DNA from: Bacillota bacterium
Lineage (GTDB): Bacteria > Bacillota > Sulfobacillia > JACIYH01
Assembly (NCBI GenBank): GCA_030019365.1
Contig: JASEFA010000001.1
Span: 186,001-250,000, forward strand
Direction of reading: 5' to 3'
DNA: 64,000 nt
In this document: piece by piece, positions 1-64,000 of the stretch
How positions within the stretch are numbered: position 1 is the stretch's first letter
Layout: the number at the start of each line of letters is the position of its first letter
Made by a program: the position numbers and the translations under genes
The notes under the pieces: model-generated
Told to the model about the DNA's origin: nothing
The model's database searches: none
What the model saw: only the letters and a program-made list of their open reading frames with translations

Positions 1-1
1 G

Positions 2-712
2 GGCCCTGGCCGGTGGCTAGTCTTCGAATACGTCCCGGTGGGCCTGTTCTCCCTTAAGTCCAGCCGCGCCACCAGTGCGGTGGGCATCACGTTACTCGTA
101 CCCACTCCTTACGCGGTTAAGATGGCGTTCGTCGACGCGGCCTTCCGGGCTGGTTTCCCCGACGCGTTGTGCGGCAGCCTTCTCGAGAGCCTGTCGCGAG
201 TGGAAATCCGCTTGTCTCCGCCGGCTCGGGCGGTGATAACCCGGACCTTCGTTAAGATCAGGCAAGAGTCCCGGCAAGGGGACCCTCTGCGGCCTTACGG
301 GCCGAACGTGGCCTACCGCGAGTTTGTGCATTTCGCGGGAAGGTGGAGGTGGGCTTTTGACCTGGGTCTGCTGGAGGATCACATCGCGGAGGTGCTTGTC
401 GAGTGCGCTCCGCACGTGAATTACGTGGGGAAACGTGGCTCTTTTGTGCAGTATGACGGCGTCTACCGGTTGCCGAATCTGGATGCGGCGTTCACTGAGC
501 CTACCAACGGGCCGGCGGAGTGGACCATCCCTCCCCGAGCTCACATCGCTGAGTTGGATGATTTCGGGCCGGACGCTACGCTCGATGTGCTGAGCTCCTT
601 TTCCCCCGCAGATGCTAAGGCTGGAAGGCACCGAGTGTTCGTACGCACGGTGATCCCCCTCGGGTTGGTCAATACCGGTCCTGGGTTTCGTGAGTACTCG
701 ATGTGGGTGTAG
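2..712 (+). CDS. Cas5-like RAMP protein, 5' partial
   Basis: Probable Cas5-family subunit of a type I Cascade complex, which would bind the 5' handle of crRNA. The frame is open to the left edge, and the residues before the first in-window start (GTG at 38) read as a plausible Cas5 first strand (WLVFEYVP), so the gene probably begins upstream. Next comes a basic patch (KSSRATS) and LLVPTPYAVKMAF, which resembles the N-terminal region of Cas5 proteins. A later motif, NYVGKRGSFVQ, is glycine-rich and basic as in RAMP folds. It ends 7 bp before cas1, so it sits in the same operon as the adaptation genes. The position beside a Csa1-type gene suggests a I-A-like system, but the subtype cannot be fixed because cas7, cas8 and cas3 would be off the window. 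Csc1 or another Cas5 subtype is possible. The RAMP/Cas5 assignment is family resemblance, not a proven match. Confidence 0.6.
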   Translation, partial: GPGRWLVFEYVPVGLFSLKSSRATSAVGITLLVPTPYAVKMAFVDAAFRAGFPDALCGSLLESLSRVEIRLSPPARAVITRTFVKIRQESRQGDPLRPYGPNVAYREFVHFAGRWRWAFDLGLLEDHIAEVLVECAPHVNYVGKRGSFVQYDGVYRLPNLDAAFTEPTNGPAEWTIPPRAHIAELDDFGPDATLDVLSSFSPADAKAGRHRVFVRTVIPLGLVNTGPGFREYSMWV

Positions 713-719
713 CCGGTAA

Positions 720-1733
720 GTGGACGGGCATGTGATTGTGGATCAATATGGGGCGTTCGTGGGGAAACGGTCAGAGCGCCTGGTGGTCCGCCAGGGCAAA
801 GAGGTGCTGGTGGAGGTCCCGTTCGTGAGCGTAGAGCAGGTGACCATTGCCTCGGGCGGGGTGAGCGTGTCGTCCGACGCCATCCGCGAGTGCGTGGAGC
901 AGGGGATTCAGATCAACTTCCTTTCCGGATCGGGGAAACCGTACGCAAAGATCACCTCGCCCCACCTGTCCGGCATGGTTATCACCCGGCGCGAGCAACT
1001 CCTGGCGTACTACGACGAGCGGGGCCTCCAGCTGGCACGCTCCTTCGTGGAGGGGAAAATCCGCAACCAGATCAACGTCCTCAAGTACTTCGCGAAGCAC
1101 CGCCGGAGCATCGACGCCGCGCTGCACCGCCGGCTGTATGAGGCGGCCGAGAGGATGGATGCCGTCAGAGCGGAGCTGCACGATCTCGAGGCATCCAACG
1201 TGGAAGCCATACGCGGGCAGATGATGTCCATCGAAGGGCGGGCCGCGGACGAGTACTGGCAGATGGTGGGTGAGGTCATCCTGGGCAAGGTGGAGTTCGT
1301 GGGCCGGGAGAGGCGGGGCGCCACCGATCCCTTCAACTCCATGCTCAACTACGGCTACGGCATCCTCTACCAGCAGGCTTCCGGGGCCCTGCTGCTGGCC
1401 GGGCTGGAGCCATACGGAGGGTTCCTGCACGCCGACCGCTCCGGCAAGCCCAGCCTGGTCCTGGACTTCGTGGAAGAGTTCCGGGCCCAGGTGGTGGATC
1501 GCACCATCATCGCCATGATCAGCCGCGGTTTCGAGCCCCAGATGGAGGAAGGCCGCCTCACCCAGCCCACCCGCAGGGAGGTGGCCGACCGCGTCCTGGA
1601 GAGGCTGGAGTCCACCGAGCGGTACGAGGGGGAGAAGCACAAGGTGAAGACCATCATGCAGAGGCAGGCCCGACACCTGGCCACCTTCGTGCGGCGGGAG
1701 GGCAACTACCGGCCCTTCGTGGCCACCTGGTGA
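720..1733 (+). CDS. cas1: CRISPR integrase Cas1
   Basis: Metal-dependent integrase of the Cas1-Cas2 complex, which inserts new spacers at the leader end of the array. The protein has 337 residues, normal for Cas1. The catalytic set is visible: Glu172 in SIEGRAA, His237 in GGFLHADR, and Asp249/Glu252 in LDFVEEFR. The N-terminal half is the beta domain (VSVEQVTIASGGVSVSSDAI) and the C-terminal half is helical. The GTG start at 720 lies 7 bp after the Cas5-like stop, so translation is probably coupled. It is followed 75 bp later by cas2. Confidence 0.97.
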   Translation: MDGHVIVDQYGAFVGKRSERLVVRQGKEVLVEVPFVSVEQVTIASGGVSVSSDAIRECVEQGIQINFLSGSGKPYAKITSPHLSGMVITRREQLLAYYDERGLQLARSFVEGKIRNQINVLKYFAKHRRSIDAALHRRLYEAAERMDAVRAELHDLEASNVEAIRGQMMSIEGRAADEYWQMVGEVILGKVEFVGRERRGATDPFNSMLNYGYGILYQQASGALLLAGLEPYGGFLHADRSGKPSLVLDFVEEFRAQVVDRTIIAMISRGFEPQMEEGRLTQPTRREVADRVLERLESTERYEGEKHKVKTIMQRQARHLATFVRREGNYRPFVATW

Positions 1734-1808
1734 GGCGTGGGCGGGCGGTCTGGCGAGGAGTTGCGGGCCGGCTGGGGTGGGTGATGCTGAGGGCGGCGGG
1801 GTGATCCG

Positions 1809-2072
1809 GTGCAGACCCTGGTGATATACGACATCGTGGATGACCGCCTGCGCACGAAGATCTCGGAGACCTGCAAGGACTACGGGCTCCAGCGCATCCA
1901 GTACAGCGCCTTCTTCGGCTATCTCAACCGCAACCGGCGGGAGGAACTCCAGCAGAGGCTCAAGCGCCTGCTGGGCAGGAAAGAAGGGAACATCCAGATC
2001 TACCCTCTGTGCGACAAGGACATGGCGCTGCGGGTGGAGATCCAGTACAAGCCTCCTCCCGTCCGGGAGTAA
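1809..2072 (+). CDS. cas2: CRISPR endoribonuclease-fold protein Cas2
   Basis: Small dimeric ferredoxin-fold protein that bridges two Cas1 dimers in the spacer integration complex. The 87 residues match the family length. The first strand ends in the conserved acidic site (VIYDIVDDRLRTKI, Asp8), followed by YGLQRIQYSAFFGYL, typical of Cas2. Start is GTG at 1809, preceded by a weak GGGGTG stretch. The stop at 2070-2072 lies next to the start region of cas4. Confidence 0.95.
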   Translation: MQTLVIYDIVDDRLRTKISETCKDYGLQRIQYSAFFGYLNRNRREELQQRLKRLLGRKEGNIQIYPLCDKDMALRVEIQYKPPPVRE

Positions 2073-2089
2073 CCGTGGGGGCAAGGACC

Positions 2090-2689
2090 ATGGGCCAGGA
2101 TGCGACCGGCGAGATCCTGCCGCTGCGCGTGAGCGACCTCAAGCAGTTCATGTACTGCCCCCGCGTGGTGTACTACCAGTACGTGTTGCCGGTGGAGCGG
2201 AAGGTGACTCACAAGATGGAGCACGGCCAACTGGAACACCTGGAACTCGATCGCCTGGAGAAGCGGCGCAAGCTGGTTGAGTACGGCCTGGACGAGGGGG
2301 AACGCCGCTTCCACGTGCACCTGCGCTCTGATCGCCTGGGGTTGACGGGTATCCTCGACCTGTTGCTGGTCACCCCTCGCGGTTACTTCCCCGTGGAGTT
2401 CAAGTACTCCACGCGGGAGCCGGCGCTCAACCACAAGTACCAACTGACCGCCTACGCCGTACTGGTTGAGGAGCAGTTCAGTCGCGCCGTGCGGACGGGA
2501 TTCCTCTACATGTCTCCCGGCAAGCGCATCCAGCCGGTGGACATCACGGAGAACATGCGCATCCACCTGCGCCGGATGATGGGTGCCATCCGCCGCATGA
2601 TCGCCCAGGAAAGGGTGCCCGCCCGCACCCGGTCGGGCGCCCGTTGTCGTGACTGCGAGTACCGTCGCTTTTGCGGCGACGTCACGTAG
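2090..2689 (+). CDS. cas4: Cas4 nuclease (PD-(D/E)XK, Fe-S)
   Basis: Cas4 trims prespacers and helps set PAM and orientation during adaptation. About 199 residues. One cysteine is near the N-terminus (FMYCPRVVYY) and three are near the C-terminus (ARCRDCEYRRFCG), the usual four ligands of the Fe-S cluster. The nuclease core is in the middle: GILDLLLV, then VEFKYSTRE, with Asp, Glu and Lys in the expected PD-(D/E)XK order, followed by YQLTAYAVL as in RecB-like nucleases. ATG at 2090 is used here. GTG at 2075, six bases after GGGAG inside the end of cas2, is an equally good alternative and would add five residues. Confidence 0.94.
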   Translation: MGQDATGEILPLRVSDLKQFMYCPRVVYYQYVLPVERKVTHKMEHGQLEHLELDRLEKRRKLVEYGLDEGERRFHVHLRSDRLGLTGILDLLLVTPRGYFPVEFKYSTREPALNHKYQLTAYAVLVEEQFSRAVRTGFLYMSPGKRIQPVDITENMRIHLRRMMGAIRRMIAQERVPARTRSGARCRDCEYRRFCGDVT

Positions 2690-2768
2690 AGCGGCAATCC
2701 CGGGCGAAGAGCAGTCCCGGCGGCGGTGAGCAAGCCGGGCGGGCACCCCGGTGGGGGAGGGAAGCACC

Positions 2769-3734
2769 GTGTATTTCCTGACCGAGGAGGAGCGCAAGCG
2801 CCTGCTGAAGGGCCTTATCCCCAAGTCCAGGCAGAACGAGGTGAACGAGGACCTGCGGGGCTGGAACTGGAACCGGCCGCCCCTCGAGCCTCTTTACGAC
2901 GTCAAACTGGCCCTGTACGAGGTGGCTTCCCGGTACTGCCCCACCGGGCGCGACCTGTTCCTGCGCCGGGTGCACAAGGTGAAGCCTCCTCCCAACAGGG
3001 CCATGACACTCGGCTCCGTCTTCCACGACACCCTGGTCAGCATCATGGTCCGCGCCAAGAGGCTGATCTACGAGAAGGGGGTGGCCGGGTACCAGGAAAT
3101 TGTGCAGACGCTGAGGGAACCCGATCCCGCGCCCCTGGAGCGCCACCGGGCATCGCTGGGAGACGAGGGCTTCGAGGAGGTAATGCGCCGGTGCCGCATC
3201 ATCTGGGAGTTCGAGGCGGCCCGCATCATCGCTCGCATTCAGGAATACCTGGCCAAGCAGCCCTATATCGGGGAGGACTCGCTGGTGTCGCTGGCCATCC
3301 CGGTGGTGGTGGAGCAGAAGCTGGACGGGTCCTTCCTCGGTCTCAGCGCCAACCTGAGCGCAGACGCCTTCACATTCTCCGAGCCCATGGTGCTGGACCT
3401 CAAGTTCGGCGACCGTCGCCCCTTTCACCGGCTCACGACCGCTGGTTATGCACTGGTGATGGAGGCCCTGCACGAGTATCCGATCAACGTGGGTTGCCTG
3501 ATCTATGCCGAGTTCCGTGAAGACCGCCTGGTTATCTCCAAGGACTTCCACCTGATCGACGATGAGGTGAGGCAGTGGTTCATCGAGGAGCGGGACGAGA
3601 AGATGCGCATGATCGCCGAGGAGATCGACCCCGGCCGCGCGGACGATTGCCATCCCGCCTGTCCGTACCACCCGACCTGCTGGCCATCGGATGGCCGCCA
3701 GCCCGGTCCTCGCTCCCGGCGCTCGGGCAACTGA
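2769..3734 (+). CDS. csa1: Csa1-type Cas4 homologue
   Basis: Second Cas4-superfamily protein, resembling Csa1 of subtype I-A systems, thought to act with Cas1, Cas2 and Cas4 in prespacer processing. About 321 residues. Recognisable parts are a Csa1-like YCPTGRDLFLRRV near residue 62, TLGSVFHDTLV, the nuclease motif MVLDLKFGDRR (Asp and Lys of PD-(D/E)XK), and a terminal cysteine cluster CHPACPYHPTC that with Cys62 could hold an Fe-S cluster. GTG at 2769 is preferred because GGGGGAGGG lies about eight bases upstream; an in-frame GTG at 2751 has no such site. It is the last gene before the leader, 79 bp after cas4. The tail after the cysteine cluster (GRQPGPRSRRSGN) looks unstructured. Confidence 0.85.
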   Translation: MYFLTEEERKRLLKGLIPKSRQNEVNEDLRGWNWNRPPLEPLYDVKLALYEVASRYCPTGRDLFLRRVHKVKPPPNRAMTLGSVFHDTLVSIMVRAKRLIYEKGVAGYQEIVQTLREPDPAPLERHRASLGDEGFEEVMRRCRIIWEFEAARIIARIQEYLAKQPYIGEDSLVSLAIPVVVEQKLDGSFLGLSANLSADAFTFSEPMVLDLKFGDRRPFHRLTTAGYALVMEALHEYPINVGCLIYAEFREDRLVISKDFHLIDDEVRQWFIEERDEKMRMIAEEIDPGRADDCHPACPYHPTCWPSDGRQPGPRSRRSGN

Positions 3735-4358
3735 CGCCCACCGATGCGGCTCGCTGTCGGCCTCTCCAGGGGACGGCGCGGGGCTGGGGCTCCCCCGCCG
3801 CCGCCCCCGCAAGCCCCGGCCAGGCCGCCGCCGCCGCATCCACGAATTCCCTGGACAGGAAGCCCGACTGACGTATACCGTTGTGTTGGTTCTTCGTCGG
3901 AATGATCACCGCACCGCCTGCACCTCCGTAGTGGGAATCCAACGAGGCAAGCGACTGCTCCTTGACAACGGACTCGTTGTGGTGACGGGCCGGGACTGCG
4001 GTCAACGGCGGCATTCGGCCCGTCACCCTCCGACTTGGGCAGCTCTGCGAAGCTGCCGCCTGCCGCCTGGGTCGGGTACGTGGGCACGAGCTATCGCCAT
4101 ACCAGTCTCTGCATGGTTATGCCCCTTCCGAAGATGGCCCCTACCGGCCAGGCATGTGGCATTGGATCATACCAAACTGGCGTAATGCCGGAACACCTCG
4201 GGCCGTGAGCCACAGGCATTCCGGCCCCCGATGGCCTTTCGAAGATCGCCAGGGTATTCGCGCAATGGCTGCCCCTTCGGATTTCCGACCGATCCTTACA
4301 CCGTGCGCATAGCGGCAACCCCTTGCAGGAAGCCGACCCACCCACAGCGAATACATCT
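3735..4358 (+). promoter_or_regulatory. CRISPR leader region
   Basis: 624 bp without a supportable gene between csa1 and the first repeat. The repeats end in GACTGAAAG on this strand and the degenerate repeat is at the far end, so this side is the leader. The first 300 bp are as GC-rich as the genes; the last 250 bp are lower in GC. A 7-bp perfect hairpin, GGCAGCT-ctgcga-AGCTGCC, lies at 4038-4057 with no U-tract. A TTGACA at 3962 has no convincing -10 partner, so I do not name a promoter. A 14-base stretch at 4097-4110 recurs exactly inside the fifteenth spacer. Confidence 0.7.
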
Positions 4359-7300
4359 CCACCAAGCATCACCCGGACGTAGACGGGACTGAAAGGGTCA
4401 AATACCTTCATGACCTGCACTGTATCCGGGTCCCACCAAGCATCACCCGGACGTAGACGGGACTGAAAGGACCTTGTACGCATGGCGGTAAGGGAAGCCT
4501 GGAATGCCACCAAGCATCACCCGGACGTAGACGGGACTGAAAGGGTTTCCATGAATTCGACGCAAACTCAATCAGATTCCACCAAGCATCACCCGGACGT
4601 AGACGGGACTGAAAGCTCACGCCGCCCTGCCCTCCTTCCGCACGTATCCCTTGCCACCAAGCATCACCCGGACGTAGACGGGACTGAAAGGCATTGACCC
4701 AAGATCGACTCCACCACCGGCAGGTCCCCACCAAGCATCACCCGGACGTAGACGGGACTGAAAGTGGGATAGAACTCACGGTCGACGACAGTAAAAGGGA
4801 CTCCACCAAGCATCACCCGGACGTAGACGGGACTGAAAGTTGCCACTGCCTCTCTGCCTCCTCCTGCTCCACGGCCCCACCAAGCATCACCCGGACGTAG
4901 ACGGGACTGAAAGTGGATGCTTGCACTGCCATGCTATGGACTGTTCCTCCCACCCACCAAGCATCACCCGGACGTAGACGGGACTGAAAGCCCTGTACTG
5001 GGAGTTCCATCGCATCGCTTCTGGCCTCCACCAAGCATCACCCGGACGTAGACGGGACTGAAAGCCGCTTTTCGGCGCGGCGCAGGATGCCACGGCAGGC
5101 CACCAAGCATCACCCGGACGTAGACGGGACTGAAAGTTCTTCACGACCTTGCCGCTGCCGTAGCACCCGTGGCAGCCACCAAGCATCACCCGGACGTAGA
5201 CGGGACTGAAAGTTAGCTTTTTCAGCCCTACGGATTGCCCGATTTCCTCCACCACCAAGCATCACCCGGACGTAGACGGGACTGAAAGTACCCAGGCAGA
5301 AGTTTGGGGGGTGGTGCTGAGATGCCCACCAAGCATCACCCGGACGTAGACGGGACTGAAAGCTCGGCGCATTGCAAGGGTTTCCTGCGGCGTCTGCCCC
5401 ACCAAGCATCACCCGGACGTAGACGGGACTGAAAGTTTTCCCCATACCAGTCTCTCCCCTCCTCAAGGAATCCCACCAAGCATCACCCGGACGTAGACGG
5501 GACTGAAAGAAGAGCTCAGGTTGCCACCGCCTCCGCAGGCAAGCGGACCACCAAGCATCACCCGGACGTAGACGGGACTGAAAGTGTGACGCGCCCCGAC
5601 TTCGGCTGCGTCTGCTGGGAGGCCACCAAGCATCACCCGGACGTAGACGGGACTGAAAGGCGCTATGTACCCCCGCCCAGGGCGGGAAGCCGCTTCGTCC
5701 ACCAAGCATCACCCGGACGTAGACGGGACTGAAAGGTCTGTCTTCGCGCGCCTTCTTCACCGTCACCAGTTTGCCACCAAGCATCACCCGGACGTAGACG
5801 GGACTGAAAGGTTTCGCCCCAAAACAAGAGAGACGGCGCCGCTTCCCACCAAGCATCACCCGGACGTAGACGGGACTGAAAGGTTTCTGAGCCATGGCAC
5901 GCAAACGGCGGCAATCCTGCCACCAAGCATCACCCGGACGTAGACGGGACTGAAAGGCACGACCGCGACCGATTTTCGCCCGGCGCGGTCGCCACCAAGC
6001 ATCACCCGGACGTAGACGGGACTGAAAGGGTGCCTCCAACAACTGCGGCTGGTCTGGCGTCGACCCACCAAGCATCACCCGGACGTAGACGGGACTGAAA
6101 GGTTCCTCACCCGGCAGGGCAGGCGGCTGACCGGGCCCCACCAAGCATCACCCGGACGTAGACGGGACTGAAAGCAGATTTTGGCATCCCGTTCCCTCCC
6201 TTTCGGGATTCGACCACCAAGCATCACCCGGACGTAGACGGGACTGAAAGGCTCATGCCCCAGGGCCTGCGCGTTGCTTTCTGGCACCACCAAGCATCAC
6301 CCGGACGTAGACGGGACTGAAAGCAAGGGAAAGAACAGGCAAGAACTGGTCGAATCCCTGGCCACCAAGCATCACCCGGACGTAGACGGGACTGAAAGTG
6401 TAACCGTCATGCGGTCGGTCAAGGGCAGCGGCGCCACCAAGCATCACCCGGACGTAGACGGGACTGAAAGAGTAACGCTTGACGTGCACCAGCTTCCCCG
6501 GCAGGGCCACCAAGCATCACCCGGACGTAGACGGGACTGAAAGTGCTTAAGCTCGTACATGAAACCTTTGAAAACGTGGTACCACCAAGCATCACCCGGA
6601 CGTAGACGGGACTGAAAGTCCCGTGGCGCTACTATTGGTCTGTGGAATCGGCCAGCCACCAAGCATCACCCGGACGTAGACGGGACTGAAAGCTGAGGTG
6701 TCGGGCGCGCTGGTGGCATTATATTTCGCTTCCACCAAGCATCACCCGGACGTAGACGGGACTGAAAGCTTGATCCGCCGTTACACTGGCCGCTGTGCCG
6801 TCTGCAACCACCAAGCATCACCCGGACGTAGACGGGACTGAAAGGGATCGCGGTGGTTTCTTCAGGCGTCTCAGTTGCGCCACCAAGCATCACCCGGACG
6901 TAGACGGGACTGAAAGTCTGGTCGAGAATGGCTACCGCAACTTCGCGTTTGAGCCACCAAGCATCACCCGGACGTAGACGGGACTGAAAGCGGCTCGGAT
7001 TGCAGGGTGTAAGTAACAAGCCTCTCCACCAAGCATCACCCGGACGTAGACGGGACTGAAAGGGACTATCAGCCGAGCAGGGAGCAAGTGCTAGCAGACC
7101 ACCAAGCATCACCCGGACGTAGACGGGACTGAAAGATCAGGCACTCCACCCAGTCCGGGTTGAGCAGGCTACCGTGACCACCAAGCATCACCCGGACGTA
7201 GACGGGACTGAAAGAGCCTTCCCCTTTGGGGCAGACGTACCCCCCAGGATGGCCCACCAAGCATCACCCGGACGTAGACGGGACTGAAAGGCTAAGCCGG

Positions 7301-10300
7301 AGGAAACCCCCCTCCGGTTAGACGCCCACCAAGCATCACCCGGACGTAGACGGGACTGAAAGCAACTTCGTTGAGGAGTGCCGCCCGGATCTCCTCCGGC
7401 CACCAAGCATCACCCGGACGTAGACGGGACTGAAAGAATGGTGTGGCTGTTGTGGCCCGCTGCGTGGGCACCACCAAGCATCACCCGGACGTAGACGGGA
7501 CTGAAAGCCGGCGGCGGAGGCGGTATCTTGGATGGCTTGGGATACCCACCAAGCATCACCCGGACGTAGACGGGACTGAAAGCGAGGAGATTGCGAGACG
7601 CTACGGCCCGCCGAGGCCGCCACCAAGCATCACCCGGACGTAGACGGGACTGAAAGAAAAGGAGGGATACCGTGCCACCGAACGACAAGCAGGAACCACC
7701 AAGCATCACCCGGACGTAGACGGGACTGAAAGGTATCCCAGCCTTTCCAGGTTGGCTATGGCTTTGTCCACCAAGCATCACCCGGACGTAGACGGGACTG
7801 AAAGAGGGTAAATCCCAGGGGTTCATCATCCAGCAGGTATTTCTCCACCAAGCATCACCCGGACGTAGACGGGACTGAAAGCCGCCAGGACCACCAAGAA
7901 GCTACCGAATTTGCCTTCCCCACCAAGCATCACCCGGACGTAGACGGGACTGAAAGCGCTCACATTGGCAAGCCCACTGAAAGGGCCTTAACCACCAAGC
8001 ATCACCCGGACGTAGACGGGACTGAAAGCTTCACGCACCAATTGGCGGATGACGCCGTCCGACCCACCAAGCATCACCCGGACGTAGACGGGACTGAAAG
8101 GGTGCCAGTCCACGCACTCGATGCCGTATACCTGCGCGTTGCCACCAAGCATCACCCGGACGTAGACGGGACTGAAAGCACAGATGCCCCCTGGGAGTAC
8201 CACGAGGCGCTGGCCTCCACCAAGCATCACCCGGACGTAGACGGGACTGAAAGCAGTAGGCGGTCGCGTCGCCGTTCTGCGCGGTGACGCCACCAAGCAT
8301 CACCCGGACGTAGACGGGACTGAAAGAACAGAGTTCCAAACATGCACCCTTGAAAATGGCTCGACCACCAAGCATCACCCGGACGTAGACGGGACTGAAA
8401 GCCCGCATGGCGATGGCCTTGTTGACCGCATCGCTCCCACCAAGCATCACCCGGACGTAGACGGGACTGAAAGCTCTGGGGGCCGTCTAGAGGGAGGATG
8501 CATAGATATGCCACCAAGCATCACCCGGACGTAGACGGGACTGAAAGGTCATAACAGCTCGTAGCGCACCGTCGAAATACAGGCCACCAAGCATCACCCG
8601 GACGTAGACGGGACTGAAAGTAACCTGCCCCTTGTCGTATGCGAAGGAGAAATGCTTGCCACCAAGCATCACCCGGACGTAGACGGGACTGAAAGAGGGT
8701 GGAGCAGGCGGCGACACCCAGGTAGTGGTGCCACCAAGCATCACCCGGACGTAGACGGGACTGAAAGGTATCCCAGCCTTTCCAGGTTGGCTATGGCTTT
8801 GTCCACCAAGCATCACCCGGACGTAGACGGGACTGAAAGGGTTTCCGTAAAAATCCTGCCCGGGAAAACGGGCAAGCCACCAAGCATCACCCGGACGTAG
8901 ACGGGACTGAAAGCGACACACTTGTCCATTAGTTTTCCTATAAAATCTGCCACCAAGCATCACCCGGACGTAGACGGGACTGAAAGAACTCCTTGTCGTA
9001 CCAGGAGCACGGCCACCGCGTCCACCAAGCATCACCCGGACGTAGACGGGACTGAAAGTGGGCTGGCGCAGCGAGATCACGACCAGCAACGGATCGCCAC
9101 CAAGCATCACCCGGACGTAGACGGGACTGAAAGGCCGTCACCCGACGCTGGTGAGCTACCAGCGCGCGGTCCACCAAGCATCACCCGGACGTAGACGGGA
9201 CTGAAAGCCTTAGTGGGCAAACCATGTTCCACCCCGATCATCACTCCACCAAGCATCACCCGGACGTAGACGGGACTGAAAGTGTCGCTCAACTCCTCGG
9301 GCGTGTAGACGGCCCCCGCGACCACCAAGCATCACCCGGACGTAGACGGGACTGAAAGCCGTGAACCCCAGAAACGTCATGCCTTCCATGAATTCACCAC
9401 CAAGCATCACCCGGACGTAGACGGGACTGAAAGCCGCAGCATTCGCAGCATTGCTCTTCTGCGAATGCACTCCACCAAGCATCACCCGGACGTAGACGGG
9501 ACTGAAAGATGGTATGATGTCCCCGGAAGTTCGAGAGGGGGTCTGGCCACCAAGCATCACCCGGACGTAGACGGGACTGAAAGTCCTCCTCGCTTCCTCT
9601 ATTGTCCGCCCCCTTCCTGTCCACCAAGCATCACCCGGACGTAGACGGGACTGAAAGCCCATTCCTTTCTGTCTGGCAAGGGCGGCAGAATTGCCACCAA
9701 GCATCACCCGGACGTAGACGGGACTGAAAGCAATGCGCATCCCTTCGCGGAGGTTATCCCCTTCCACCACCACCAAGCATCACCCGGACGTAGACGGGAC
9801 TGAAAGCCAGGTACCTGGAGACCAGGGTGTCCACGGCAGTCCACCCACCAAGCATCACCCGGACGTAGACGGGACTGAAAGGTTCAGCTGGTTCCAGGCC
9901 AGCAGGATGGTCTCCACCCCACCAAGCATCACCCGGACGTAGACGGGGCTGAAAGGCGGCCTGAGAGAGCCGGACGGACTGCACCAGGAACTCGCCACCA
10001 AGCATCACCCGGACGTAGACGGGACTGAAAGGCCATGACCCGCACCGTCGAGACCTACTGTGGCCGCCACCAAGCATCACCCGGACGTAGACGGGACTGA
10101 AAGGCCTTAGCCGCCCTGCGGATGATCTCCTCGGCGGTCTCCACCAAGCATCACCCGGACGTAGACGGGACTGAAAGTTTGAGGTATGAGGTGTTAATAT
10201 GCCGCGGAATAAACCACCAAGCATCACCCGGACGTAGACGGGACTGAAAGGTTCAGGAAGATGCTCTTCCATGTCCGCTCGAACCACCAAGCATCACCCG

Positions 10301-13300
10301 GACGTAGACGGGACTGAAAGAGGCTACTGAGAAGACATTCCAGCAGCTCATCGAAGCCCACCAAGCATCACCCGGACGTAGACGGGACTGAAAGGCTACT
10401 TGCCGCGCGGCGAGGAAAACCCTCTGGAAGCCACCAAGCATCACCCGGACGTAGACGGGACTGAAAGGCGCAGATCCAGGGCATGTACTCGGCGCTGCTG
10501 GACTCCACCAAGCATCACCCGGACGTAGACGGGACTGAAAGGGTCCTCAAAGGTCTCCTTGGCGAGGTCGTACAGCCCACCAAGCATCACCCGGACGTAG
10601 ACGGGACTGAAAGGCGGCCTGAGAGAGCCGGACGGACTGCACCAGGAACTCGCCACCAAGCATCACCCGGACGTAGACGGGACTGAAAGCGGCGCAGGTC
10701 GGTGCGCACATGGACTTGGTAGATGCCACCAAGCATCACCCGGACGTAGACGGGACTGAAAGGCTGGAGCGCTACGGCGCGGCTCAGCATTGCCACGAAC
10801 CCACCAAGCATCACCCGGACGTAGACGGGACTGAAAGTTGCCTCTTTGCCCAGCTTGCCGATGTTGACCTTTGGCCACCAAGCATCACCCGGACGTAGAC
10901 GGGACTGAAAGCAAAGTAGCGGACCAGGTCCTCGGGGTTCTCGCAGCAGGCCACCAAGCATCACCCGGACGTAGACGGGACTGAAAGTTGAGCCTGTCAC
11001 CATGCAGGAAGAGCTCAAACAAATGCCCACCAAGCATCACCCGGACGTAGACGGGACTGAAAGAGCCTGCCACGCGGCGCTCCAGCTCCTTCTCGAAATC
11101 TTCCACCAAGCATCACCCGGACGTAGACGGGACTGAAAGAACTAACGATGTGCAGAAAATGCCGTTACAGCGGTTACGCCACCAAGCATCACCCGGACGT
11201 AGACGGGACTGAAAGTCAGTACCTCCGGCGTGTCCTTCCAGTAGGGGTCGTACCACCAAGCATCACCCGGACGTAGACGGGACTGAAAGACCAACTACGT
11301 ACACTGAGGAGAAAACTACTTACCACCAAGCATCACCCGGACGTAGACGGGACTGAAAGTGGCATACGGGGCAGGTGGTCTTCCGCCACGCCTGTTTTCC
11401 ACCAAGCATCACCCGGACGTAGACGGGACTGAAAGCTTCCTTGTCTTTGGCCTCAAGCCGCTCCTTCAGGGCCACCAAGCATCACCCGGACGTAGACGGG
11501 ACTGAAAGTAATCTGATCGAAGCGAAGAAGGCCCACATCTCGAGCCACCAAGCATCACCCGGACGTAGACGGGACTGAAAGCGATGTCCGCCGGGGTCAG
11601 GGGGTCGCTGCCGCCGGAGGTCCACCAAGCATCACCCGGACGTAGACGGGACTGAAAGTGGAAGTGGATAGAGCCAGGCTCCGAGGGCGAGTTCGTGATC
11701 CACCAAGCATCACCCGGACGTAGACGGGACTGAAAGAACGTAGATGCCCATTCGATCATAACACCGACCTCCCCACCAAGCATCACCCGGACGTAGACGG
11801 GACTGAAAGTGGCCTTCCGCCGTGTCCACCTCGGACGAAGGCCAATCCCACCAAGCATCACCCGGACGTAGACGGGACTGAAAGTGGTTCCGGAAGGATC
11901 GCCTCGCCCTTGGACCAGTCGCGCCACCAAGCATCACCCGGACGTAGACGGGACTGAAAGATCACGGTCTCCATCAAACCGGGAAAGGTCGTCCTGACCA
12001 CCAAGCATCACCCGGACGTAGACGGGACTGAAAGTTTCAACGTTTTCCCCATACCAGCATACGAATATCTCTTCCACCAAGCATCACCCGGACGTAGACG
12101 GGACTGAAAGCCACCTGCCGCTCGATGGACAGCCAGGGTGGCTCATCTCCACCAAGCATCACCCGGACGTAGACGGGACTGAAAGCACTACACATACCCC
12201 CCAGGGTACCTCCCTAGGGTATCCCACCAAGCATCACCCGGACGTAGACGGGACTGAAAGAGCACAACAGCTTCCGATATGATTCCCACAGGATTGGACC
12301 ACCAAGCATCACCCGGACGTAGACGGGACTGAAAGTGAACACTCCGACCACGACCCCTGCAATCTCTGCTTCCCCACCAAGCATCACCCGGACGTAGACG
12401 GGACTGAAAGTCCGGCTCCCCCGGTGTCCGACATACCAGGATGTAGACCACCAAGCATCACCCGGACGTAGACGGGACTGAAAGAGGGGAACGCACGGTC
12501 ATCCGGGAGATCCTGCCCCCCACCAAGCATCACCCGGACGTAGACGGGACTGAAAGAAACATCTCCAATTCGGGAATGGCGGGGAGATTAACCCACCAAG
12601 CATCACCCGGACGTAGACGGGACTGAAAGTACGTCATGAAGCATAACGAATACCCTGTTAGGCTTATCCACCAAGCATCACCCGGACGTAGACGGGACTG
12701 AAAGACGACCTTCCCGCGCCTGACGCGGATAACTTTGGGGGTCCACCAAGCATCACCCGGACGTAGACGGGACTGAAAGTGAGTGGCGTACCCGCTTCTC
12801 CGGGTTCGAGAACGCCCACCAAGCATCACCCGGACGTAGACGGGACTGAAAGCTGTGCTCAGGGGCCGGTACATACTCCATGTAGCCCACCAAGCATCAC
12901 CCGGACGTAGACGGGACTGAAAGACCGTTTTCTCAACTGCTTCTTTGGCTTGGCGTGCCCACCAAGCATCACCCGGACGTAGACGGGACTGAAAGCTTCC
13001 TTCCTGGGGTTCTTCGGGAAGATTGACTCTCCCACCAAGCATCACCCGGACGTAGACGGGACTGAAAGATACTGCGAGCATAGCAGCGTATGCGTCATAG
13101 TCGACAACCACCAAGCATCACCCGGACGTAGACGGGACTGAAAGGCCCAGAGAAGATCCTGAACCTAGAGATAGAGTCCCCACCAAGCATCACCCGGACG
13201 TAGACGGGACTGAAAGCGCACGAGTGTTACCCCCACAAGCTCTTCGGCCACCTGCCACCAAGCATCACCCGGACGTAGACGGGACTGAAAGGAGCAGCCA

Positions 13301-16300
13301 CCTCTTCCTCCTCCTCTTCCTCCTCGGAGGCCACCAAGCATCACCCGGACGTAGACGGGACTGAAAGCAAGTAATCCCACTCATTCAACCAATCCGCAGG
13401 AGTATCCACCAAGCATCACCCGGACGTAGACGGGACTGAAAGGACGGCCGAAACCCTGGCTCGGTACTCGGATGGCTTCCACCAAGCATCACCCGGACGT
13501 AGACGGGACTGAAAGCACCAAAGCAGATTGCAAGCTGGGAGACTGTTTGGGCCCACCAAGCATCACCCGGACGTAGACGGGACTGAAAGAGCGCGTAGCG
13601 CCCCTGGAACCAGTTGGGCCCATTGCCCCACCAAGCATCACCCGGACGTAGACGGGACTGAAAGCCGTTTTGATAGCCTTCGCAGGATCGAAGTTCGCCA
13701 ACCACCAAGCATCACCCGGACGTAGACGGGACTGAAAGGCCTCGTTGATGGACATAGTGGCGCGCAGAAACTCATTCCACCAAGCATCACCCGGACGTAG
13801 ACGGGACTGAAAGAGTTCTGGTATCCAGCCGTAGCGGGATCAATGCCGCCAACCACCAAGCATCACCCGGACGTAGACGGGACTGAAAGGTGAATATCGC
13901 GCAAGTTCTTGCGGCAATGAAATACCCCACCAAGCATCACCCGGACGTAGACGGGACTGAAAGCTGTTTCCTTTGCAGCAGGGGATATGATTTTTCTCGC
14001 CACCAAGCATCACCCGGACGTAGACGGGACTGAAAGCAAGGTTTTCGGCGGGACCATAGACAGGGTGCAGCGGGTCCACCAAGCATCACCCGGACGTAGA
14101 CGGGACTGAAAGAGCACTTGGTGCGGGTCACGTAGGGCCTTGCGGGGCACCACCAAGCATCACCCGGACGTAGACGGGACTGAAAGGACCTTGTGTTCGA
14201 CATCGACGGGCAGGAGGTCAGGATACCACCAAGCATCACCCGGACGTAGACGGGACTGAAAGTCCGGTCTCGCGCACGAACTCCACGGCCCCAACCTCCC
14301 TCCACCAAGCATCACCCGGACGTAGACGGGACTGAAAGTGGTTGCTTCCAACGCCAGCGGCCAGGCTGTCGCGGCCCACCAAGCATCACCCGGACGTAGA
14401 CGGGACTGAAAGGATACCAACTACGCCCTTGGCTTCACAACACGAGGTCCACCAAGCATCACCCGGACGTAGACGGGACTGAAAGCCACTGCTTTGCCTT
14501 TCAGCATCGCGCTGTAGGGTCCACCAAGCATCACCCGGACGTAGACGGGACTGAAAGCGGGCCATCCATGGGTCATCATCCCCTCATTGGCTTTCCACCA
14601 AGCATCACCCGGACGTAGACGGGACTGAAAGCTTTCCACCAGCGGAGGTCGGCACTGGTGGCTGTCAGCCCACCAAGCATCACCCGGACGTAGACGGGAC
14701 TGAAAGCTGGATATGTGCAACGGAAGGAGGGCGGGTACAAGCCCCACCAAGCATCACCCGGACGTAGACGGGACTGAAAGAAGAGGAGACGGTCTGGCTG
14801 GTGCCCCAGGTGGCGCCACCAAGCATCACCCGGACGTAGACGGGACTGAAAGCTGGCGGAACGTGAGGAGAAAGGACGGGGAATCGCCATCCACCAAGCA
14901 TCACCCGGACGTAGACGGGACTGAAAGCGCCGCGCGGCAAGTAGCGACGGGGATGACGGAGGTCCCACCAAGCATCACCCGGACGTAGACGGGACTGAAA
15001 GACGCCGCGCCCTTTGTGCTGGAGGCCGGGCGCAAGTCCACCAAGCATCACCCGGACGTAGACGGGACTGAAAGGATTTCCTCCGGGTCGTCGAGCCCGG
15101 GGACCCAGGAGTCCACCAAGCATCACCCGGACGTAGACGGGACTGAAAGACCCCACCTCCATCATCTTCGCCAACGACACCACGACCACCAAGCATCACC
15201 CGGACGTAGACGGGACTGAAAGAATCGCATCAAGAACGGTCGCCGTCCACTTAAATTGAGACCACCAAGCATCACCCGGACGTAGACGGGACTGAAAGGG
15301 GTAACCCCATCCGCCCGGGTCATGGATGGCCCGCCCACCAAGCATCACCCGGACGTAGACGGGACTGAAAGGCCGTCGTCCAGGCAGCCTTCCCATTGCG
15401 CGGGACAAGCCACCAAGCATCACCCGGACGTAGACGGGACTGAAAGGTCCACGACATCTCGCTGCCCGCAGGAGCCGACCTCACCACCAAGCATCACCCG
15501 GACGTAGACGGGACTGAAAGTAGAGGGCGTGGCTTGGCTGCTCCGCACGGTGGCCGACCACCAAGCATCACCCGGACGTAGACGGGACTGAAAGTGGATC
15601 GTGCTCACGGTGACGTGCGGCCTCTGCTCGACCACCAAGCATCACCCGGACGTAGACGGGACTGAAAGCATAGTTCCACACGCTGGCCTGGCCCTTGACG
15701 ATACCACCAAGCATCACCCGGACGTAGACGGGACTGAAAGTCGCCAGGGCGGGGAAGGAGTGAGTGACGGTGTTCTTCCACCAAGCATCACCCGGACGTA
15801 GACGGGACTGAAAGTTGATTCCCACCGTCTGCGCCGTCCAGGCACCCCCGGCCACCAAGCATCACCCGGACGTAGACGGGACTGAAAGTCACGGGCAAGC
15901 CGGTTGACGTCGGCACGGCTGGCGACCACCAAGCATCACCCGGACGTAGACGGGACTGAAAGAAGCCTTCCATGGCCGGCTACACCGAGGCCTACACCGT
16001 CCACCAAGCATCACCCGGACGTAGACGGGACTGAAAGGTAGTGTTGTGCGTAAAGGTGCCATCGGACTTGAGAAACCACCAAGCATCACCCGGACGTAGA
16101 CGGGACTGAAAGGGAACTCCTCCTCGGTGAGTACCCCAGATTCCCGGAGCCCACCAAGCATCACCCGGACGTAGACGGGACTGAAAGGAGGAACCAGGCT
16201 GGGAAGTAGCGGCTCACCAGCTCGGCCCACCAAGCATCACCCGGACGTAGACGGGACTGAAAGTCTCGAGTTCCTCGGCCTTCTTGACGGCAGCTTCCTC

Positions 16301-16610
16301 CCACCAAGCATCACCCGGACGTAGACGGGACTGAAAGCAGCTGCGGGTCGGTTGGCTTCGGTGTTGGCGAGTACCCCCACCAAGCATCACCCGGACGTAG
16401 ACGGGACTGAAAGGGTACATTGATTGGATTATAAGGGACAGCAAGGAAGGCCACCAAGCATCACCCGGACGTAGACGGGACTGAAAGAAGAAATAGCATT
16501 CAACCCGGCCACCAAAGAAAGCTTCCACCAAGCATCACCCGGACGTAGACGGGACTGAAAGGCAAGAGAGTAAGCTGGGCATTCCGAACCCTGCCCACCC
16601 ACCAAGCATC
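4359..16610 (+). CRISPR. CRISPR array, 165 full repeats plus one truncated
   Basis: Direct count gives 165 copies of a 37-bp repeat, first at 4359-4395 and last full copy at 16525-16561, with unit lengths of about 72 to 77 bp and spacers of about 35 to 40 bp. The repeat starts CCACCAAGCATCACCCGG and ends GACGGGACTGAAAG. CCCG and CGGG can pair around an 8-base loop, and the last eight bases (ACTGAAAG) fit a crRNA 5' tag. Repeats are almost invariant; copy 76 (9919-9955) has GGGGCTGAAAG instead of GGGACTGAAAG. The right end has only the first 12 bases of a repeat (16599-16610) after one more spacer. Two spacers occur twice. Repeat-derived open frames run through the array on both strands but are not genes. 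Confidence 0.99.
16599..16610 (+). repeat. Truncated terminal CRISPR repeat
   Basis: Twelve bases (CCACCAAGCATC) match the repeat start, then the sequence departs into CGCAGATAAGGAGG, the ribosome binding site of the next gene. This is the leader-distal, oldest end of the array and fixes its orientation. Confidence 0.85.
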
Positions 16611-16632
16611 CGCAGATAAGGAGGTAAGAGGC

Positions 16633-16893
16633 ATGCCGAGGTGTTCCGTATGTGGCCGCGAGCTTCCAGGGCCATTCTTGTCGGAGGGAGGAGGTCCGGT
16701 CTGCATTGACTGCTGGGAGCAAGAACTGGTGACGGGTGCTCAGATGGCTGAGCACTTGAAGGATTGCAAGAAATGCAGGGCTGCATTCTCGCCCGCCTTT
16801 CACCATTTGCGAACCTGCTCGCCGCAGTGCAGGAAGATATTCCTGTTTGCCTTGCGGCAACTGGCAGAGGACCCGCCCAAGAGGGCAGACTGA
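16633..16893 (+). CDS. Small double zinc-knuckle protein of the type III module
   Basis: 86-residue protein of unrecognised family. Eight cysteines fall in two CxxC-based groups: C4/C7 with C24/C27 (CSVC...CIDC), and C45/C48 with C62/C66 (CKKC...CSPQC). Each could hold one zinc ion; the second half also has His41, His57 and His58. A strong AAGGAGG lies nine bases before the ATG, so translation is well supported. It starts 22 bp after the last remnant of the array and lies upstream of the DxTHG CARF gene on the same strand, so it probably belongs to the type III-B operon. No function can be read from the sequence; nucleic acid or protein binding is the natural guess for such knuckles. Confidence 0.75.
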   Translation: MPRCSVCGRELPGPFLSEGGGPVCIDCWEQELVTGAQMAEHLKDCKKCRAAFSPAFHHLRTCSPQCRKIFLFALRQLAEDPPKRAD

Positions 16894-17026
16894 GCACCCG
16901 GGCGAATTGAGGGCGGGCCGTCCATTGCGCCCGGGCTGGACTCTCGTGGCGGAAGCCGTCGCGGGTCCGCCACCTTCTGTCGGAGGAAACCGACAAATCT
17001 ATCGCGAAAGGCAACTGGGGGATGTT

Positions 17027-17958
17027 GTGAAACTGGTAGCCACCATCGGGGCGGGCAAATACGAAGTCGCTACATACATACTCCAGGAGAATTCGTACGA
17101 AACCAGATACTGCCCACTGGCCATAGCCGGACTGCTGCGGCCGTCCGTGGTCCTGCTGGTCATGACCGAGCAGGCGCAGGCCAAGCACGGGGAGGGTCTT
17201 GCCCAGGGGTTGGAGGAGCTCGGGGTTCCTTTCCGTGAGGTACTCATCCCGAACGGCGCCACATGGGAAGAGATGTGGGAGCCTTTCCGCATCCTGGTGG
17301 AGCAGGTGGAGCCGGGCGACGAGGTGGCGTTCGACATCACCCACGGATTCCGCCACTTACCGTTGTTGAGTTTCCAGTGTTACGAAGTACGACTGCGACA
17401 CCTGCGACGAGGTCCTGGCACTGAGGCGGACATACCAGTTCTGCTGAACCTAGCTGACGTTTTGCGCGACTCAGGCGGAGTCGACCTGGCTATTACCCGC
17501 TACCGTGAGGCCGAAGTACTCGCCAAAGCGACTAGTGCTTCCAACGCGGTGATCGCTGCGCTCGAGGGGAGGGGGTGGGTGCTGGTTCAGGCAGAAGGTA
17601 CGAAGAAGCAAGGGTTTGCTTCGAGGAGGCTATCAGTCGCTACGAGTTGCTGGGTTCATCCGATGAGCCGCTTAGCCCGGAGTGTTTACCCAGCCGCCGC
17701 CTGCTGCTTGCTTTGGCCGTTACCCGCATAGCTGACGGCCGGGGTGAGTCCGGGCTCGATCCCCTGGATCGTGCGCTGGTTCCGGATCCCGCTAAGAATG
17801 GGGCACCGGGGGGGCGGGGACTGGATGACACTGATATCGCCGAGGCGAAAGATTGGTTGTGCCGGGTCCTAGAGCACAACCTCGGAGATGAGGATGCGGT
17901 CCGCGAAGCCCTGAATCGTTTGTGTATGGCGTGGGGGGATTGCAATGTGGGCGATTAG
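17027..17958 (+). pseudogene. DxTHG CARF protein (Csx2/TM1812-like) joined to TPR repeats, frameshifted
   Basis: The N-terminal ~115 residues are a CARF domain of the Csx2/TM1812 group: VATIGAGKYEVATYIL at the start, VVLLVMT, and the hallmark FDITHGFRHLPLL at about 102-114. CARF domains sense cyclic oligoadenylate made by Cas10. Soon after this motif the sequence changes to helical repeats like TPRs (LNLADVLRDSGGVDLAITRYREAEVL) instead of the usual Csx2 C-terminus. The frame used up to about 17600 then loses the TPR pattern (stop at 17731), while another frame resumes it at once (RYEEARVCFEEAISRYELL) and runs to a stop at 17958. One missing base near 17598-17605 explains this. The resumed frame overlaps the cmr1 start by 14 bases, as in a working operon. 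Start GTG 17027 follows GGGGGA. It may be a pseudogene, an assembly error or a recoded gene. Confidence 0.7.
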
Positions 17959-19132
17959 AGTGCCTCTGGAAACTGTCACGCCGCTGTTCCTGGGCGGCAG
18001 CGAGCCATGGGGATCCCCAGAATTGCGCGCAACTTCGTTTCGGGGTGCCATGCGGTTTTGGTTTCGGGCCCTGGCGGGAGCACACTTGGAGAGCATCAAG
18101 GACGTTCGCAGTGAGGAGGCCAGGGTGTTCGGAGACGCAGGGAAGGTAGGTGGCTCGCCTGTAGTGGTGCGCTTGACGGGGAATCCGCGCGCTGGCCGGT
18201 TCGAGGGAGCGCAGGGGCCCGGCGCCCGGTACCTGTTTTTTTCCTTGGCGCAGCGCGAAAGAGACCATACCGGCCGAACCATGCTCATGTGGCGTGACTG
18301 TTTTCCTCCAGGTACGCGGCTCGAAGTCAGCCTGCAGCTCCGATCCCCCGTTAGCGGCCGCGACCACGAGATCCTCGCCCGGCGAACAGCAGCGGCATTT
18401 TGGTTGCTCGTACGCCTGGGCGGGCTGGGTGCGCGCTCCCGCCGGGGGGCGGGTGGTCTACGGGCAACGGCAGATCCGACCGGGTGGCCAACTGAGTTGC
18501 CCGGGCTGGTGGTGCACGCCAGAGACCCCTCTGCCCTCAAAGACGAACTGGAAGTCGGGTTGCGCATGCTGGGAGAGGCCGTAGCGATTCCTGCTGCAGA
18601 GAGGGGCCCGATCCGCCCCACGTTCAACGTTTTGCGCCGGGGGGTGTGCGACATCGCAGTGCTGGACCGCACGTGGCAGACCTGGGAACAGGCTTTAGAG
18701 GCGGTAGGTACGGCTTTACAGAGCTTCAGGAACCGCCGCGAGCCCGACTATAACAATGTCAAGGGCGTGGTGGGGGGCCGCAGCCCGCGCCTGCAAACAG
18801 TGGAGCGCGCCGCCTTCGGACTGCCCATAGTGTTCTATTTCCGCTCGCTCGGAGGTGCGTCCGGCACCTTACAGGGCGACAAATCCGACCGGCGCGCGTC
18901 GCCCCTCTGGATCAGGGTGGTGAGGCTCACGGCCGGGGGATATGCGGTGGTCCTGACCGTCTTTCGTGCGCCGCTGCTCCAGGACCGTGAGCCTCTGAAG
19001 CTGAAAACCCGGGGGAGGCCGGCTCTGGCGCCTGCGCCCGGGCTGGCGCTGATTGACGACTTCCTGCGCGCTCTGTCTACGCCTGGGGGGCTGCACTACG
19101 TGGCGCCCCTGCTGGAGGTGGGCTACCCGTGA
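17945..19132 (+). CDS. cmr1: Type III-B RAMP protein Cmr1
   Basis: Cmr1 is the RAMP subunit near the 3' end of the crRNA in the Cmr complex. The 395-residue protein opens with VPLETVTPLFLGGSEP and RATSFRGAMRFWFRALAG, which match the Cmr1 N-terminus (a strand, then a glycine loop and helix RGxxRFWxRA). GARYLFFSLA and a glycine- and arginine-rich GLGARSRRGAGGL further on fit the RAMP G-loop pattern. Its ATG lies inside the end of the preceding TPR frame, and its stop overlaps the cmr2 GTG by four bases, so it is coupled on both sides. Confidence 0.92.
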   Translation: MWAIRVPLETVTPLFLGGSEPWGSPELRATSFRGAMRFWFRALAGAHLESIKDVRSEEARVFGDAGKVGGSPVVVRLTGNPRAGRFEGAQGPGARYLFFSLAQRERDHTGRTMLMWRDCFPPGTRLEVSLQLRSPVSGRDHEILARRTAAAFWLLVRLGGLGARSRRGAGGLRATADPTGWPTELPGLVVHARDPSALKDELEVGLRMLGEAVAIPAAERGPIRPTFNVLRRGVCDIAVLDRTWQTWEQALEAVGTALQSFRNRREPDYNNVKGVVGGRSPRLQTVERAAFGLPIVFYFRSLGGASGTLQGDKSDRRASPLWIRVVRLTAGGYAVVLTVFRAPLLQDREPLKLKTRGRPALAPAPGLALIDDFLRALSTPGGLHYVAPLLEVGYP

Positions 19133-22100
19133 CCGACCAACGGTTTTGGGAACAGAAGATAGTTGCCTTCCTGCACGACCCGCCCGACAAGCTTCTACTG
19201 GGTCTGGGGGACCACGAGTCGCGCACCCAAGCGTTGCTGACGCAACTGCTAGGGCGTCCCCCGGAATCAGCGGAACTCGAGTTGGCCCGCAAGGCGGACA
19301 GCGTGGCGGCGGCGATGGACCGCGCGGCCTTTCCCGCCCAGGTGGTGGTTACTCCGAGCGACGATCCAGACGGATCGCGCGCCACCAGCGGTGCCACGCT
19401 GTATTGGGCTGATCCCGAAATCCGCCACCCCATGTCTGGCTGCGAATTCAAGGATAGACCCCCGTACGCGATGAACGAACGCCTGAAGGTTTCCGATGCG
19501 TATAAGCTCGTCGTTGATGACATCGCCACGCGGTTTGCCGGCGACCCGCGACGCATGTATCTCGCCCTGTGGCGACGGTTACCCGAGGCAGTGGACCCAT
19601 TTTGGCGCCTGATTCCAGGCGACACCCGCATGGTAGACCACAGCCTGTGGGACCACCTGGATGCTACGACAGCAGTGGTCGGTGCCCTGAATCGACCCGC
19701 CCTGCTGGTGCTTTCGTTGGGTCCTGCGCAGCGGTACATCTACCAGGCCCGGCGTACGCAGGACCTCTGGATGGGTAGCTACATCCTGTCGTACCTGGCC
19801 TGGGAAGCAGCGCGGGCCATCGCGGAAAGCATCGGTCCAGACGCCGTACTGTACCCAGCGCTGCGCGGCCAGCCCCTCGTGGACCGGTGGCTTGCTTCAG
19901 ACGCGGTCGCCGTTTTGAAGCAAGAGGAAATCCCCGATTCGGGCCGGCTGGCGGTGGCTGCATTGCCCAACAAGCTGGTTGCCCTCGTGCCGGCAGACAG
20001 AGCCCGGGCGCTCGCAGAGGATGCGGTTGTTCCTGCGGTCTCGGCTGCGTGGGAGCGGATGGCTAATGCTGTGCTGGATTACCTGGAAACCTGGGCGTTG
20101 GTCGACGACACGTTTCGGGAAATGTGGGCGGTTCAGACAGGCGCGGGGGCTGGCGGAGAGTGGAAGAGTCATTGGGAGTTGTACTGGAGCTACCACGTGT
20201 GGCCAGCGACGCGACCACCCGGCGAGGCGGATGCGTGGCGCGAGGCAGATGATGTGCTGGCCGAATACAAGAGACTGGCGTTTCCGTCTTTTCCGGACGG
20301 CAGCCCAACTGTGCCCCCGGACTGGTACTTTGATCGGGTTTATCAGGTGTACCGGAATACCAAAGGCGGCAGGCTGGTCAACATGGGTACCGCGTACAGC
20401 CTGCTTCACACCCTTGCCGACCGAGCCCATGGGTCCCGCAAAGCGCTACGGGACTTCGTCCAGGTGGCAGAGCGGGGTGAGAAATGTACGTTGTGCGGGG
20501 AACGCGCCGCACTTCATGGCGTGGATGGCAGCAGAACGGGTGTCCGAAGGTTTTGGGGCGATCTGGCGGACGAACTGAAGCGCAGGCAACGCCACGCGGA
20601 GCTGAGGCCGGACGGACGAGAACGTCTGTGCGCTGTCTGCACAATCAAACGCTTTGTGCAGAGGGCGTTCTTCAAGAAAGAACTGGGGTTGGAGGGTGCG
20701 TTTCCTTCCACGAGCACTATTGCTGCCGCAACCTTCCGCGAACGCTTGATAGAGACCCTCAAGGATCTCCCCCCGGGTCACCCGCTGAGGGAAAGGGTTC
20801 GGGTGTTCAGGGACGAGTTGGCAAGTGCGCAGAGTGGGGATGGGGATGCGATTCCCCAGACGGTGGTCTTGGAGTCCGTCCCCCGGCTGGCGGTCCTGCT
20901 TCAAGACATCCGGGATGATGAGGCAAGAGAAGCCATGAGGGACCTCGTGCACTACGATGGAGATTTGTTCTACCCGGAAGCCTACACGGTAGAGCGCTTC
21001 CGGAACAGTTACGGGCTGGATTTCGCTCCCGAGAAGGTTGAACACCTCCGCAAGTGCTTGGGCGGACTGCTGGAGCACGCCAAGCGACCGTCGGCGTACT
21101 TCGCTGTGCTGGCCATGGACGGAGACGAAATCGGTGCCTGGTTATCAGGGGAACGGCTACCTGCTTTCCGTGACGTTCTACACTCGCGCGCGGTCGAACT
21201 GTTCGAGAAGCAGTGGGCACGTGGTAACTTGCAGGACTGGCAGGGCCTCCTCGATGGAGTCACCAGGCGCCTGCTTGGTCCGGCAAGCCATGCGGCCATC
21301 AGCCATGCCGTTGCCAACTTCGCCCTCCATTCTGTTCGCCCCGTTGTGGAGGACCTGTACCCCGGTCGCGTGGTATATGCGGGAGGTGATGACCTCCTTG
21401 CCCTGTTGCCGGCCGATAGTGCCCTTTCGGCGGCCCGCGACCTGCGCGCCTTGTACAGCGGCCAGGCGACTGTGGAAGTTGGGGAAGGCGACCGCTGGAT
21501 TAGGGTCACTCCGGAACTGGTCGGTGACCGCCACGGCTTCTTGCAGGTGGGTAAAGAATGGCTGGTAACAATGGGTCCGAGAGCCGCCATCAGCGCAGGC
21601 ATTGCCATCGCGCACCACCAGGCTCCACTCGACGGAGTGGTGAGGGAAGCACGGGAAGCACTCAAGTCAGCCAAAGACGCATACGGGCGGAATGCGGTCT
21701 GCGTCCACGCGCTGAAACGCTCGGGGGACGCACTGAGGGTTGGTAGTCAGTGGAGTTACTCCGGTCTTACTGATGTAATCGGCCTGTTTCTTGACATCTG
21801 CGAACGGTTGCGTGAAGGGAAACTGTCCTCCCGGTTGGTCTACGACGTGTCCGCTGAGTCCAGGGCGCTCGTCGCTGTTCCAGATGCATATGAAGCCGAA
21901 CTGACGCGCCTCATCAAACGGCACGGGGGCGAAGCGGTCAAGGATAAGGCAGAGGAACAAGCGAAGTTGCTGGCGTCCCAACTTGCCAGGTGGTCCGCGG
22001 CGCTGGAGGCGCACCGGCAGCAGTGGGAGAAGTACGCGCGGTTGGCCTCCGCATCGCAGCCGGACCCCGTAGATGAGGACTACGCCCCCCAGCCAGGTTG

Positions 22101-22161
22101 CGTGGAAGTGGGGAAGTGGCTGCAACTTGCGCGGTTTCTGGAGAGGGGTGGGGCGGAATGA
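19129..22161 (+). CDS. cmr2: Cas10/Cmr2, cyclic oligoadenylate synthase subunit
   Basis: Large signalling subunit of the type III-B complex; on target RNA binding its Palm domain makes cyclic oligoadenylate. 1010 residues. The N-terminal HD-like motif is FLHDPPDKLLL (His16-Asp17). A zinc site is formed by Cys453/Cys456 (EKCTLCGERAALHG) and Cys501/Cys504 (LCAVC). The first Palm has LAMDGDEIGAWLSG. The catalytic GGDD is intact at 752-755 (YAGGDDLLALLP). The C-terminal ~150 residues are helical (domain D4). Intact GGDD together with nearby CARF genes indicates a signalling-competent system. The DNase HD may be weak, since Cmr2 HD regions are often degenerate. GTG start overlaps cmr1 by four bases; the stop overlaps cmr3 as ATGA. 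Confidence 0.97.
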   Translation: MTDQRFWEQKIVAFLHDPPDKLLLGLGDHESRTQALLTQLLGRPPESAELELARKADSVAAAMDRAAFPAQVVVTPSDDPDGSRATSGATLYWADPEIRHPMSGCEFKDRPPYAMNERLKVSDAYKLVVDDIATRFAGDPRRMYLALWRRLPEAVDPFWRLIPGDTRMVDHSLWDHLDATTAVVGALNRPALLVLSLGPAQRYIYQARRTQDLWMGSYILSYLAWEAARAIAESIGPDAVLYPALRGQPLVDRWLASDAVAVLKQEEIPDSGRLAVAALPNKLVALVPADRARALAEDAVVPAVSAAWERMANAVLDYLETWALVDDTFREMWAVQTGAGAGGEWKSHWELYWSYHVWPATRPPGEADAWREADDVLAEYKRLAFPSFPDGSPTVPPDWYFDRVYQVYRNTKGGRLVNMGTAYSLLHTLADRAHGSRKALRDFVQVAERGEKCTLCGERAALHGVDGSRTGVRRFWGDLADELKRRQRHAELRPDGRERLCAVCTIKRFVQRAFFKKELGLEGAFPSTSTIAAATFRERLIETLKDLPPGHPLRERVRVFRDELASAQSGDGDAIPQTVVLESVPRLAVLLQDIRDDEAREAMRDLVHYDGDLFYPEAYTVERFRNSYGLDFAPEKVEHLRKCLGGLLEHAKRPSAYFAVLAMDGDEIGAWLSGERLPAFRDVLHSRAVELFEKQWARGNLQDWQGLLDGVTRRLLGPASHAAISHAVANFALHSVRPVVEDLYPGRVVYAGGDDLLALLPADSALSAARDLRALYSGQATVEVGEGDRWIRVTPELVGDRHGFLQVGKEWLVTMGPRAAISAGIAIAHHQAPLDGVVREAREALKSAKDAYGRNAVCVHALKRSGDALRVGSQWSYSGLTDVIGLFLDICERLREGKLSSRLVYDVSAESRALVAVPDAYEAELTRLIKRHGGEAVKDKAEEQAKLLASQLARWSAALEAHRQQWEKYARLASASQPDPVDEDYAPQPGCVEVGKWLQLARFLERGGAE

Positions 22162-23336
22162 GCTGGTTGTTCATCGAGCCTGCGGACGTGTGGCTGTTCC
22201 GTGACGGCAAGGCCTTCGACGCCGGAAGTGACCATCACGCCCGCAGCGTTTTCCCTCCGAACCCCAGCACCGTTCAGGGGGCACTGCGATCCATGCTCCT
22301 CATGGCATCCGGCGCCCCTCTGCCGGACTTTGCTTTGGGCCCCACAATGGCGAAGCACCGTGTTTCCCGTGCGATCAGTGGCGTCATCGGTTGGCCCGGA
22401 GAGCCTCCGAGGTTCCGTCTGCGTGGGCCGTTCCTAGCGAGGCGGCGGCGGGACCCACAGGGGAAAGAGAGCTACGTGCGTTACTTTCCGCTGCCGGCAG
22501 ACGTGGTCAAGTTAAAGAAGAGAGACGATGGGAAGGGGGTGATCCACCAATGTCTGGCGCCGTTGAGGGAAAGTCCCTTCGGCGCTAACTGGCCCGGGCG
22601 CGGCTTGCTGCCCCTTTGGGCACGGACTTGTGGCGTGCTGGAAGAAGTAGCGGAATGCTGGGTCGACGAACGCACGCTGCTCTCGTATCTTCGGGGCGGC
22701 GGGTTGCCGAGCGATGGCGTTTGCGCGGAGAAGTCCCTGTTTGTGCGGGAGAACCGCTTCGGGGTTGGCCTGGACAGCCAGACCAGACGGCCCCGGGAGG
22801 GTCTTCTGTACCAGGTCGAGTTCATCCGCCCGCGCGACGGTATAGGCCTCCTGGTTGAAGTGGATGACTCTGGTTTGCCGGAGCAGATCAGTTGGCCGGA
22901 TGCCGGGTTACTGTCTTTCGGGGGAGAGAGCCGGGCGGCGCGCGTTACTGTTGTTCAGGGCTACGAGTTGGCGGAGCAGCACGGGCCCGTGCCGGGCGAT
23001 ACGGGGGAACGCCTGAGGGTGTACCTGGCGACGCCCGCGCGCTTTGATGACGCGTGGACTGCGGCTGACTGGAGTAAGTGGTTCTCCGGGCCGGATCTGC
23101 GGTTGGTCGCGGCTGCCGTGAAGCGAATCCACCCCATCGGCGGTGTACGGGTCGATGCCGAGAGCCAGAAGGGCGCTTTCCAGAAGACCATGTATCGGTA
23201 CGTCCCGGCAGGCAGCGTGTTTTTCCTGGAGGCAGATGGACCCATACGGTACAGCGGCATGGCGGTAACGGATAGCGAGGAAGACGCCGTGATTGGATTC
23301 GGCCAGGTGTTCTTGGGTGCATGGGACTACGCCTGA
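22158..23336 (+). CDS. cmr3: Type III-B RAMP protein Cmr3
   Basis: Cas5-like subunit that contacts the crRNA 5' tag and sits next to Cmr2. 392 residues from ATG 22158, which forms an ATGA overlap with cmr2. The start SWLFIEPADVWLFRDGKAFDAG is the Cmr3 signature (first strand, then FRDG-P-F), followed by FPPNPSTVQGALRSMLL, the conserved PxPxTxxGALR segment. The end (VIGFGQVFLGAWDYA) is the typical closing strand of Cmr3. Confidence 0.95.
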   Translation: MSWLFIEPADVWLFRDGKAFDAGSDHHARSVFPPNPSTVQGALRSMLLMASGAPLPDFALGPTMAKHRVSRAISGVIGWPGEPPRFRLRGPFLARRRRDPQGKESYVRYFPLPADVVKLKKRDDGKGVIHQCLAPLRESPFGANWPGRGLLPLWARTCGVLEEVAECWVDERTLLSYLRGGGLPSDGVCAEKSLFVRENRFGVGLDSQTRRPREGLLYQVEFIRPRDGIGLLVEVDDSGLPEQISWPDAGLLSFGGESRAARVTVVQGYELAEQHGPVPGDTGERLRVYLATPARFDDAWTAADWSKWFSGPDLRLVAAAVKRIHPIGGVRVDAESQKGAFQKTMYRYVPAGSVFFLEADGPIRYSGMAVTDSEEDAVIGFGQVFLGAWDYA

Positions 23337-23353
23337 AGGGAGGAACAGGGCAC

Positions 23354-24343
23354 ATGTTTGAAGCTTCGTGCCTGATGTACATGTACGTGGAGACCCCACT
23401 ACACGCGGGCACCGGGCGGGGCTTGGCGGCGGTTGACCTGCCTGTTCAACGCGAACGGGTAACAGGTTATCCCCTGGTGCAGGCAAGCGGAATCAAGGGA
23501 AAAGTGCGGGCGGCAACGCACCTGCTTATCAAGCAGAGGGACCGACAGAACGGGGACGTGATCTGGAAAACGGTCTTTGGGCCAGAGACGTCGGGGGCGC
23601 CCGACCACGCGGGGGCGCTGTCTCCTGGAGACGCCAGGTTGCTTCTGTTCCCGGTTCGATCACTTGCGGGCGTATTCGCCTGGATCACCAGCCGTGACGT
23701 GCTGGCACGGTTCTTCCGCGATGCCGCCGCGGCGCGCCACCGTTTGGAGGTGGACGAAGACGGAAAGACGGTGCCGTTGCAGCTTCCCGTCCAGACTGGT
23801 GCCGATACCGCTTTGGTTTCGCCGGGCAGCACAGTAGTAGCCGGAGGCATGGTGGTGCTGGAGGAGTTCTCCTTCACGCCCAGGGAAGACCGGGCGGTGC
23901 TGAACATCGCACGCTGGCTGGCGGCAAATGTCCTGCCCACTGGCGCCGAGTACGAATACTGGCGTAGCAAGCTATTATCCGGTCTGGTTGTGCTGCCGGA
24001 GAGCGCCTTCCGCGATTTCGCCCTCTATGCTACCGAGGTGGCGACCCGCGTGCGCTTAGACCGTGAGACAAAAACCGTTGAGGAGGGAGGGTTGTGGACC
24101 GAGGAAAGCTTGCCGACCGATACGATCTTGTACGTACCGTTGCACGCAACCCGCGCTCGCAGCTATCAGAAGGGCGGGGGGCGAGTACCGGGGATCCCTG
24201 ACAGTTGGTACGAAGGGCACGGGGCGGCTGACATTCTGGAGTACGTGAAGGATTTGGGCCTCACCCGCGTCCAACTCGGCGGCGATGAAACGGTTGGGCG
24301 GGGTATGGTCCATTTGCGTTTCGGGGAGGTGCACCATGCCTAG
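23354..24343 (+). CDS. cmr4: Type III-B backbone RNase Cmr4
   Basis: Cas7-like backbone subunit that binds crRNA and cuts target RNA at 6-nt intervals. 329 residues from ATG 23354, which follows AGGGAGGAACAGGGCAC. The N-terminus is canonical: CLMYMYVETPLHAGTGRG, then VDLPVQRERVTGYPLVQASGIKGKVR. The acidic residue in AVDLPVQRE lies in the loop that holds the catalytic Asp in studied Cmr4 proteins. QLGGDETVGRGMVHLRF near the end matches the G-x-x-x-x-GxG motif. It overlaps cmr5 by eight bases. Confidence 0.96.
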   Translation: MFEASCLMYMYVETPLHAGTGRGLAAVDLPVQRERVTGYPLVQASGIKGKVRAATHLLIKQRDRQNGDVIWKTVFGPETSGAPDHAGALSPGDARLLLFPVRSLAGVFAWITSRDVLARFFRDAAAARHRLEVDEDGKTVPLQLPVQTGADTALVSPGSTVVAGGMVVLEEFSFTPREDRAVLNIARWLAANVLPTGAEYEYWRSKLLSGLVVLPESAFRDFALYATEVATRVRLDRETKTVEEGGLWTEESLPTDTILYVPLHATRARSYQKGGGRVPGIPDSWYEGHGAADILEYVKDLGLTRVQLGGDETVGRGMVHLRFGEVHHA

Positions 24344-24824
24344 CCATCAGCAGACTCTGGAACAGAGGCGGGCTGCTGAAGCCTGGCGGTGCGTCACCGT
24401 TGCACTGGATCAGGCCAAGCAGAAAGCCAACGAGGCGCTCCAGAAGGCCCAGAAACCGGAAGAGCGTAGCCGTCTCGAGCAAGAGATTCGCAGGCTGAAC
24501 ACCGATTCCGGGAAGCTCTGGGCATCGTACGGCAGTCTGGCACGCAAAGTCCCGGCCCTTGTTACATCCGCCGGTTTGGGCCAAGCAATGGCGTTCCTCC
24601 GCGCTAAGGGGCAGAGCAAGGCGTGGGACCCGCATGAACTGCTTTACAGCCACGTCTCAGACTGGGTGGTCGGCCAGTTGAAGGAGACTGGCGAACTGCT
24701 CGACGTGATCCAGCACAGAAGTAGCGAAGTGTACCGCCAGGCGACCTCGGAAGCTCTTGCCTTTCTACTCTGGGTGAAGCGTTTCGCCGAGGCCAGGTTG
24801 CCCGAGGCTACGGAGGGACCATGA
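24336..24824 (+). CDS. cmr5: Type III-B small subunit Cmr5
   Basis: All-helical small subunit (Cas11-like) that lines the filament beside Cmr4 and helps hold the target RNA. 162 residues from ATG 24336, with GGGGAGG seven bases upstream. The start TLEQRRAAEAWRCV and the segment KVPALVTSAGLGQAMAFLRAKG are the conserved Cmr5 elements. The C-terminal helix pair (YRQATSEALAFLLWVKRFAEARL) also fits. It overlaps cmr6 as ATGA. The insertion KANEALQKAQKPEERSRLEQ makes it slightly longer than many homologues. Confidence 0.95.
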   Translation: MPSHQQTLEQRRAAEAWRCVTVALDQAKQKANEALQKAQKPEERSRLEQEIRRLNTDSGKLWASYGSLARKVPALVTSAGLGQAMAFLRAKGQSKAWDPHELLYSHVSDWVVGQLKETGELLDVIQHRSSEVYRQATSEALAFLLWVKRFAEARLPEATEGP

Positions 24825-25885
24825 TGGTTGGGAACCGGCATGAAAAGGATGCGAGGCCACTCTATCCCTTGCCTAAGGATACAGCGGCAACGGCTGTCCT
24901 CCGCGGCGAACTCGCGGTGTGTTTGAACCTGGGCCTGCGCTTCGACAGGTTTACCCCCTTCGGACCGGATTGGTCTCTGGAGGGACCCGCCAAGAAGAGA
25001 GCGCTGGATAACCTGGTGCAGGTTGGCAACAGCGCTGGGAAAGACCCTGGGTATCGTGATCTTGTGAGGCAGCACTACCGGCGGTGGCGAGAGATGGTGA
25101 GGGCAGGTGGCGCGCTCAACGATTGTGTTTTCGAGGCAGGGCCCGAATGGCGCATGGCGGTGGGATTGGGCCGGGGTGGCGTTCTGGAGACGGGGTTCGC
25201 GTTCCACCATGTGTACGGTTTCCCGTACCTTCCAGGTAGTGCCCTCAAGGGCCTTACTCGATCATACGTGCTGTGGGTGGTAGCCGGTAACCTGGGTGTA
25301 CCTTACACTGTGCCTGGGGAGCCAAGGCCGGGGAGGACGCCCCTCCAATACCTCGAGGCCATCCTCACGGAGCCGGACGAAAGCGAGCGTCGCGCTGCGC
25401 TGGAAAGACTCCAAGACAGCCCCGGATTGCCAGAGGATGCTGTTGTGCGAACGGCGGAGGCTGTGCGCTTACTCGCAGAACACAAATTCGATGGCTCGCC
25501 GTCCTTGAGCGTCAGCCAGTGCATCCGTGTCTACCGTGATGTCTTCGGTGCGTCGGGACATAAGGGCCGGCGCGGATCTGTAGTTTTCTTCGACGCAGTG
25601 CCTGTCGAGCCTCCCGTGCTCAAGGTTGACGTGATGAACCCCCACTACGGGGAGTACTATCGAGGCGCGGAAGCCCCGGCTGACTATCTGAGCCCCGTCC
25701 CGGTTTACTTCCTCGCAGTAGAGGCCGGGAGCCGATTTGCGTTTGCAGTAGGCGGCGCCGACGAGGAACTCGCGCGCAAGGCAAAGAGCTGGCTCGTTTC
25801 CGCTCTCCGTGACTTCGGCGCCGGGGCCAAGACATCCGCGGGCTACGGCTACTTCAGCTTCCCCTCGCCAGGAGTGCGGAAGTGA
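24821..25885 (+). CDS. cmr6: Type III-B RAMP protein Cmr6
   Basis: RAMP subunit near the 3' end of the crRNA, next to Cmr1. 354 residues. The key block FHHVYGFPYLPGSALKGLTRSYVL (first part of the Cmr6 signature, P-x-x-P-G-S-S/A-x-K-G) is at about residues 127-150. GRRGSVVFFDAVP, DVMNPHYGEYY and AGAKTSAGYGYFSF near the C-terminus complete the family pattern. Starts ATGATG at 24821 with an ATGA overlap with cmr5. It closes the cmr block; about 190 bp without a gene follow before the CARF-RelE-like gene. Confidence 0.95.
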   Translation: MMVGNRHEKDARPLYPLPKDTAATAVLRGELAVCLNLGLRFDRFTPFGPDWSLEGPAKKRALDNLVQVGNSAGKDPGYRDLVRQHYRRWREMVRAGGALNDCVFEAGPEWRMAVGLGRGGVLETGFAFHHVYGFPYLPGSALKGLTRSYVLWVVAGNLGVPYTVPGEPRPGRTPLQYLEAILTEPDESERRAALERLQDSPGLPEDAVVRTAEAVRLLAEHKFDGSPSLSVSQCIRVYRDVFGASGHKGRRGSVVFFDAVPVEPPVLKVDVMNPHYGEYYRGAEAPADYLSPVPVYFLAVEAGSRFAFAVGGADEELARKAKSWLVSALRDFGAGAKTSAGYGYFSFPSPGVRK

Positions 25886-26079
25886 CGCATGGCCCCCCGA
25901 CCTAGATAGGCCGGCCAAGCACGAGGTCCCGACACCCGATCTCTCTATGACCGCAGGGTTTCTCAGGAGCCTGGGCACCCCCTTCCGCTTGCTGGGAGAG
26001 CTTCCTTGATGGGGTACCGGATGTGTCAACGGCACGGGGCCGCGGGACATAGGTCCTCGGGAAGAAGGAGGGGCTGGGC

Positions 26080-27186
26080 GTGTCCGCTACAGTGTTGATT
26101 TGCACCGTCGGGACCAGTCTCCTGACTTACGTCCCGCAGTTGTTGGGGCGTGAAGCGGCTGACCTGGGCCGTCCGGCGGTGCAGGATGAAATCGTCGAGT
26201 CGTTGCTCTCCAGGGACCCCGCGGACAGGGTGTGCGGAGCCGAGATCAACTCCGTGCTGCTCATCGAGCGGCACATGGTTGCCACTGGGCGCTCCGTCTA
26301 CTTTCTGCACTCGGAGACGGACGAGGGTCGATGGGCGGCACAGATTCTCCAGAAGTACTACGAATTGAAGCAGTGGTACGCGGAGACTCGAGAGGTGAGG
26401 GGACTCCGGGACGACAAACCCGGGCAATTCCGCTCCGAGGGTTTGCGGCGCCTGGCCCGAGAGATGGCGGCCATAGTCAGGGAGCGCGGCGCCCCCACCA
26501 CCATCATCAACGCCACCGGAGGCTACAAGGCGCAGGTGGCGATCACCGTGTTGATCGGCCAGGCGATGGGCACCACGGTCTACTACAAGCACGAACGCTT
26601 CAACGACGTCATCGACTTTCCCCCGATGCCGGTTTCCTTCGACCTCAAGCTGTGGTTGCGCCACTCTGCCCTGTTCTTTGCCCTTGATCGGGGGGATCTC
26701 ATAGCGTACGACGACTGCAGGGCCGAATGGGAGGAAGCCCTTGAGCCGCTTATCAAAAGGGTGTCCATAAACGGTAAATACTACCTCGAACTGACACCCG
26801 TGGGCCAGGTATTCCACGAGCGGTTGAAGACGGACCTTCCACAGACGGACACCTTAAAACCGCCGGACGCTCCCGGTCCCATGCCGGGAGTTCGCCTGAG
26901 GGATCACGACTGGCGAGGCCTGCGCGAGCGCCTGGAGAAGTGGCTGAACCGATTGCAGGCCGAGAAGCGCTACATCACCGGGATATCAGATCAGCGATTC
27001 GCCGATGGCGGGCGCCTGGGCTGCAAGGTTGTGCCGGAGGCAGCCGGCCGAGGTGCCATCCGGCTATGCGTACCTTTCGGGGATATCTGGGCGGTATTCC
27101 GGGTGAACACCACCGCCGCCACAGAGGGGCAACTTCAATGGATCACTGCCGATATCAACCAGTGGCTGCAGGACAACCCTTTCTGA
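26080..27186 (+). CDS. CARF effector with winged helix and RelE-like C-terminus (APE2256-type, Cami1-like)
   Basis: Putative ring-nucleotide-activated effector, 368 residues. Residues 1-190 are an APE2256-type CARF domain: LICTVGTSLLTYV at the start and TIINATGGYKAQ at about 142-152, followed by VLIGQAMGTTVYYKHERF. About 217-250 reads as a winged helix (WEEALEPLIKRV...LELTPVGQVFHERL). The last ~95 residues have no HEPN R-x4-6-H motif. Instead two helices (RGLRERLEKWLNRLQ) lead into strands rich in basic residues and the closing pair LCVPFGDIWAVFRVN, which resembles the RelE toxin fold. CARF-RelE proteins such as Cami1 cut ribosome-bound mRNA; that this protein does so is inference. GTG start follows AGGAGGGG. 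It lies downstream of cmr6 and may have its own regulation. Confidence 0.72.
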   Translation: MSATVLICTVGTSLLTYVPQLLGREAADLGRPAVQDEIVESLLSRDPADRVCGAEINSVLLIERHMVATGRSVYFLHSETDEGRWAAQILQKYYELKQWYAETREVRGLRDDKPGQFRSEGLRRLAREMAAIVRERGAPTTIINATGGYKAQVAITVLIGQAMGTTVYYKHERFNDVIDFPPMPVSFDLKLWLRHSALFFALDRGDLIAYDDCRAEWEEALEPLIKRVSINGKYYLELTPVGQVFHERLKTDLPQTDTLKPPDAPGPMPGVRLRDHDWRGLRERLEKWLNRLQAEKRYITGISDQRFADGGRLGCKVVPEAAGRGAIRLCVPFGDIWAVFRVNTTAATEGQLQWITADINQWLQDNPF

Positions 27187-27203
27187 TCCTCTCCGGGGCA
27201 CGC

Positions 27204-27323
27204 ATGGATAGGGGGCAGTTCCGCCGTCGCGTCCGCACCAGGGTGTCGGCGATCGTGCAATCCCTGGAGGCACTTGGCCGGCGGGTGGAGAAGAGGGTAT
27301 TGGAGCGCTGCTTCTCTCGCTGA
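27204..27323 (+). CDS. Possible 39-residue basic peptide
   Basis: Short open frame 17 bp after the CARF-RelE-like stop. Highly basic (MDRGQFRRRVRTRVSAIV...EKRVLERCFSR) and predicted mostly helical. A weak CTCCGGGG precedes the ATG. It could be a small partner of the toxin-like gene or a chance frame; in high-GC DNA such frames are common, so support is weak. Confidence 0.25.
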   Translation: MDRGQFRRRVRTRVSAIVQSLEALGRRVEKRVLERCFSR

Positions 27324-27419
27324 GCGGTCGACTGACCGTGGGTTGAGTTGACCGCCGGGTGGCGTGGATGAGCGGCCGAATGCGGTGGCGGGTGTCGGGG
27401 TCGCCAAAGGAGGGGGCGT

Positions 27420-28118
27420 ATGGCGCAGTCTGGGTTTCACGGGATCATCGGGGTGTACGGCAGCCGGGCGATGGCCGCGAGGAGTGTTGCCCCCGCGAAG
27501 GAGAAGGGGGACCTCAAGTTCGGGTTCGTGCTGGGGAACATCCTGCCGGACGTGGACCTGGTGCCGCTGGTGCTCTTGTACCTGTATGACAGCAAGCTGG
27601 CCATGAGCATGCATCGCACATTCACCCACAGCCTGCTGATGGCGGCGGCGGTGTACCTTTTGTTTGCGGCGCGCAGGCGGCCGGGCTTGGCCCTGGGCCT
27701 GGCCGCCGGCATGGTGTTGCACGACCTGGTGGACATGGCGGTGTGGTTCAGCGGCGTCGACTTCCTCTGGCCCCTGGGGCTGTTCGGCCTTCCCAGCGCG
27801 GTGAACCTGTGGGCCAGCTGGCAGCCGCCCGCGGTGGTGGGGAGTCTGCTGGGCGCGGCTGACTACCTGGCGTACGGGATCTACTTCGCGGTACTGCGCC
27901 GGGCAGCCCTCCGGCGGGAAGCGCGCCTTGAGTTCCTGCCCCGCCTCGGCCTGTACACCAACCTGCAGTGGGCCTTGACGGTAGTTTTCGTGGCGCTGGC
28001 GCTGGTGCTCAGCCCCTCTCTGTTCAACGTGGTCCATTACGCCCTGTTCACCCTGGTGATGATGCCGCTGGCCATCTTCGTCACCGTGAGGATGCGCCCG
28101 GTCATCGAGGAATTCTGA
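27420..28118 (+). CDS. YdjM-like (DUF457) membrane metal-dependent hydrolase homologue
   Basis: 232-residue inner membrane protein with about five hydrophobic segments. Family marks are GNILPDVDLVPL near residue 40, MHRTFTHSLL near 61-70, and AGMVLHDLVDM near 100, placing His and Asp residues at a shared site as in YdjM/LexA-regulated membrane proteins. AAAGGAGGGGGCGT precedes ATG 27420. Its substrate is unknown. It is the first gene right of the CRISPR module on the same strand, about 100 bp after the small basic frame; I see no sign that it is CRISPR-linked. Confidence 0.75.
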   Translation: MAQSGFHGIIGVYGSRAMAARSVAPAKEKGDLKFGFVLGNILPDVDLVPLVLLYLYDSKLAMSMHRTFTHSLLMAAAVYLLFAARRRPGLALGLAAGMVLHDLVDMAVWFSGVDFLWPLGLFGLPSAVNLWASWQPPAVVGSLLGAADYLAYGIYFAVLRRAALRREARLEFLPRLGLYTNLQWALTVVFVALALVLSPSLFNVVHYALFTLVMMPLAIFVTVRMRPVIEEF

Positions 28119-28122
28119 ACCT

Positions 28123-28141
28123 CCGGCAGGCATGGTGCCGG
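28123..28141. terminator. Candidate hairpin between convergent genes
   Basis: CCGGCA-ggcatgg-TGCCGG lies between the converging 27420 and 29390 genes. There is no U-run on either side, so it is only a weak candidate for a bidirectional terminator. Confidence 0.3.
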
Positions 28142-28205
28142 GGACGCCGCCTCGCCGGGCGAGCCGAGCTTCGCATGATCGCGGAGCCTGTCGGCGTTCA
28201 GTTCG

Positions 28206-29390
28206 TCACCCCCTGGACGCCTGGGGACGGCGGCCGGTCGCGAGGTAGGCGACCAGGGCGAGGCCGGCGGGGATGGTCGCCGCCAGGTACATGCCAGAGT
28301 AGCCGATGGCCTGGGAGATGGTGCCCCACAGGATGGCACCCAGGCCGATGCCCAGGTCGAAGCCGATGTAGTAGGTGCTGTTGGCGGCGCCCCGGCGGTA
28401 GGGAGGCAGGCCGCGCACGGCCAGGGCCTGCATGGCCGGACCCACGGCACCGAAGCCGATGCCGGCGAGTACCGCCGCCGCCAGGAAGGTGGGCAGGCTG
28501 CTCGCCCGGGACAGCAGGGCCATGGTGGCGGCGATTACCACGAGACCCGGTACCACTGCCGCGCCGTAGCCCCGGCGGTCGGTGAGCACCCCCGCCAGGG
28601 GGCGGCTCAGGGCCAGGGTAGCGGCGTACACGGTGAAGAAGGGACCGATGTTGGCGATACCGCGCTCCATGGCGTAGAGGGCCAGGAAGGTGACGATGGA
28701 GCCGTAAGTGGTGTTGCCGAGGAGCATGACCAGGCCAGGCCGTACTGCCTGGGGTTCGAAGAAGGCGGGCCTCGCCGTCCTCGCGCTCGCCGCTACCCCA
28801 GGGGATCTTGGCGCGGTTGAGACGTAGCGGATGGGGGCGGCGAGGAGGAGCGCCGCCAACGCCAGCGATCCCGATGTTACGAACAGCAGGGTGAAGCCCC
28901 ATTGGTGGATGATGAACAGGCCCAGCGCGGGGGCCACCGCCATGGCCAGGGTTCCGGCCAGCCCGAAGAAGCCCATGCCCTCGCCCAGCCGCTCCCTGGG
29001 GATGACGTCGGCGGCGATGGTTCCGGCTGCCGTGGTGGAGCAGCCCCATCCCAGCCCATGGAGCACGCGGATGCCCAGGAGAACGGCGATGGAGGGAGCC
29101 CACGCGTACGACAGGGCCGAAACCACGAAAACGGCCAGTCCGAACAGGAATACAGCCTTGCGGCCGATTGTATCCAGCGCCCATCCCACCAGGGGACGGA
29201 CCCCCACCGCCGACAGAGTGAAGACGCCGGTGACCACGCCCATGATGGTCTCCTGTCCTCCCAGGAACCCGATGTAGACGGGCATGGTGGGCATAAGCAT
29301 CTGAAAGCCGGTGAACACCGCCAGGTTGGCCAGGCTCGCCAGGATGAAGTCGCGCGTCCACAGGGCTGGTCTGGCCTCTTGGCTGCTCAA
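28206..29390 (-). CDS. MFS transporter
   Basis: 394-residue major facilitator superfamily permease with about 12 hydrophobic segments. The loop 2-3 signature is visible as VRPLVGWALDTIGRKAVFL (G-x-x-x-D-x-x-G-R-K) at about residues 65-84. TM4 carries RVLHGLGWGCSTTAAGTIAADVIP, as in drug and sugar-efflux families, and a second half repeat has SRPLAGVLTDRRG. Start is TTG at 29390 with AGGAGGAGG eight bases upstream. Substrate cannot be told; an efflux role is likely. It stands alone and converges on the 27420 gene. Confidence 0.88.
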   Translation of the reverse strand: MSSQEARPALWTRDFILASLANLAVFTGFQMLMPTMPVYIGFLGGQETIMGVVTGVFTLSAVGVRPLVGWALDTIGRKAVFLFGLAVFVVSALSYAWAPSIAVLLGIRVLHGLGWGCSTTAAGTIAADVIPRERLGEGMGFFGLAGTLAMAVAPALGLFIIHQWGFTLLFVTSGSLALAALLLAAPIRYVSTAPRSPGVAASARTARPAFFEPQAVRPGLVMLLGNTTYGSIVTFLALYAMERGIANIGPFFTVYAATLALSRPLAGVLTDRRGYGAAVVPGLVVIAATMALLSRASSLPTFLAAAVLAGIGFGAVGPAMQALAVRGLPPYRRGAANSTYYIGFDLGIGLGAILWGTISQAIGYSGMYLAATIPAGLALVAYLATGRRPQASRG

Positions 29391-29831
29391 TGCTCGCGCC
29401 TCCTCCTGCTAAGGGTGCCCTGGACGCACGCTTTGCCTCGCCGCAGGACCCCGCCTGCGGCCGCCCGCGCATGGGCATGCCCGCAGGGGCCGTCCGCTCC
29501 AGGGTCGGCGCTAGCTCCGGGCGCACCGACTGCGTCGGCGTGGCCTCCGACCGTATCGACTCCGCCAGCGAGGGGTCCGACGGTGCCGCCTCCGCCCGCG
29601 CGGACGTGACCCCTGGTCTCCGATCCGGGGAAGGAGCGGTCAGGGTAGTGCACCACCCCTGCATCGTGGGCGATCCTTCGTCCGTCGAATTACACTAGAA
29701 GTTTCGCCCTGCCACGCCCCGATCCTTCCCGCTCGGCCGGCCCGTCCGACGCCTGCCCGTCGTCCCAGAGCCCGCCCGTCCCCGGGGGACCGGGCCGTCG
29801 TCCCTGCCCCTCGGAAAATCAGGTGGGGAGA
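29391..29831. other. Intergenic region without supported gene
   Basis: About 440 bp between two minus-strand genes. Very GC-rich, with several random open frames on both strands but none with a ribosome binding site or recognisable motif. I see no tRNA, riboswitch or clear terminator in it. Confidence 0.5.
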
Positions 29832-30518
29832 TCAGCGCGGCAACCCCGGGTCGGGGCGCGGCTCCACCTTCTCCTGCTTGACGAGCACCAGGTCGCCGGT
29901 CTTGACCACGATACCGGTGTCGACGTCGTACCAGAAACGTTGCTCCGAGTCCCGCTCCTCTTTCCCCGAAGCGGGGTCGACCACCTTGATCGCCACCCGG
30001 GCGGCACGGAACTTGCCGGCCGGGACGCTGACCTCCTCGATGGCCTCGATTTCGTGCCGGAAGATGCCGCCCTCTTCTTCGGTTTCCCACTTCATCCCGA
30101 CTGCCGGGTCGAGCGGGTATCGGCGCAGGGGCTCCGGCCAGGCTGCGCGGCCGTTGGGGTCGCGTGCGCCTATCTCCACCAGCCAGCCGTCCTGCTCGGC
30201 CACGTAGGAGACGTACTCCCCGTCCTCCGCGACCACGGGAATGACCTCTTTATCGTCCAGGGTGCTGGCGGCGCATTGCTCACTCCACGTCTCCTGACCG
30301 GTCTTCCCGTCCCCGTATGTGAGCTTCAGCCCGGGTTCCAGCACTGCCCACGCACGTTTCTCTTCCCCGGGCGTGGTTTCCGAAGGGGCGGGCCCGGGCT
30401 GCGAAGGCGGGACGGGCTCCCGTGCCTGGCGGCGGAAGCACCCCGGTCCCAGGGCCAGGGATGCCACCGTCACCACTGCCAGCAGCAGCGTTGCCCACCG
30501 GACGGCCCCAATTCTCAT
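29832..30518 (-). CDS. Putative lipoprotein
   Basis: 228 residues. The N-terminus is a signal peptide (MRIGAVRWATLLLAVVTVASLA) with a lipobox-like LGPGC at about 23-27, so it is probably lipidated at Cys27 and anchored outside the membrane. A proline- and glutamate-rich linker follows. The C-terminal part, VSVPAGKFRAARVAIKV... then RFWYDVDTGIVVKTGDLVLVKQE, resembles the paired-strand DUF3108/LolA-like folds seen in secreted proteins. ATG at 30518 is preceded by GGGGAGG. Function unknown. A TTCACA direct-repeat array lies 75-135 bp upstream of the start. Confidence 0.75.
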   Translation of the reverse strand: MRIGAVRWATLLLAVVTVASLALGPGCFRRQAREPVPPSQPGPAPSETTPGEEKRAWAVLEPGLKLTYGDGKTGQETWSEQCAASTLDDKEVIPVVAEDGEYVSYVAEQDGWLVEIGARDPNGRAAWPEPLRRYPLDPAVGMKWETEEEGGIFRHEIEAIEEVSVPAGKFRAARVAIKVVDPASGKEERDSEQRFWYDVDTGIVVKTGDLVLVKQEKVEPRPDPGLPR

Positions 30519-30592
30519 GGCGAACCTCCCCGCCCGCTCCGCGACTGGATTCCCATGCCATGCTAAGGTGCCAGCGCCAGCTTGTCAACCTC

Positions 30593-30652
30593 TTCACAGT
30601 CGGTTCACAGTGGGTTCACAGTCGGTTCACAGTCGGTTTTCACGTCTTCACA
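30593..30652. promoter_or_regulatory. TTCACA direct repeats with 11-bp spacing (Pho-box-like)
   Basis: TTCACA occurs at 30593, 30604, 30615 and 30626, exactly 11 bp apart with 5-bp spacers, then a degenerate TTTTCA at 30637 and TTCACA at 30647. Direct hexamers TT(A/T/C)ACA with a one-turn period are the arrangement described for PhoP boxes of Bacillus. The array lies upstream of the lipoprotein gene (minus strand) and could bind an OmpR/PhoB-family regulator. The link to phosphate is inference. Confidence 0.5.
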
Positions 30653-30772
30653 GTCCGCCGGCACATCTTCACGAGCCGCACGGGGAGAAAGCTCTTCCTG
30701 GCAGAGGGCCTGGGACGCCTTCATCCGGAGAAAGATCCCGCGATCGGGGAGCTTGCGCCTGCGGAAAAGATC

Positions 30773-30895
30773 CTGCCGGCAACACCCTTTCCCCCCGGAA
30801 GAAATCCGGCCGACGACACCCTCTGCCGGCCGGAGAAAATCGGCCGACGACACCCTCTGCCGGCCGGAGAAAATCTGGCCCAGGATACTCTGCCG
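30773..30895. repeat. Tandem 34-bp repeat
   Basis: Two nearly perfect adjacent copies of a 34-bp unit (GCCGACGACACCCTCTGCCG core, ending GGAGAAAAT) lie at about 30809-30876. A weaker copy precedes them and a partial copy follows. Each unit contains an inverted GCCGGC/CCGGCC element, so the transcript could fold. No open frame in the area is convincing. It lies between the lipoprotein promoter region and the permease C-terminus. Confidence 0.7.
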
Positions 30896-31004
30896 GGGCC
30901 CGGTAGACTCCATGATACCTCATCCCGTGGCGTTAACCGCGTGGGGCTCACCCGGTGGGGCCCATCCCGTGGAGGTGATCCCGTGGGGCGCCAGGATCGG
31001 GGCG

Positions 31005-32543
31005 TCACCAGCCGCCGCGTGCTCGGGCCGAGCGGGGCCGCGCGAAGAGGGACGCTGCGGCGGGCATGAACCTGGTCCTCCAGCCGGGGCCGGTGGCGCG
31101 GCCCAGGGCGCCTCCCCCCGGGCCGGAAGCGGCGGCCCCGAGAGTAGCGGCGGCCCCGAGAGTGGCGGCGGCCGAACTCAGGTCGCCTGCGCCGACGGGA
31201 GCGGCGCCTGTCGCGGGGGGTGCTGCGGCTGCCGAAGAGACGGCCACCAGGGCGGTGAAGGTTTCCACCCACACCTCGGGGGCGGGAGCGGGGATATGGC
31301 GGCGCCCGGCGTAGAGGAGCCCTCCCATGGCTACGAGGCCCACCCCGCCGGCGATGGCCCCCGGTTCGGTCAGGGAAAGCAGGATCAGGCACGCGGCCGC
31401 GGCTAGGGCCGCCACCAGCCGGCCGGCAGGGGAGCGGCTCAACCGCCAGGCGGCCAGGGCGGTGGCGAGATAGGCGAAGGCAGAGCAGACCACGGCCGTA
31501 CTGACGATGGAGAGCAGGCCCGCGGCCATGCTGGCCAGGGCGGCGGGGACGGTCAGGGCCACCAGGGCGGTGACGGGTGTCCCCAGGCGAGCATGGACCC
31601 GTCCCAGGACTGGGGGTAGCAGCCCGGCACCGGCCATGGCCGCCACCAGGTGGGTGACGGCGAAGGCGACGGCCGTGGCCGTGCCCAGGATGGACACCAG
31701 CACGCCGATGCCCAGGAGCAGCTCGGCTGCTGCCGGTGCCCCCGGCCAGAAGGGGAGAAGGCCGGTGGCGGCGTCACGGGCGCACGAGACGAGCGGGGCG
31801 GGACTTACCACCAGTTCGGCGGGGGGTACGACGAGCACGGCGGTCAGGTTCACCAGGAGATAGATGGCCGAGGAGGCGGCCATCCCCAGGATCAGGCCCA
31901 GGGGGATGGCGCGACGGGGATCTCTTACCCGGCCCGCTGGGATGCTACCCACCTCGAACCCGGCATACGCCCAAAACACCGGGACCAGCATGCCGCAGCC
32001 CGCCTGCACGGGGGGAAGCCGCAGCGGCAGGAGGTGGCCGGCGGCGCCGGCCGGGTGGAGGACGGCCCAGGTGAGGCCTCCCGCCAGTACCAACACCAGA
32101 GGCACCAGCCGGGCCAGGGTGAGGAGGTCGTTGATCACTGTGGCCAGGCGGGGGCCGTGGCACACGGCCAGCGTCACCGCCAGCAGGAAGACGACCCTGG
32201 TGGCGGGCGCGCACCAGGGCGGCCAGGCGGCTTCTCCGACGAGAGCCTGCAGGTACCGCGAAAACGCCACAGGGAGGGCCACCAGGGCGGCCCACTGGGC
32301 CACCAGGACCGCCCATCCCGCCATGAAGCCGGCCAGGGGCCCGAAGGCCCGGCGGGCGTAGAGGTAGGGCCCTCCCGTATCCGGAACCACCAGGGCACAG
32401 ACGGCGAAGGCCATGATCACCGCCATGGCCATCACCGCCCCGGCCGCCCAGACAAACAGGCCGGACGAGCCCAGGTAAGCCCCCAGGGCCGAGGCCACGT
32501 ACACGTCGGCCCCTATGGTCCCCCCCATCACCAGGAGGACCAC
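31005..32543 (-). CDS. APC-family amino acid permease
   Basis: About 512 residues with around 12 hydrophobic segments. The first helix carries VMGGTIGADVYVAS, the G-x-x-I-G substrate loop of the amino acid-polyamine-organocation superfamily. TM2 has ALVVPDTGGPYLYARRAFGP, also typical, and PVFWAYAGFEVGS marks TM6. The frame is open upstream of GTG 32543 (RFLGLGQ precedes), so part of the first helix may lie further upstream, but no good start codon is present there. The C-terminal ~90 residues after the last helix are alanine- and glycine-rich with repeated AAATLG, probably disordered. The substrate is unknown. Confidence 0.82.
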   Translation of the reverse strand: MVLLVMGGTIGADVYVASALGAYLGSSGLFVWAAGAVMAMAVIMAFAVCALVVPDTGGPYLYARRAFGPLAGFMAGWAVLVAQWAALVALPVAFSRYLQALVGEAAWPPWCAPATRVVFLLAVTLAVCHGPRLATVINDLLTLARLVPLVLVLAGGLTWAVLHPAGAAGHLLPLRLPPVQAGCGMLVPVFWAYAGFEVGSIPAGRVRDPRRAIPLGLILGMAASSAIYLLVNLTAVLVVPPAELVVSPAPLVSCARDAATGLLPFWPGAPAAAELLLGIGVLVSILGTATAVAFAVTHLVAAMAGAGLLPPVLGRVHARLGTPVTALVALTVPAALASMAAGLLSIVSTAVVCSAFAYLATALAAWRLSRSPAGRLVAALAAAACLILLSLTEPGAIAGGVGLVAMGGLLYAGRRHIPAPAPEVWVETFTALVAVSSAAAAPPATGAAPVGAGDLSSAAATLGAAATLGAAASGPGGGALGRATGPGWRTRFMPAAASLFARPRSARARGGW

Positions 32544-32654
32544 CTGGCCCAGGCCCAGGAAGCGATCAGCCGGGTGGGCGCAGTCCGCCTCCCGGCTGTT
32601 GCCGGCTCGTGCGTGCAGGGACAGCGATACCCCCCGTCCAGCATATGAGGGGGG

Positions 32655-33302
32655 TCAGAAGTCGGTGCGATCTGGCGCTTCCAGGGGGTGCAGGTGGCAG
32701 GTGTCGTTCATCCTTACCACCTCCACCCTGTCACCCCGCCACTCCAGCACGTTCAGGCAGGCCGTATCCTGGCGGATACGCCAGAATGCCTGCGGCCCCG
32801 CACCCAGGGCCCGGGCCAGGAGGACTTTGCACACCACCCGGTGGGTGACGACCAGGATGGTCTCCCCGGAGTGGGACTCCGCCAGGCGTAGCAGGGCGGG
32901 CCAGGCTCGCTCCTCCACCCGGGTGAGGGATTCCCCGCCCGGGAAGGTGACGGAAGCGGGGTCCGTGGCCCACCTCCGGAAAAGTTCGGGATAGCGCTCC
33001 TCGACCTCCCCCCGGGAAAGCCCCTCCCATTCCCCGAAGCTGAGGTCGGTGAATGCCGCCACCACCCGCGGATCATCGCCATCCCAGCAGGCAGAAGCGA
33101 TGCGGGCGGTCTCCAGAGCCCGCACGAGGGGACTGGAGAGGATGGCCGCGATCCCCGCACCGGCCAGGTGCTTCCCGAGGGCGCGGGCCTGCTGCCGCCC
33201 CAGATCGTCCAGCGGGACGTCCGTCCGCCCCCGGAAGATCTCCTCCCGGTTCCACGCCGTACGCCCGTGCCTCCCCAGATACACTCTCGTGACACCGCTC
33301 AC
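32655..33302 (-). CDS. Histidine phosphatase (phosphoglycerate mutase-like)
   Basis: 215-residue member of the branch-2-like histidine phosphatase family. The catalytic RHG motif is at VYLGRHGRTAWN (His11), the second arginine in SSPLVRALETA, the acidic donor in FGEWEGLS, and the second histidine in LVVTHRVVCKVLL. The spacing matches GpmB/CobC-type small-molecule phosphatases. GTG at 33302 is preferred (GAGG upstream); an in-frame ATG about 30 bp earlier lacks a binding site. A CobC (alpha-ribazole phosphatase) role is possible, given that cobalamin adenosyltransferase is in this window, but that gene is distant. Confidence 0.88.
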   Translation of the reverse strand: MSGVTRVYLGRHGRTAWNREEIFRGRTDVPLDDLGRQQARALGKHLAGAGIAAILSSPLVRALETARIASACWDGDDPRVVAAFTDLSFGEWEGLSRGEVEERYPELFRRWATDPASVTFPGGESLTRVEERAWPALLRLAESHSGETILVVTHRVVCKVLLARALGAGPQAFWRIRQDTACLNVLEWRGDRVEVVRMNDTCHLHPLEAPDRTDF

Positions 33303-33491
33303 TGTTGGACCTCGACTCCCGGCCGCACCCATGGTGCGAGGCGGCCTGTCAGCCGTATTATACCAGGTCGGCGAGGATACGGTGCGCATGATGCCCCGTG
33401 GGGGCAACGTGAAGGTGCTCTCCACACGCAAAGAGCGGCAGGCGTTGCTGCCGCTCCTTCGCTCGCGTGCTGGCCTGGCGGACCCGGCAGG

Positions 33492-34019
33492 TCAGGCGCG
33501 GGGGGCGTTAGCCTGCAGCCACTGGGCCACCGAGCTGACGTCCTCGGGGCGGGCCGACGGGTGCTTGTACCAGCCCTTGTCCTCCATGAACTTGTAAAGC
33601 TCGTAGGCCATGCCCAGGTGCTCGGAGGCCTGGGAGAGGAGGTCGTTGCGCAGGTTGGCGTTGGATGCCTCCGCCGCGGCCATGGTGGCCCGGGTGGCGA
33701 AGTACTTGCAGTCCTTGAGACAGTCGCTGGCGATGTCCCGGTCGGAGAAGATGCGCTCGGCAGCGCGGCCACCGAACTCGCGGGTCACGGCGCCGCCGAT
33801 GGTTCCGACCTCGACGTCGGTGCCGCCCAGGCGGCCCTGCACGCCGAGGTGCCCTTCCAGCTTACGCACGTTGTTGCGGAAGCGGTTGGAGTGGCTGTCG
33901 ATCATGCTGCGCAGGCGCGAGTCCTGGCACTGATCCGACAGGATGGTCAGCTTGCGGGCCGTGTCCTGCTGCTCCCTGATCATCTCGCTCAGTTCCGTCA
34001 GTTCCCTCTGGGTTGGCAT
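33492..34019 (-). CDS. CotF-like spore coat protein
   Basis: 175 residues, mostly helical. It opens with [38 protein letters not shown] and ends with [32 protein letters not shown]. The closing [10 protein letters not shown] is the mark of Coat F domain proteins, the structural coat proteins of endospores. Two cysteines (SDCLKDC) in the middle could cross-link. ATG at 34019 follows AAGGAAGGTGGGCAA. It is related in pattern to the two small genes at 55755 and 56071. Confidence 0.75.
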
Positions 34020-34080
34020 TTGCCCACCTTCCTTTCCCGTGGTGATACCGTGTGTTAATCTTTCCCGGAGGGATCGGTTT

Positions 34081-34452
34081 ATGCGCCGGCTCCTTGGTGC
34101 TGTGGTCGCGGGCGGCCACCCCGCTGCCCCGGCACGGCGCAGGGCTGCCGCGGCAGGAATTGAGCGGGCGCTGGGCGTAGACTTGTCACGCGGCGGGATC
34201 GACATCTCTGGCCAGGCGTCTGAACCCATCGACTCCGACCTCTTGCGTTCCGCCGACGTGATCGTTACTCTGTGTGGTGACGCCCGCGACCGCTGTCCGG
34301 TTACGCCTCCCCACATCCGCCGGCTGCACTGGCCGCTTCCCGACCCGGCTCGGGCGGAGGGGACGGAGGAAGAGATCATGGCCATGTTCCGGCGGGTGCG
34401 GGATGAAATACGCGAACTGGTCGGTCAACTTCTGGAGGAGGTGGAGTCGTGA
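34081..34452 (+). CDS. ArsC-like protein lacking the nucleophile (LMW phosphatase fold fragment)
   Basis: 123 residues. From residue 40 on it matches thioredoxin-coupled ArsC/low-molecular-weight phosphatases: [39 protein letters not shown], then [12 protein letters not shown] and a final helix. The CGDARDRC pair corresponds to the two redox cysteines of Gram-positive ArsC. The N-terminal P-loop (C-x5-R) that carries the nucleophilic Cys is absent; instead residues 1-40 are Ala/Arg-rich. So it either lost activity or has been truncated. It overlaps the next gene by four bases (GTGA), which argues that it is still translated. Confidence 0.6.
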
Positions 34453-35534
34453 ATTTTGGTTTCGCGGGGGAGAGGTACACGCCCGCCCTGCAGTGGCTGG
34501 CGGACGGGTTGGGAGAACAGCTGCGCCGGCACGGTTACGTCCCGGTCGATCCCGCCAGCGAGGATGTGCGACTGGTGCTGAACTTCACCCGGGCGGATAG
34601 GCCCGAGCCCCACCGGCGCCGGTCCCAGGCTACCTTCGTGGTTTCGGTGATACAGGTACCCGAGCGGCCGGACGACATCCTGCGCGCTGCCTACCCCCTG
34701 CTGGTGCAGTCCCTTTCGAACCTCCTGATCTACCTGGTGGGGGATGAAGAGGCCGTGCGGGAGACATACTTCGTCACCCTGGAGCGCGGGTACTACCCCC
34801 TGACCGTGGCCCCGGGCGATGACGCTTACTTTGCCCGCATATACGATCGCCTGGCGCCGCTCGCCTCGTCCCGGTTGGTAATCCGGAACGAGTTCGTCCC
34901 CGATCTGGCCCCGGAGTTGTGGAAGGGAGACGAAATCACCGGGCAACTGCGGTGGGCGAGCAGGGAACTGGAAGAGCTGGATCTCCTGCCCGCGCCCTTC
35001 CCCATCCAGGAGATCCTCTCCGAGAGGGATTTCCGGCACGTGCAGCACCTTTACGGTATCGGCGGCCTGAGCTACGGGAACCTGAGCGCCCGTCACGGGC
35101 CGCGCAGCTACTGGATGTCTGCCAGCGGGGTGAACAAAGCGCGCCTGGAGACCATCGGGCGCGACATCCTGCTGGTCACCGGGTACGACCCGGAGAAGAA
35201 CGCCATGATCTTGAGCGTCCCTCCGCACGTGCAGCCGCGGCGCGTGTCGGTGGACGCCATCGAGCACTGGATGATCTATACTACCCACCCCGAGGTGAAG
35301 GCCATCGTCCACGTGCACGCCTGGATGGAGGGGGTCCCCTCCACTGAGGTCAACTACCCCTGCGGCACCTACGAGCTGGCCAGCGCCGTGGCCGGGCTGG
35401 TGAACAGGAGTCCCGACCCCGCCTGTGCGGTGATCGGGCTCAAGAACCACGGCCTCACCATCACGGGGCGCAGCCTCCCCGAGATATTCGAGCGCATTGA
35501 AGGCAGGATCCTCCGCCAGGTCCCCATGTCCTGA
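34449..35534 (+). CDS. Class II aldolase/adducin-domain protein with N-terminal extension
   Basis: 361 residues. The C-terminal ~190 residues are an aldolase II/adducin domain: [28 protein letters not shown], the zinc ligands in VHVHAWMEG, and [13 protein letters not shown] with the third histidine. Members act on sugar phosphates (fuculose- and ribulose-phosphate aldolases and epimerases). The N-terminal ~165 residues ([20 protein letters not shown]...) are not part of that fold and I do not recognise them. Start GTG 34449 overlaps the ArsC-like stop, so the two are translationally coupled. Reaction unknown. Confidence 0.78.
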
Positions 35535-35627
35535 CCCCGCCCGCGGCGCCCTTCAGGAAGGACGCGCCTGGCGGCACCAGGCGGATCTGCACCGGCCAGT
35601 TCCCCAGCGCTGGCAGCGCCCTTTTCA

Positions 35628-35978
35628 TCATGCGTCCCCCCGGTAGTTATCAGGATCGCCCGGGCGAGCATCGCCAGCGTCATGCCGACCGGGATCATGG
35701 GGGCCAGGTTCCTCCGGCGGGGGCGGCGTTCCCTCCCGCTCGCGGCGCGACGGCAGGCCCCGCGCGATTTCGGCCACGCACTGTTCGGCATAGGCACACC
35801 ACGCGGCGCAGCCGGGGTCGAAGCGGGGGTTAAAAACGCGGTTCCCGCACTGCCGGCAACGGACGGAGATGTCGTCCCTCCAGAACTCCAGCACGTGACC
35901 GCAGTGCGGGCAGGGCTTGTCGAACACGTCACCCGGTTTCCAGAAGCGGGTATCCTGTCCCGGACACCTCATGGACAT
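35628..35978 (-). CDS. Small zinc-ribbon protein
   Basis: 116 residues. Two CxxC pairs form a zinc ribbon (KPCPHCGHVLEF and VRCRQCGNRVF), followed by a third cysteine group (DPGCAAWCAYAEQC). The opening MSMRCPGQDTRFWKPGD is shared by a widespread small Bacillota/Thermodesulfobacteriota family of unknown role, often near redox or HD-domain genes (from memory). The tail after residue 75 is low complexity and rich in Pro, Asp and Gly. It is divergent from the Rrf2 gene across a short AT-rich region. Confidence 0.65.
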   Translation of the reverse strand: MSMRCPGQDTRFWKPGDVFDKPCPHCGHVLEFWRDDISVRCRQCGNRVFNPRFDPGCAAWCAYAEQCVAEIARGLPSRREREGTPPPPEEPGPHDPGRHDAGDARPGDPDNYRGDA

Positions 35979-35995
35979 AAGCGATCGCCCCCGTA

Positions 35996-36030
35996 CAAAT
36001 GCTAACCAACTAAGTTATAAATAAGTGGCC
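35996..36030. promoter_or_regulatory. AT-rich divergent control region
   Basis: A stretch of low GC (AAATGCTAACCAACTAAG, then TTATAAATAAGT) stands out in this GC-rich sequence, between the zinc-ribbon gene (minus) and the Rrf2 gene (plus). Read on the minus strand it offers TTATAACT as a -10-like box and repeated ACTTA halves, a possible Rrf2 operator. No match to a known operator is claimed. Confidence 0.35.
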
Positions 36031-36148
36031 GCCTCATGTCAAGACTCGGCGAGGGCCCAGGCCCGGCTCCCCGGGCGCGGCCCGTTGCGGGGAGGTCAGG
36101 GGGAGGCTATTATGTGACCGGGAAGGTTGGGAAAAAGGGGGGCGGCTG

Positions 36149-36583
36149 TTGCTGGTCACCAGGAAGGCCGAATACGCGGTTGCGGCACTGGCAGATCTGG
36201 CGTTGCACGGTAACGGGGGACAGAGGGTGTCCTCCCGGGATATTGCCCGTCGGCAGGGTATACCCGAGAACCTGATCGTGCAGTTGCTGGGTCCCATGCG
36301 CCGGGCCGGGTGGGTGGAGGCCGCGCGGGGTCGCCGGGGCGGGGTAACCCTGGTGCGGGACCCCGCCAGCATTACCGTGCGCGACGTCCTGGAGATGTTC
36401 GAGGGGCCGCTGGGCGTCACCCGGTGCCTGGTGAGCGACGGCGTCTGCCAGAATCAGCCTCACTGTCCCCTGCGCGGGGTGTGGGCACGTGCCCAGGCCC
36501 GCCTGCTGGAGGTGCTGGAGGGGACGACCATAGCCGACCTCGCCCGGGCACGTCGTTCCCTCGACCACAAGTCTCCGGGGTGA
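36149..36583 (+). CDS. Rrf2-family regulator with three cysteines
   Basis: 144-residue winged-helix regulator. VTRKAEYAVAALADLALHG and SSRDIARRQGIPENLIVQLLGPMRRAGWVEAARGRRGG are the DNA-binding domain; the GRRGGVTL wing is canonical. Three cysteines lie in the effector region, RCLVSDGVCQNQPHCPLRGVW (C-x6-C-x5-C), close to the Fe-S ligand layout of IscR/NsrR. So it probably senses redox state, iron or NO. Start TTG 36149, with a G-run about eight bases upstream. It is divergent from the zinc-ribbon gene, its most likely target. Confidence 0.88.
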   Translation: MLVTRKAEYAVAALADLALHGNGGQRVSSRDIARRQGIPENLIVQLLGPMRRAGWVEAARGRRGGVTLVRDPASITVRDVLEMFEGPLGVTRCLVSDGVCQNQPHCPLRGVWARAQARLLEVLEGTTIADLARARRSLDHKSPG

Positions 36584-36656
36584 CCACTCTGTGGGGGAAC
36601 AGGAGGCTGCAGCGGCTGGCTGCGGGAACCGGCAGCGGAACCGGCGGCGGGGACCC

Positions 36657-36686
36657 TTGACGCTGCGGTACGTAATGTGGTATCAA
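36657..36686 (+). promoter_or_regulatory. Promoter of the first CaCA exchanger
   Basis: TTGACG (36657-36662), an 18-bp spacer and TATCAA (36681-36686). The same boxes with the same spacing occur before the second copy at 38218, so it is conserved across the duplication. The riboswitch begins eight bases after the -10 box. Confidence 0.65.
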
Positions 36687-36693
36687 TTGCGAA

Positions 36694-36779
36694 GAAGGGG
36701 AGTAGCCCCCCGTGGAGCGGGGCGCCGGGACCGTCAGCACGGAGCGCATCCCGGTCGTGGCGACAAAGGCGAGACCTTC
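36694..36779 (+). ncRNA. yybP-ykoY (Mn2+) riboswitch, copy 1
   Basis: The aptamer hallmarks of this class are present in order: GAAGGGGAGTAGCC, an internal GC hairpin (CCCCCGTGGAGCGGGG), CCGTCAGCACGG, and AGGCGAGACCTTC. GAAGG and CCTTC at the two ends pair as P1. The class senses Mn2+ and controls exporters (MntP, TerC, UPF0016, some Ca-type exchangers). It lies about 90 bp upstream of the CaCA start. Confidence 0.85.
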
Positions 36780-36868
36780 CGGGCCTGGTGGGGTCCGGGA
36801 GGTTTCTTGTTGTGCGCCGTTTGACACGGCCCTGCCGGGGGACACCACTATCGGGGGAGGTGCATGGT

Positions 36869-38101
36869 TTGAAGAGATTCTTACCGGTCATCCTGGCAGT
36901 GCTGGCGGCTCTTCCGTGGCTGGTGTGTCGGTTACTGGGCCTTCATTTCATCCCACCGGTGACGGCGGCAATTTCCGGGATGGCCATCCTGGGTGCGGCT
37001 TTCCTGCTTTCGTGGGCCGCCGAGGTCGCGCAGCTGGAGATCTCGGCCGCCCTGGCAGTGGCCATCCTGGCCCTGATCGCGGTACTCCCCGAGTATGCGG
37101 TAGACATGTACTTCGCCTGGATGGCGGGCAAGGATCCCACCTACACCCAGTATGCGGCCGCCAACATGACGGGGGCGAACCGGCTGCTCATCGGGTTGGG
37201 CTGGAGCACCGTCCTCCTGCTTTACTGGTGGAAGACCAAGCGGCCCGTGCTCCACTTTGAGAGGAAGGACGCCGTGGAGCTGGGGGCGCTGGTGGTCGCC
37301 ACGGTGTACTGCTTCCTGCTGCCCATCAAGGGTACTCTCTCCCTGCTGGATACCGTCATCCTCATCGCGGTCTTCGTCATGTATATCCGGGCCACTTCCA
37401 AGCAGGGGGTGGAGGAGCCCGAGTTGATCGGTCCGGCCGAGGCACTGTCCACCCTGGCCAGGAGGCCCCGGCGGACTGCCACCGTGGCCATGTTCCTGTA
37501 TGCCGCCTTCGCCATCTTGATGTCCGCCGAACCCTTCGCCGAAGGCCTGGTCCACACCGGCACCATGTTGGGCATCGACGAGTTTTTCCTGGTGCAGTGG
37601 TTGGCGCCCCTGGCTTCCGAGGCCCCCGAGTTCATCGTGGCGGCCCTCTTTGCCCTGCAGGGCCGGGGCCAACTGGGCGTGCGGGCCATGATTTCCTCGA
37701 AGGTCAACCAGTGGACGCTGCTCATCGGGATGCTTCCCCTGTGCTATGCCATCTCCCACGGCAGCATAAGCGCCATGGTCCTCGATCATCGCCAGGTGCA
37801 GGAGGTCCTCCTCACCGTGGCCCAGAGTGCCTTCGCCATCGCGGTGCTGGCCAAGATGGACTACACCGTCACCTCGGCGGTGGCCCTCATGGTGCTGTTC
37901 CTCAGCCAGCTGTTCACGCCCCACCTGCACATGTTCTTCAGTGGGTTGTACCTGGCGCTGACGGTGGGCCTGCTCATCGTGCAGAGGCAGCGGCTGGCCG
38001 GAGTGGTCATGGCGGTGGGGAGTGTGCTGCGCCCCGTGCCGGTGGCCGTCGGGGATAAGGAAAAGGGAGCACTCCAGCCCGAGCAGGCCCGCCTCCCTTA
38101 G
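36869..38101 (+). CDS. CaCA-type cation exchanger, copy 1
   Basis: 410-residue membrane antiporter of the Ca2+/cation exchanger superfamily, about 11 hydrophobic segments. The two inverted alpha repeats carry the acidic motifs AVLPEYAVDMYFAWM (first) and LASEAPEFIVAALFAL (second), where Glu and Asp bind the metal. TTG start at 36869 with GGGGGAGG eight bases upstream. A Mn2+ riboswitch upstream suggests Mn2+ (perhaps also Ca2+) export; that is inference from the riboswitch. It is over 90% identical to copy 2 by eye. Confidence 0.85.
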   Translation: MKRFLPVILAVLAALPWLVCRLLGLHFIPPVTAAISGMAILGAAFLLSWAAEVAQLEISAALAVAILALIAVLPEYAVDMYFAWMAGKDPTYTQYAAANMTGANRLLIGLGWSTVLLLYWWKTKRPVLHFERKDAVELGALVVATVYCFLLPIKGTLSLLDTVILIAVFVMYIRATSKQGVEEPELIGPAEALSTLARRPRRTATVAMFLYAAFAILMSAEPFAEGLVHTGTMLGIDEFFLVQWLAPLASEAPEFIVAALFALQGRGQLGVRAMISSKVNQWTLLIGMLPLCYAISHGSISAMVLDHRQVQEVLLTVAQSAFAIAVLAKMDYTVTSAVALMVLFLSQLFTPHLHMFFSGLYLALTVGLLIVQRQRLAGVVMAVGSVLRPVPVAVGDKEKGALQPEQARLP

Positions 38102-38217
38102 ACTGCAATCTGGCCCCGGTGTCGCTGGTGAGGTTTCTCCCCCTGGAGGGCTGGGGCGACTGCACCTCTGTCGCTCAGCGCTGGGAAAGGTTGTATGAGA
38201 AGTGTGACGTGCGGTTC

Positions 38218-38247
38218 TTGACGATTTCGTGCGGAATGTGATATCAA
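38218..38247 (+). promoter_or_regulatory. Promoter of the second CaCA exchanger
   Basis: TTGACG (38218-38223), an 18-bp spacer and TATCAA (38242-38247), the same layout as before copy 1 although much of the spacer differs. Confidence 0.65.
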
Positions 38248-38254
38248 TTGTGCC

Positions 38255-38340
38255 GAAGGGGAGTAGCCCCCCGCGGAGCGGGGCGCCGGGGCCGTCAGCA
38301 CGGAGTCTATCCCGGTCACGGCGGAAAGAGCGAGACCTTC
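38255..38340 (+). ncRNA. yybP-ykoY (Mn2+) riboswitch, copy 2
   Basis: Same motif order as copy 1: GAAGGGGAGTAGCC, GC hairpin, GCCGTCAGCACGG, AGAGCGAGACCTTC, with GAAGG/CCTTC P1. Both are 86 nt. Just downstream, GGCCCGGGAGGCC followed by TTTTTT (38353-38371) looks like an intrinsic terminator, so control may be by antitermination. Copy 1 lacks the clear T-tract. Confidence 0.85.
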
Positions 38341-38352
38341 CAGGCTTTTTTG

Positions 38353-38371
38353 GCCCGGGAGGCCTTTTTTC
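38353..38371 (+). terminator. Terminator-like element of riboswitch copy 2
   Basis: GGCC-cggga-GGCC followed by a T-run directly after the aptamer. The stem is short (4 bp, possibly extended by flanking A/T pairs across the two T-runs), so it could act as the regulated terminator of the expression platform. Confidence 0.5.
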
Positions 38372-38482
38372 TTAACCCCGGCCTTTCTCCTCTGCGGTGG
38401 CACCATTATCGGGAGAGCCGCCCACGACGGCTTGCCGTTGCCACTGCCGATAAAGAGGTTCATCTCAGGGGAGGTGCGGGGT

Positions 38483-39712
38483 TTGAAGAGGTTTCTGCCG
38501 GTGGTCCTGTCAGCGCTGGCGGCTCTTCCGTGGCTGGTGTGTCGGTTACTGGGCCTTCATTTCATCCCACCGGTGACGGCGGCACTTTCCGGGATGGCCA
38601 TCCTGGGTGCGGCTTTCCTGCTTTCGTGGGCCGCCGAGGTCGCGCAGCTGGAGATCTCGGCCGCCCTGGCAGTGGCCATCCTGGCCCTGATCGCTGTGCT
38701 CCCCGAATACTCGGTAGACATGTACTTCGCCTGGATGGCGGGCAAGGATCCCACCTACACCCAGTATGCGGCTGCCAACATGACGGGGGCGAACCGGCTG
38801 CTCATCGGGTTGGGCTGGAGCACCGTGCTCCTGCTTTACTGGTGGAAGACCAAGCGGCCCGTGCTCCACTTTGAGAGGAAGGACGCCGTGGAGCTGGGGG
38901 CCCTGGTGGTTGCCACGGTGTACTGCTTCCTGCTGCCCATCAAGGGTACCCTGTCCCTGCTGGACACCGTTGTGCTCATCGCCCTCTTCGTCATGTATAT
39001 CCGGGCCACTTCCAGGCAGGGGGTGGAGGAGCCCGAGTTGATCGGCCCGGCCGAGGCACTGTCCACCCTGGCCAGGAGGCCCCGGCGGACTGCCACCGTG
39101 GCCATGTTCCTGTATGCCGCCTTCGCCATCCTGATGTCCGCAGAGTGCTTCGCCGAGGGTCTGGTTGACACCGGGGCCATGTTGGGCATCGACGAGTTTT
39201 TCCTGGTGCAGTGGCTGGCGCCCCTGGCTTCCGAGGCGCCCGAGTTCATCGTGGCGGCCCTCTTTGCCCTGCAGGGTCGCGGCCAACTGGGCGTGCGGGC
39301 CATGATTTCCTCAAAGGTCAACCAGTGGACGCTGCTCATCGGGATGCTTCCCCTGTGCTATGCCATCTCGCACGGGAGCATCCATGCCATGGTCCTCGAT
39401 CATCGCCAGGTGCAGGAGATCCTCCTCACCGTGGCCCAGAGCGCCTTCGCCATCGCGGTGCTGGCAAAGATGGACTACACCGTCACCTCGGCGGTGGCCC
39501 TCATGGTGCTGTTCCTCAGCCAGTTATTCGTGCCCTCGCTGCACCTCTTCTTCAGCATCCTGTATCTGGTGCTGACGGTGGGCCTGCTCATCGTGCAGAG
39601 GCAGCGGCTGGCCGGAGTCGCCATGGCGGTGGGCAACATCCTGCGTCCCGTGCCCGCTCCCGCCGAAGAGAAAGGCGCCGCGCTTCAGCCCGGACAGGCC
39701 CGGCTGCCCTAG
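38483..39712 (+). CDS. CaCA-type cation exchanger, copy 2
   Basis: 409 residues, tandem paralogue of the gene before it, with the same alpha-repeat motifs (AVLPEYSVDMYFAWM and LASEAPEFIVAALFAL). Differences are concentrated at the N-terminus, around residues 225-240 (ECFAEGLVDTGAM versus EPFAEGLVHTGTM) and in the C-terminal tail. TTG start at 38483 with GGGGAGG upstream. As for copy 1, Mn2+ export is suggested by the upstream riboswitch. The duplicated unit includes promoter, riboswitch and gene. Confidence 0.85.
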   Translation: MKRFLPVVLSALAALPWLVCRLLGLHFIPPVTAALSGMAILGAAFLLSWAAEVAQLEISAALAVAILALIAVLPEYSVDMYFAWMAGKDPTYTQYAAANMTGANRLLIGLGWSTVLLLYWWKTKRPVLHFERKDAVELGALVVATVYCFLLPIKGTLSLLDTVVLIALFVMYIRATSRQGVEEPELIGPAEALSTLARRPRRTATVAMFLYAAFAILMSAECFAEGLVDTGAMLGIDEFFLVQWLAPLASEAPEFIVAALFALQGRGQLGVRAMISSKVNQWTLLIGMLPLCYAISHGSIHAMVLDHRQVQEILLTVAQSAFAIAVLAKMDYTVTSAVALMVLFLSQLFVPSLHLFFSILYLVLTVGLLIVQRQRLAGVAMAVGNILRPVPAPAEEKGAALQPGQARLP

Positions 39713-39840
39713 GCCAGACGGCGCGCTCTTATCCGGCGTGTGCGGCCAGACGGGCAGCGAACTCCGCGAACGACTCCACGGCTGGGGGTGCCGCCAGGGT
39801 GAAGGTTCTCCGGAGATCGCCGGGGGTGCCAGCGGGGTGG

Positions 39841-40263
39841 CTACTCGGGGAGGGCGCGGTGGGCAAGCCCCAGGGCGACGTCGTCCAGGTGCAGGAGACC
39901 CACCCCGGCGAACACGGCCACCGCCAGATGCTCCCCTCCTTTAGCCACGCCGATCTTGCCTCCCACGTTGAGTCCCATTGCCCGGCCGCCCAATTGCGCC
40001 ATGGCTTCACGGGTGGCGCCCGCCACCGCCCCCAGGTGCAGGTGGGTGTCGCGGATGACGCCTTCCCGCTTGGCGGCCACCAGGGCCCTCTCCACCGCCC
40101 TGGCGATGGTGGCGTAGAACTCGCCTCCGAAGTCCACCGCCACCGCGCGCACTCCCTGCCCGGCAAGGCTGTGCTTCAACTCGCCCTCCTCCTCGCGGGA
40201 GGCGGAGAGGGCCATGCGGATGGCCGCCCGGGCCACGGTGAGGTTATCCGGTTTGGTTGACAT
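39841..40263 (-). CDS. hutP: HutP, anti-termination protein of histidine utilisation
   Basis: 140-residue RNA-binding regulator that, with histidine and Mg2+, prevents termination in the hut leader of Bacillus. The family core is clear: GVIRDTHLHLGAVAGATREAM (the metal-binding histidines of HutP lie here) and RAMGLNVGGKIGVAKGGEHLAVAVFAGVGLLHLDDVALGLAHRAL (first part LNVGGKIG conserved). ATG 40263 has a G-rich stretch upstream. It is not next to hut genes; hutU lies 18 kb away at 58613. Confidence 0.9.
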   Translation of the reverse strand: MSTKPDNLTVARAAIRMALSASREEEGELKHSLAGQGVRAVAVDFGGEFYATIARAVERALVAAKREGVIRDTHLHLGAVAGATREAMAQLGGRAMGLNVGGKIGVAKGGEHLAVAVFAGVGLLHLDDVALGLAHRALPE

Positions 40264-40303
40264 TGACTGCACTGCACCCCCCATGGGGATCGCCGCGGAA
40301 CGG

Positions 40304-41569
40304 CTACGGGTCCGCCGGGCCGGCGGGGACCTGGGTGCCGGCCGGCTGGGAACAGGCTGATACGGGAGCGGTGCGGGCCTGTACGGCAGACAGGCCGGCG
40401 CTGTACCACAGGGAAGTGAAGCCCAGCAGGGCGCCGCCCAGGAACGTGGCGCCCGGACCCCACGCCGCCCACAGGAGCCCCCCGGTCAAGGGGACGAGCA
40501 CGCCGGCGATGTGGTTCACCGTCCCCCCGGCCGCCAGGGTGGAGGGCACGTCCTCGGGCGGGGCGATCCTGGCCAGGTGGCTGGAGATGGCTATTTCGAA
40601 TCCGAACAGGGCGCTGTCCAGGATGTAAACAAGGTAGAGCAGGCGCGGGTAGGGGAGAAACCCGTAGGCCAGGAACAGGGGGACGAGGATGGCATAGTTC
40701 AGCATGAGGCTGCGCTGCTCACCCCACCGGTCGATGAGTCGCCCCAGGAGGGGACGGGTGAGGATGGCCACCACGTTGGAGATGGCCAGCAGTATCATCA
40801 TGACCGTGACCGGGGTGTGGTAAAGCTTGACCAGGGCGAAGGCGGCGAAGGTCATGTACATGTGACGGCGGGAGCCGGCCAGGAAGGTGAGCACGTAGTA
40901 GGACATGTAGGCCCGCCGGAATACCAGGGGGCGGCGGAGGCGACCGCCGCCGTCGGCCCGGCGGGAAAGGAGCACCAGGGCCCCGGCGCAGGCTGCGGCG
41001 GCGCCCACGGCGAAGAAGGCGCTGTAGTTGTAAAAGCCCAGCCCCCGGGTGAGGAGCAGCACCACCCCCATGGCCAGGAGGGAGGCGCCTGCGGTGACCG
41101 AGTTCACCTGGCCCAGCCGGGTGGCCCTTTCCTGGGGGGAGGCTATGCGCAGCACCATGGCCGACTGCAGGGGGTAGAAGAGGTGGAATCCCACCGATAC
41201 CACCAGGGTGGCCACGATGAGGTGCCAGAAGGTGCTGGTGAGGGCGTAGAGCGAGAGGCCGAGGGCGGCGATGAACAGGGTCAGGGCCGTGAACGTGGAC
41301 TGGCGGAAGAATACGGCGGCTGCCCCCAGCACCACGGTGAGGAGCCCCGGTATCTCCCGGATGCTCTCCACCGCCCCCAACTGCTCGGGCCCGATCCCCA
41401 GCACCTCGGCCACGAAGTTGGGGTAGACGCCCCGCTGTATGCCCAGGGCGAACTCCAGGGCCAGGGTGGCGAGAGCCACGCTGCGGAACTCCCTGGCGAT
41501 AGAGGATCCCTTCGGGAGCCGGGTTTGGGCGGTGGTCGATGATTGACCCGCGCGGGTGAAATGACGCAT
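40304..41569 (-). CDS. MFS transporter
   Basis: 421-residue permease with about 12 hydrophobic segments. Less typical of the superfamily than the 29390 gene, but TRPLLGRLIDRWGEQRSLML is a clear loop 8-9 signature (G-x-L-x-D-x-x-G-x-x), and ATRLGQVNSVTAGASLLAMGVVLLL fits TM4-5. The N-terminus (about 25 residues) is polar. ATG at 41569 has only a weak site upstream. It lies 40 bp after hutP on the same strand, so hutP and this gene could share a transcript, which would fit a histidine or urocanate transporter; the sequence does not prove it. Confidence 0.78.
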   Translation of the reverse strand: MRHFTRAGQSSTTAQTRLPKGSSIAREFRSVALATLALEFALGIQRGVYPNFVAEVLGIGPEQLGAVESIREIPGLLTVVLGAAAVFFRQSTFTALTLFIAALGLSLYALTSTFWHLIVATLVVSVGFHLFYPLQSAMVLRIASPQERATRLGQVNSVTAGASLLAMGVVLLLTRGLGFYNYSAFFAVGAAAACAGALVLLSRRADGGGRLRRPLVFRRAYMSYYVLTFLAGSRRHMYMTFAAFALVKLYHTPVTVMMILLAISNVVAILTRPLLGRLIDRWGEQRSLMLNYAILVPLFLAYGFLPYPRLLYLVYILDSALFGFEIAISSHLARIAPPEDVPSTLAAGGTVNHIAGVLVPLTGGLLWAAWGPGATFLGGALLGFTSLWYSAGLSAVQARTAPVSACSQPAGTQVPAGPADP

Positions 41570-41593
41570 ACCGGAATGTTCGCCGCCCGGGTT

Positions 41594-43939
41594 TCAATCC
41601 CTGTCCGGGGGCGGGAAGAGGCGCCGGTATTCTTCCATACTCAGGAATACCTCGCGGGGCCGGGTGCCGTCATAGGCGCTCACGAACCCGCGTGCCTCCA
41701 TCATGTCGATGAGACGGGCGGCCCTGGTGTATCCCACCCGCAGGCGTCGCTGCAGCAGGGATGCCGAGGCCTGCCGGGCCTCAACCACCACCCGTACCGC
41801 CTGGGGGAACATGTCGTCCTCCATCTCGGGGGCATGGTCGCCCGTTTCCACCTGCAGGATGCCCTGGTCGTACTGGGGACTGGCCTGAGCCGCGCAGTGC
41901 TTCACCAGGGCTTCCAGCTCCTGCTCGGAGATGTATGCCCCCTGGGCGCGGATGGGCTTGGAGGCTCCCATGGGCAGGAAGAGCATGTCGCCGCGGCCCA
42001 CCAGGCGCTCGGCCCCGGGCATGTCCAGCACGATGCGGGAGTCCACCTGGGATGCCACGGCGAAAGCCACCCGAGAGGGGATGTTGGCCTTGATGGTGCC
42101 CGTGACCACGTCGGCGGACGGCCGCTGGGTGGCCATGACCAGGTGGATGCCGGCCGCACGTCCCATCTGGGCCAGGCGCTGGACGGCCTCCTCCAGTTCC
42201 ACCGGGGCGACGGCCACCAGGTCGGCCAGCTCGTCGATCACCACCACGATGAAGGGGAGGGCGGCGGAGGGGTTGCCGTCCTTGACCATGGCCTGGTTGT
42301 ACCGGCCGATGTCGCGAACGCCCGCGTCGGCGAACAGGCGCCAGCGCTGCACCATCTCCTCGACCACCCAGCGCAGGACTCCGGCTGCCTTCTTGGGGTC
42401 GGCCACTACCGGCGCCAGCAGATGGGGAATACCGTCGAAGACGCTCAGCTCTACCACCTTGGGATCGACCAGGATGAACTTCACCTCGTGGGGACGGGCC
42501 TTGAAGAGGATGCTGGAGATGATGGCGTTCAGGCACACGCTCTTTCCCGAACCGGTGGCCCCGGCGATGAGGAGATGGAGGAGGCTGTCCAGGGTGGGGA
42601 CGACGGGCCGGCCGGCCACGTCCTTGCCCAGGGCGATGGTGAGGGGCGAGGGGGACTGGGTGAACTCGGGGCTTTCCAGCACGTCACGCAGGGTGACCAT
42701 GGATATCTGGCGGTTGGGCACCTCGACGCCGATGGCGGACTTGCCGGGGATGCGGGGCTCGATGCGCACGTCGGCAGCGGCCAGGGAGAGGGCGATGTCG
42801 TCGGCCAGGGTGGTGATGCGGGAAACCTTGACCCCCGGTCCGGGATGAACCTCAAAGCGAGTGACGGCGGGGCCCCGGCTCACCTCCACCACCTTGGCTT
42901 TCACCCCGAAGGAGGCCAGGGTTTCCTCGATCAGGCGGGCCTTGTCGGCGATCTCCCGATCGCCGCGGGGAGCCCGCTCGCGGGGTCCCTTCTCCAGGAG
43001 GTTGAGGGGTGGCGGCTGGTAGAGCTGCAGGTCCAGGGTCAGCTGGCGCTCGTCGGGCCCCCGGGCCCCCCGCCGGACGGCAGGGTGGGAGCCGGAGACC
43101 GAGAGTGTTGCCCCCGGGGCGGCGGTCTTAGCTCGGTCCGCCACCAGCTCCGGCGGCGAAGTGGCAGCCGCTGAGGCGGTGGGGGCAGCGCCGGGTGGCG
43201 GTGCGGGCGGCGGCACGGGCGACAGGGCGGGCAGGGCCGGGATCACAGGGAGCTCGCCGGCCGCTGGCGAGGCAATCTGGGGCGGTTCGGGTGCTTCCGG
43301 CACCTCCACGAAGAAGACCCGGCGCAGGCCGCGGGCCAGCCAGCTCCAGGCCCGCACACCCAGGCGGGCAGTCCGGGCAGCCAGTCTGAGGGACCCGGCC
43401 ACGGTGGCGCCCGTGAGGGCCAGGGTGCTGGCCAGAGCAGCCGCGCCTCCCACCACCCAGGCACCCAGGCTGCCGAAGGCACGGGTGAGGCCCAGCCAGA
43501 CCGTGCGGCCCAGCACGCCTCCCCCCATGCCCAGTCGGGCGGCTTCCCACTCCTGCCCGCCGGCGAAACGATTTCCCGAGAGGGCCCAGGCATGCATGGC
43601 CGCCGCCACCAGGAGGAGCAGCCCGGCGGCGCCCAGCCACCGCCGGGCTCCTGCGAAGCCGCGGTGGCGCCACACCAGGCCAGCCCCCAGCAGGAGCAGG
43701 GCGGCCACCAGGCCGTAGGAAGCATCCCCCAGCAGAAGGCGCAGGATGCGCTTCAGCCAGATACCCACCGGGCCGGCGGACGAGGGGAGGGTGAGGGCAA
43801 TCAGCACCAGGCCCCCTGCTACCAGGGAGGCGATGCCCCAGAGGTCGTAGTGCAGGGCGTCGCGCGCCGGTCCGCCCCGATCCGGCTCTCTCCTCCTCTG
43901 CTTTCGTACCCGACTGGTGCTGGCGCTCTGGCGGCTCAA
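41594..43939 (-). CDS. ftsK: FtsK/SpoIIIE DNA translocase
   Basis: DNA pump that clears chromosome from the septum (division or sporulation). About 781 residues. Four membrane segments in the first ~190 residues, then a Pro/Ala-rich linker to about residue 300. The motor has GATGSGKSVCLN (Walker A, about 456-467) and IVVVIDELADLV (Walker B, about 560-571), with MATQRPSADVVTG downstream. The C-terminal gamma winged helix that reads KOPS/SRS sites is present (LLQRRLRVGYTRAARLIDMM). TTG 43939 with GGGGGG six bases upstream is preferred; TTG 44017 would add 26 residues. It lies downstream of tepA-ylzJ, as in Bacillus, where this gene is spoIIIE. Confidence 0.93.
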   Translation of the reverse strand: MSRQSASTSRVRKQRRREPDRGGPARDALHYDLWGIASLVAGGLVLIALTLPSSAGPVGIWLKRILRLLLGDASYGLVAALLLLGAGLVWRHRGFAGARRWLGAAGLLLLVAAAMHAWALSGNRFAGGQEWEAARLGMGGGVLGRTVWLGLTRAFGSLGAWVVGGAAALASTLALTGATVAGSLRLAARTARLGVRAWSWLARGLRRVFFVEVPEAPEPPQIASPAAGELPVIPALPALSPVPPPAPPPGAAPTASAAATSPPELVADRAKTAAPGATLSVSGSHPAVRRGARGPDERQLTLDLQLYQPPPLNLLEKGPRERAPRGDREIADKARLIEETLASFGVKAKVVEVSRGPAVTRFEVHPGPGVKVSRITTLADDIALSLAAADVRIEPRIPGKSAIGVEVPNRQISMVTLRDVLESPEFTQSPSPLTIALGKDVAGRPVVPTLDSLLHLLIAGATGSGKSVCLNAIISSILFKARPHEVKFILVDPKVVELSVFDGIPHLLAPVVADPKKAAGVLRWVVEEMVQRWRLFADAGVRDIGRYNQAMVKDGNPSAALPFIVVVIDELADLVAVAPVELEEAVQRLAQMGRAAGIHLVMATQRPSADVVTGTIKANIPSRVAFAVASQVDSRIVLDMPGAERLVGRGDMLFLPMGASKPIRAQGAYISEQELEALVKHCAAQASPQYDQGILQVETGDHAPEMEDDMFPQAVRVVVEARQASASLLQRRLRVGYTRAARLIDMMEARGFVSAYDGTRPREVFLSMEEYRRLFPPPDRD

Positions 43940-44025
43940 CTCGGTCCCCCCAATATATGTTCGCCCCGGCTCTCCGGATTCCTGCCACCTATCGCCTCCC
44001 GTCCCAGTTGTACCCAAGAACCCCC

Positions 44026-44853
44026 TCAGAGGGGGCGGAGATAGGTGCTGGCCAGGGTGAGGATGCCCGCCGCCCAGCAGTAGTACGCGAAGGGCTGCAG
44101 GCGCCCCTGCCGGACCAGGCCCAGCATCCAGCGCACGCTCGCCACTCCCACCAGCGTGGCGGTGAGCGTTCCCACCACCAGCGGTGGCGCGGGGATGGTC
44201 AGTCCCCCGCTCCGCAGCACATCCAGGGCGTCCACGGCGGCGGCACCCAGGATGGCGGGGACGGAGAGCAGGAAGGAAAAGCGGGCAGCGGCGTCTGGTT
44301 CCAGCCCGGCGGCCAGCGCGGCAGCGATGGTGAGCCCGGAGCGGGAAAGGCCGGGTACGATGGCCAGCCCCTGGGCCGTGCCCACCAGGAGGGCCTGGCG
44401 TCCCCTCACCTCCAGGAGACGGGTGCGCCCCCGCAGGAGAGAGGGGGTAACGGCCAGGATGAGGCCGGTGAGGAGCAGGGCCCAGGCCGCCGCCCGGGGA
44501 GAGGCAAAGAGCTTCTCGAAGAAATCCTTGCCGGCCAGCCCGATCACCCCGGTGGGGATGAGGGCGACCACGATCATGGCCAGGAGCCGGCGCTCGCTCC
44601 CGCGCCGGCGCAGGCGCCTGCTTCCCGGCGGGGGACGTCCCACCAGCGCGCCCAGGAGGGCTCTCACGTCGGGCCAGAGGGCAATCAGGACGGCCAGCAG
44701 GGTACCCAGATGGACGGCCACCTCAAACGTCAGCCCGGGCATCTTCAATCCGGTCAGACTCTGCAGGATGACCAGGTGCCCGGAGCTGGAGACGGGAAGG
44801 AACTCGGTCAGGCCCTGAACGATTCCCAGGATCGCGGCCCAGGTGAGGGACAC
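44026..44853 (-). CDS. uppP: Undecaprenyl-diphosphatase UppP (BacA)
   Basis: Membrane enzyme that dephosphorylates undecaprenyl pyrophosphate to recycle the cell-wall lipid carrier; also gives bacitracin resistance. About 275 residues. The active-site motifs are IVQGLTEFLPVSSSGHL near the N-terminus and VPGLSRSGLTIAAALAAG near residue 170. GTG at 44853 is preferred because GGGGGGTGG lies just upstream; ATG 44868 would place that G-run inside the gene. It starts 31 bp after the YkvI-like gene stop. Confidence 0.95.
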   Translation of the reverse strand: MSLTWAAILGIVQGLTEFLPVSSSGHLVILQSLTGLKMPGLTFEVAVHLGTLLAVLIALWPDVRALLGALVGRPPPGSRRLRRRGSERRLLAMIVVALIPTGVIGLAGKDFFEKLFASPRAAAWALLLTGLILAVTPSLLRGRTRLLEVRGRQALLVGTAQGLAIVPGLSRSGLTIAAALAAGLEPDAAARFSFLLSVPAILGAAAVDALDVLRSGGLTIPAPPLVVGTLTATLVGVASVRWMLGLVRQGRLQPFAYYCWAAGILTLASTYLRPL

Positions 44854-44883
44854 GTCGCCACCCCCCATCCGGCAACGGCCCCA

Positions 44884-46098
44884 TTATAACCTGCGGGTAC
44901 GCCAGAGGGCTACGGGTAGTGCGAGGAGGACCAGCAAACCCACGTAACCCGCCAGGGGATAGATGGTCACCACCAGGCGGGGGAAGCCCAGACGGCTGGC
45001 CACCAGCGCCAGGAGGCCCATCCCCACCAGTGACGCCGCCCTTCCCCTGCTGCCCCGGGGCCGGGCGGTACCACCCAGGGACAGGGCGGTGGTACCCCTG
45101 GCCCCGCGGGAAGGGCCAGCCCCGCCGGCCCGCCCGGAGGAGCCGTCACCCCCGGGCCGCCGGGGGGTGGAGGTCAGACGCCGCTCCAGGGCGAAGAGGT
45201 TGGCCACCGCCGTGGTGTATATTTCGGCGAAGAGAACCAGGGCGTACCCGGTGCGGGCCCAGGGCGGCAGGGTTGCCGCCGCCTCCAGCATGGGGATGGC
45301 CATGCCGGCCGACGAGGGGAGGCTGCTCAGCACGCCCAGGTGCACGACCAGAGCGGCAGCGCCCAGTCCCAGTCCGCCCAGGATGCCTCCCGCCGCCACC
45401 GTGCGGAAGGAGCGGGTGCTGGCGCCCAGGGGAGCCAGCACTCCCAGGGAGAGGAACAGGTTATACGAGGCGTAGAGGACGGTGGCCACCGCCAGGGAGG
45501 GGTGGGCGGCTGCCCCCGGCTGCCACCACGTCCACCCCGGCCACATGCCCCGGGCCAGGACGCTGGAGGCGGAGACCGCCAGCACGGAGGTGACCAGCAC
45601 GGGTACCACCACCCGGTTGGCCGCCACCACCCCCCGCAACCCGAACGCCACCGTCCCCACGGCGGCCACCACCAGGACCGCCGACCCCAGCCAGCTGGCC
45701 AGGCCCAGATGCTCCTGGAACAGGGCTCCCGAGCCGGCGGTCATCACGGCGGTGCCCCCGAACAGCAGGAAGGCCATGGCCCCGTCCAGGACCCTTCCCG
45801 CCACCGGTCCCCCCAGGGTGAGGAGGGCATCCCCAAAGGAGGCAGCCCGCGTGCGCCTCCCCAGCTCGCACATGGCCGCGCCTCCGGCCATGAGGAGCAG
45901 GGCAGCCCCCATCACGCCAGCCGTACCCAGTCGCCCGAAATGGCTGAAGAAGCGCAGCACTTCCTGTCCGGAAGCGAAGCCGGCCCCCACCACCGTCCCC
46001 ATGTACGTGGCCGCTATCCCCCAGACCGAGGGCCCGGGCGGGTGCGATGGCGGGCTGCCGGGGCGCTGGTGATGTTGCCTCAGGATGGCACCCCCCAT
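44884..46098 (-). CDS. YkvI-like membrane transporter
   Basis: 404 residues, ten or eleven hydrophobic segments. The start IAATYMGTVVGAGFASGQEVLRFF is the mark of the YkvI family (APC superfamily, LeuT-like fold), with the G-A-G-F-A-S-G substrate loop in TM1. A Gly/Arg/Pro-rich insertion (about 310-350) separates the last two helices from the rest and is probably a cytoplasmic loop. Substrate unknown. It is the middle gene of the tepA-ylzJ-ykvI-uppP-ftsK set on the minus strand. The first ~25 residues are Pro/His-rich, so the true start may be later. Confidence 0.82.
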   Translation of the reverse strand: MGGAILRQHHQRPGSPPSHPPGPSVWGIAATYMGTVVGAGFASGQEVLRFFSHFGRLGTAGVMGAALLLMAGGAAMCELGRRTRAASFGDALLTLGGPVAGRVLDGAMAFLLFGGTAVMTAGSGALFQEHLGLASWLGSAVLVVAAVGTVAFGLRGVVAANRVVVPVLVTSVLAVSASSVLARGMWPGWTWWQPGAAAHPSLAVATVLYASYNLFLSLGVLAPLGASTRSFRTVAAGGILGGLGLGAAALVVHLGVLSSLPSSAGMAIPMLEAAATLPPWARTGYALVLFAEIYTTAVANLFALERRLTSTPRRPGGDGSSGRAGGAGPSRGARGTTALSLGGTARPRGSRGRAASLVGMGLLALVASRLGFPRLVVTIYPLAGYVGLLVLLALPVALWRTRRL

Positions 46099-46159
46099 GG
46101 CGATTGTAGGCCCGCGCCGGGCCCGGTATTCAGCGCAGGAGCTTACCCCCGCCCGGTAT

Positions 46160-46372
46160 TCAGCGCAGGAGCGGCACCACCCGTCCGGGCTGCAGGTCGG
46201 GGCGCAGGAAGTCGGCCGGGTCGGTGGAGATGAGCCTCACCACGCGGGCCTGGGTGGCGGAAAGCGGCTCCACCAGCAGGCGCTTCCCGTGGTAGGTGAT
46301 CTCGACGATCTCGCGGTCGTAGCTGCGGGGATCGACCATCACCGCTTCTTCCGCCATCGGCGTCCACAGCAT
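46160..46372 (-). CDS. ylzJ: YlzJ-like protein
   Basis: 70-residue protein matching the YlzJ family by its opening MLWTPMAEEAV, then EITYHGKRLLVEPLSATQARVVRLISTDPADFL and PGRVVPLLR at the end. Function unknown. ATG lies six bases after the tepA stop and its ribosome binding site (GAGGTGAAGGG) overlaps the tepA end. In Bacillus ylzJ lies between tepA and spoIIIE, as here. Confidence 0.85.
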   Translation of the reverse strand: MLWTPMAEEAVMVDPRSYDREIVEITYHGKRLLVEPLSATQARVVRLISTDPADFLRPDLQPGRVVPLLR

Positions 46373-46378
46373 GACCCT

Positions 46379-47302
46379 TCACCTCTGCTCCGGCGCCTGC
46401 GTGCGCTCCCTTTTCGCGGCGGCTCGTTGCTTCTTCGCGGCGGCGCGCCGCTTTTCCGCCGCGGCCCGGCGCCTCTCCGCTGCAGCCGCCTGCTTCCGCT
46501 CGGCGATCAGCTGCTCCAGTCTGACCAGGGCTTCGCGAAGGCCCCCCACTTCGTCTATGAGGCCAATGTCTACGGCATCCTTGCCCACCAGCACGGTGCC
46601 GATGTCGCGGGCCAGCTCGCCGGTGCGGAACATGAGCTCCCGGTATTTCTCTTCCGTGATGCGAGAGTGGCTCACCACGAACTTGACCACCCGGTCCTGC
46701 ATCTTCTCCAGGTACTCGAAGGTTTGGGGCACCCCGATGATCATGCCGCTCAGCCGGATGGGGTGCACGGTAACGGTGGCCGTGGTGGCGATGAAGGAGT
46801 GGTCGCAGGCGATGGCCAGGGGCATCCCGATGGAATGGCCGCCGCCCAGCACCAGGGATACGCGGGGCTTCTTCATGGAGGCCAGCATCTCGGCGATGGC
46901 CAGCCCGGCTTCCACATCCCCGCCCACGGTGTTGAGGATCACCAGCAGTCCCTCGATGGATTCGCTTTGCTCGACCGCCACCAGCTGGGGCAGGACATGC
47001 TCGTATTTTGTGGTCTTGTTTTGGGAGGGGAGCAGGATGTGCCCTTCGATCTGGCCCACCACCACCAGGCAGTGGATGTTGCTGGGCACCCCGGGAACGG
47101 AGCTGTCCTCCGCCCAAGCTGCAGCCGGGGCCGGGACGGGCTTGTCGGGTGGGCGCCGGCGCCGGCGGTCCGGAGCGGGTGCCCGGGGAGCCGGCGCGGG
47201 CACCCCGGGGGCCGTGCCGGGTGGCAGCGGCCCGTTGGGCACTTCGCGCACCGGGATGGTGGTACCGGGTTCGGGTGATGGGGCCGGGTCGGGCTGGCTC
47301 AC
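46379..47302 (-). CDS. tepA: TepA/YlfB, ClpP-like protease homologue
   Basis: 307 residues. Residues about 75-260 are a ClpP/SppA-like fold: [39 protein letters not shown], and [16 protein letters not shown] with the catalytic-type serine in GHSIGMP. TepA is called translocation-enhancing in Bacillus and may digest signal peptides or membrane-associated proteins. An N-terminal proline-rich stretch and a C-terminal tail of [19 protein letters not shown] type are likely disordered or nucleic-acid binding. GTG 47302 follows GGGAGGAG. Confidence 0.88.
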
Positions 47303-47428
47303 TCAACTCCTCCCATCGGTGACCGGGAGATGAGGCGCTACCGGGGCGCCGGACCTTAGTATCTCCCGCAGCTTTCGCCACGCGCGACGCCCCGGTGGCC
47401 GGTCGAAGCTGGAATCCGCATGAGACTA

Positions 47429-47457
47429 TTGCCACCGCTGGGCTTTCCCTGTATAAT
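47429..47457 (+). promoter_or_regulatory. Promoter of the aro operon
   Basis: TTGCCA (47429-47434), 17-bp spacer and a perfect TATAAT (47452-47457). It lies 190 bp upstream of the aroH start on the same strand, in the space divergent from tepA, and is the best sigma-A-type promoter I see in the window. Confidence 0.75.
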
Positions 47458-47463
47458 GCCGGC

Positions 47464-47646
47464 CAGGGAGGACGGCAGGTTCCTCGCCCCGCTACCGGGC
47501 CGGTGGCACGGGCCGCCTGGGGGCGGGGGAATACGGCGGTAGGACGGTAGGGCGGTAGGGGCCGGCAGTGAAAGCTCTGGCACCCCCTACGGGTGCTTTG
47601 CGTTTCCGGACCCGCCGCGCGCCGCGGGGAGGTGGGTGTTGCGGCC
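47464..47646 (+). promoter_or_regulatory. Leader of the aro operon with candidate attenuator hairpin
   Basis: About 180 bp of transcribed leader. It holds three closely spaced CGGTAGG elements (about 47537-47560) and a hairpin GCACCC-cctac-GGGTGC at 47580-47596 followed by TTTGCGTTT. It could be an attenuator. A T-box was considered, but there is no convincing specifier stem or GGUGGNACCGCG element. Confidence 0.4.
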
Positions 47647-48048
47647 GTGGGAGGCGACGTTGCGGTACGCGGAGTCCGGGGAGCTACGGTGATCCCATCT
47701 GACGTGGCTCTGGCCCCGGGGGCGGTGCGGGATTTACTCAAAGCCATGGTGGAGGCCAACGGGATCGCAGTGGAAGACCTGGCTGTGGTTCTGTTCAGCT
47801 TTCCCCCCGAACTGGCAGAGCTCCGGGCGGCGCAAGCCGCCCGGGAGATGGGCTGGGACCGGGTGCCCCTGTTCGAACTCGATCAGCCCGCGCGCGCGGA
47901 CGACCTGCCCCGGTGCCTGCGGGTGCTGTTCCTCTGGAACACCCGGCGCTCCCAGGGGGAAATCGTGCACGTATACCGGGGCGAGGCGGCTCGCCTGCGC
48001 CCGGACCTGGCCGGTCGGCCGGCGGGAGAGGAGGAGACCCTGTCATGA
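47647..48048 (+). CDS. aroH: Chorismate mutase AroH-type
   Basis: Converts chorismate to prephenate. The family marks are VRGVRGATVIPSD near the start (active-site Arg), DLAVVLFSFPPELAELRAAQAARE, LPRCLRVLFLWNT and IVHVYRGEAARLRPDL at the end, which match the trimeric AroH fold of Bacillus. GTG at 47647 is chosen because the family start (VAVRGVRGA) lies seven residues downstream; GGGAGG is about 14 bases before. GTG at 47593 would add 18 residues. Overlaps the next gene as ATGA. First gene of the operon. Confidence 0.88.
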   Translation: MGGDVAVRGVRGATVIPSDVALAPGAVRDLLKAMVEANGIAVEDLAVVLFSFPPELAELRAAQAAREMGWDRVPLFELDQPARADDLPRCLRVLFLWNTRRSQGEIVHVYRGEAARLRPDLAGRPAGEEETLS

Positions 48049-49112
48049 TCGTCGTCATGTTGGCCGGGGCCACCGAAGGGGAGACGGAACAGGTGATCGC
48101 GGAGGTCCGCGGCCGGGGGCTGGAGGCCCACGTTTCCAGGGGGGAGAAGTGCACCGTCATCGGGGTGGTGGGGAACACGGCCGACGTCGACCCCGACGAC
48201 CTGGGCGCGCTGCCGGGAGTGGACCGGGTGGTGCGGGTGATGAAGCCCTACCGCCTCGCCCACCGGGAGGCCCGCCCGGAAGGGACGCGGGTGACCCTCA
48301 GGTGCGACGGCGGCAGCGTTACCGTGGGGGGCCGTGAGGTGGTGCTGGCGGCGGGGCCATGCGCGGTGGAGGACGAGCGCAGCCTGCTGGACACCGCCCG
48401 CGCGGTGCGCCGGGCGGGGGCGGTCATGCTGCGGGGAGGTGCCTTCAAGCCCAGGACTTCCCCCTACAGCTTCCAGGGCCTGGAGCGGGAGGGGCTCCGG
48501 ATGCTGGCCCGCGCCCGGGACGAAACGGGGCTGGCCGTCGTCACCGAGGTCATGGCGCCCGAACAGGTGCCCCTGGTGGCGGCCTGGGCCGACGTGCTCC
48601 AGATCGGAACCCGCAACATGTTCAACTATCCCCTGCTCAGGGCCGTGGGCAGGAGCGAGCGCCCCGTCCTGCTCAAGCGGGGCATGATGGCCACCATTGA
48701 GGAGTGGTTGCTGGCGGCCGAATATATCCTGGCAGAGGGAAATCCCAACGTGATCCTGTGCGAGCGGGGAATCCGCACTTTTGAAGGTTTCACCCGCAAC
48801 ACGCTGGACCTGAGCGCGGTGCCGGTGGTGAAATCCCTTTCCCACCTGCCGGTCTGGGTGGACCCCAGTCACGGTACCGGCCGGGCCGATCTGGTGATCC
48901 CCATGGCGCGGGCGGCGGTAGCGGCCGGCGCCGACGGGTTGCTGGTGGAGGTGCACGGTTCCCCGGTCAGCGCCCGTTCCGACGGAGCCCAGTCCCTCAC
49001 TCCCGATCAGTTCCACCGCCTAGTGGAGGAGTGCCGGCTGGTGGCGGACGCACTGGGCCGCAGCCTGGCCGCACCCCGCCTGGAGGTGGCCAGCCGGGAG
49101 GCGGCCAGCTGA
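48045..49112 (+). CDS. aroF: DAHP synthase (3-deoxy-7-phosphoheptulonate synthase)
   Basis: First step of the shikimate pathway: phosphoenolpyruvate plus erythrose 4-phosphate to DAHP. 355 residues. N-terminal ~70 residues are a ferredoxin-like regulatory domain (MIVVMLAGATEGETEQVIAEV), as in Thermotoga-type enzymes, where it allows Tyr/Phe inhibition. The catalytic barrel has AAGPCAVED (metal Cys), LRGGAFKPRTSPYSFQGL, QIGTRNMFNYPLL, LLKRGM and VWVDPSHGTGRADL. Overlaps aroH (ATGA) and tyrA (one base). Confidence 0.95.
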   Translation: MIVVMLAGATEGETEQVIAEVRGRGLEAHVSRGEKCTVIGVVGNTADVDPDDLGALPGVDRVVRVMKPYRLAHREARPEGTRVTLRCDGGSVTVGGREVVLAAGPCAVEDERSLLDTARAVRRAGAVMLRGGAFKPRTSPYSFQGLEREGLRMLARARDETGLAVVTEVMAPEQVPLVAAWADVLQIGTRNMFNYPLLRAVGRSERPVLLKRGMMATIEEWLLAAEYILAEGNPNVILCERGIRTFEGFTRNTLDLSAVPVVKSLSHLPVWVDPSHGTGRADLVIPMARAAVAAGADGLLVEVHGSPVSARSDGAQSLTPDQFHRLVEECRLVADALGRSLAAPRLEVASREAAS

Positions 49113-50071
49113 TGGACCAAGGCGGGGTCGACCCCTTCTTTGGCTGGAAAGAGCGGGCGGTGGCGGTGATCGGCCTGGGGCTGATGGGTGGCTCCTGGGC
49201 GGCGGCCGCCCGGACCCTGGTGGGGGGCCTGCAGGGGTGTGATCCTCTTCCTGAAGCGCGGGCGGGCGCCCTGGCCCGCGGGCTGGTCGATGCGGCCTGG
49301 GAGAAGCCGGGGCCCTGGCTGGGAGAGTGCAGCCTGGTGGTGATGGCGGTACCTCCGGGGGTCGCCGGAGGGGTAGCGGCGGACTGCCTGAGGTGGATGA
49401 AACCGGGATCCATCCTGAGCGACCTGTGCAGCGTCAAGAAGGTGGTGGTCGAGGAGGTGGGGCCCCTGCTCGGGGGCACCGGGGTGAGCTACGTGCCCGG
49501 CCATCCCCTGGCGGGGAGGGAGACGTCGGGCCTGGACGCGGCCCGGGCAGACCTCTTCCGGGGCGCCGCCTGCGTGCTGTGCGATCCCCTTCCCGCCGGG
49601 GAGGGGGAGGGAGCCTGGGGCCAGGTGGCGGAGCTGGTGCGGGCCATGGGAGCCCGGCCCTTGCGCCTGGGGGCGGCCGAGCACGACCGCCTGGTGGCGG
49701 CTTCCAGCCACCTGCCCTACCTGGTGGCGGTAGCACTGGCCCGGCTGGCCGGAGCCCTGGATGCCGGCGGGGTACCGGCCACCGCCCTGGTTTCCTCGGG
49801 TTTCCGGGATACCACCCGGGTGGCCCTGTCTCCGCCCCGGCTCTGGGCGGAGATCCTGGCAGGTAACCCGTGGCTGGGCGAGGTGGCCGGCATGCTGCTC
49901 GCCGAGCTGAAGACTCTCCTGGAGGCCACCCGGCAGGGAGGTGACGGGCTGGTGCGACTGCTGGAAGAAGGCCGGGCGGTGCGGGAGCTGATCGGGCGGC
50001 ACCCGTCTGAGGAACCCGGGATGCCCCCAGTGGCCACCGGAGATTCTCCCCGGGGGGAGGGAGCGAGGTGA
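49112..50071 (+). CDS. tyrA: Prephenate dehydrogenase
   Basis: NAD(P)+-dependent step to 4-hydroxyphenylpyruvate (tyrosine branch). 319 residues. Rossmann motif VAVIGLGLMGGSWA at about residues 17-30, CSLVVMAVPPG, DLCSVKKVVVEE, and the substrate loop YVPGHPLAGRETSG. C-terminal helical dimer domain follows. No ACT domain is visible. ATG 49112 shares its first base with the DAHP synthase stop; the end overlaps the aroA GTG by four bases. Confidence 0.94.
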   Translation: MDQGGVDPFFGWKERAVAVIGLGLMGGSWAAAARTLVGGLQGCDPLPEARAGALARGLVDAAWEKPGPWLGECSLVVMAVPPGVAGGVAADCLRWMKPGSILSDLCSVKKVVVEEVGPLLGGTGVSYVPGHPLAGRETSGLDAARADLFRGAACVLCDPLPAGEGEGAWGQVAELVRAMGARPLRLGAAEHDRLVAASSHLPYLVAVALARLAGALDAGGVPATALVSSGFRDTTRVALSPPRLWAEILAGNPWLGEVAGMLLAELKTLLEATRQGGDGLVRLLEEGRAVRELIGRHPSEEPGMPPVATGDSPRGEGAR

Positions 50072-51453
50072 GCGCGGTCACGGTGCATCCGGCCGGGAGG
50101 GGCCTGGAAGGAACGGTGGAACTGCCCGGCGACAAGTCCATTTCGCACCGGGCGGCCGTCCTGGCGGCCATGGCCGAAGGGGAGTCTTCCATCGGAGGGT
50201 TTTCGCCCAGCGACGATTGCGCCCGTACGCTGGCGGCACTGCAGGCCATGGGAGTCCGGATGGACTGGCAGGACGCCGTCCTGGTGGTGCGGGGCAGCGG
50301 TCCCGCCTGGGGCGAGCCGGCCGGGGTGATCGACCTGGGCAACTCGGGGACCAGCATGCGTCTCCTGGCGGGGGTGCTGGCGGGAGTGGCCGGGTTCCGG
50401 GTGCTGGACGGGGACGATTCCCTGCGCCGCCGCCCCATGGGGCGGGTGGTGCATCCCTTGCGGGAGATGGGCGCACATATCGACGGGCGCCAGGAGGGCA
50501 ACCTGGCTCCCCTGGCCGTCCGGGGCGGGCGCCTGACCGGGAGGGCCTTCACCCTGAACGTGGCCAGCGCCCAGGTGAAGTCGGGCCTGCTGCTGGCAGG
50601 ACTGCTGGCCGCCGGTGAGACGCGGGTGGAAGAACCCCTTCCCACGCGCGACCACACCGAGCGCATGCTGCCTCTGGCCGGCGTCGCCGTGCGCCGCCGG
50701 GGGCGCGAGGTGGGGCTGGCCGGTCCCGCCCGTCTCCATGGTTTCGACGTGCGGGTGCCGGGTGATCCTTCGGCGGCGGCGTTCCTGGTGGTGGCCGCCT
50801 GCCTGGTGCCGGGAAGTCGCGTGATACTGCCCGGGGTGGGGCTCAACCCGCGTCGCACCGGCTTCCTGGGTGTCCTTTCCCGCATGGGTGCCCGGATCGA
50901 GGTGATGGGTGCCCCAGGGGCGGGCGGGCCCGCCCGGGGCGGCCCTGGTGGAACCGGCCCGGGCGAGCGCGCAGCAGGGGAGCCGGCCGGTGACCTGGAG
51001 GTGCGCGCTTGCGGGTTGCGGGCCACCGAGATCGGCCCCGAGGAGGTGCCCTCCCTCATAGACGAATTGCCGGTGCTGGCCGTGGCCGCCTGCGCCGCCC
51101 GGGGGGTTACCCGGGTGCGCGGGGCAGCAGAGCTGCGGGTCAAGGAGAGCGACCGCCTGGCGGCGGTGGCCGGGGAGCTCGGCCGTCTGGGGGCGCGCAT
51201 CACGGAGCTGCCCGATGGCTGGATCATCGAGGGGCCCTGCCGGTTGCGGGGAGGCACGGTTTGCTCCCGGGGCGACCACCGGCTGGCCATGGCCTGGGCG
51301 GTGGCGGGCCTCATCGCATCGGATGCGGTGCGGGTGACCGGGGCAGAAGCGGTGGCGGTCTCCTACCCCCGGTTCTTCGCCCACCTGGATGCCCTGGGAG
51401 CCCGCATCGATACTGAAGACGACGGAGGCGGCGGGCATGGATGGAGGGGGTAA
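50068..51453 (+). CDS. aroA: EPSP synthase (3-phosphoshikimate 1-carboxyvinyltransferase)
   Basis: Adds an enolpyruvyl group from PEP to shikimate 3-phosphate. 461 residues, about 30 longer than usual. Conserved blocks: LPGDKSISHRAAVLA, DLGNSGTSMRLLAG, DGDDSLRRRPMGRV, ELPVLAVAACAARG, LRVKESDRLAAVA and GDHRLAMAWAV. The extra length is a Gly/Pro/Arg-rich insertion at about 285-308, between MGAPGAGGPARGGPG and GDLEVRACG, probably a surface loop. GTG 50068 overlaps tyrA; its end overlaps aroE by 17 bases. Confidence 0.96.
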   Translation: MSAVTVHPAGRGLEGTVELPGDKSISHRAAVLAAMAEGESSIGGFSPSDDCARTLAALQAMGVRMDWQDAVLVVRGSGPAWGEPAGVIDLGNSGTSMRLLAGVLAGVAGFRVLDGDDSLRRRPMGRVVHPLREMGAHIDGRQEGNLAPLAVRGGRLTGRAFTLNVASAQVKSGLLLAGLLAAGETRVEEPLPTRDHTERMLPLAGVAVRRRGREVGLAGPARLHGFDVRVPGDPSAAAFLVVAACLVPGSRVILPGVGLNPRRTGFLGVLSRMGARIEVMGAPGAGGPARGGPGGTGPGERAAGEPAGDLEVRACGLRATEIGPEEVPSLIDELPVLAVAACAARGVTRVRGAAELRVKESDRLAAVAGELGRLGARITELPDGWIIEGPCRLRGGTVCSRGDHRLAMAWAVAGLIASDAVRVTGAEAVAVSYPRFFAHLDALGARIDTEDDGGGGHGWRG

Positions 51454-52357
51454 GTGCTTTCTCATCGGGTATCCGGTGTCCCACAGTCTTTCGCCGGTGA
51501 TGTTCCAGGCGGCATTTCGAGCCCTGGGGCTGGACTGGAGCTATGAGGCCGTGCCCGTGCCTCCGGGCGGGGCGGGGGAGGTGCTGCGCGGCCTGGGGGA
51601 TGAGGGGGCGCTGGGGGTCAATGTCACCATGCCCCTCAAGCAGGAGGTCCTCGCCCACGCCGCCCTGGTTACCCCGCGGGCACGGCTGGTGGGGGCGGCA
51701 AACACTCTTACCCTACTTCCCGGTACGGGATGGGAAGCTGACAACACCGACTGGCCGGGGCTGGGACGGGCCATCGCCGAGGTGGCAGACCGCGGCCGGC
51801 TGGCGGGGGGCCGGGGGGTGGTGTTCGGGGCGGGGGGCGCGGCCGCTGCGGCGGCATTCTGCCTGAGGGAAATGGGGCTGGCCGTGGTGGTGGTGAACCG
51901 GGACCGGAGCCGGGGGGAAGAGCTGGCCCGGAGGGTGGGAGGATGGTACCTGCCCTGGGGGGACGGGGCGCTCCCGGATGCCCTGGCGGGGGCGGCGGTG
52001 GTGGTGAATGCCACCCCCCTGGGCATGGGGGACCGGACCCCCGGGAGGGCCGGGGAAGGCCCCGGGAGCGCCGCCCCCGCGGGCAGGGGAGATTTGAGGG
52101 GAGATAGCCCGTTACCGGCGGAGGTGTCGGTCGCGCCTGGCTGCGTGGCCTGCGACCTGGTGTACCACCCCGTGGAAACGGAGTTCCTCAGGAGAGCCCG
52201 GGCGCAGGGCGCCCTGTTGGTCACCGGCCTGGCCGTCCTCCTCTGGCAGGGCGTGCTGGCCCTGGAGAGATGGACGGGCCGGGATGCGCCGGTGGGCGTC
52301 ATGCGCGGAGCCCTGGAGGGCGCCGTGGAAGGAGGACGGGCGCCTTGCGTTACCTGA
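51437..52357 (+). CDS. aroE: Shikimate dehydrogenase
   Basis: Reduces 3-dehydroshikimate with NADPH. 306 residues. Shikimate-binding GYPVSHSLSPVMFQAAF, catalytic-region NVTMPLKQEVL, ANTL and NTDWPGLGRA are present; the cofactor motif is VFGAGGAAAAAAF (glycine loop) with VVVNRDRSRG after. NATPLGMG and CVACDLVYHPVETEFL follow. A Gly/Pro-rich insert (TPGRAGEGPGSAAPAGRGD) lengthens the region after NATPLGMG. ATG 51437 begins inside aroA. Confidence 0.95.
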   Translation: MDGGGKCFLIGYPVSHSLSPVMFQAAFRALGLDWSYEAVPVPPGGAGEVLRGLGDEGALGVNVTMPLKQEVLAHAALVTPRARLVGAANTLTLLPGTGWEADNTDWPGLGRAIAEVADRGRLAGGRGVVFGAGGAAAAAAFCLREMGLAVVVVNRDRSRGEELARRVGGWYLPWGDGALPDALAGAAVVVNATPLGMGDRTPGRAGEGPGSAAPAGRGDLRGDSPLPAEVSVAPGCVACDLVYHPVETEFLRRARAQGALLVTGLAVLLWQGVLALERWTGRDAPVGVMRGALEGAVEGGRAPCVT

Positions 52358-53469
52358 CGGCAGGAGATTCCCACGGTCCCGGCCTGGTGGTGATCGTGGA
52401 TGGAGTTCCCGCCGGCATCCCCCTGGTTCCCGCCCACATCGAGCAGGACCTGGACCGCCGCCGGGTGGGATACGGGCGGTCCGGCCGCATGGCCGCCGAG
52501 ACGGAAGAGGTGCAGGTGTGGGGCGGCCTGTATCAGGGCCTGACCACGGGAGCTCCCCTGGGGATCCTCATCCCCAACCGGGTGGGAGCCAGGGTGGCGG
52601 GTCCCGAGGTCTACCGCATCCCCCGCCCGGGCCATGCCGACCTGGCCGGATTCCTGAAATACTCTCCTCCTGACCTGCAGCCCGTACAGGAGCGCGCCAG
52701 CGCCCGCGAGACCGCCGCCCGCTGCGCCGCGGGAGCGGTGGCCAGGAGGCTGCTGGAGGAGATGGGCGTGCGGGTATTCAGCCTGGTCACCGGCATCGGC
52801 AGCGCGGGCGGGGATGGCCGGCCGGGCCAGGAGGTCGAGGACGCCGTCAGCGGACGAGAGGTGGACTGGGACGATCTGGCTGCCCGAGCGGAGGCATCTC
52901 CCCTGCGCTGCCCGTGGGAGGACCGGGCCCGGGCCATGCGGGAAGAAATCGACAGGGCTATGAGCGCGGGCGACACCCTGGGCGGTACCTTCGTGGTGGT
53001 GGCCACCGGGGTACCCGCCGGGCTGGGGAGCTACGTTCAGGCGGACAGGCGCCTGGACGGCCGCCTGGCGGCGGCGGTGATGTCCATCCCGGCCATCAAG
53101 GGGGTGGAGGTGGGGATGGGTTTCGCCCTGGCTACCCTGGCGGGGTCGCATGCCCACGACCCCATCCTGCCCGGGCTGGGTCGGGCGGGCAACCGCGCCG
53201 GGGGCCTGGAAGGCGGGGTGACCAATGGCCAGCCCCTCCTGGTGAGGGCGGCCATGAAACCCATACCCACCCTGCCGGGCGGCCTGCCCTCCGTGGACCT
53301 GGTTACCGGGCAGGAGGCACAGGCACCCGCCCAGCGGGCCGACGTGTGCGCCGTTCCCGCCGCCGCCGTGGTGGCCGAAGCTGCCGTCGCCTGGGAGCTG
53401 GCCCGCGCCGTCCTGGAACGCTACGGAGGAGACCGGGTGGGGGATATCAGGGCGGGGCTCGGCAGATGA
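52345..53469 (+). CDS. aroC: Chorismate synthase
   Basis: Forms chorismate from EPSP with reduced FMN. 374 residues. Opens LRYLTAGDSHGPGL, the family signature, then DLDRRRVGYGRSGRM, RPGHADLAGFLKY, ERASARETAARCAAGAVAR and KGVEVGMGF. TTG 52345 is the start: GGAGG lies about ten bases upstream and the conserved N-terminus begins directly. It overlaps the end of aroE by 13 bases and aroK as ATGA. Confidence 0.95.
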   Translation: MRYLTAGDSHGPGLVVIVDGVPAGIPLVPAHIEQDLDRRRVGYGRSGRMAAETEEVQVWGGLYQGLTTGAPLGILIPNRVGARVAGPEVYRIPRPGHADLAGFLKYSPPDLQPVQERASARETAARCAAGAVARRLLEEMGVRVFSLVTGIGSAGGDGRPGQEVEDAVSGREVDWDDLAARAEASPLRCPWEDRARAMREEIDRAMSAGDTLGGTFVVVATGVPAGLGSYVQADRRLDGRLAAAVMSIPAIKGVEVGMGFALATLAGSHAHDPILPGLGRAGNRAGGLEGGVTNGQPLLVRAAMKPIPTLPGGLPSVDLVTGQEAQAPAQRADVCAVPAAAVVAEAAVAWELARAVLERYGGDRVGDIRAGLGR

Positions 53470-55055
53470 AGATCTACCTGGTCGGTCCCACCGGTGCGGG
53501 TAAGACCACCATCGGTCAGATTGTGGCGTCCCGTCTGCGCCTGCCCTTCCTGGATGCCGACGAGCTGATCGCGGTGCGGGCGGGGAAGTCCATCGCGGAC
53601 ATTTTCGCCCGTGAGGGTGAGCAGGGCTTCCGGCACCGGGAGAGAGAGGCGGTGCGGGTGATCGCGGAGCTGGGGAGCGCGGTGGTGGCCCTGGGGGGCG
53701 GAGCCGTCCTCGACCCGGGCGTCCGGGAGTTGCTGGGGCGATCGGGCCGGGTGGTGGCGCTGGAGGAGGACCCCGACGTCCTGGTGGAGCGCATCCGTCG
53801 CTCGCCCCGCCCGGGCCTCCCCGATCCCTCCCACCCCGCCTTCGCCGGCGAGGCCCGGCGGGCCGTATGCAAGCGGATGGATGCCGCGCGCGGGTTGGGT
53901 CCGGCGGTGACCGTGACCGGCCTCGGGCCGGAAGAAGCCGCTGCCCGGGTACTGGCTGATCTGGGCGCCGGCCTCCGCCGGCGCCCAGCCCCGGGCTCCT
54001 GGGAGATGGGGGTCCGGGCGGGCGGAGTGGAGTGCCTGGTGCGGGGGGAGCCGGGCGGGGTGGCTGGTGCCCGATTGGAGGCTCCGGGCCGGGGGGCTTC
54101 GGCCCTGCTGGTGGTGAGTTCCCCGCTGCCCTACTCTCTCTACGGGGCGCGCCTGGTAGCGCGGTGGAGGGAGCAGGGGCGGGCCGTGGGCGTGTCGCTC
54201 GTCCCCGATGGGGAGGGGGCCAAGAGGTCGCGCTGGTTGAGGTACCTGTGGGAGACCTGGGCCCGTCACCGGGCGGACCGGGAGGCCTGGGTGGTGGCCG
54301 TGGGCGGGGGTGCGGTGAGCGACCTGGCCGGCCTGGCCGCCGCCACCTATCTGCGCGGCATACCCTGGGTGGTGATACCCACCACTCTCCTCGCCCAGGT
54401 GGATGCCTCCCTGGGTGGCAAGGTGGCCATCGATCTGCCCCGGGGCAAGAACCTGGTGGGTGCTTTCTGGCAGCCGCGGGCGGTCCACGTGGATGTGGAG
54501 GTGCTGGGCAGCCTCCCGCCGCCCCAGGTCCGTTCAGGCCTGGCCGAGGTGGTGAAGGGCGCCGTCCTGGAGGGAGAGGACTTCCTCCGGCTCCTGGAGG
54601 CACAGGTCGACCGCCTGCTTGCGGCCGACCCGGATGTCCTCACGGAGGTGGTGCGACGCTGCCTGGCTCTCAAGGGGGCTCTGGTGGAGAGGGACGAACG
54701 GGAGCAGGGGCCACGCCAGCTTCTCAACCTGGGCCACACGGTGGGCCATGCCCTGGAGCGGGAGACGGGATGGGACCACGGCCGGGCGGTGGCGGTGGGC
54801 CTGGTGGCGGCGTGCGAGCTGGCCGGGGCCGGGGAGCTGGCCGCGCGGGTACGGACCCTGCTCCTGCGGCTGGGGTTGCCCGTGGCCATGCCGGCGAGAC
54901 TTGCGGGCAGGGTGGAGCGGCGCATGGGATGGGACAAGAAGGTCAGGGAGGGCCAGCCCCGCTTCGTGCTGCCCCATAGCCCGGGGGAGGTGAGCTTTGG
55001 CGTGGCCGTGGAGACAGGACGGCTGCGGGAAGTCCTGCGGAGGCTGGAAGAGTGA
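53466..55055 (+). CDS. aroKB: Fused shikimate kinase / 3-dehydroquinate synthase
   Basis: Bifunctional protein, 529 residues. Residues 1-165 are shikimate kinase: GPTGAGKTTIGQ (Walker A), LDADELIAVRAGKSIADIF, and ALGGGAVLDP. Residues about 180-529 are 3-dehydroquinate synthase: VPDGEGAKR, AVGGGAVSDLAGLAAATYLRG (NAD loop), PTTLLAQVDASLGGKVAIDLP, KNLVGAFWQP, and the zinc ligands in NLGHTVGHALE and WDHGRAVAVG. Separate genes are usual in Bacillota; AroKB fusions are known in Thermotoga. There is no stop or start between the halves. ATG 53466 overlaps aroC; the end overlaps no real start but lies near aroQ. Confidence 0.95.
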   Translation: MKIYLVGPTGAGKTTIGQIVASRLRLPFLDADELIAVRAGKSIADIFAREGEQGFRHREREAVRVIAELGSAVVALGGGAVLDPGVRELLGRSGRVVALEEDPDVLVERIRRSPRPGLPDPSHPAFAGEARRAVCKRMDAARGLGPAVTVTGLGPEEAAARVLADLGAGLRRRPAPGSWEMGVRAGGVECLVRGEPGGVAGARLEAPGRGASALLVVSSPLPYSLYGARLVARWREQGRAVGVSLVPDGEGAKRSRWLRYLWETWARHRADREAWVVAVGGGAVSDLAGLAAATYLRGIPWVVIPTTLLAQVDASLGGKVAIDLPRGKNLVGAFWQPRAVHVDVEVLGSLPPPQVRSGLAEVVKGAVLEGEDFLRLLEAQVDRLLAADPDVLTEVVRRCLALKGALVERDEREQGPRQLLNLGHTVGHALERETGWDHGRAVAVGLVAACELAGAGELAARVRTLLLRLGLPVAMPARLAGRVERRMGWDKKVREGQPRFVLPHSPGEVSFGVAVETGRLREVLRRLEE

Positions 55056-55150
55056 GGCCGGGTGCAGGCAGGGAAGAGGGCGGCGCGAGCCAGGGCCAGG
55101 CACGGACCGGAAGAGGCGAGGAAGCAAGACGCGGTGGGGAGGTGAGGGCG

Positions 55151-55585
55151 GTGCGGGTGTGGGTGTTGCACGGGCCCAACCTGGGGGCTCTGGGGCTGAG
55201 GGAGCCGGCGGTGTACGGCACAGTCACCCTGGCGGAAATCGACAGGCGCCTGCAGGAACGGGGCCGGGAGATCGGCCTGGAAGTGCGCTGTGCCCAGTAC
55301 GACGGGGAAGGAGAGCTGGTGGGTGCCATCCACCGGGCCGGTCGGGAGGCCGGAGGCCTGGTGATCAACCCCGGGGCGTACGCCCACTACAGCCTGGCCA
55401 TCGCCGAGGCCATCCGGGCCATCCCCATCCCCTGCGTGGAGGTGCACCTGAGCAATATCTGGGCGCGGGAGTCCTTCCGCCACACCCTGGTTACGGCGGG
55501 GGCCTGCCGGGGTGTCATCGCCGGGCTGGGGGTGCATGGATACCTGCTGGCCCTGGAGGCGATGGCGTCCCTGGCCCGGACGTAG
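55151..55585 (+). CDS. aroQ: Type II 3-dehydroquinase
   Basis: Dehydrates 3-dehydroquinate to 3-dehydroshikimate. 144 residues, normal length for the type II dodecamer. LHGPNLGALGLREPAVYG holds the catalytic Tyr; VINPGAYAHYSLAI, VEVHLSNIWARESFRH and GVIAGLGVHGYLLAL follow. Usual text is HGPNLNLLGxREPxxYG; here Asn-Leu is replaced by Gly-Ala. GTG 55151 has GGGGAGGTGA upstream; an earlier in-frame ATG at 55052 would add 33 low-complexity residues. Last gene of the aro operon. Confidence 0.94.
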   Translation: MRVWVLHGPNLGALGLREPAVYGTVTLAEIDRRLQERGREIGLEVRCAQYDGEGELVGAIHRAGREAGGLVINPGAYAHYSLAIAEAIRAIPIPCVEVHLSNIWARESFRHTLVTAGACRGVIAGLGVHGYLLALEAMASLART

Positions 55586-55754
55586 CCGGGTTGCCCGCCG
55601 CGCAGTTGCGGCCCCCCGCACCCCGGCGGCGGATAAATGCCTCCGGGCTGGTGAAACTACTGCCAGATGGCCAGCAGGGGAGCGGTGCCGGGGCCCCGGA
55701 GACCGCGGTGCCGGGGCGCCGCAGACCGTTTCCCCACAAGAGGAGGTGAAGCGG

Positions 55755-55982
55755 GTGGCAGCCCAGATGCGGGGTGCGCAGTTGAGCGCCCTGGAGAAGT
55801 ACTACGCCGAGGAACAGCTCAAGCACGAGCGGTTGTGCCTCACCAAGTGCAACACCTTCGCCAGCCAGGTGCAGGATCCCCAGCTGCGGGAGGTAATCCA
55901 GAACCTGGGGCAGCAATGCCAGCAGCACGTGCAGACCCTGAGCAACCTGCTGCAGCAGAGCGGTTTCACGCCTCCGCCCTAA
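55755..55982 (+). CDS. Small CotF-like protein 1
   Basis: 75 residues, helical, with QLSALEKYYAEEQLKHERLCLTKCNTFASQ and a glutamine-rich second half (NLGQQCQQHVQTLSNLLQQSG). Three cysteines. Resembles the N-terminal half of Coat F domain proteins and small spore coat proteins of Bacillota. GTG 55755 follows a perfect AGGAGGTGA. With the next gene it may form the two halves of one coat complex. Confidence 0.65.
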   Translation: MAAQMRGAQLSALEKYYAEEQLKHERLCLTKCNTFASQVQDPQLREVIQNLGQQCQQHVQTLSNLLQQSGFTPPP

Positions 55983-56070
55983 GGGAACGCGGACCCCTAC
56001 CCCCGCGGGCCCTGGGTGTGCAGGGCGAGGCCGTAAGCGCTCGCCGGTGGAGCGAGAAAGGAGAATCAGG

Positions 56071-56304
56071 ATGCCGTTAGGCGGTATGAGCGACCGGGAC
56101 ATGCTGGGGGATCTCCTGTCCACCATCAAGGCCATGTCCAGCACCTATCACGTGGCCATTCTGGAGTCTGCCAGCAATCAGGTGCGGCAGACCATGGAGA
56201 CCCTGCACGACGATCAGATCAACCAGGCCAAGGCCCTGTTTGACGCCATGCAGGCGCGGGGCTGGTACAAGGTGGAACCTGCCCGTCCCACGCCTCCGGG
56301 CTAA
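56071..56304 (+). CDS. Small CotF-like protein 2
   Basis: 77 residues. MSDRDMLGDLLSTIKAMSSTYHVAILESAS and LHDDQINQAKALFDAMQARGWYKVEPA fit the C-terminal part of a Coat F domain, including the closing ARGWYKV. ATG follows AAAGGAGAATCAGG. It lies 88 bp after the previous small coat gene on the same strand, so they are likely co-transcribed, probably in the mother cell during sporulation; a sigma-E/K promoter was not identified. Confidence 0.72.
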   Translation: MPLGGMSDRDMLGDLLSTIKAMSSTYHVAILESASNQVRQTMETLHDDQINQAKALFDAMQARGWYKVEPARPTPPG

Positions 56305-56705
56305 GCGGCGACCGGTTCCCCGGGGTAGCGGCCCACGATGCGTACGGGCGTGCCCAGGGGAACCAGGTCGTACAGTTCCTCCACGTCTTGGTTGTACATA
56401 CGGATGCAGCCATTGGAGATCCAGTGCCCGATGCTCCAGGGCGCGTTGGTACCGTGGATGCCGTATCGACCCCAGGGGACGTCCAGCTCCATCCACCGGG
56501 TTCCCAGTACCGCCCACTCCGGATGTTCCACCTTGAATACCACGTGCCATTGCCCGCGGGGGGACGGGGTGGAGGGACGCCCCACGGCGCAGGGGTACAG
56601 CCTGTGAAACCTGCCCATGCGGAAGAAGGTGAGCAGGCACGCCTGCACATCGATGACGATCTCCGGGGCCTCCGCCGCCAGTACCCAGTGCCGGGGCCGG
56701 AACAC
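56301..56705 (-). CDS. L,D-transpeptidase (YkuD domain)
   Basis: 134 residues. The YkuD active site is RYGIHGTNAPWSIGHWISNGCIRMYNQDVEELY (first part IHGTNAPWSIG) with the nucleophile Cys in SNGCIRM. Such enzymes form 3-3 peptidoglycan cross-links or attach proteins in cell wall or cortex. No signal peptide is visible. The stop overlaps the stop of the preceding gene by four bases (convergent). Upstream of the ATG the coding strand shows only a weak G-rich site. Confidence 0.9.
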   Translation of the reverse strand: MFRPRHWVLAAEAPEIVIDVQACLLTFFRMGRFHRLYPCAVGRPSTPSPRGQWHVVFKVEHPEWAVLGTRWMELDVPWGRYGIHGTNAPWSIGHWISNGCIRMYNQDVEELYDLVPLGTPVRIVGRYPGEPVAA

Positions 56706-56752
56706 GTGCGGTCACCGTCACCAGCATATGCGACCGGGAAGGGATGGGCGGC

Positions 56753-56938
56753 CTAGCGGCGCCATACCAGCCCTGAGCCCAGCACGCACAGGGCGACGGT
56801 GACGATCACGCCCGCGGACACCAGGAGACTCTCCTGCCAGCCGATGGTGCCCCGGTACGCGACCCCCACGAAGGTCAGCACTGCCAGGGCCACCAGGGCG
56901 GCGAATACGGCCAGGGCATCGGCACCCGGAAATTCCAT
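56753..56938 (-). CDS. Small membrane protein
   Basis: About 61 residues with two hydrophobic segments (ALAVFAALVALAVLTFVGVAY and SLLVSAGVIVTVALCVLGSGL region) and a short basic end (VWRR). Family unknown. ATG at 56938 has GGTGGTGGG upstream; GTG 56953 is an alternative. It lies between the L,D-transpeptidase and the divergent cobalamin gene. Confidence 0.55.
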   Translation of the reverse strand: MEFPGADALAVFAALVALAVLTFVGVAYRGTIGWQESLLVSAGVIVTVALCVLGSGLVWRR

Positions 56939-56990
56939 TCGCGAACCCACCACCCGGTAATGCTACCACACGCGGCCGCCCTTGCCCAGA

Positions 56991-57020
56991 TAGACAGATC
57001 TTTCCTCGCTGGGCTAAAAT
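56991..57020 (+). promoter_or_regulatory. Candidate promoter of the adenosyltransferase gene
   Basis: TAGACA (56991-56996), 18-bp spacer and TAAAAT (57015-57020), followed 31 bp later by the GTG start. No cobalamin riboswitch fits in the available space. Confidence 0.55.
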
Positions 57021-57050
57021 AGCGCGGGGAACCGGGAGGGGGGTGCGCCG

Positions 57051-57662
57051 GTGAGCGCGGAACTGAAGATGGGGATGGAGCTGGAAGGCGAGGTGGAGGT
57101 CAGGGCGGAACCCAAGAGGGAGGCTGGATCGCGAGGCAGGGGATTGGTGCTGGTGTACACCGGGAACGGCAAGGGAAAGACCACGGCCGCCTTTGGCCTT
57201 GCCCTGCGCGCCGTTGGGCACGGCGAAGCGGTGTATGTGGTCCAGTTCATGAAAGGGCCGGGGCGCACATATGGAGAAACGGAGGCGGCCCACCGGTTTC
57301 TGTCCGAATGGTTGACGGTGGTGCAGTCGGGTCGGGACCACTTCGTCGATCGCACCAGCCCCGCCGAAGAGGACCGGGAGCTGGCCCGGCGGGGGATGGA
57401 GCTGGCGCGGCGGGCCATGCTTTCCGGACGCTATCAGCTCATCATCCTGGACGAGGTCAACGTGGCCGTCGATTTCGGTTTGCTCTCCGTGAAGGACATC
57501 CTCGACCTCCTGGATGACCGTCCCCCGGACGCGGATGTGGTGCTGACGGGACGCTACGCTCCTCCCGAGGTGATGGCCAGGGCTGACACCGTTTCCGAGG
57601 TGCGGGAGATCAAACACCATTATCGTCAGGGAGTGGCGGCCAGGGCGGGCATCGAGTTTTGA
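57051..57662 (+). CDS. cobO: Cob(I)yrinic acid a,c-diamide adenosyltransferase
   Basis: CobA/CobO-type ATP:corrinoid adenosyltransferase, which makes the Co-C bond of adenosylcobalamin. 203 residues. VYTGNGKGKTTAAFGLALRA is the P-loop (about 36-55), followed by VVQFMKG, LIILDEVNVAVDFGLL (Walker B) and VVLTGRYAPPEVMARAD near the end, ending in the family phrase EIKHHYRQGVAARAGIEF. The first 30 residues are Glu/Arg-rich. GTG 57051 follows GGGAGGGGGG. It has its own promoter. Confidence 0.94.
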   Translation: MSAELKMGMELEGEVEVRAEPKREAGSRGRGLVLVYTGNGKGKTTAAFGLALRAVGHGEAVYVVQFMKGPGRTYGETEAAHRFLSEWLTVVQSGRDHFVDRTSPAEEDRELARRGMELARRAMLSGRYQLIILDEVNVAVDFGLLSVKDILDLLDDRPPDADVVLTGRYAPPEVMARADTVSEVREIKHHYRQGVAARAGIEF

Positions 57663-57748
57663 GCCAGGGGTGGTACCATTTGCCTGCAGGGGGAAAGGGG
57701 TACGGGGGCGAACCACAGAATACTTTCCCCTGACAGGAGGAGAACGGC

Positions 57749-58594
57749 TTGACCGGCGACGTGCGCGACGTGCAGAGGGCGGCGTCCCGTACAGCCCGGC
57801 CCCGGGGCAGGCAGACGACGCCCGACGTGGTGGTGGAGGCCTGGGATCGTTGCGCACCCCAGTGGGCGGACTGGGTCCGCTCCGGGCGCGACGGCGACCG
57901 CGAGTGCCTGCTCGATCCGGTCATGCTCAGGTGGCTGGGGAACCTGGGGGGTGCGCGCGTTCTGGACCTGGGTTGCGGCGAGGGGTATTTCAGCCGGGTG
58001 ATGGCGCTGCGGCAGGCCAGCGTGGTGGGAGTGGACATTTCCCCGGCCATGATCTCTCTGGCCCAGGCAGAGGAGCAGAGACGCCCCCTGGGCATCACAT
58101 ACTGCCTTGGGGACATGACCGACCTGGCCGTGTTCGGCAAGGAGACCTTCGATGCGGCCACGGCCTACCTTTCCCTGTCCGACTGCATTGACCATCAGCT
58201 GGCGCTCCGGGAGGCGGCCCGCGTCCTCAAGAAGAAGGGACGCCTGGTGTACTGCCTGCCCCACCCCTGCTTTTTCACCCCGGGCGCGTCCTGGGAGCCC
58301 AGGGACCGCCTGCGGGTTTCGGGCAGCGACCACGACAAGCTGCACTGGAAGGTGGACCGCTATTTCCACCGGGAACGGGTGGATTGGATGGTGTACCCCA
58401 ACCTGCCCGCCGGTACCCCGCACTTCCACCGCACCCTGCAGGACTATCTGGATGCCACCCGGGATGCCGGCCTGCAGGTGACCGCTATGGTAGAACCGGT
58501 GCCCTCCAGGCAGCTTCTGGCGGAAAGCCCCAACTGGGAGAAGTATCTGCGCATCGGCTTTTACCTGGCGGTACAGGCGGAGAAAACCCATTAG
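57749..58594 (+). CDS. Class I SAM-dependent methyltransferase
   Basis: 281 residues. The SAM motif VLDLGCGEGYFSRVMA is at about residues 71-86, with GVDISPAMISLAQA (motif II), YCLGDMTDL and AATAYLSLSD (motif IV), all typical of a Rossmann methyltransferase. HxxVDRYFHRERVDWMVYPNLP further on is in the variable cap. Substrate unknown; resemblance is to small-molecule or quinone methyltransferases. TTG start with GGAGGAGAACGGC upstream. It lies between cobO and hutU on the same strand. Confidence 0.85.
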   Translation: MTGDVRDVQRAASRTARPRGRQTTPDVVVEAWDRCAPQWADWVRSGRDGDRECLLDPVMLRWLGNLGGARVLDLGCGEGYFSRVMALRQASVVGVDISPAMISLAQAEEQRRPLGITYCLGDMTDLAVFGKETFDAATAYLSLSDCIDHQLALREAARVLKKKGRLVYCLPHPCFFTPGASWEPRDRLRVSGSDHDKLHWKVDRYFHRERVDWMVYPNLPAGTPHFHRTLQDYLDATRDAGLQVTAMVEPVPSRQLLAESPNWEKYLRIGFYLAVQAEKTH

Positions 58595-58612
58595 GGTGAA
58601 GGAGGGAGTGGC

Positions 58613-60265
58613 GTGTCGCAAGAAGCGCCCGTCGTGCGCGCACCGCGGGGGCTCGCCCTGTCCTGCCGCGGGTGGCAGCAAGAAGCCGCCCTGCGCATGC
58701 TCATGAACAACCTGGACCCCGAGGTGGCGGAGAAGCCGGCCGAACTCATCGTGTACGGGGGGACGGGGAAGGCGGCCCGCAACTGGGAGTGCTTTCACGC
58801 CCTGGTGCGGTCCCTGCGCGACCTGGGGGAAGACGAGACCCTGCTGGTGCAGTCGGGTAAACCCGTGGGCGTATTCCGCACCCATCACCTGGCTCCCCGC
58901 GTGCTCATCTCCAACGCCATGCTGGTGCCCGCCTGGGCTACCTGGGAGAACTTCTGGGAGCTGGAAGAGCAGGGTCTGACCATGTTCGGGCAGATGACGG
59001 CCGGATCCTGGATATACATAGGGACCCAGGGCATCCTGCAGGGCACCTACGAGACTCTGGCCGAGCTGTCCCGCCAGCACTTCGGAGGTACCCTCAGAGG
59101 GAAGCTGGTGCTCACCGCCGGCCTGGGGGGCATGGGGGGAGCCCAGCCTCTGGCCATCACCATGAATGAGGGCGTGGGCATCATCGTGGAGGTGGACCCG
59201 GCCCGCATCGAGCGGCGGCTGCGCACGGGGTTCTGCCAGCGTCAGGCTCCCCTGGACGAGGCCATCCGTCTGGCGGCGGAGGCCAGGGAGAAGGGCGCCC
59301 CCCTCTCCGTAGCCGTGCCCGGGAACGCCGCCGACGTGTACCCGGAGATGGTGCGGCGCGGGGTGATCCCCGACGTGGTCACCGACCAGACCTCGGCCCA
59401 CGATCCCCTGGGTGGATACATCCCCCGCGGGCTCACGGTGGAAGAGGCGGCCGGGTTCAGGCGGCGCGACCCGGAGAGCTACGTGAAGCGGGCTTACGAG
59501 AGCATGGCGGCGCACGTGCAGGCCATCCTGGACATGAAGAAGAGGGGAGCCATCGCCTTCGATTACGGCAACAACCTCAGGCAGGGGGCCTTCCGGGCGG
59601 GGGTGGAGCACGCCTTCTCCTATCCGGGCTTCGTGCCCGCCTACATCCGGCCCATGTTCTGCGAGGGGAGGGGACCTTTCCGCTGGGTGGCCCTGTCGGG
59701 CGATCCCGCGGACATCCACGTCACCGACGAGGTGGTGTGCCGGGAGTTCGCCGGGAACCAAACCCTGGTGCGCTGGATCCGCCTGGCCCAGAAGCAGGTG
59801 CCCTTCCAGGGGCTGCCGGCCCGGGTGTGCTGGCTGGGGTACGGGGAGAGGGCCCGCTTCGGGCTCCTCATCAACGACCTGGTGCGGCAGGGCAGGATCA
59901 AGGCTCCCATCGTCATCGGCCGTGATCACCTGGACACCGGATCGGTAGCCTCGCCCCGCCGGGAGACCGAGGGGATGAAGGACGGCTCGGACGCCATCGC
60001 CGACTGGCCCATCCTCAACGCCCTCCTGAATGCAGTGAGCGGGGCTTCCTGGGTATCGGTACATCACGGGGGAGGGGTGGGAATCGGGTATTCCATTCAC
60101 GCCGGCATGGTGGTGGTGGCCACGGGCACGCAGGAGGCCACCTGGCGGCTGGAGCGGGTCCTCGATACCGACCCCGGCATCGGGATCGTGCGCCATGCCG
60201 ACGCCGGGTACGAGAAGGCCATCGAGACGGCTCGGGAAAAGGGGATCCGGATACCCATGCGTTGA
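58613..60265 (+). CDS. hutU: Urocanate hydratase
   Basis: Second step of histidine breakdown: urocanate to 4-imidazolone-5-propanoate. 550 residues, the usual length. Conserved blocks: [46 protein letters not shown] (NAD glycine loop), [27 protein letters not shown], and [20 protein letters not shown] start with GAAGGAGGGAG upstream. hutH, hutI and hutG are not in the window. hutP lies 18 kb to the left. Confidence 0.96.
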
Positions 60266-60281
60266 GGGGGGGCACGGGAAC

Positions 60282-61436
60282 TTGGAGTTCGATCTGGCAC
60301 CCGAGCAGAAGCAGATCAGGGACCTGGCCCGCGAGTTCGCGGAGAAAGAGCTGGCGCCCGGAGCCGCGGAAAGGGACCGCGCCGGGGAATACCCGCAGGA
60401 ACTCATAGACAAGATGGCGGACCTGGGGTTCTTCGGCCTTCCCGTTCCCGAAGAAGAGGGGGGAGCGGGGGCCGGCTATGTGAGCTACGCCATCCTGGTG
60501 GAGGAGCTGGCCCGTGCGTGCGCGGCCACCGCCCTCATGATCGCCGCCCATACCTCCCTGGGATGCGGCGCCGTGCACCTTTACGGCACGTCCGCCCAAA
60601 AAGAGCGCTGGCTGCAGCCGGCGGCCCGGGGCAGGATGCTGCTCGGATTCGGGCTCACCGAGCCCTGGGCGGGGTCGGACGCGGGGGGCGTGCGCACCCG
60701 GGCCCGCCTCCAGGACGGCGAGTGGGTCATCGATGGCAGCAAGGTGTTCATCACCAGCGGGGCGCGGGCGGGAGCCGTCATCGTGGCGGCGGTGACCGAC
60801 CCGGAAGCGGGTCCCCGCGGCATCTCCACCATCATCGTGCCGCGCGAATCTCCGGGATTCCGGGTGGGCAGCATCTTCGACAAGTTGGGGGTCCGTGCTT
60901 CCGAGACGGCCGAGCTGGTTTTCGAGGGGTGCCGGGTCTCGGGGGAGAACCTGCTCGGCCAGCGGGGCCGGGGCCTGGCCCAGTTCCTGAGCGTGCTGGA
61001 CGGCGGGCGCATCGCCATCGGAGCGCTGTCCGTGGGGGTGGCCCAGGCCTGCTACGATGCCGCCTCGCGCTACGCGCGGGAGCGTTACCAGTTCGGCCGG
61101 CCCATCGCCGCGTTCCAGGCCATCTCTTTCCGCCTGGCGGACATGGCCACCCGTATCGAACTCGCCCGCTGGGCGGTATACCGGGCGGCCTGGATGCGCG
61201 AGCGGGGGATTCCCCACACGAAGGAGGCGGCCATGGCCAAGCTCTTTGCCTCGGAGACGGCCATGGATGCCGCCCGCGACGCCGTGCAGATTCACGGCGG
61301 GTACGGGTATACCCGGGAGTACCCGGTGGAGCGTTACTTCCGCGACGCCAAGATGCTGGAGATAGGGGAGGGTACCTCGGAGATCCTCCGCCTGGTCATC
61401 TCCCGGCAGCTGGGATTGGGTGGTGACAGGGGGTGA
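60282..61436 (+). CDS. Acyl-CoA dehydrogenase
   Basis: FAD-dependent alpha,beta-dehydrogenation of acyl-CoA. About 384 residues from TTG 60282, where the family N-terminus (LEFDLAPEQKQIRDLAREFAEKEL) begins. FAD/substrate motifs: GLTEPWAGSDAGG, WVIDGSKVFITSG, ERYQFGRPIAAFQAI, QIHGGYGYTREYPVERYFRDAK, and IGEGTSEILRLVI with the catalytic Glu in the usual short-chain position. Short- or branched-chain substrates are likely. It follows hutU by 16 bases and may be co-transcribed with it. Confidence 0.94.
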   Translation: MEFDLAPEQKQIRDLAREFAEKELAPGAAERDRAGEYPQELIDKMADLGFFGLPVPEEEGGAGAGYVSYAILVEELARACAATALMIAAHTSLGCGAVHLYGTSAQKERWLQPAARGRMLLGFGLTEPWAGSDAGGVRTRARLQDGEWVIDGSKVFITSGARAGAVIVAAVTDPEAGPRGISTIIVPRESPGFRVGSIFDKLGVRASETAELVFEGCRVSGENLLGQRGRGLAQFLSVLDGGRIAIGALSVGVAQACYDAASRYARERYQFGRPIAAFQAISFRLADMATRIELARWAVYRAAWMRERGIPHTKEAAMAKLFASETAMDAARDAVQIHGGYGYTREYPVERYFRDAKMLEIGEGTSEILRLVISRQLGLGGDRG

Positions 61437-61442
61437 TCTGAC

Positions 61443-63029
61443 TTGGCCGGTAGGGTAGCCCTGGTCCTTCGTTCACCCGGCCTGCGGGCCGCGGCTTCCC
61501 AACTGCTGGCCGAGACAGGCGAAGACGCTCTGGTTTACGCGGGCGCGGAGTTTCACCCCGAGCGGGTGGTGTCCCGCGCCCTGGAGGAGGGGGCTGCGGT
61601 GATGGTCGCCCCTCCTCCCCTGGCCCGCGGGCTGCGGCAGGTTGGACTCTTGCCCGTGGTGGAGGTGGAGGCCACCTCCTTTGAGTTGCTGGAGGCGCTG
61701 GGCCGCGCCCGCCAGGGCGGGCGCCCCATCGTGCTGGTCCACTACTCCCGCGCGGGCCCCGATGCGGGCGTGCTCTCCCAGGTGGCTGGGGTCCCGGTCA
61801 CCTGTCTCTCCCTGCCCCGGGACGCGGGCAAGGTGAGGGAGCACCTGGAGAAGGTGGCGCCGGGATCGGTGGTGGTGGGCGGCGAGACCACCGTGAGCCT
61901 GGCCGCTGGGTTGGGACTGGCGGGGGTGGCGGTCACGCCGGGAAAGGCGGCCCTGGAGGAAGCCCTGAAGAGAGCCCGGGCAGTCCTGGCGGCCCTGGGG
62001 CAGGCCACCGGGGGTATGGCCGGAGGGGGAGGCCTGGACGGTCCCGCCGGTGCCGGGGGCGGCGACGGGCCGCGCGGGCCCGGCGATATGGCGCCGCAGG
62101 AGATACCGGTGCGGGAAGGGGAGGAAATGAGGCCTCCGTGGGAAGAAGTGGTGGCCGGCAGCCCGGCCATGGACCGGGCGGTAGCCCTGGCCCGCCAGAT
62201 CGCCGCCAGCCTCCGTCCCGCCCTGGTGTGGGGGGAGCTGGGGGCGGGCAAGAGCTTCATGTGCGCGTACATGCATTGCCACGGGCCCCTGGCGGGCCAG
62301 CAACTGGTGGTAGTTTCCTGCGGCGGCAGTCCCCACGCCTTGAAGGACAGGCTGGGGAGGGTCACGGATAAGGGCAACTCGTTCCAGGGAACCCTGGTCC
62401 TGGAACAGGTCGAGGAGCTCCCGCCCGAGTGGCAGGCGAGCCTGCTGGGCCTTCTCGAGCAGGAAGAGGGCGGTGTGCGCGTGCTGGCCACCACCAGGGG
62501 AAAGCTCAAGCAGGCCGTGGACGAAGGGCGGTTCCGGGAAGACCTGTACTGGCGGCTGAGCGAGCTGCAGCTGCGCGTCCCCCCTCTGCGCGAGCGCCTC
62601 GAGGACCTGGAACCCTTGCTGGCGGCCTTCTGGACCGAGCTGGCCGGACAACCTCTCGACCTGACGGCTCCCGGCAGGCAGCGCCTGCTGCGCTATCGCT
62701 GGCCGGGAAACGTGCGCGAGCTGCGCAACTTCGCCCACCGCTACTTCCTGCTCTGGAAGGGGTTGCCCCTGTTCCCGCCCGAGGAGCGCGAGAAGATGGC
62801 CCTGGATGACTTCCTTTCCGCCGTGGAGGAGGAATCCCTGCGGGTTCCCATCCAGGTGGTGCCGGGCACCATGGAGAGCATGCAGGCCCAGATCATGCAC
62901 GAGATGGCCCGCCGCATCAAAGGGAGCAAGGCAGAGGTGGCGCGGCGGCTGGGGATCAGCCGTACCACCCTGTGGAAACGGCTGAAGGAAGCAGGACGGG
63001 CCACCGCCGGCGGAGAAGGGATATCGTAG
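61443..63029 (+). CDS. PrpR/TyrR-like AAA+ regulator without GAFTGA
   Basis: 528 residues. About 1-185 is a PrpR-N-like sensory domain (VSRALEEGAAVMVAPPPLAR, VVEVEATSFELLEAL, VVGGETTVSLAAGLG). A glycine-rich linker (about 195-220) leads to an enhancer-binding AAA+ domain: LVWGELGAGKSFMC (Walker A), GTLVLEQVEELPPEWQASLL where the usual DE is EQ, REDLYWRLSELQLRVPPLRER, and YRWPGNVRELRNFAHRY. The C-terminus is a Fis-type HTH (SKAEVARRLGISRTTLWKRL). The GAFTGA loop that contacts sigma-54 is missing, and Walker B is altered, so it probably does not activate sigma-54. TTG start six bases after the acyl-CoA dehydrogenase stop. Confidence 0.82.
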   Translation: MAGRVALVLRSPGLRAAASQLLAETGEDALVYAGAEFHPERVVSRALEEGAAVMVAPPPLARGLRQVGLLPVVEVEATSFELLEALGRARQGGRPIVLVHYSRAGPDAGVLSQVAGVPVTCLSLPRDAGKVREHLEKVAPGSVVVGGETTVSLAAGLGLAGVAVTPGKAALEEALKRARAVLAALGQATGGMAGGGGLDGPAGAGGGDGPRGPGDMAPQEIPVREGEEMRPPWEEVVAGSPAMDRAVALARQIAASLRPALVWGELGAGKSFMCAYMHCHGPLAGQQLVVVSCGGSPHALKDRLGRVTDKGNSFQGTLVLEQVEELPPEWQASLLGLLEQEEGGVRVLATTRGKLKQAVDEGRFREDLYWRLSELQLRVPPLRERLEDLEPLLAAFWTELAGQPLDLTAPGRQRLLRYRWPGNVRELRNFAHRYFLLWKGLPLFPPEEREKMALDDFLSAVEEESLRVPIQVVPGTMESMQAQIMHEMARRIKGSKAEVARRLGISRTTLWKRLKEAGRATAGGEGIS

Positions 63030-63044
63030 GCTGGCGAGGAGGTG

Positions 63045-64000
63045 GTGACGATAAGGGAGCGCACGCGGCTGTCCCTGCTGATACTCGGAGTGGTGCTGGG
63101 CATCCTGCTCGTGGTCGCGGTTGCCGCCGCATACGTCTACACCGAGTGGCTGTGGTTCAGCCACCTGGGTTACGCCGGGGTGCTCTGGCGGGTGTGGCTC
63201 TCCCGGCTGTGGGTGGGGGCGGGGGTCGGCCTGGTGTATGCCCTCTTGCTGGGAGTGAACCTGTACTGGGCGCAGCGGCAGCGCCACCTGGGGGTTCAGG
63301 AGGCATGGGGGATACCTCCCCTGCCGGCCCGCTTCGGCATGCTGGTGTGGGTGGCCAGTATCGGGGTGGGCTTCATAGCCGGTCTGTCCTCATCGGGGCA
63401 ATGGCCCCTGGTGCTGTCCTACCTGAATCAGGTGGGCTTCCGCCTGGCCGACCCCCTCTTCGGGCGGGATGCGTCCTTCTACGTGTTTTCCCTGCCGTTC
63501 TTGCGGCTGGTGTACACCCTGGCTTCCACCCTGCTGGTGCTCTGCTTTCTGGGGGCTGCCGTCATCTACTTCCTGACCGGAGGGCTGGTGGGGACGGGGG
63601 GTCGCATCTCCATCGGGCGCCAGGCCAGGTGGCACCTGTCCCTCCTGGTGGTGGGATACCTCGGGCTGAAGGCGTGGGGATACTGGCTTGACCGTTACGG
63701 ACTTCTTTTATCGCAGCGGGGCGCGGTGTTCGGGGCCGGGTACGCCGACGTGCACGCGGTGCTGCCCGCCCTCAACGTGCTCACCGGGCTGGCTCTCGCG
63801 GTTGCCGCGGTGGTGGTGTTCACCGCCCGCCTGCGCAATGGGCGTCCCGTCCTGGCGGCCCTGGGTTTGCTCGTGGCCGCTTCCCTGGTGGGGGGGACGA
63901 TTTACCCTGCCGCCGTACAGCAGTTTAGGGTTAACCCCAATGAGCTGGAGAAGGAGAAGCCCTTCATCAGCAATGACATCAAGTTCACCCGCCTGGCCTA
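63045..64000 (+). CDS. UPF0182 membrane protein, 3' partial
   Basis: 318 residues visible; the gene runs off the right edge. UPF0182 proteins are about 900 residues with seven N-terminal membrane segments and a large soluble part. Family marks here: AAAYVYTEWLWFSHLGYAGVLWRVWLSR, DPLFGRDASFYVFSLPFLRLVYT, WHLSLLVVGYLGLKAWGYWLDRYGLLLSQRGAVFGAGYADVHA (first parts), and VQQFRVNPNELEKEKPFI. GTG 63045 follows GAGGAGG. Function unknown. Confidence 0.9.
   Translation, partial: MTIRERTRLSLLILGVVLGILLVVAVAAAYVYTEWLWFSHLGYAGVLWRVWLSRLWVGAGVGLVYALLLGVNLYWAQRQRHLGVQEAWGIPPLPARFGMLVWVASIGVGFIAGLSSSGQWPLVLSYLNQVGFRLADPLFGRDASFYVFSLPFLRLVYTLASTLLVLCFLGAAVIYFLTGGLVGTGGRISIGRQARWHLSLLVVGYLGLKAWGYWLDRYGLLLSQRGAVFGAGYADVHAVLPALNVLTGLALAVAAVVVFTARLRNGRPVLAALGLLVAASLVGGTIYPAAVQQFRVNPNELEKEKPFISNDIKFTRLA

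Follow-up and report, generated by a model that had tools for sequence, protein, structure and literature searches.

A probable csx2 relic with a TPR gene tail and a frameshift, upstream of cmr1 in a type III-B CRISPR locus

Introduction

The Csx2/TM1812 proteins (TIGR02221; CARF2--CARF_HEPN in PADLOC) are type III ribonucleases, and the CARF-HEPN build of their family has been described (PMC3710099). It is common for one locus to have two cA4 effectors, and Csx1 was accompanied by Cami1 in 54 surveyed loci (PMC11229360). Here we analysed a window, i.e., a stretch of 64,000 nucleotides from a Bacillota bacterium (contig JASEFA010000001.1), in which the gene at 17027-17958 shares with Csx2 the CARF start and the DxTHG motif within residues 1-117. 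Its position immediately before cmr1 is also that of an intact csx2 gene in the related locus L049. In contrast to Csx2, the window gene ends inside the CARF domain, lacks the YYGA and PVFDLT strands and the RxxxxH of the HEPN domain, has TPR repeats in their place, and its frame is broken.

Two other groups of proteins bear comparison. Csx29, the TPR-CHAT protein of the type III-E Craspase, likewise carries TPR repeats beside a type III system, but the likeness is in name only: the window gene has no CHAT protease, Csx29 has no CARF domain, and the subtypes differ. The Cami1/CARF7 effectors (CARF-RelE and CARF-DUF2103) include the product of another gene of the window, at 26080-27186, whereas the csx2 remnant belongs to a different CARF family, and this match concerns the neighbour gene. 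A sequence-only reading had left two options for the gene at 17027-17958, a CARF-TPR adaptor or a fresh pseudogene. Most likely, the feature is what remains of a member of a known effector family, rather than a novel type of sensor protein.

Results

The 5' part of the gene (17027-17377, forward strand) was identified by a profile of relatives, PADLOC and TIGR02221 as the first third of csx2, encoding CARF residues 1-117. The motif FDITHG, reported as intact in the sequence-only reading, was indeed found in the frame-1 product (residues 102-107), and TIGR02549 recognized this product as having an N-terminal CARF domain with DxTHG at 30.5 bits, above its cut-off of 21. The profile built from 18 full Csx2 relatives scored 107.7 bits over residues 2-117 and ended abruptly there. 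The PADLOC model CARF2--CARF_HEPN matched residues 1-117 to its positions 2-116 of 376 (4.4e-34), and most of the PADLOC CARF-HEPN and Csx1 models ended at residues 114-120. TIGR02221, which matches all 35 full relatives, gave the CARF piece 52.5 bits (E 6e-14; best stretch at profile positions 96-156 of 218), short of its cut-off of 76.25 bits; the relative L003 scores 88.9.

Past residue 117 the profile of relatives gave no match, with filters off and at a threshold at which shuffled controls get listed, and a reading of the TPR part as a worn HEPN half was rejected on this result. In the relatives, a YYGA-type strand and then a PVFDLT-type strand come directly after the DxTHG helix (alignment A3). 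Both are missing from the window in this alignment, and neither of these last two CARF strands was present in any of its three frames. The HEPN domain, whose R-N-x3-H motif is invariant in 35 relatives, is missing from the window gene as well. The earlier description of a Csx2-type protein with its C-terminal half replaced by TPR helices is therefore right as to a CARF start followed by TPR, and needs correction in that the CARF domain itself is also cut, at about residue 117.

The 310-residue protein obtained by reading through the frame break matched 34 of the 398 genomes of the phylum (its own included), with no foreign match beyond residue 130, and 12 of the 31 genomes with the closest related cmr loci, none beyond residue 132. 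Matches in plasmids (n = 16) ended at residues 114-119, and a single weak match, obtained by tblastn in a III-B locus, extended to residue 142. The TPR part was not reached by any alignment to about 60 relatives, and TPR families matched none of the 35 full relatives. Full-length CARF-plus-TPR homologues, a search for which had been proposed, were found intact neither in the 398 phylum genomes nor in 154 genomes of the class, in plasmids or in the 31 genomes whose cmr loci are related. As a separate observation, two Csx2-type CARF matches lie within one open frame of 853 residues in another genome (G407:C1:1205088-1206701, minus strand; L137), perhaps a tandem CARF-HEPN-CARF-HEPN protein.

The frame-1 ORF with the CARF and TPR parts (forward strand) runs from GTG 17027, immediately preceded by a GGGGGA run, to the stop at 17729-17731 and encodes 234 residues. 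Frame 3 of the same strand opens at 17536 and reaches its stop at 17956-17958, thereby overlapping cmr1 (ATG at 17945) by 14 nt; any given frame is open over 420 nt with a chance of about 0.007, and both frames are open across 17536-17728. TPR_12 of Pfam (cut-off 30.1 bits) scored 17.6 bits on the frame-1 product and 13.1 bits on the frame-3 product, each below the cut-off, and 36.4 bits (E 5.9e-9) with the break read through. This bears out the claim that the TPR pattern breaks near 17600 and resumes in another frame up to a stop overlapping cmr1. Judged from these matches, frames 1 and 3 are parts of one TPR stretch, with a first piece in frame with CARF (17378-17595, forward strand; TPR_12 at residues 139-190) and a second piece in frame 3 (17596-17958, forward strand).

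Among six break positions tried, the TPR_12 score was highest (37.5 bits) at about 17593-17596, so the break is placed near there, and lowest (24.5 bits) for a break at 17563, immediately 5' of the G-run. By codon log-odds trained on the neighbouring genes, the preferred frame passes from 1 to 3 at 17560-17620, and this switch and the TPR_12 peak together make 17588-17598 the most likely place of the shift. With respect to the two G-rich sites named earlier, the score by break position favours the second, GCAGAAGGTACG, over GGGGAGGGGG; the frame break is placed better at GCAGAAGG than at the G-run.

The open overlap of frames 1 and 3 at 17536-17728 and its G5 run at 17571 are what could be expected if programmed -1 frameshifting or transcriptional slippage yielded the full protein in life. 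Nevertheless, this overlap contains no canonical X XXY YYZ slippery heptamer for a -1 shift in frame, the G5 run is its only homopolymer of at least five nucleotides, in the best TPR register the shift falls about 20 nt downstream of that run, and there are no relatives to show conservation, which leaves recoding with a negligible probability. The same overlap contains the GTG 17575 of an alternative ORF (17575-17958, 127 residues) with a GGGGAGG purine-rich run resembling a Shine-Dalgarno sequence just upstream, and the ligand motif DxTHG is retained in the CARF piece. The gene might thus make two small products, a truncated CARF protein of 234 residues that might soak up cyclic oligoadenylate and a TPR fragment. 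Since a TPR helix contains GTG 17575, the fragment would start in the middle of a repeat; moreover, the CARF fold is incomplete and no relatives split in such a manner were found, and we give this reading only a slim chance.

The CARF and TPR pieces are joined in frame at 17375-17378, an approximate position given by the end of Csx2 homology and by a drop in codon preference. At this point, where the homology ends, the codon log-odds, about +9 to +14 before it, drop to about 0; the CARF part has a GC3 of 0.78 and the frame-1 TPR part one of 0.59. In an AlphaFold2 model run with 22 relatives, confidence was 84-98 up to residue 100, then 66, and then 45-52 except for one block at 61; its best PDB matches were the CARF domains of Csm6 and Csx1, with modest TM-scores.

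An intact adaptor, i.e., a 310-residue cyclic oligoadenylate-binding protein whose TPR repeats recruit a partner, with the frameshift being a sequencing or assembly error, would agree with the in-frame join, the read-through TPR_12 match above the curated cut-off and a stop that overlaps cmr1 as in a normal operon. Against it stand a CARF domain without two strands that the relatives have, the lack of TPR in any relative, and the collapse of model confidence and the change of codon preference at the join. The adaptor reading is weak because even in an unbroken frame the CARF domain is incomplete and no relative shares this make-up, and since recoding signals are missing too, the adaptor proposed earlier is very unlikely. 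Remoter still is a nuclease-free CARF-TPR protein, known from this sole sequenced copy and frameshifted by error, in which TPR helices would replace the missing edge of the CARF sheet and, when cyclic oligoadenylate binds, would recruit a separate effector.

The rest of the III-B locus follows on the forward strand. Intact cmr1 (17945-19132; TIGR01894 52.3 bits, cut-off 28.65) is followed by cmr2/cas10 (19129-22161; TIGR02577 242.7 bits), whose translation has the HD and GGDD motifs (AGGDDLLALLP), and by intact cmr3, cmr4, cmr5 and cmr6 (22098-25885), all above NCBIfam cut-offs. A second CARF effector gene at 26080-27186, classified by PADLOC as the CARF7 family of CARF_DUF2103/CARF_RelE type, is full length (PDLC01930, 5.1e-96, residues 4-364 against model positions 3-353 of 353; CARF_RelE, 6e-50). 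It stands at the end of the cmr operon and has a remote match to the APE2256-family structures 8phb and 8phj. On the other side, a CRISPR array with 165 copies of a 37-nt repeat (4359-16561, forward strand) lies just upstream, about 470 nt away; 164 of the repeats are perfect, and a worn partial repeat occurs at about 16597 beside the csx2 remnant. Between the array and the remnant there is a small cysteine-rich ORF (16633-16893, 86 residues) with CxxC pairs and a zinc-ribbon-like appearance, which matched no Pfam family above cut-off. Scanning this region for Rfam families, promoters and terminators gave no matches.

The near-perfect array of 165 repeats so close by and a draft genome of 27 contigs would be compatible with an assembly chimera at the CARF/TPR join, at the frameshift or at both, the living cell having an intact csx2. 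However, the genome has only one csx2-like match, the missing csx2 half was not found elsewhere in it, the contig is 725 kb long, and unique sequence lies on both sides of the join, so that this account is about as improbable as the two small products.

The two nearest genomes, of the same genus (G001 and G002), had no matches to csx2, cmr1 or cmr4, in keeping with a locus that is gained and lost; the type III-B locus would be absent from them or too different to be matched. In other loci of the class, single ORFs (L044:9853-12282, plus strand; L045:1631-3820, minus strand) match Cmr6 in their first part and Cmr1 in their second, and represent a Cmr6-Cmr1 fusion in two families.

The parent of the TPR part was sought in several places. 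At E 0.001 no close copy was found in the host genome, which has 15 TPR_12 places, and no parent gene was found in plasmids or phages. The search of related III-B loci by tblastn with the TPR part gave nothing, the 25 commonest of the 59 gene families found upstream of cmr1 in such loci do not include TPR, and the frame-1 protein scanned directly against genome contigs and viral contigs gave no match. Because neither the host genome nor the genes upstream of cmr1 elsewhere provided a parent, we can only infer the route of the fusion: the 3' part of a TPR gene, either already located before cmr1 or brought there by rearrangement, would have been joined to the csx2 stump.

Discussion

The feature is very probably a decayed csx2 gene that became fused with the tail of a TPR gene in a rearrangement and then underwent a frameshift. 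It would have started as an ordinary gene of csx2 type, whose product sensed cyclic oligoadenylate by CARF and cut RNA by HEPN. A deletion or recombination would have removed everything after CARF residue 117, leaving 351 nt linked in frame with the 3' portion of a gene for TPR repeats; it is the stop of this TPR gene that now overlaps cmr1. Afterwards, a frame shift near 17590, consistent with the loss of one base, would have broken the TPR part. The shift may also be an error of sequencing or assembly. The earlier suggestion of a pseudogene of recent date, with its operon position retained, is supported. Conversely, the in-frame join of CARF and TPR, together with a single break and otherwise no stops in the TPR part, could mean that selection acted after the fusion.

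The 234-residue product should be without effector function, because, as written, its CARF sheet is unfinished, its nuclease missing and its tail scrambled out of frame. The loss of Csx2 is plausible since loci with two effectors are common and since Cmr1-6, the GGDD motif of Cas10 and the second CARF effector are intact. We propose that the locus may still signal by its intact Cas10 and act by the CARF effector at 26080-27186, and that the remaining role of the remnant may be its place in the operon, with translation up to cmr1 providing coupling.

As a mechanism the csx2 remnant deserves little weight. It is a clear case of the decay of a CRISPR ancillary effector, in which the place in the operon, the rest of the III-B system and the second CARF effector are intact. 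It also calls for caution, in that the completeness of the CARF sheet should be checked before ORFs that combine CARF with another part are called new effectors.
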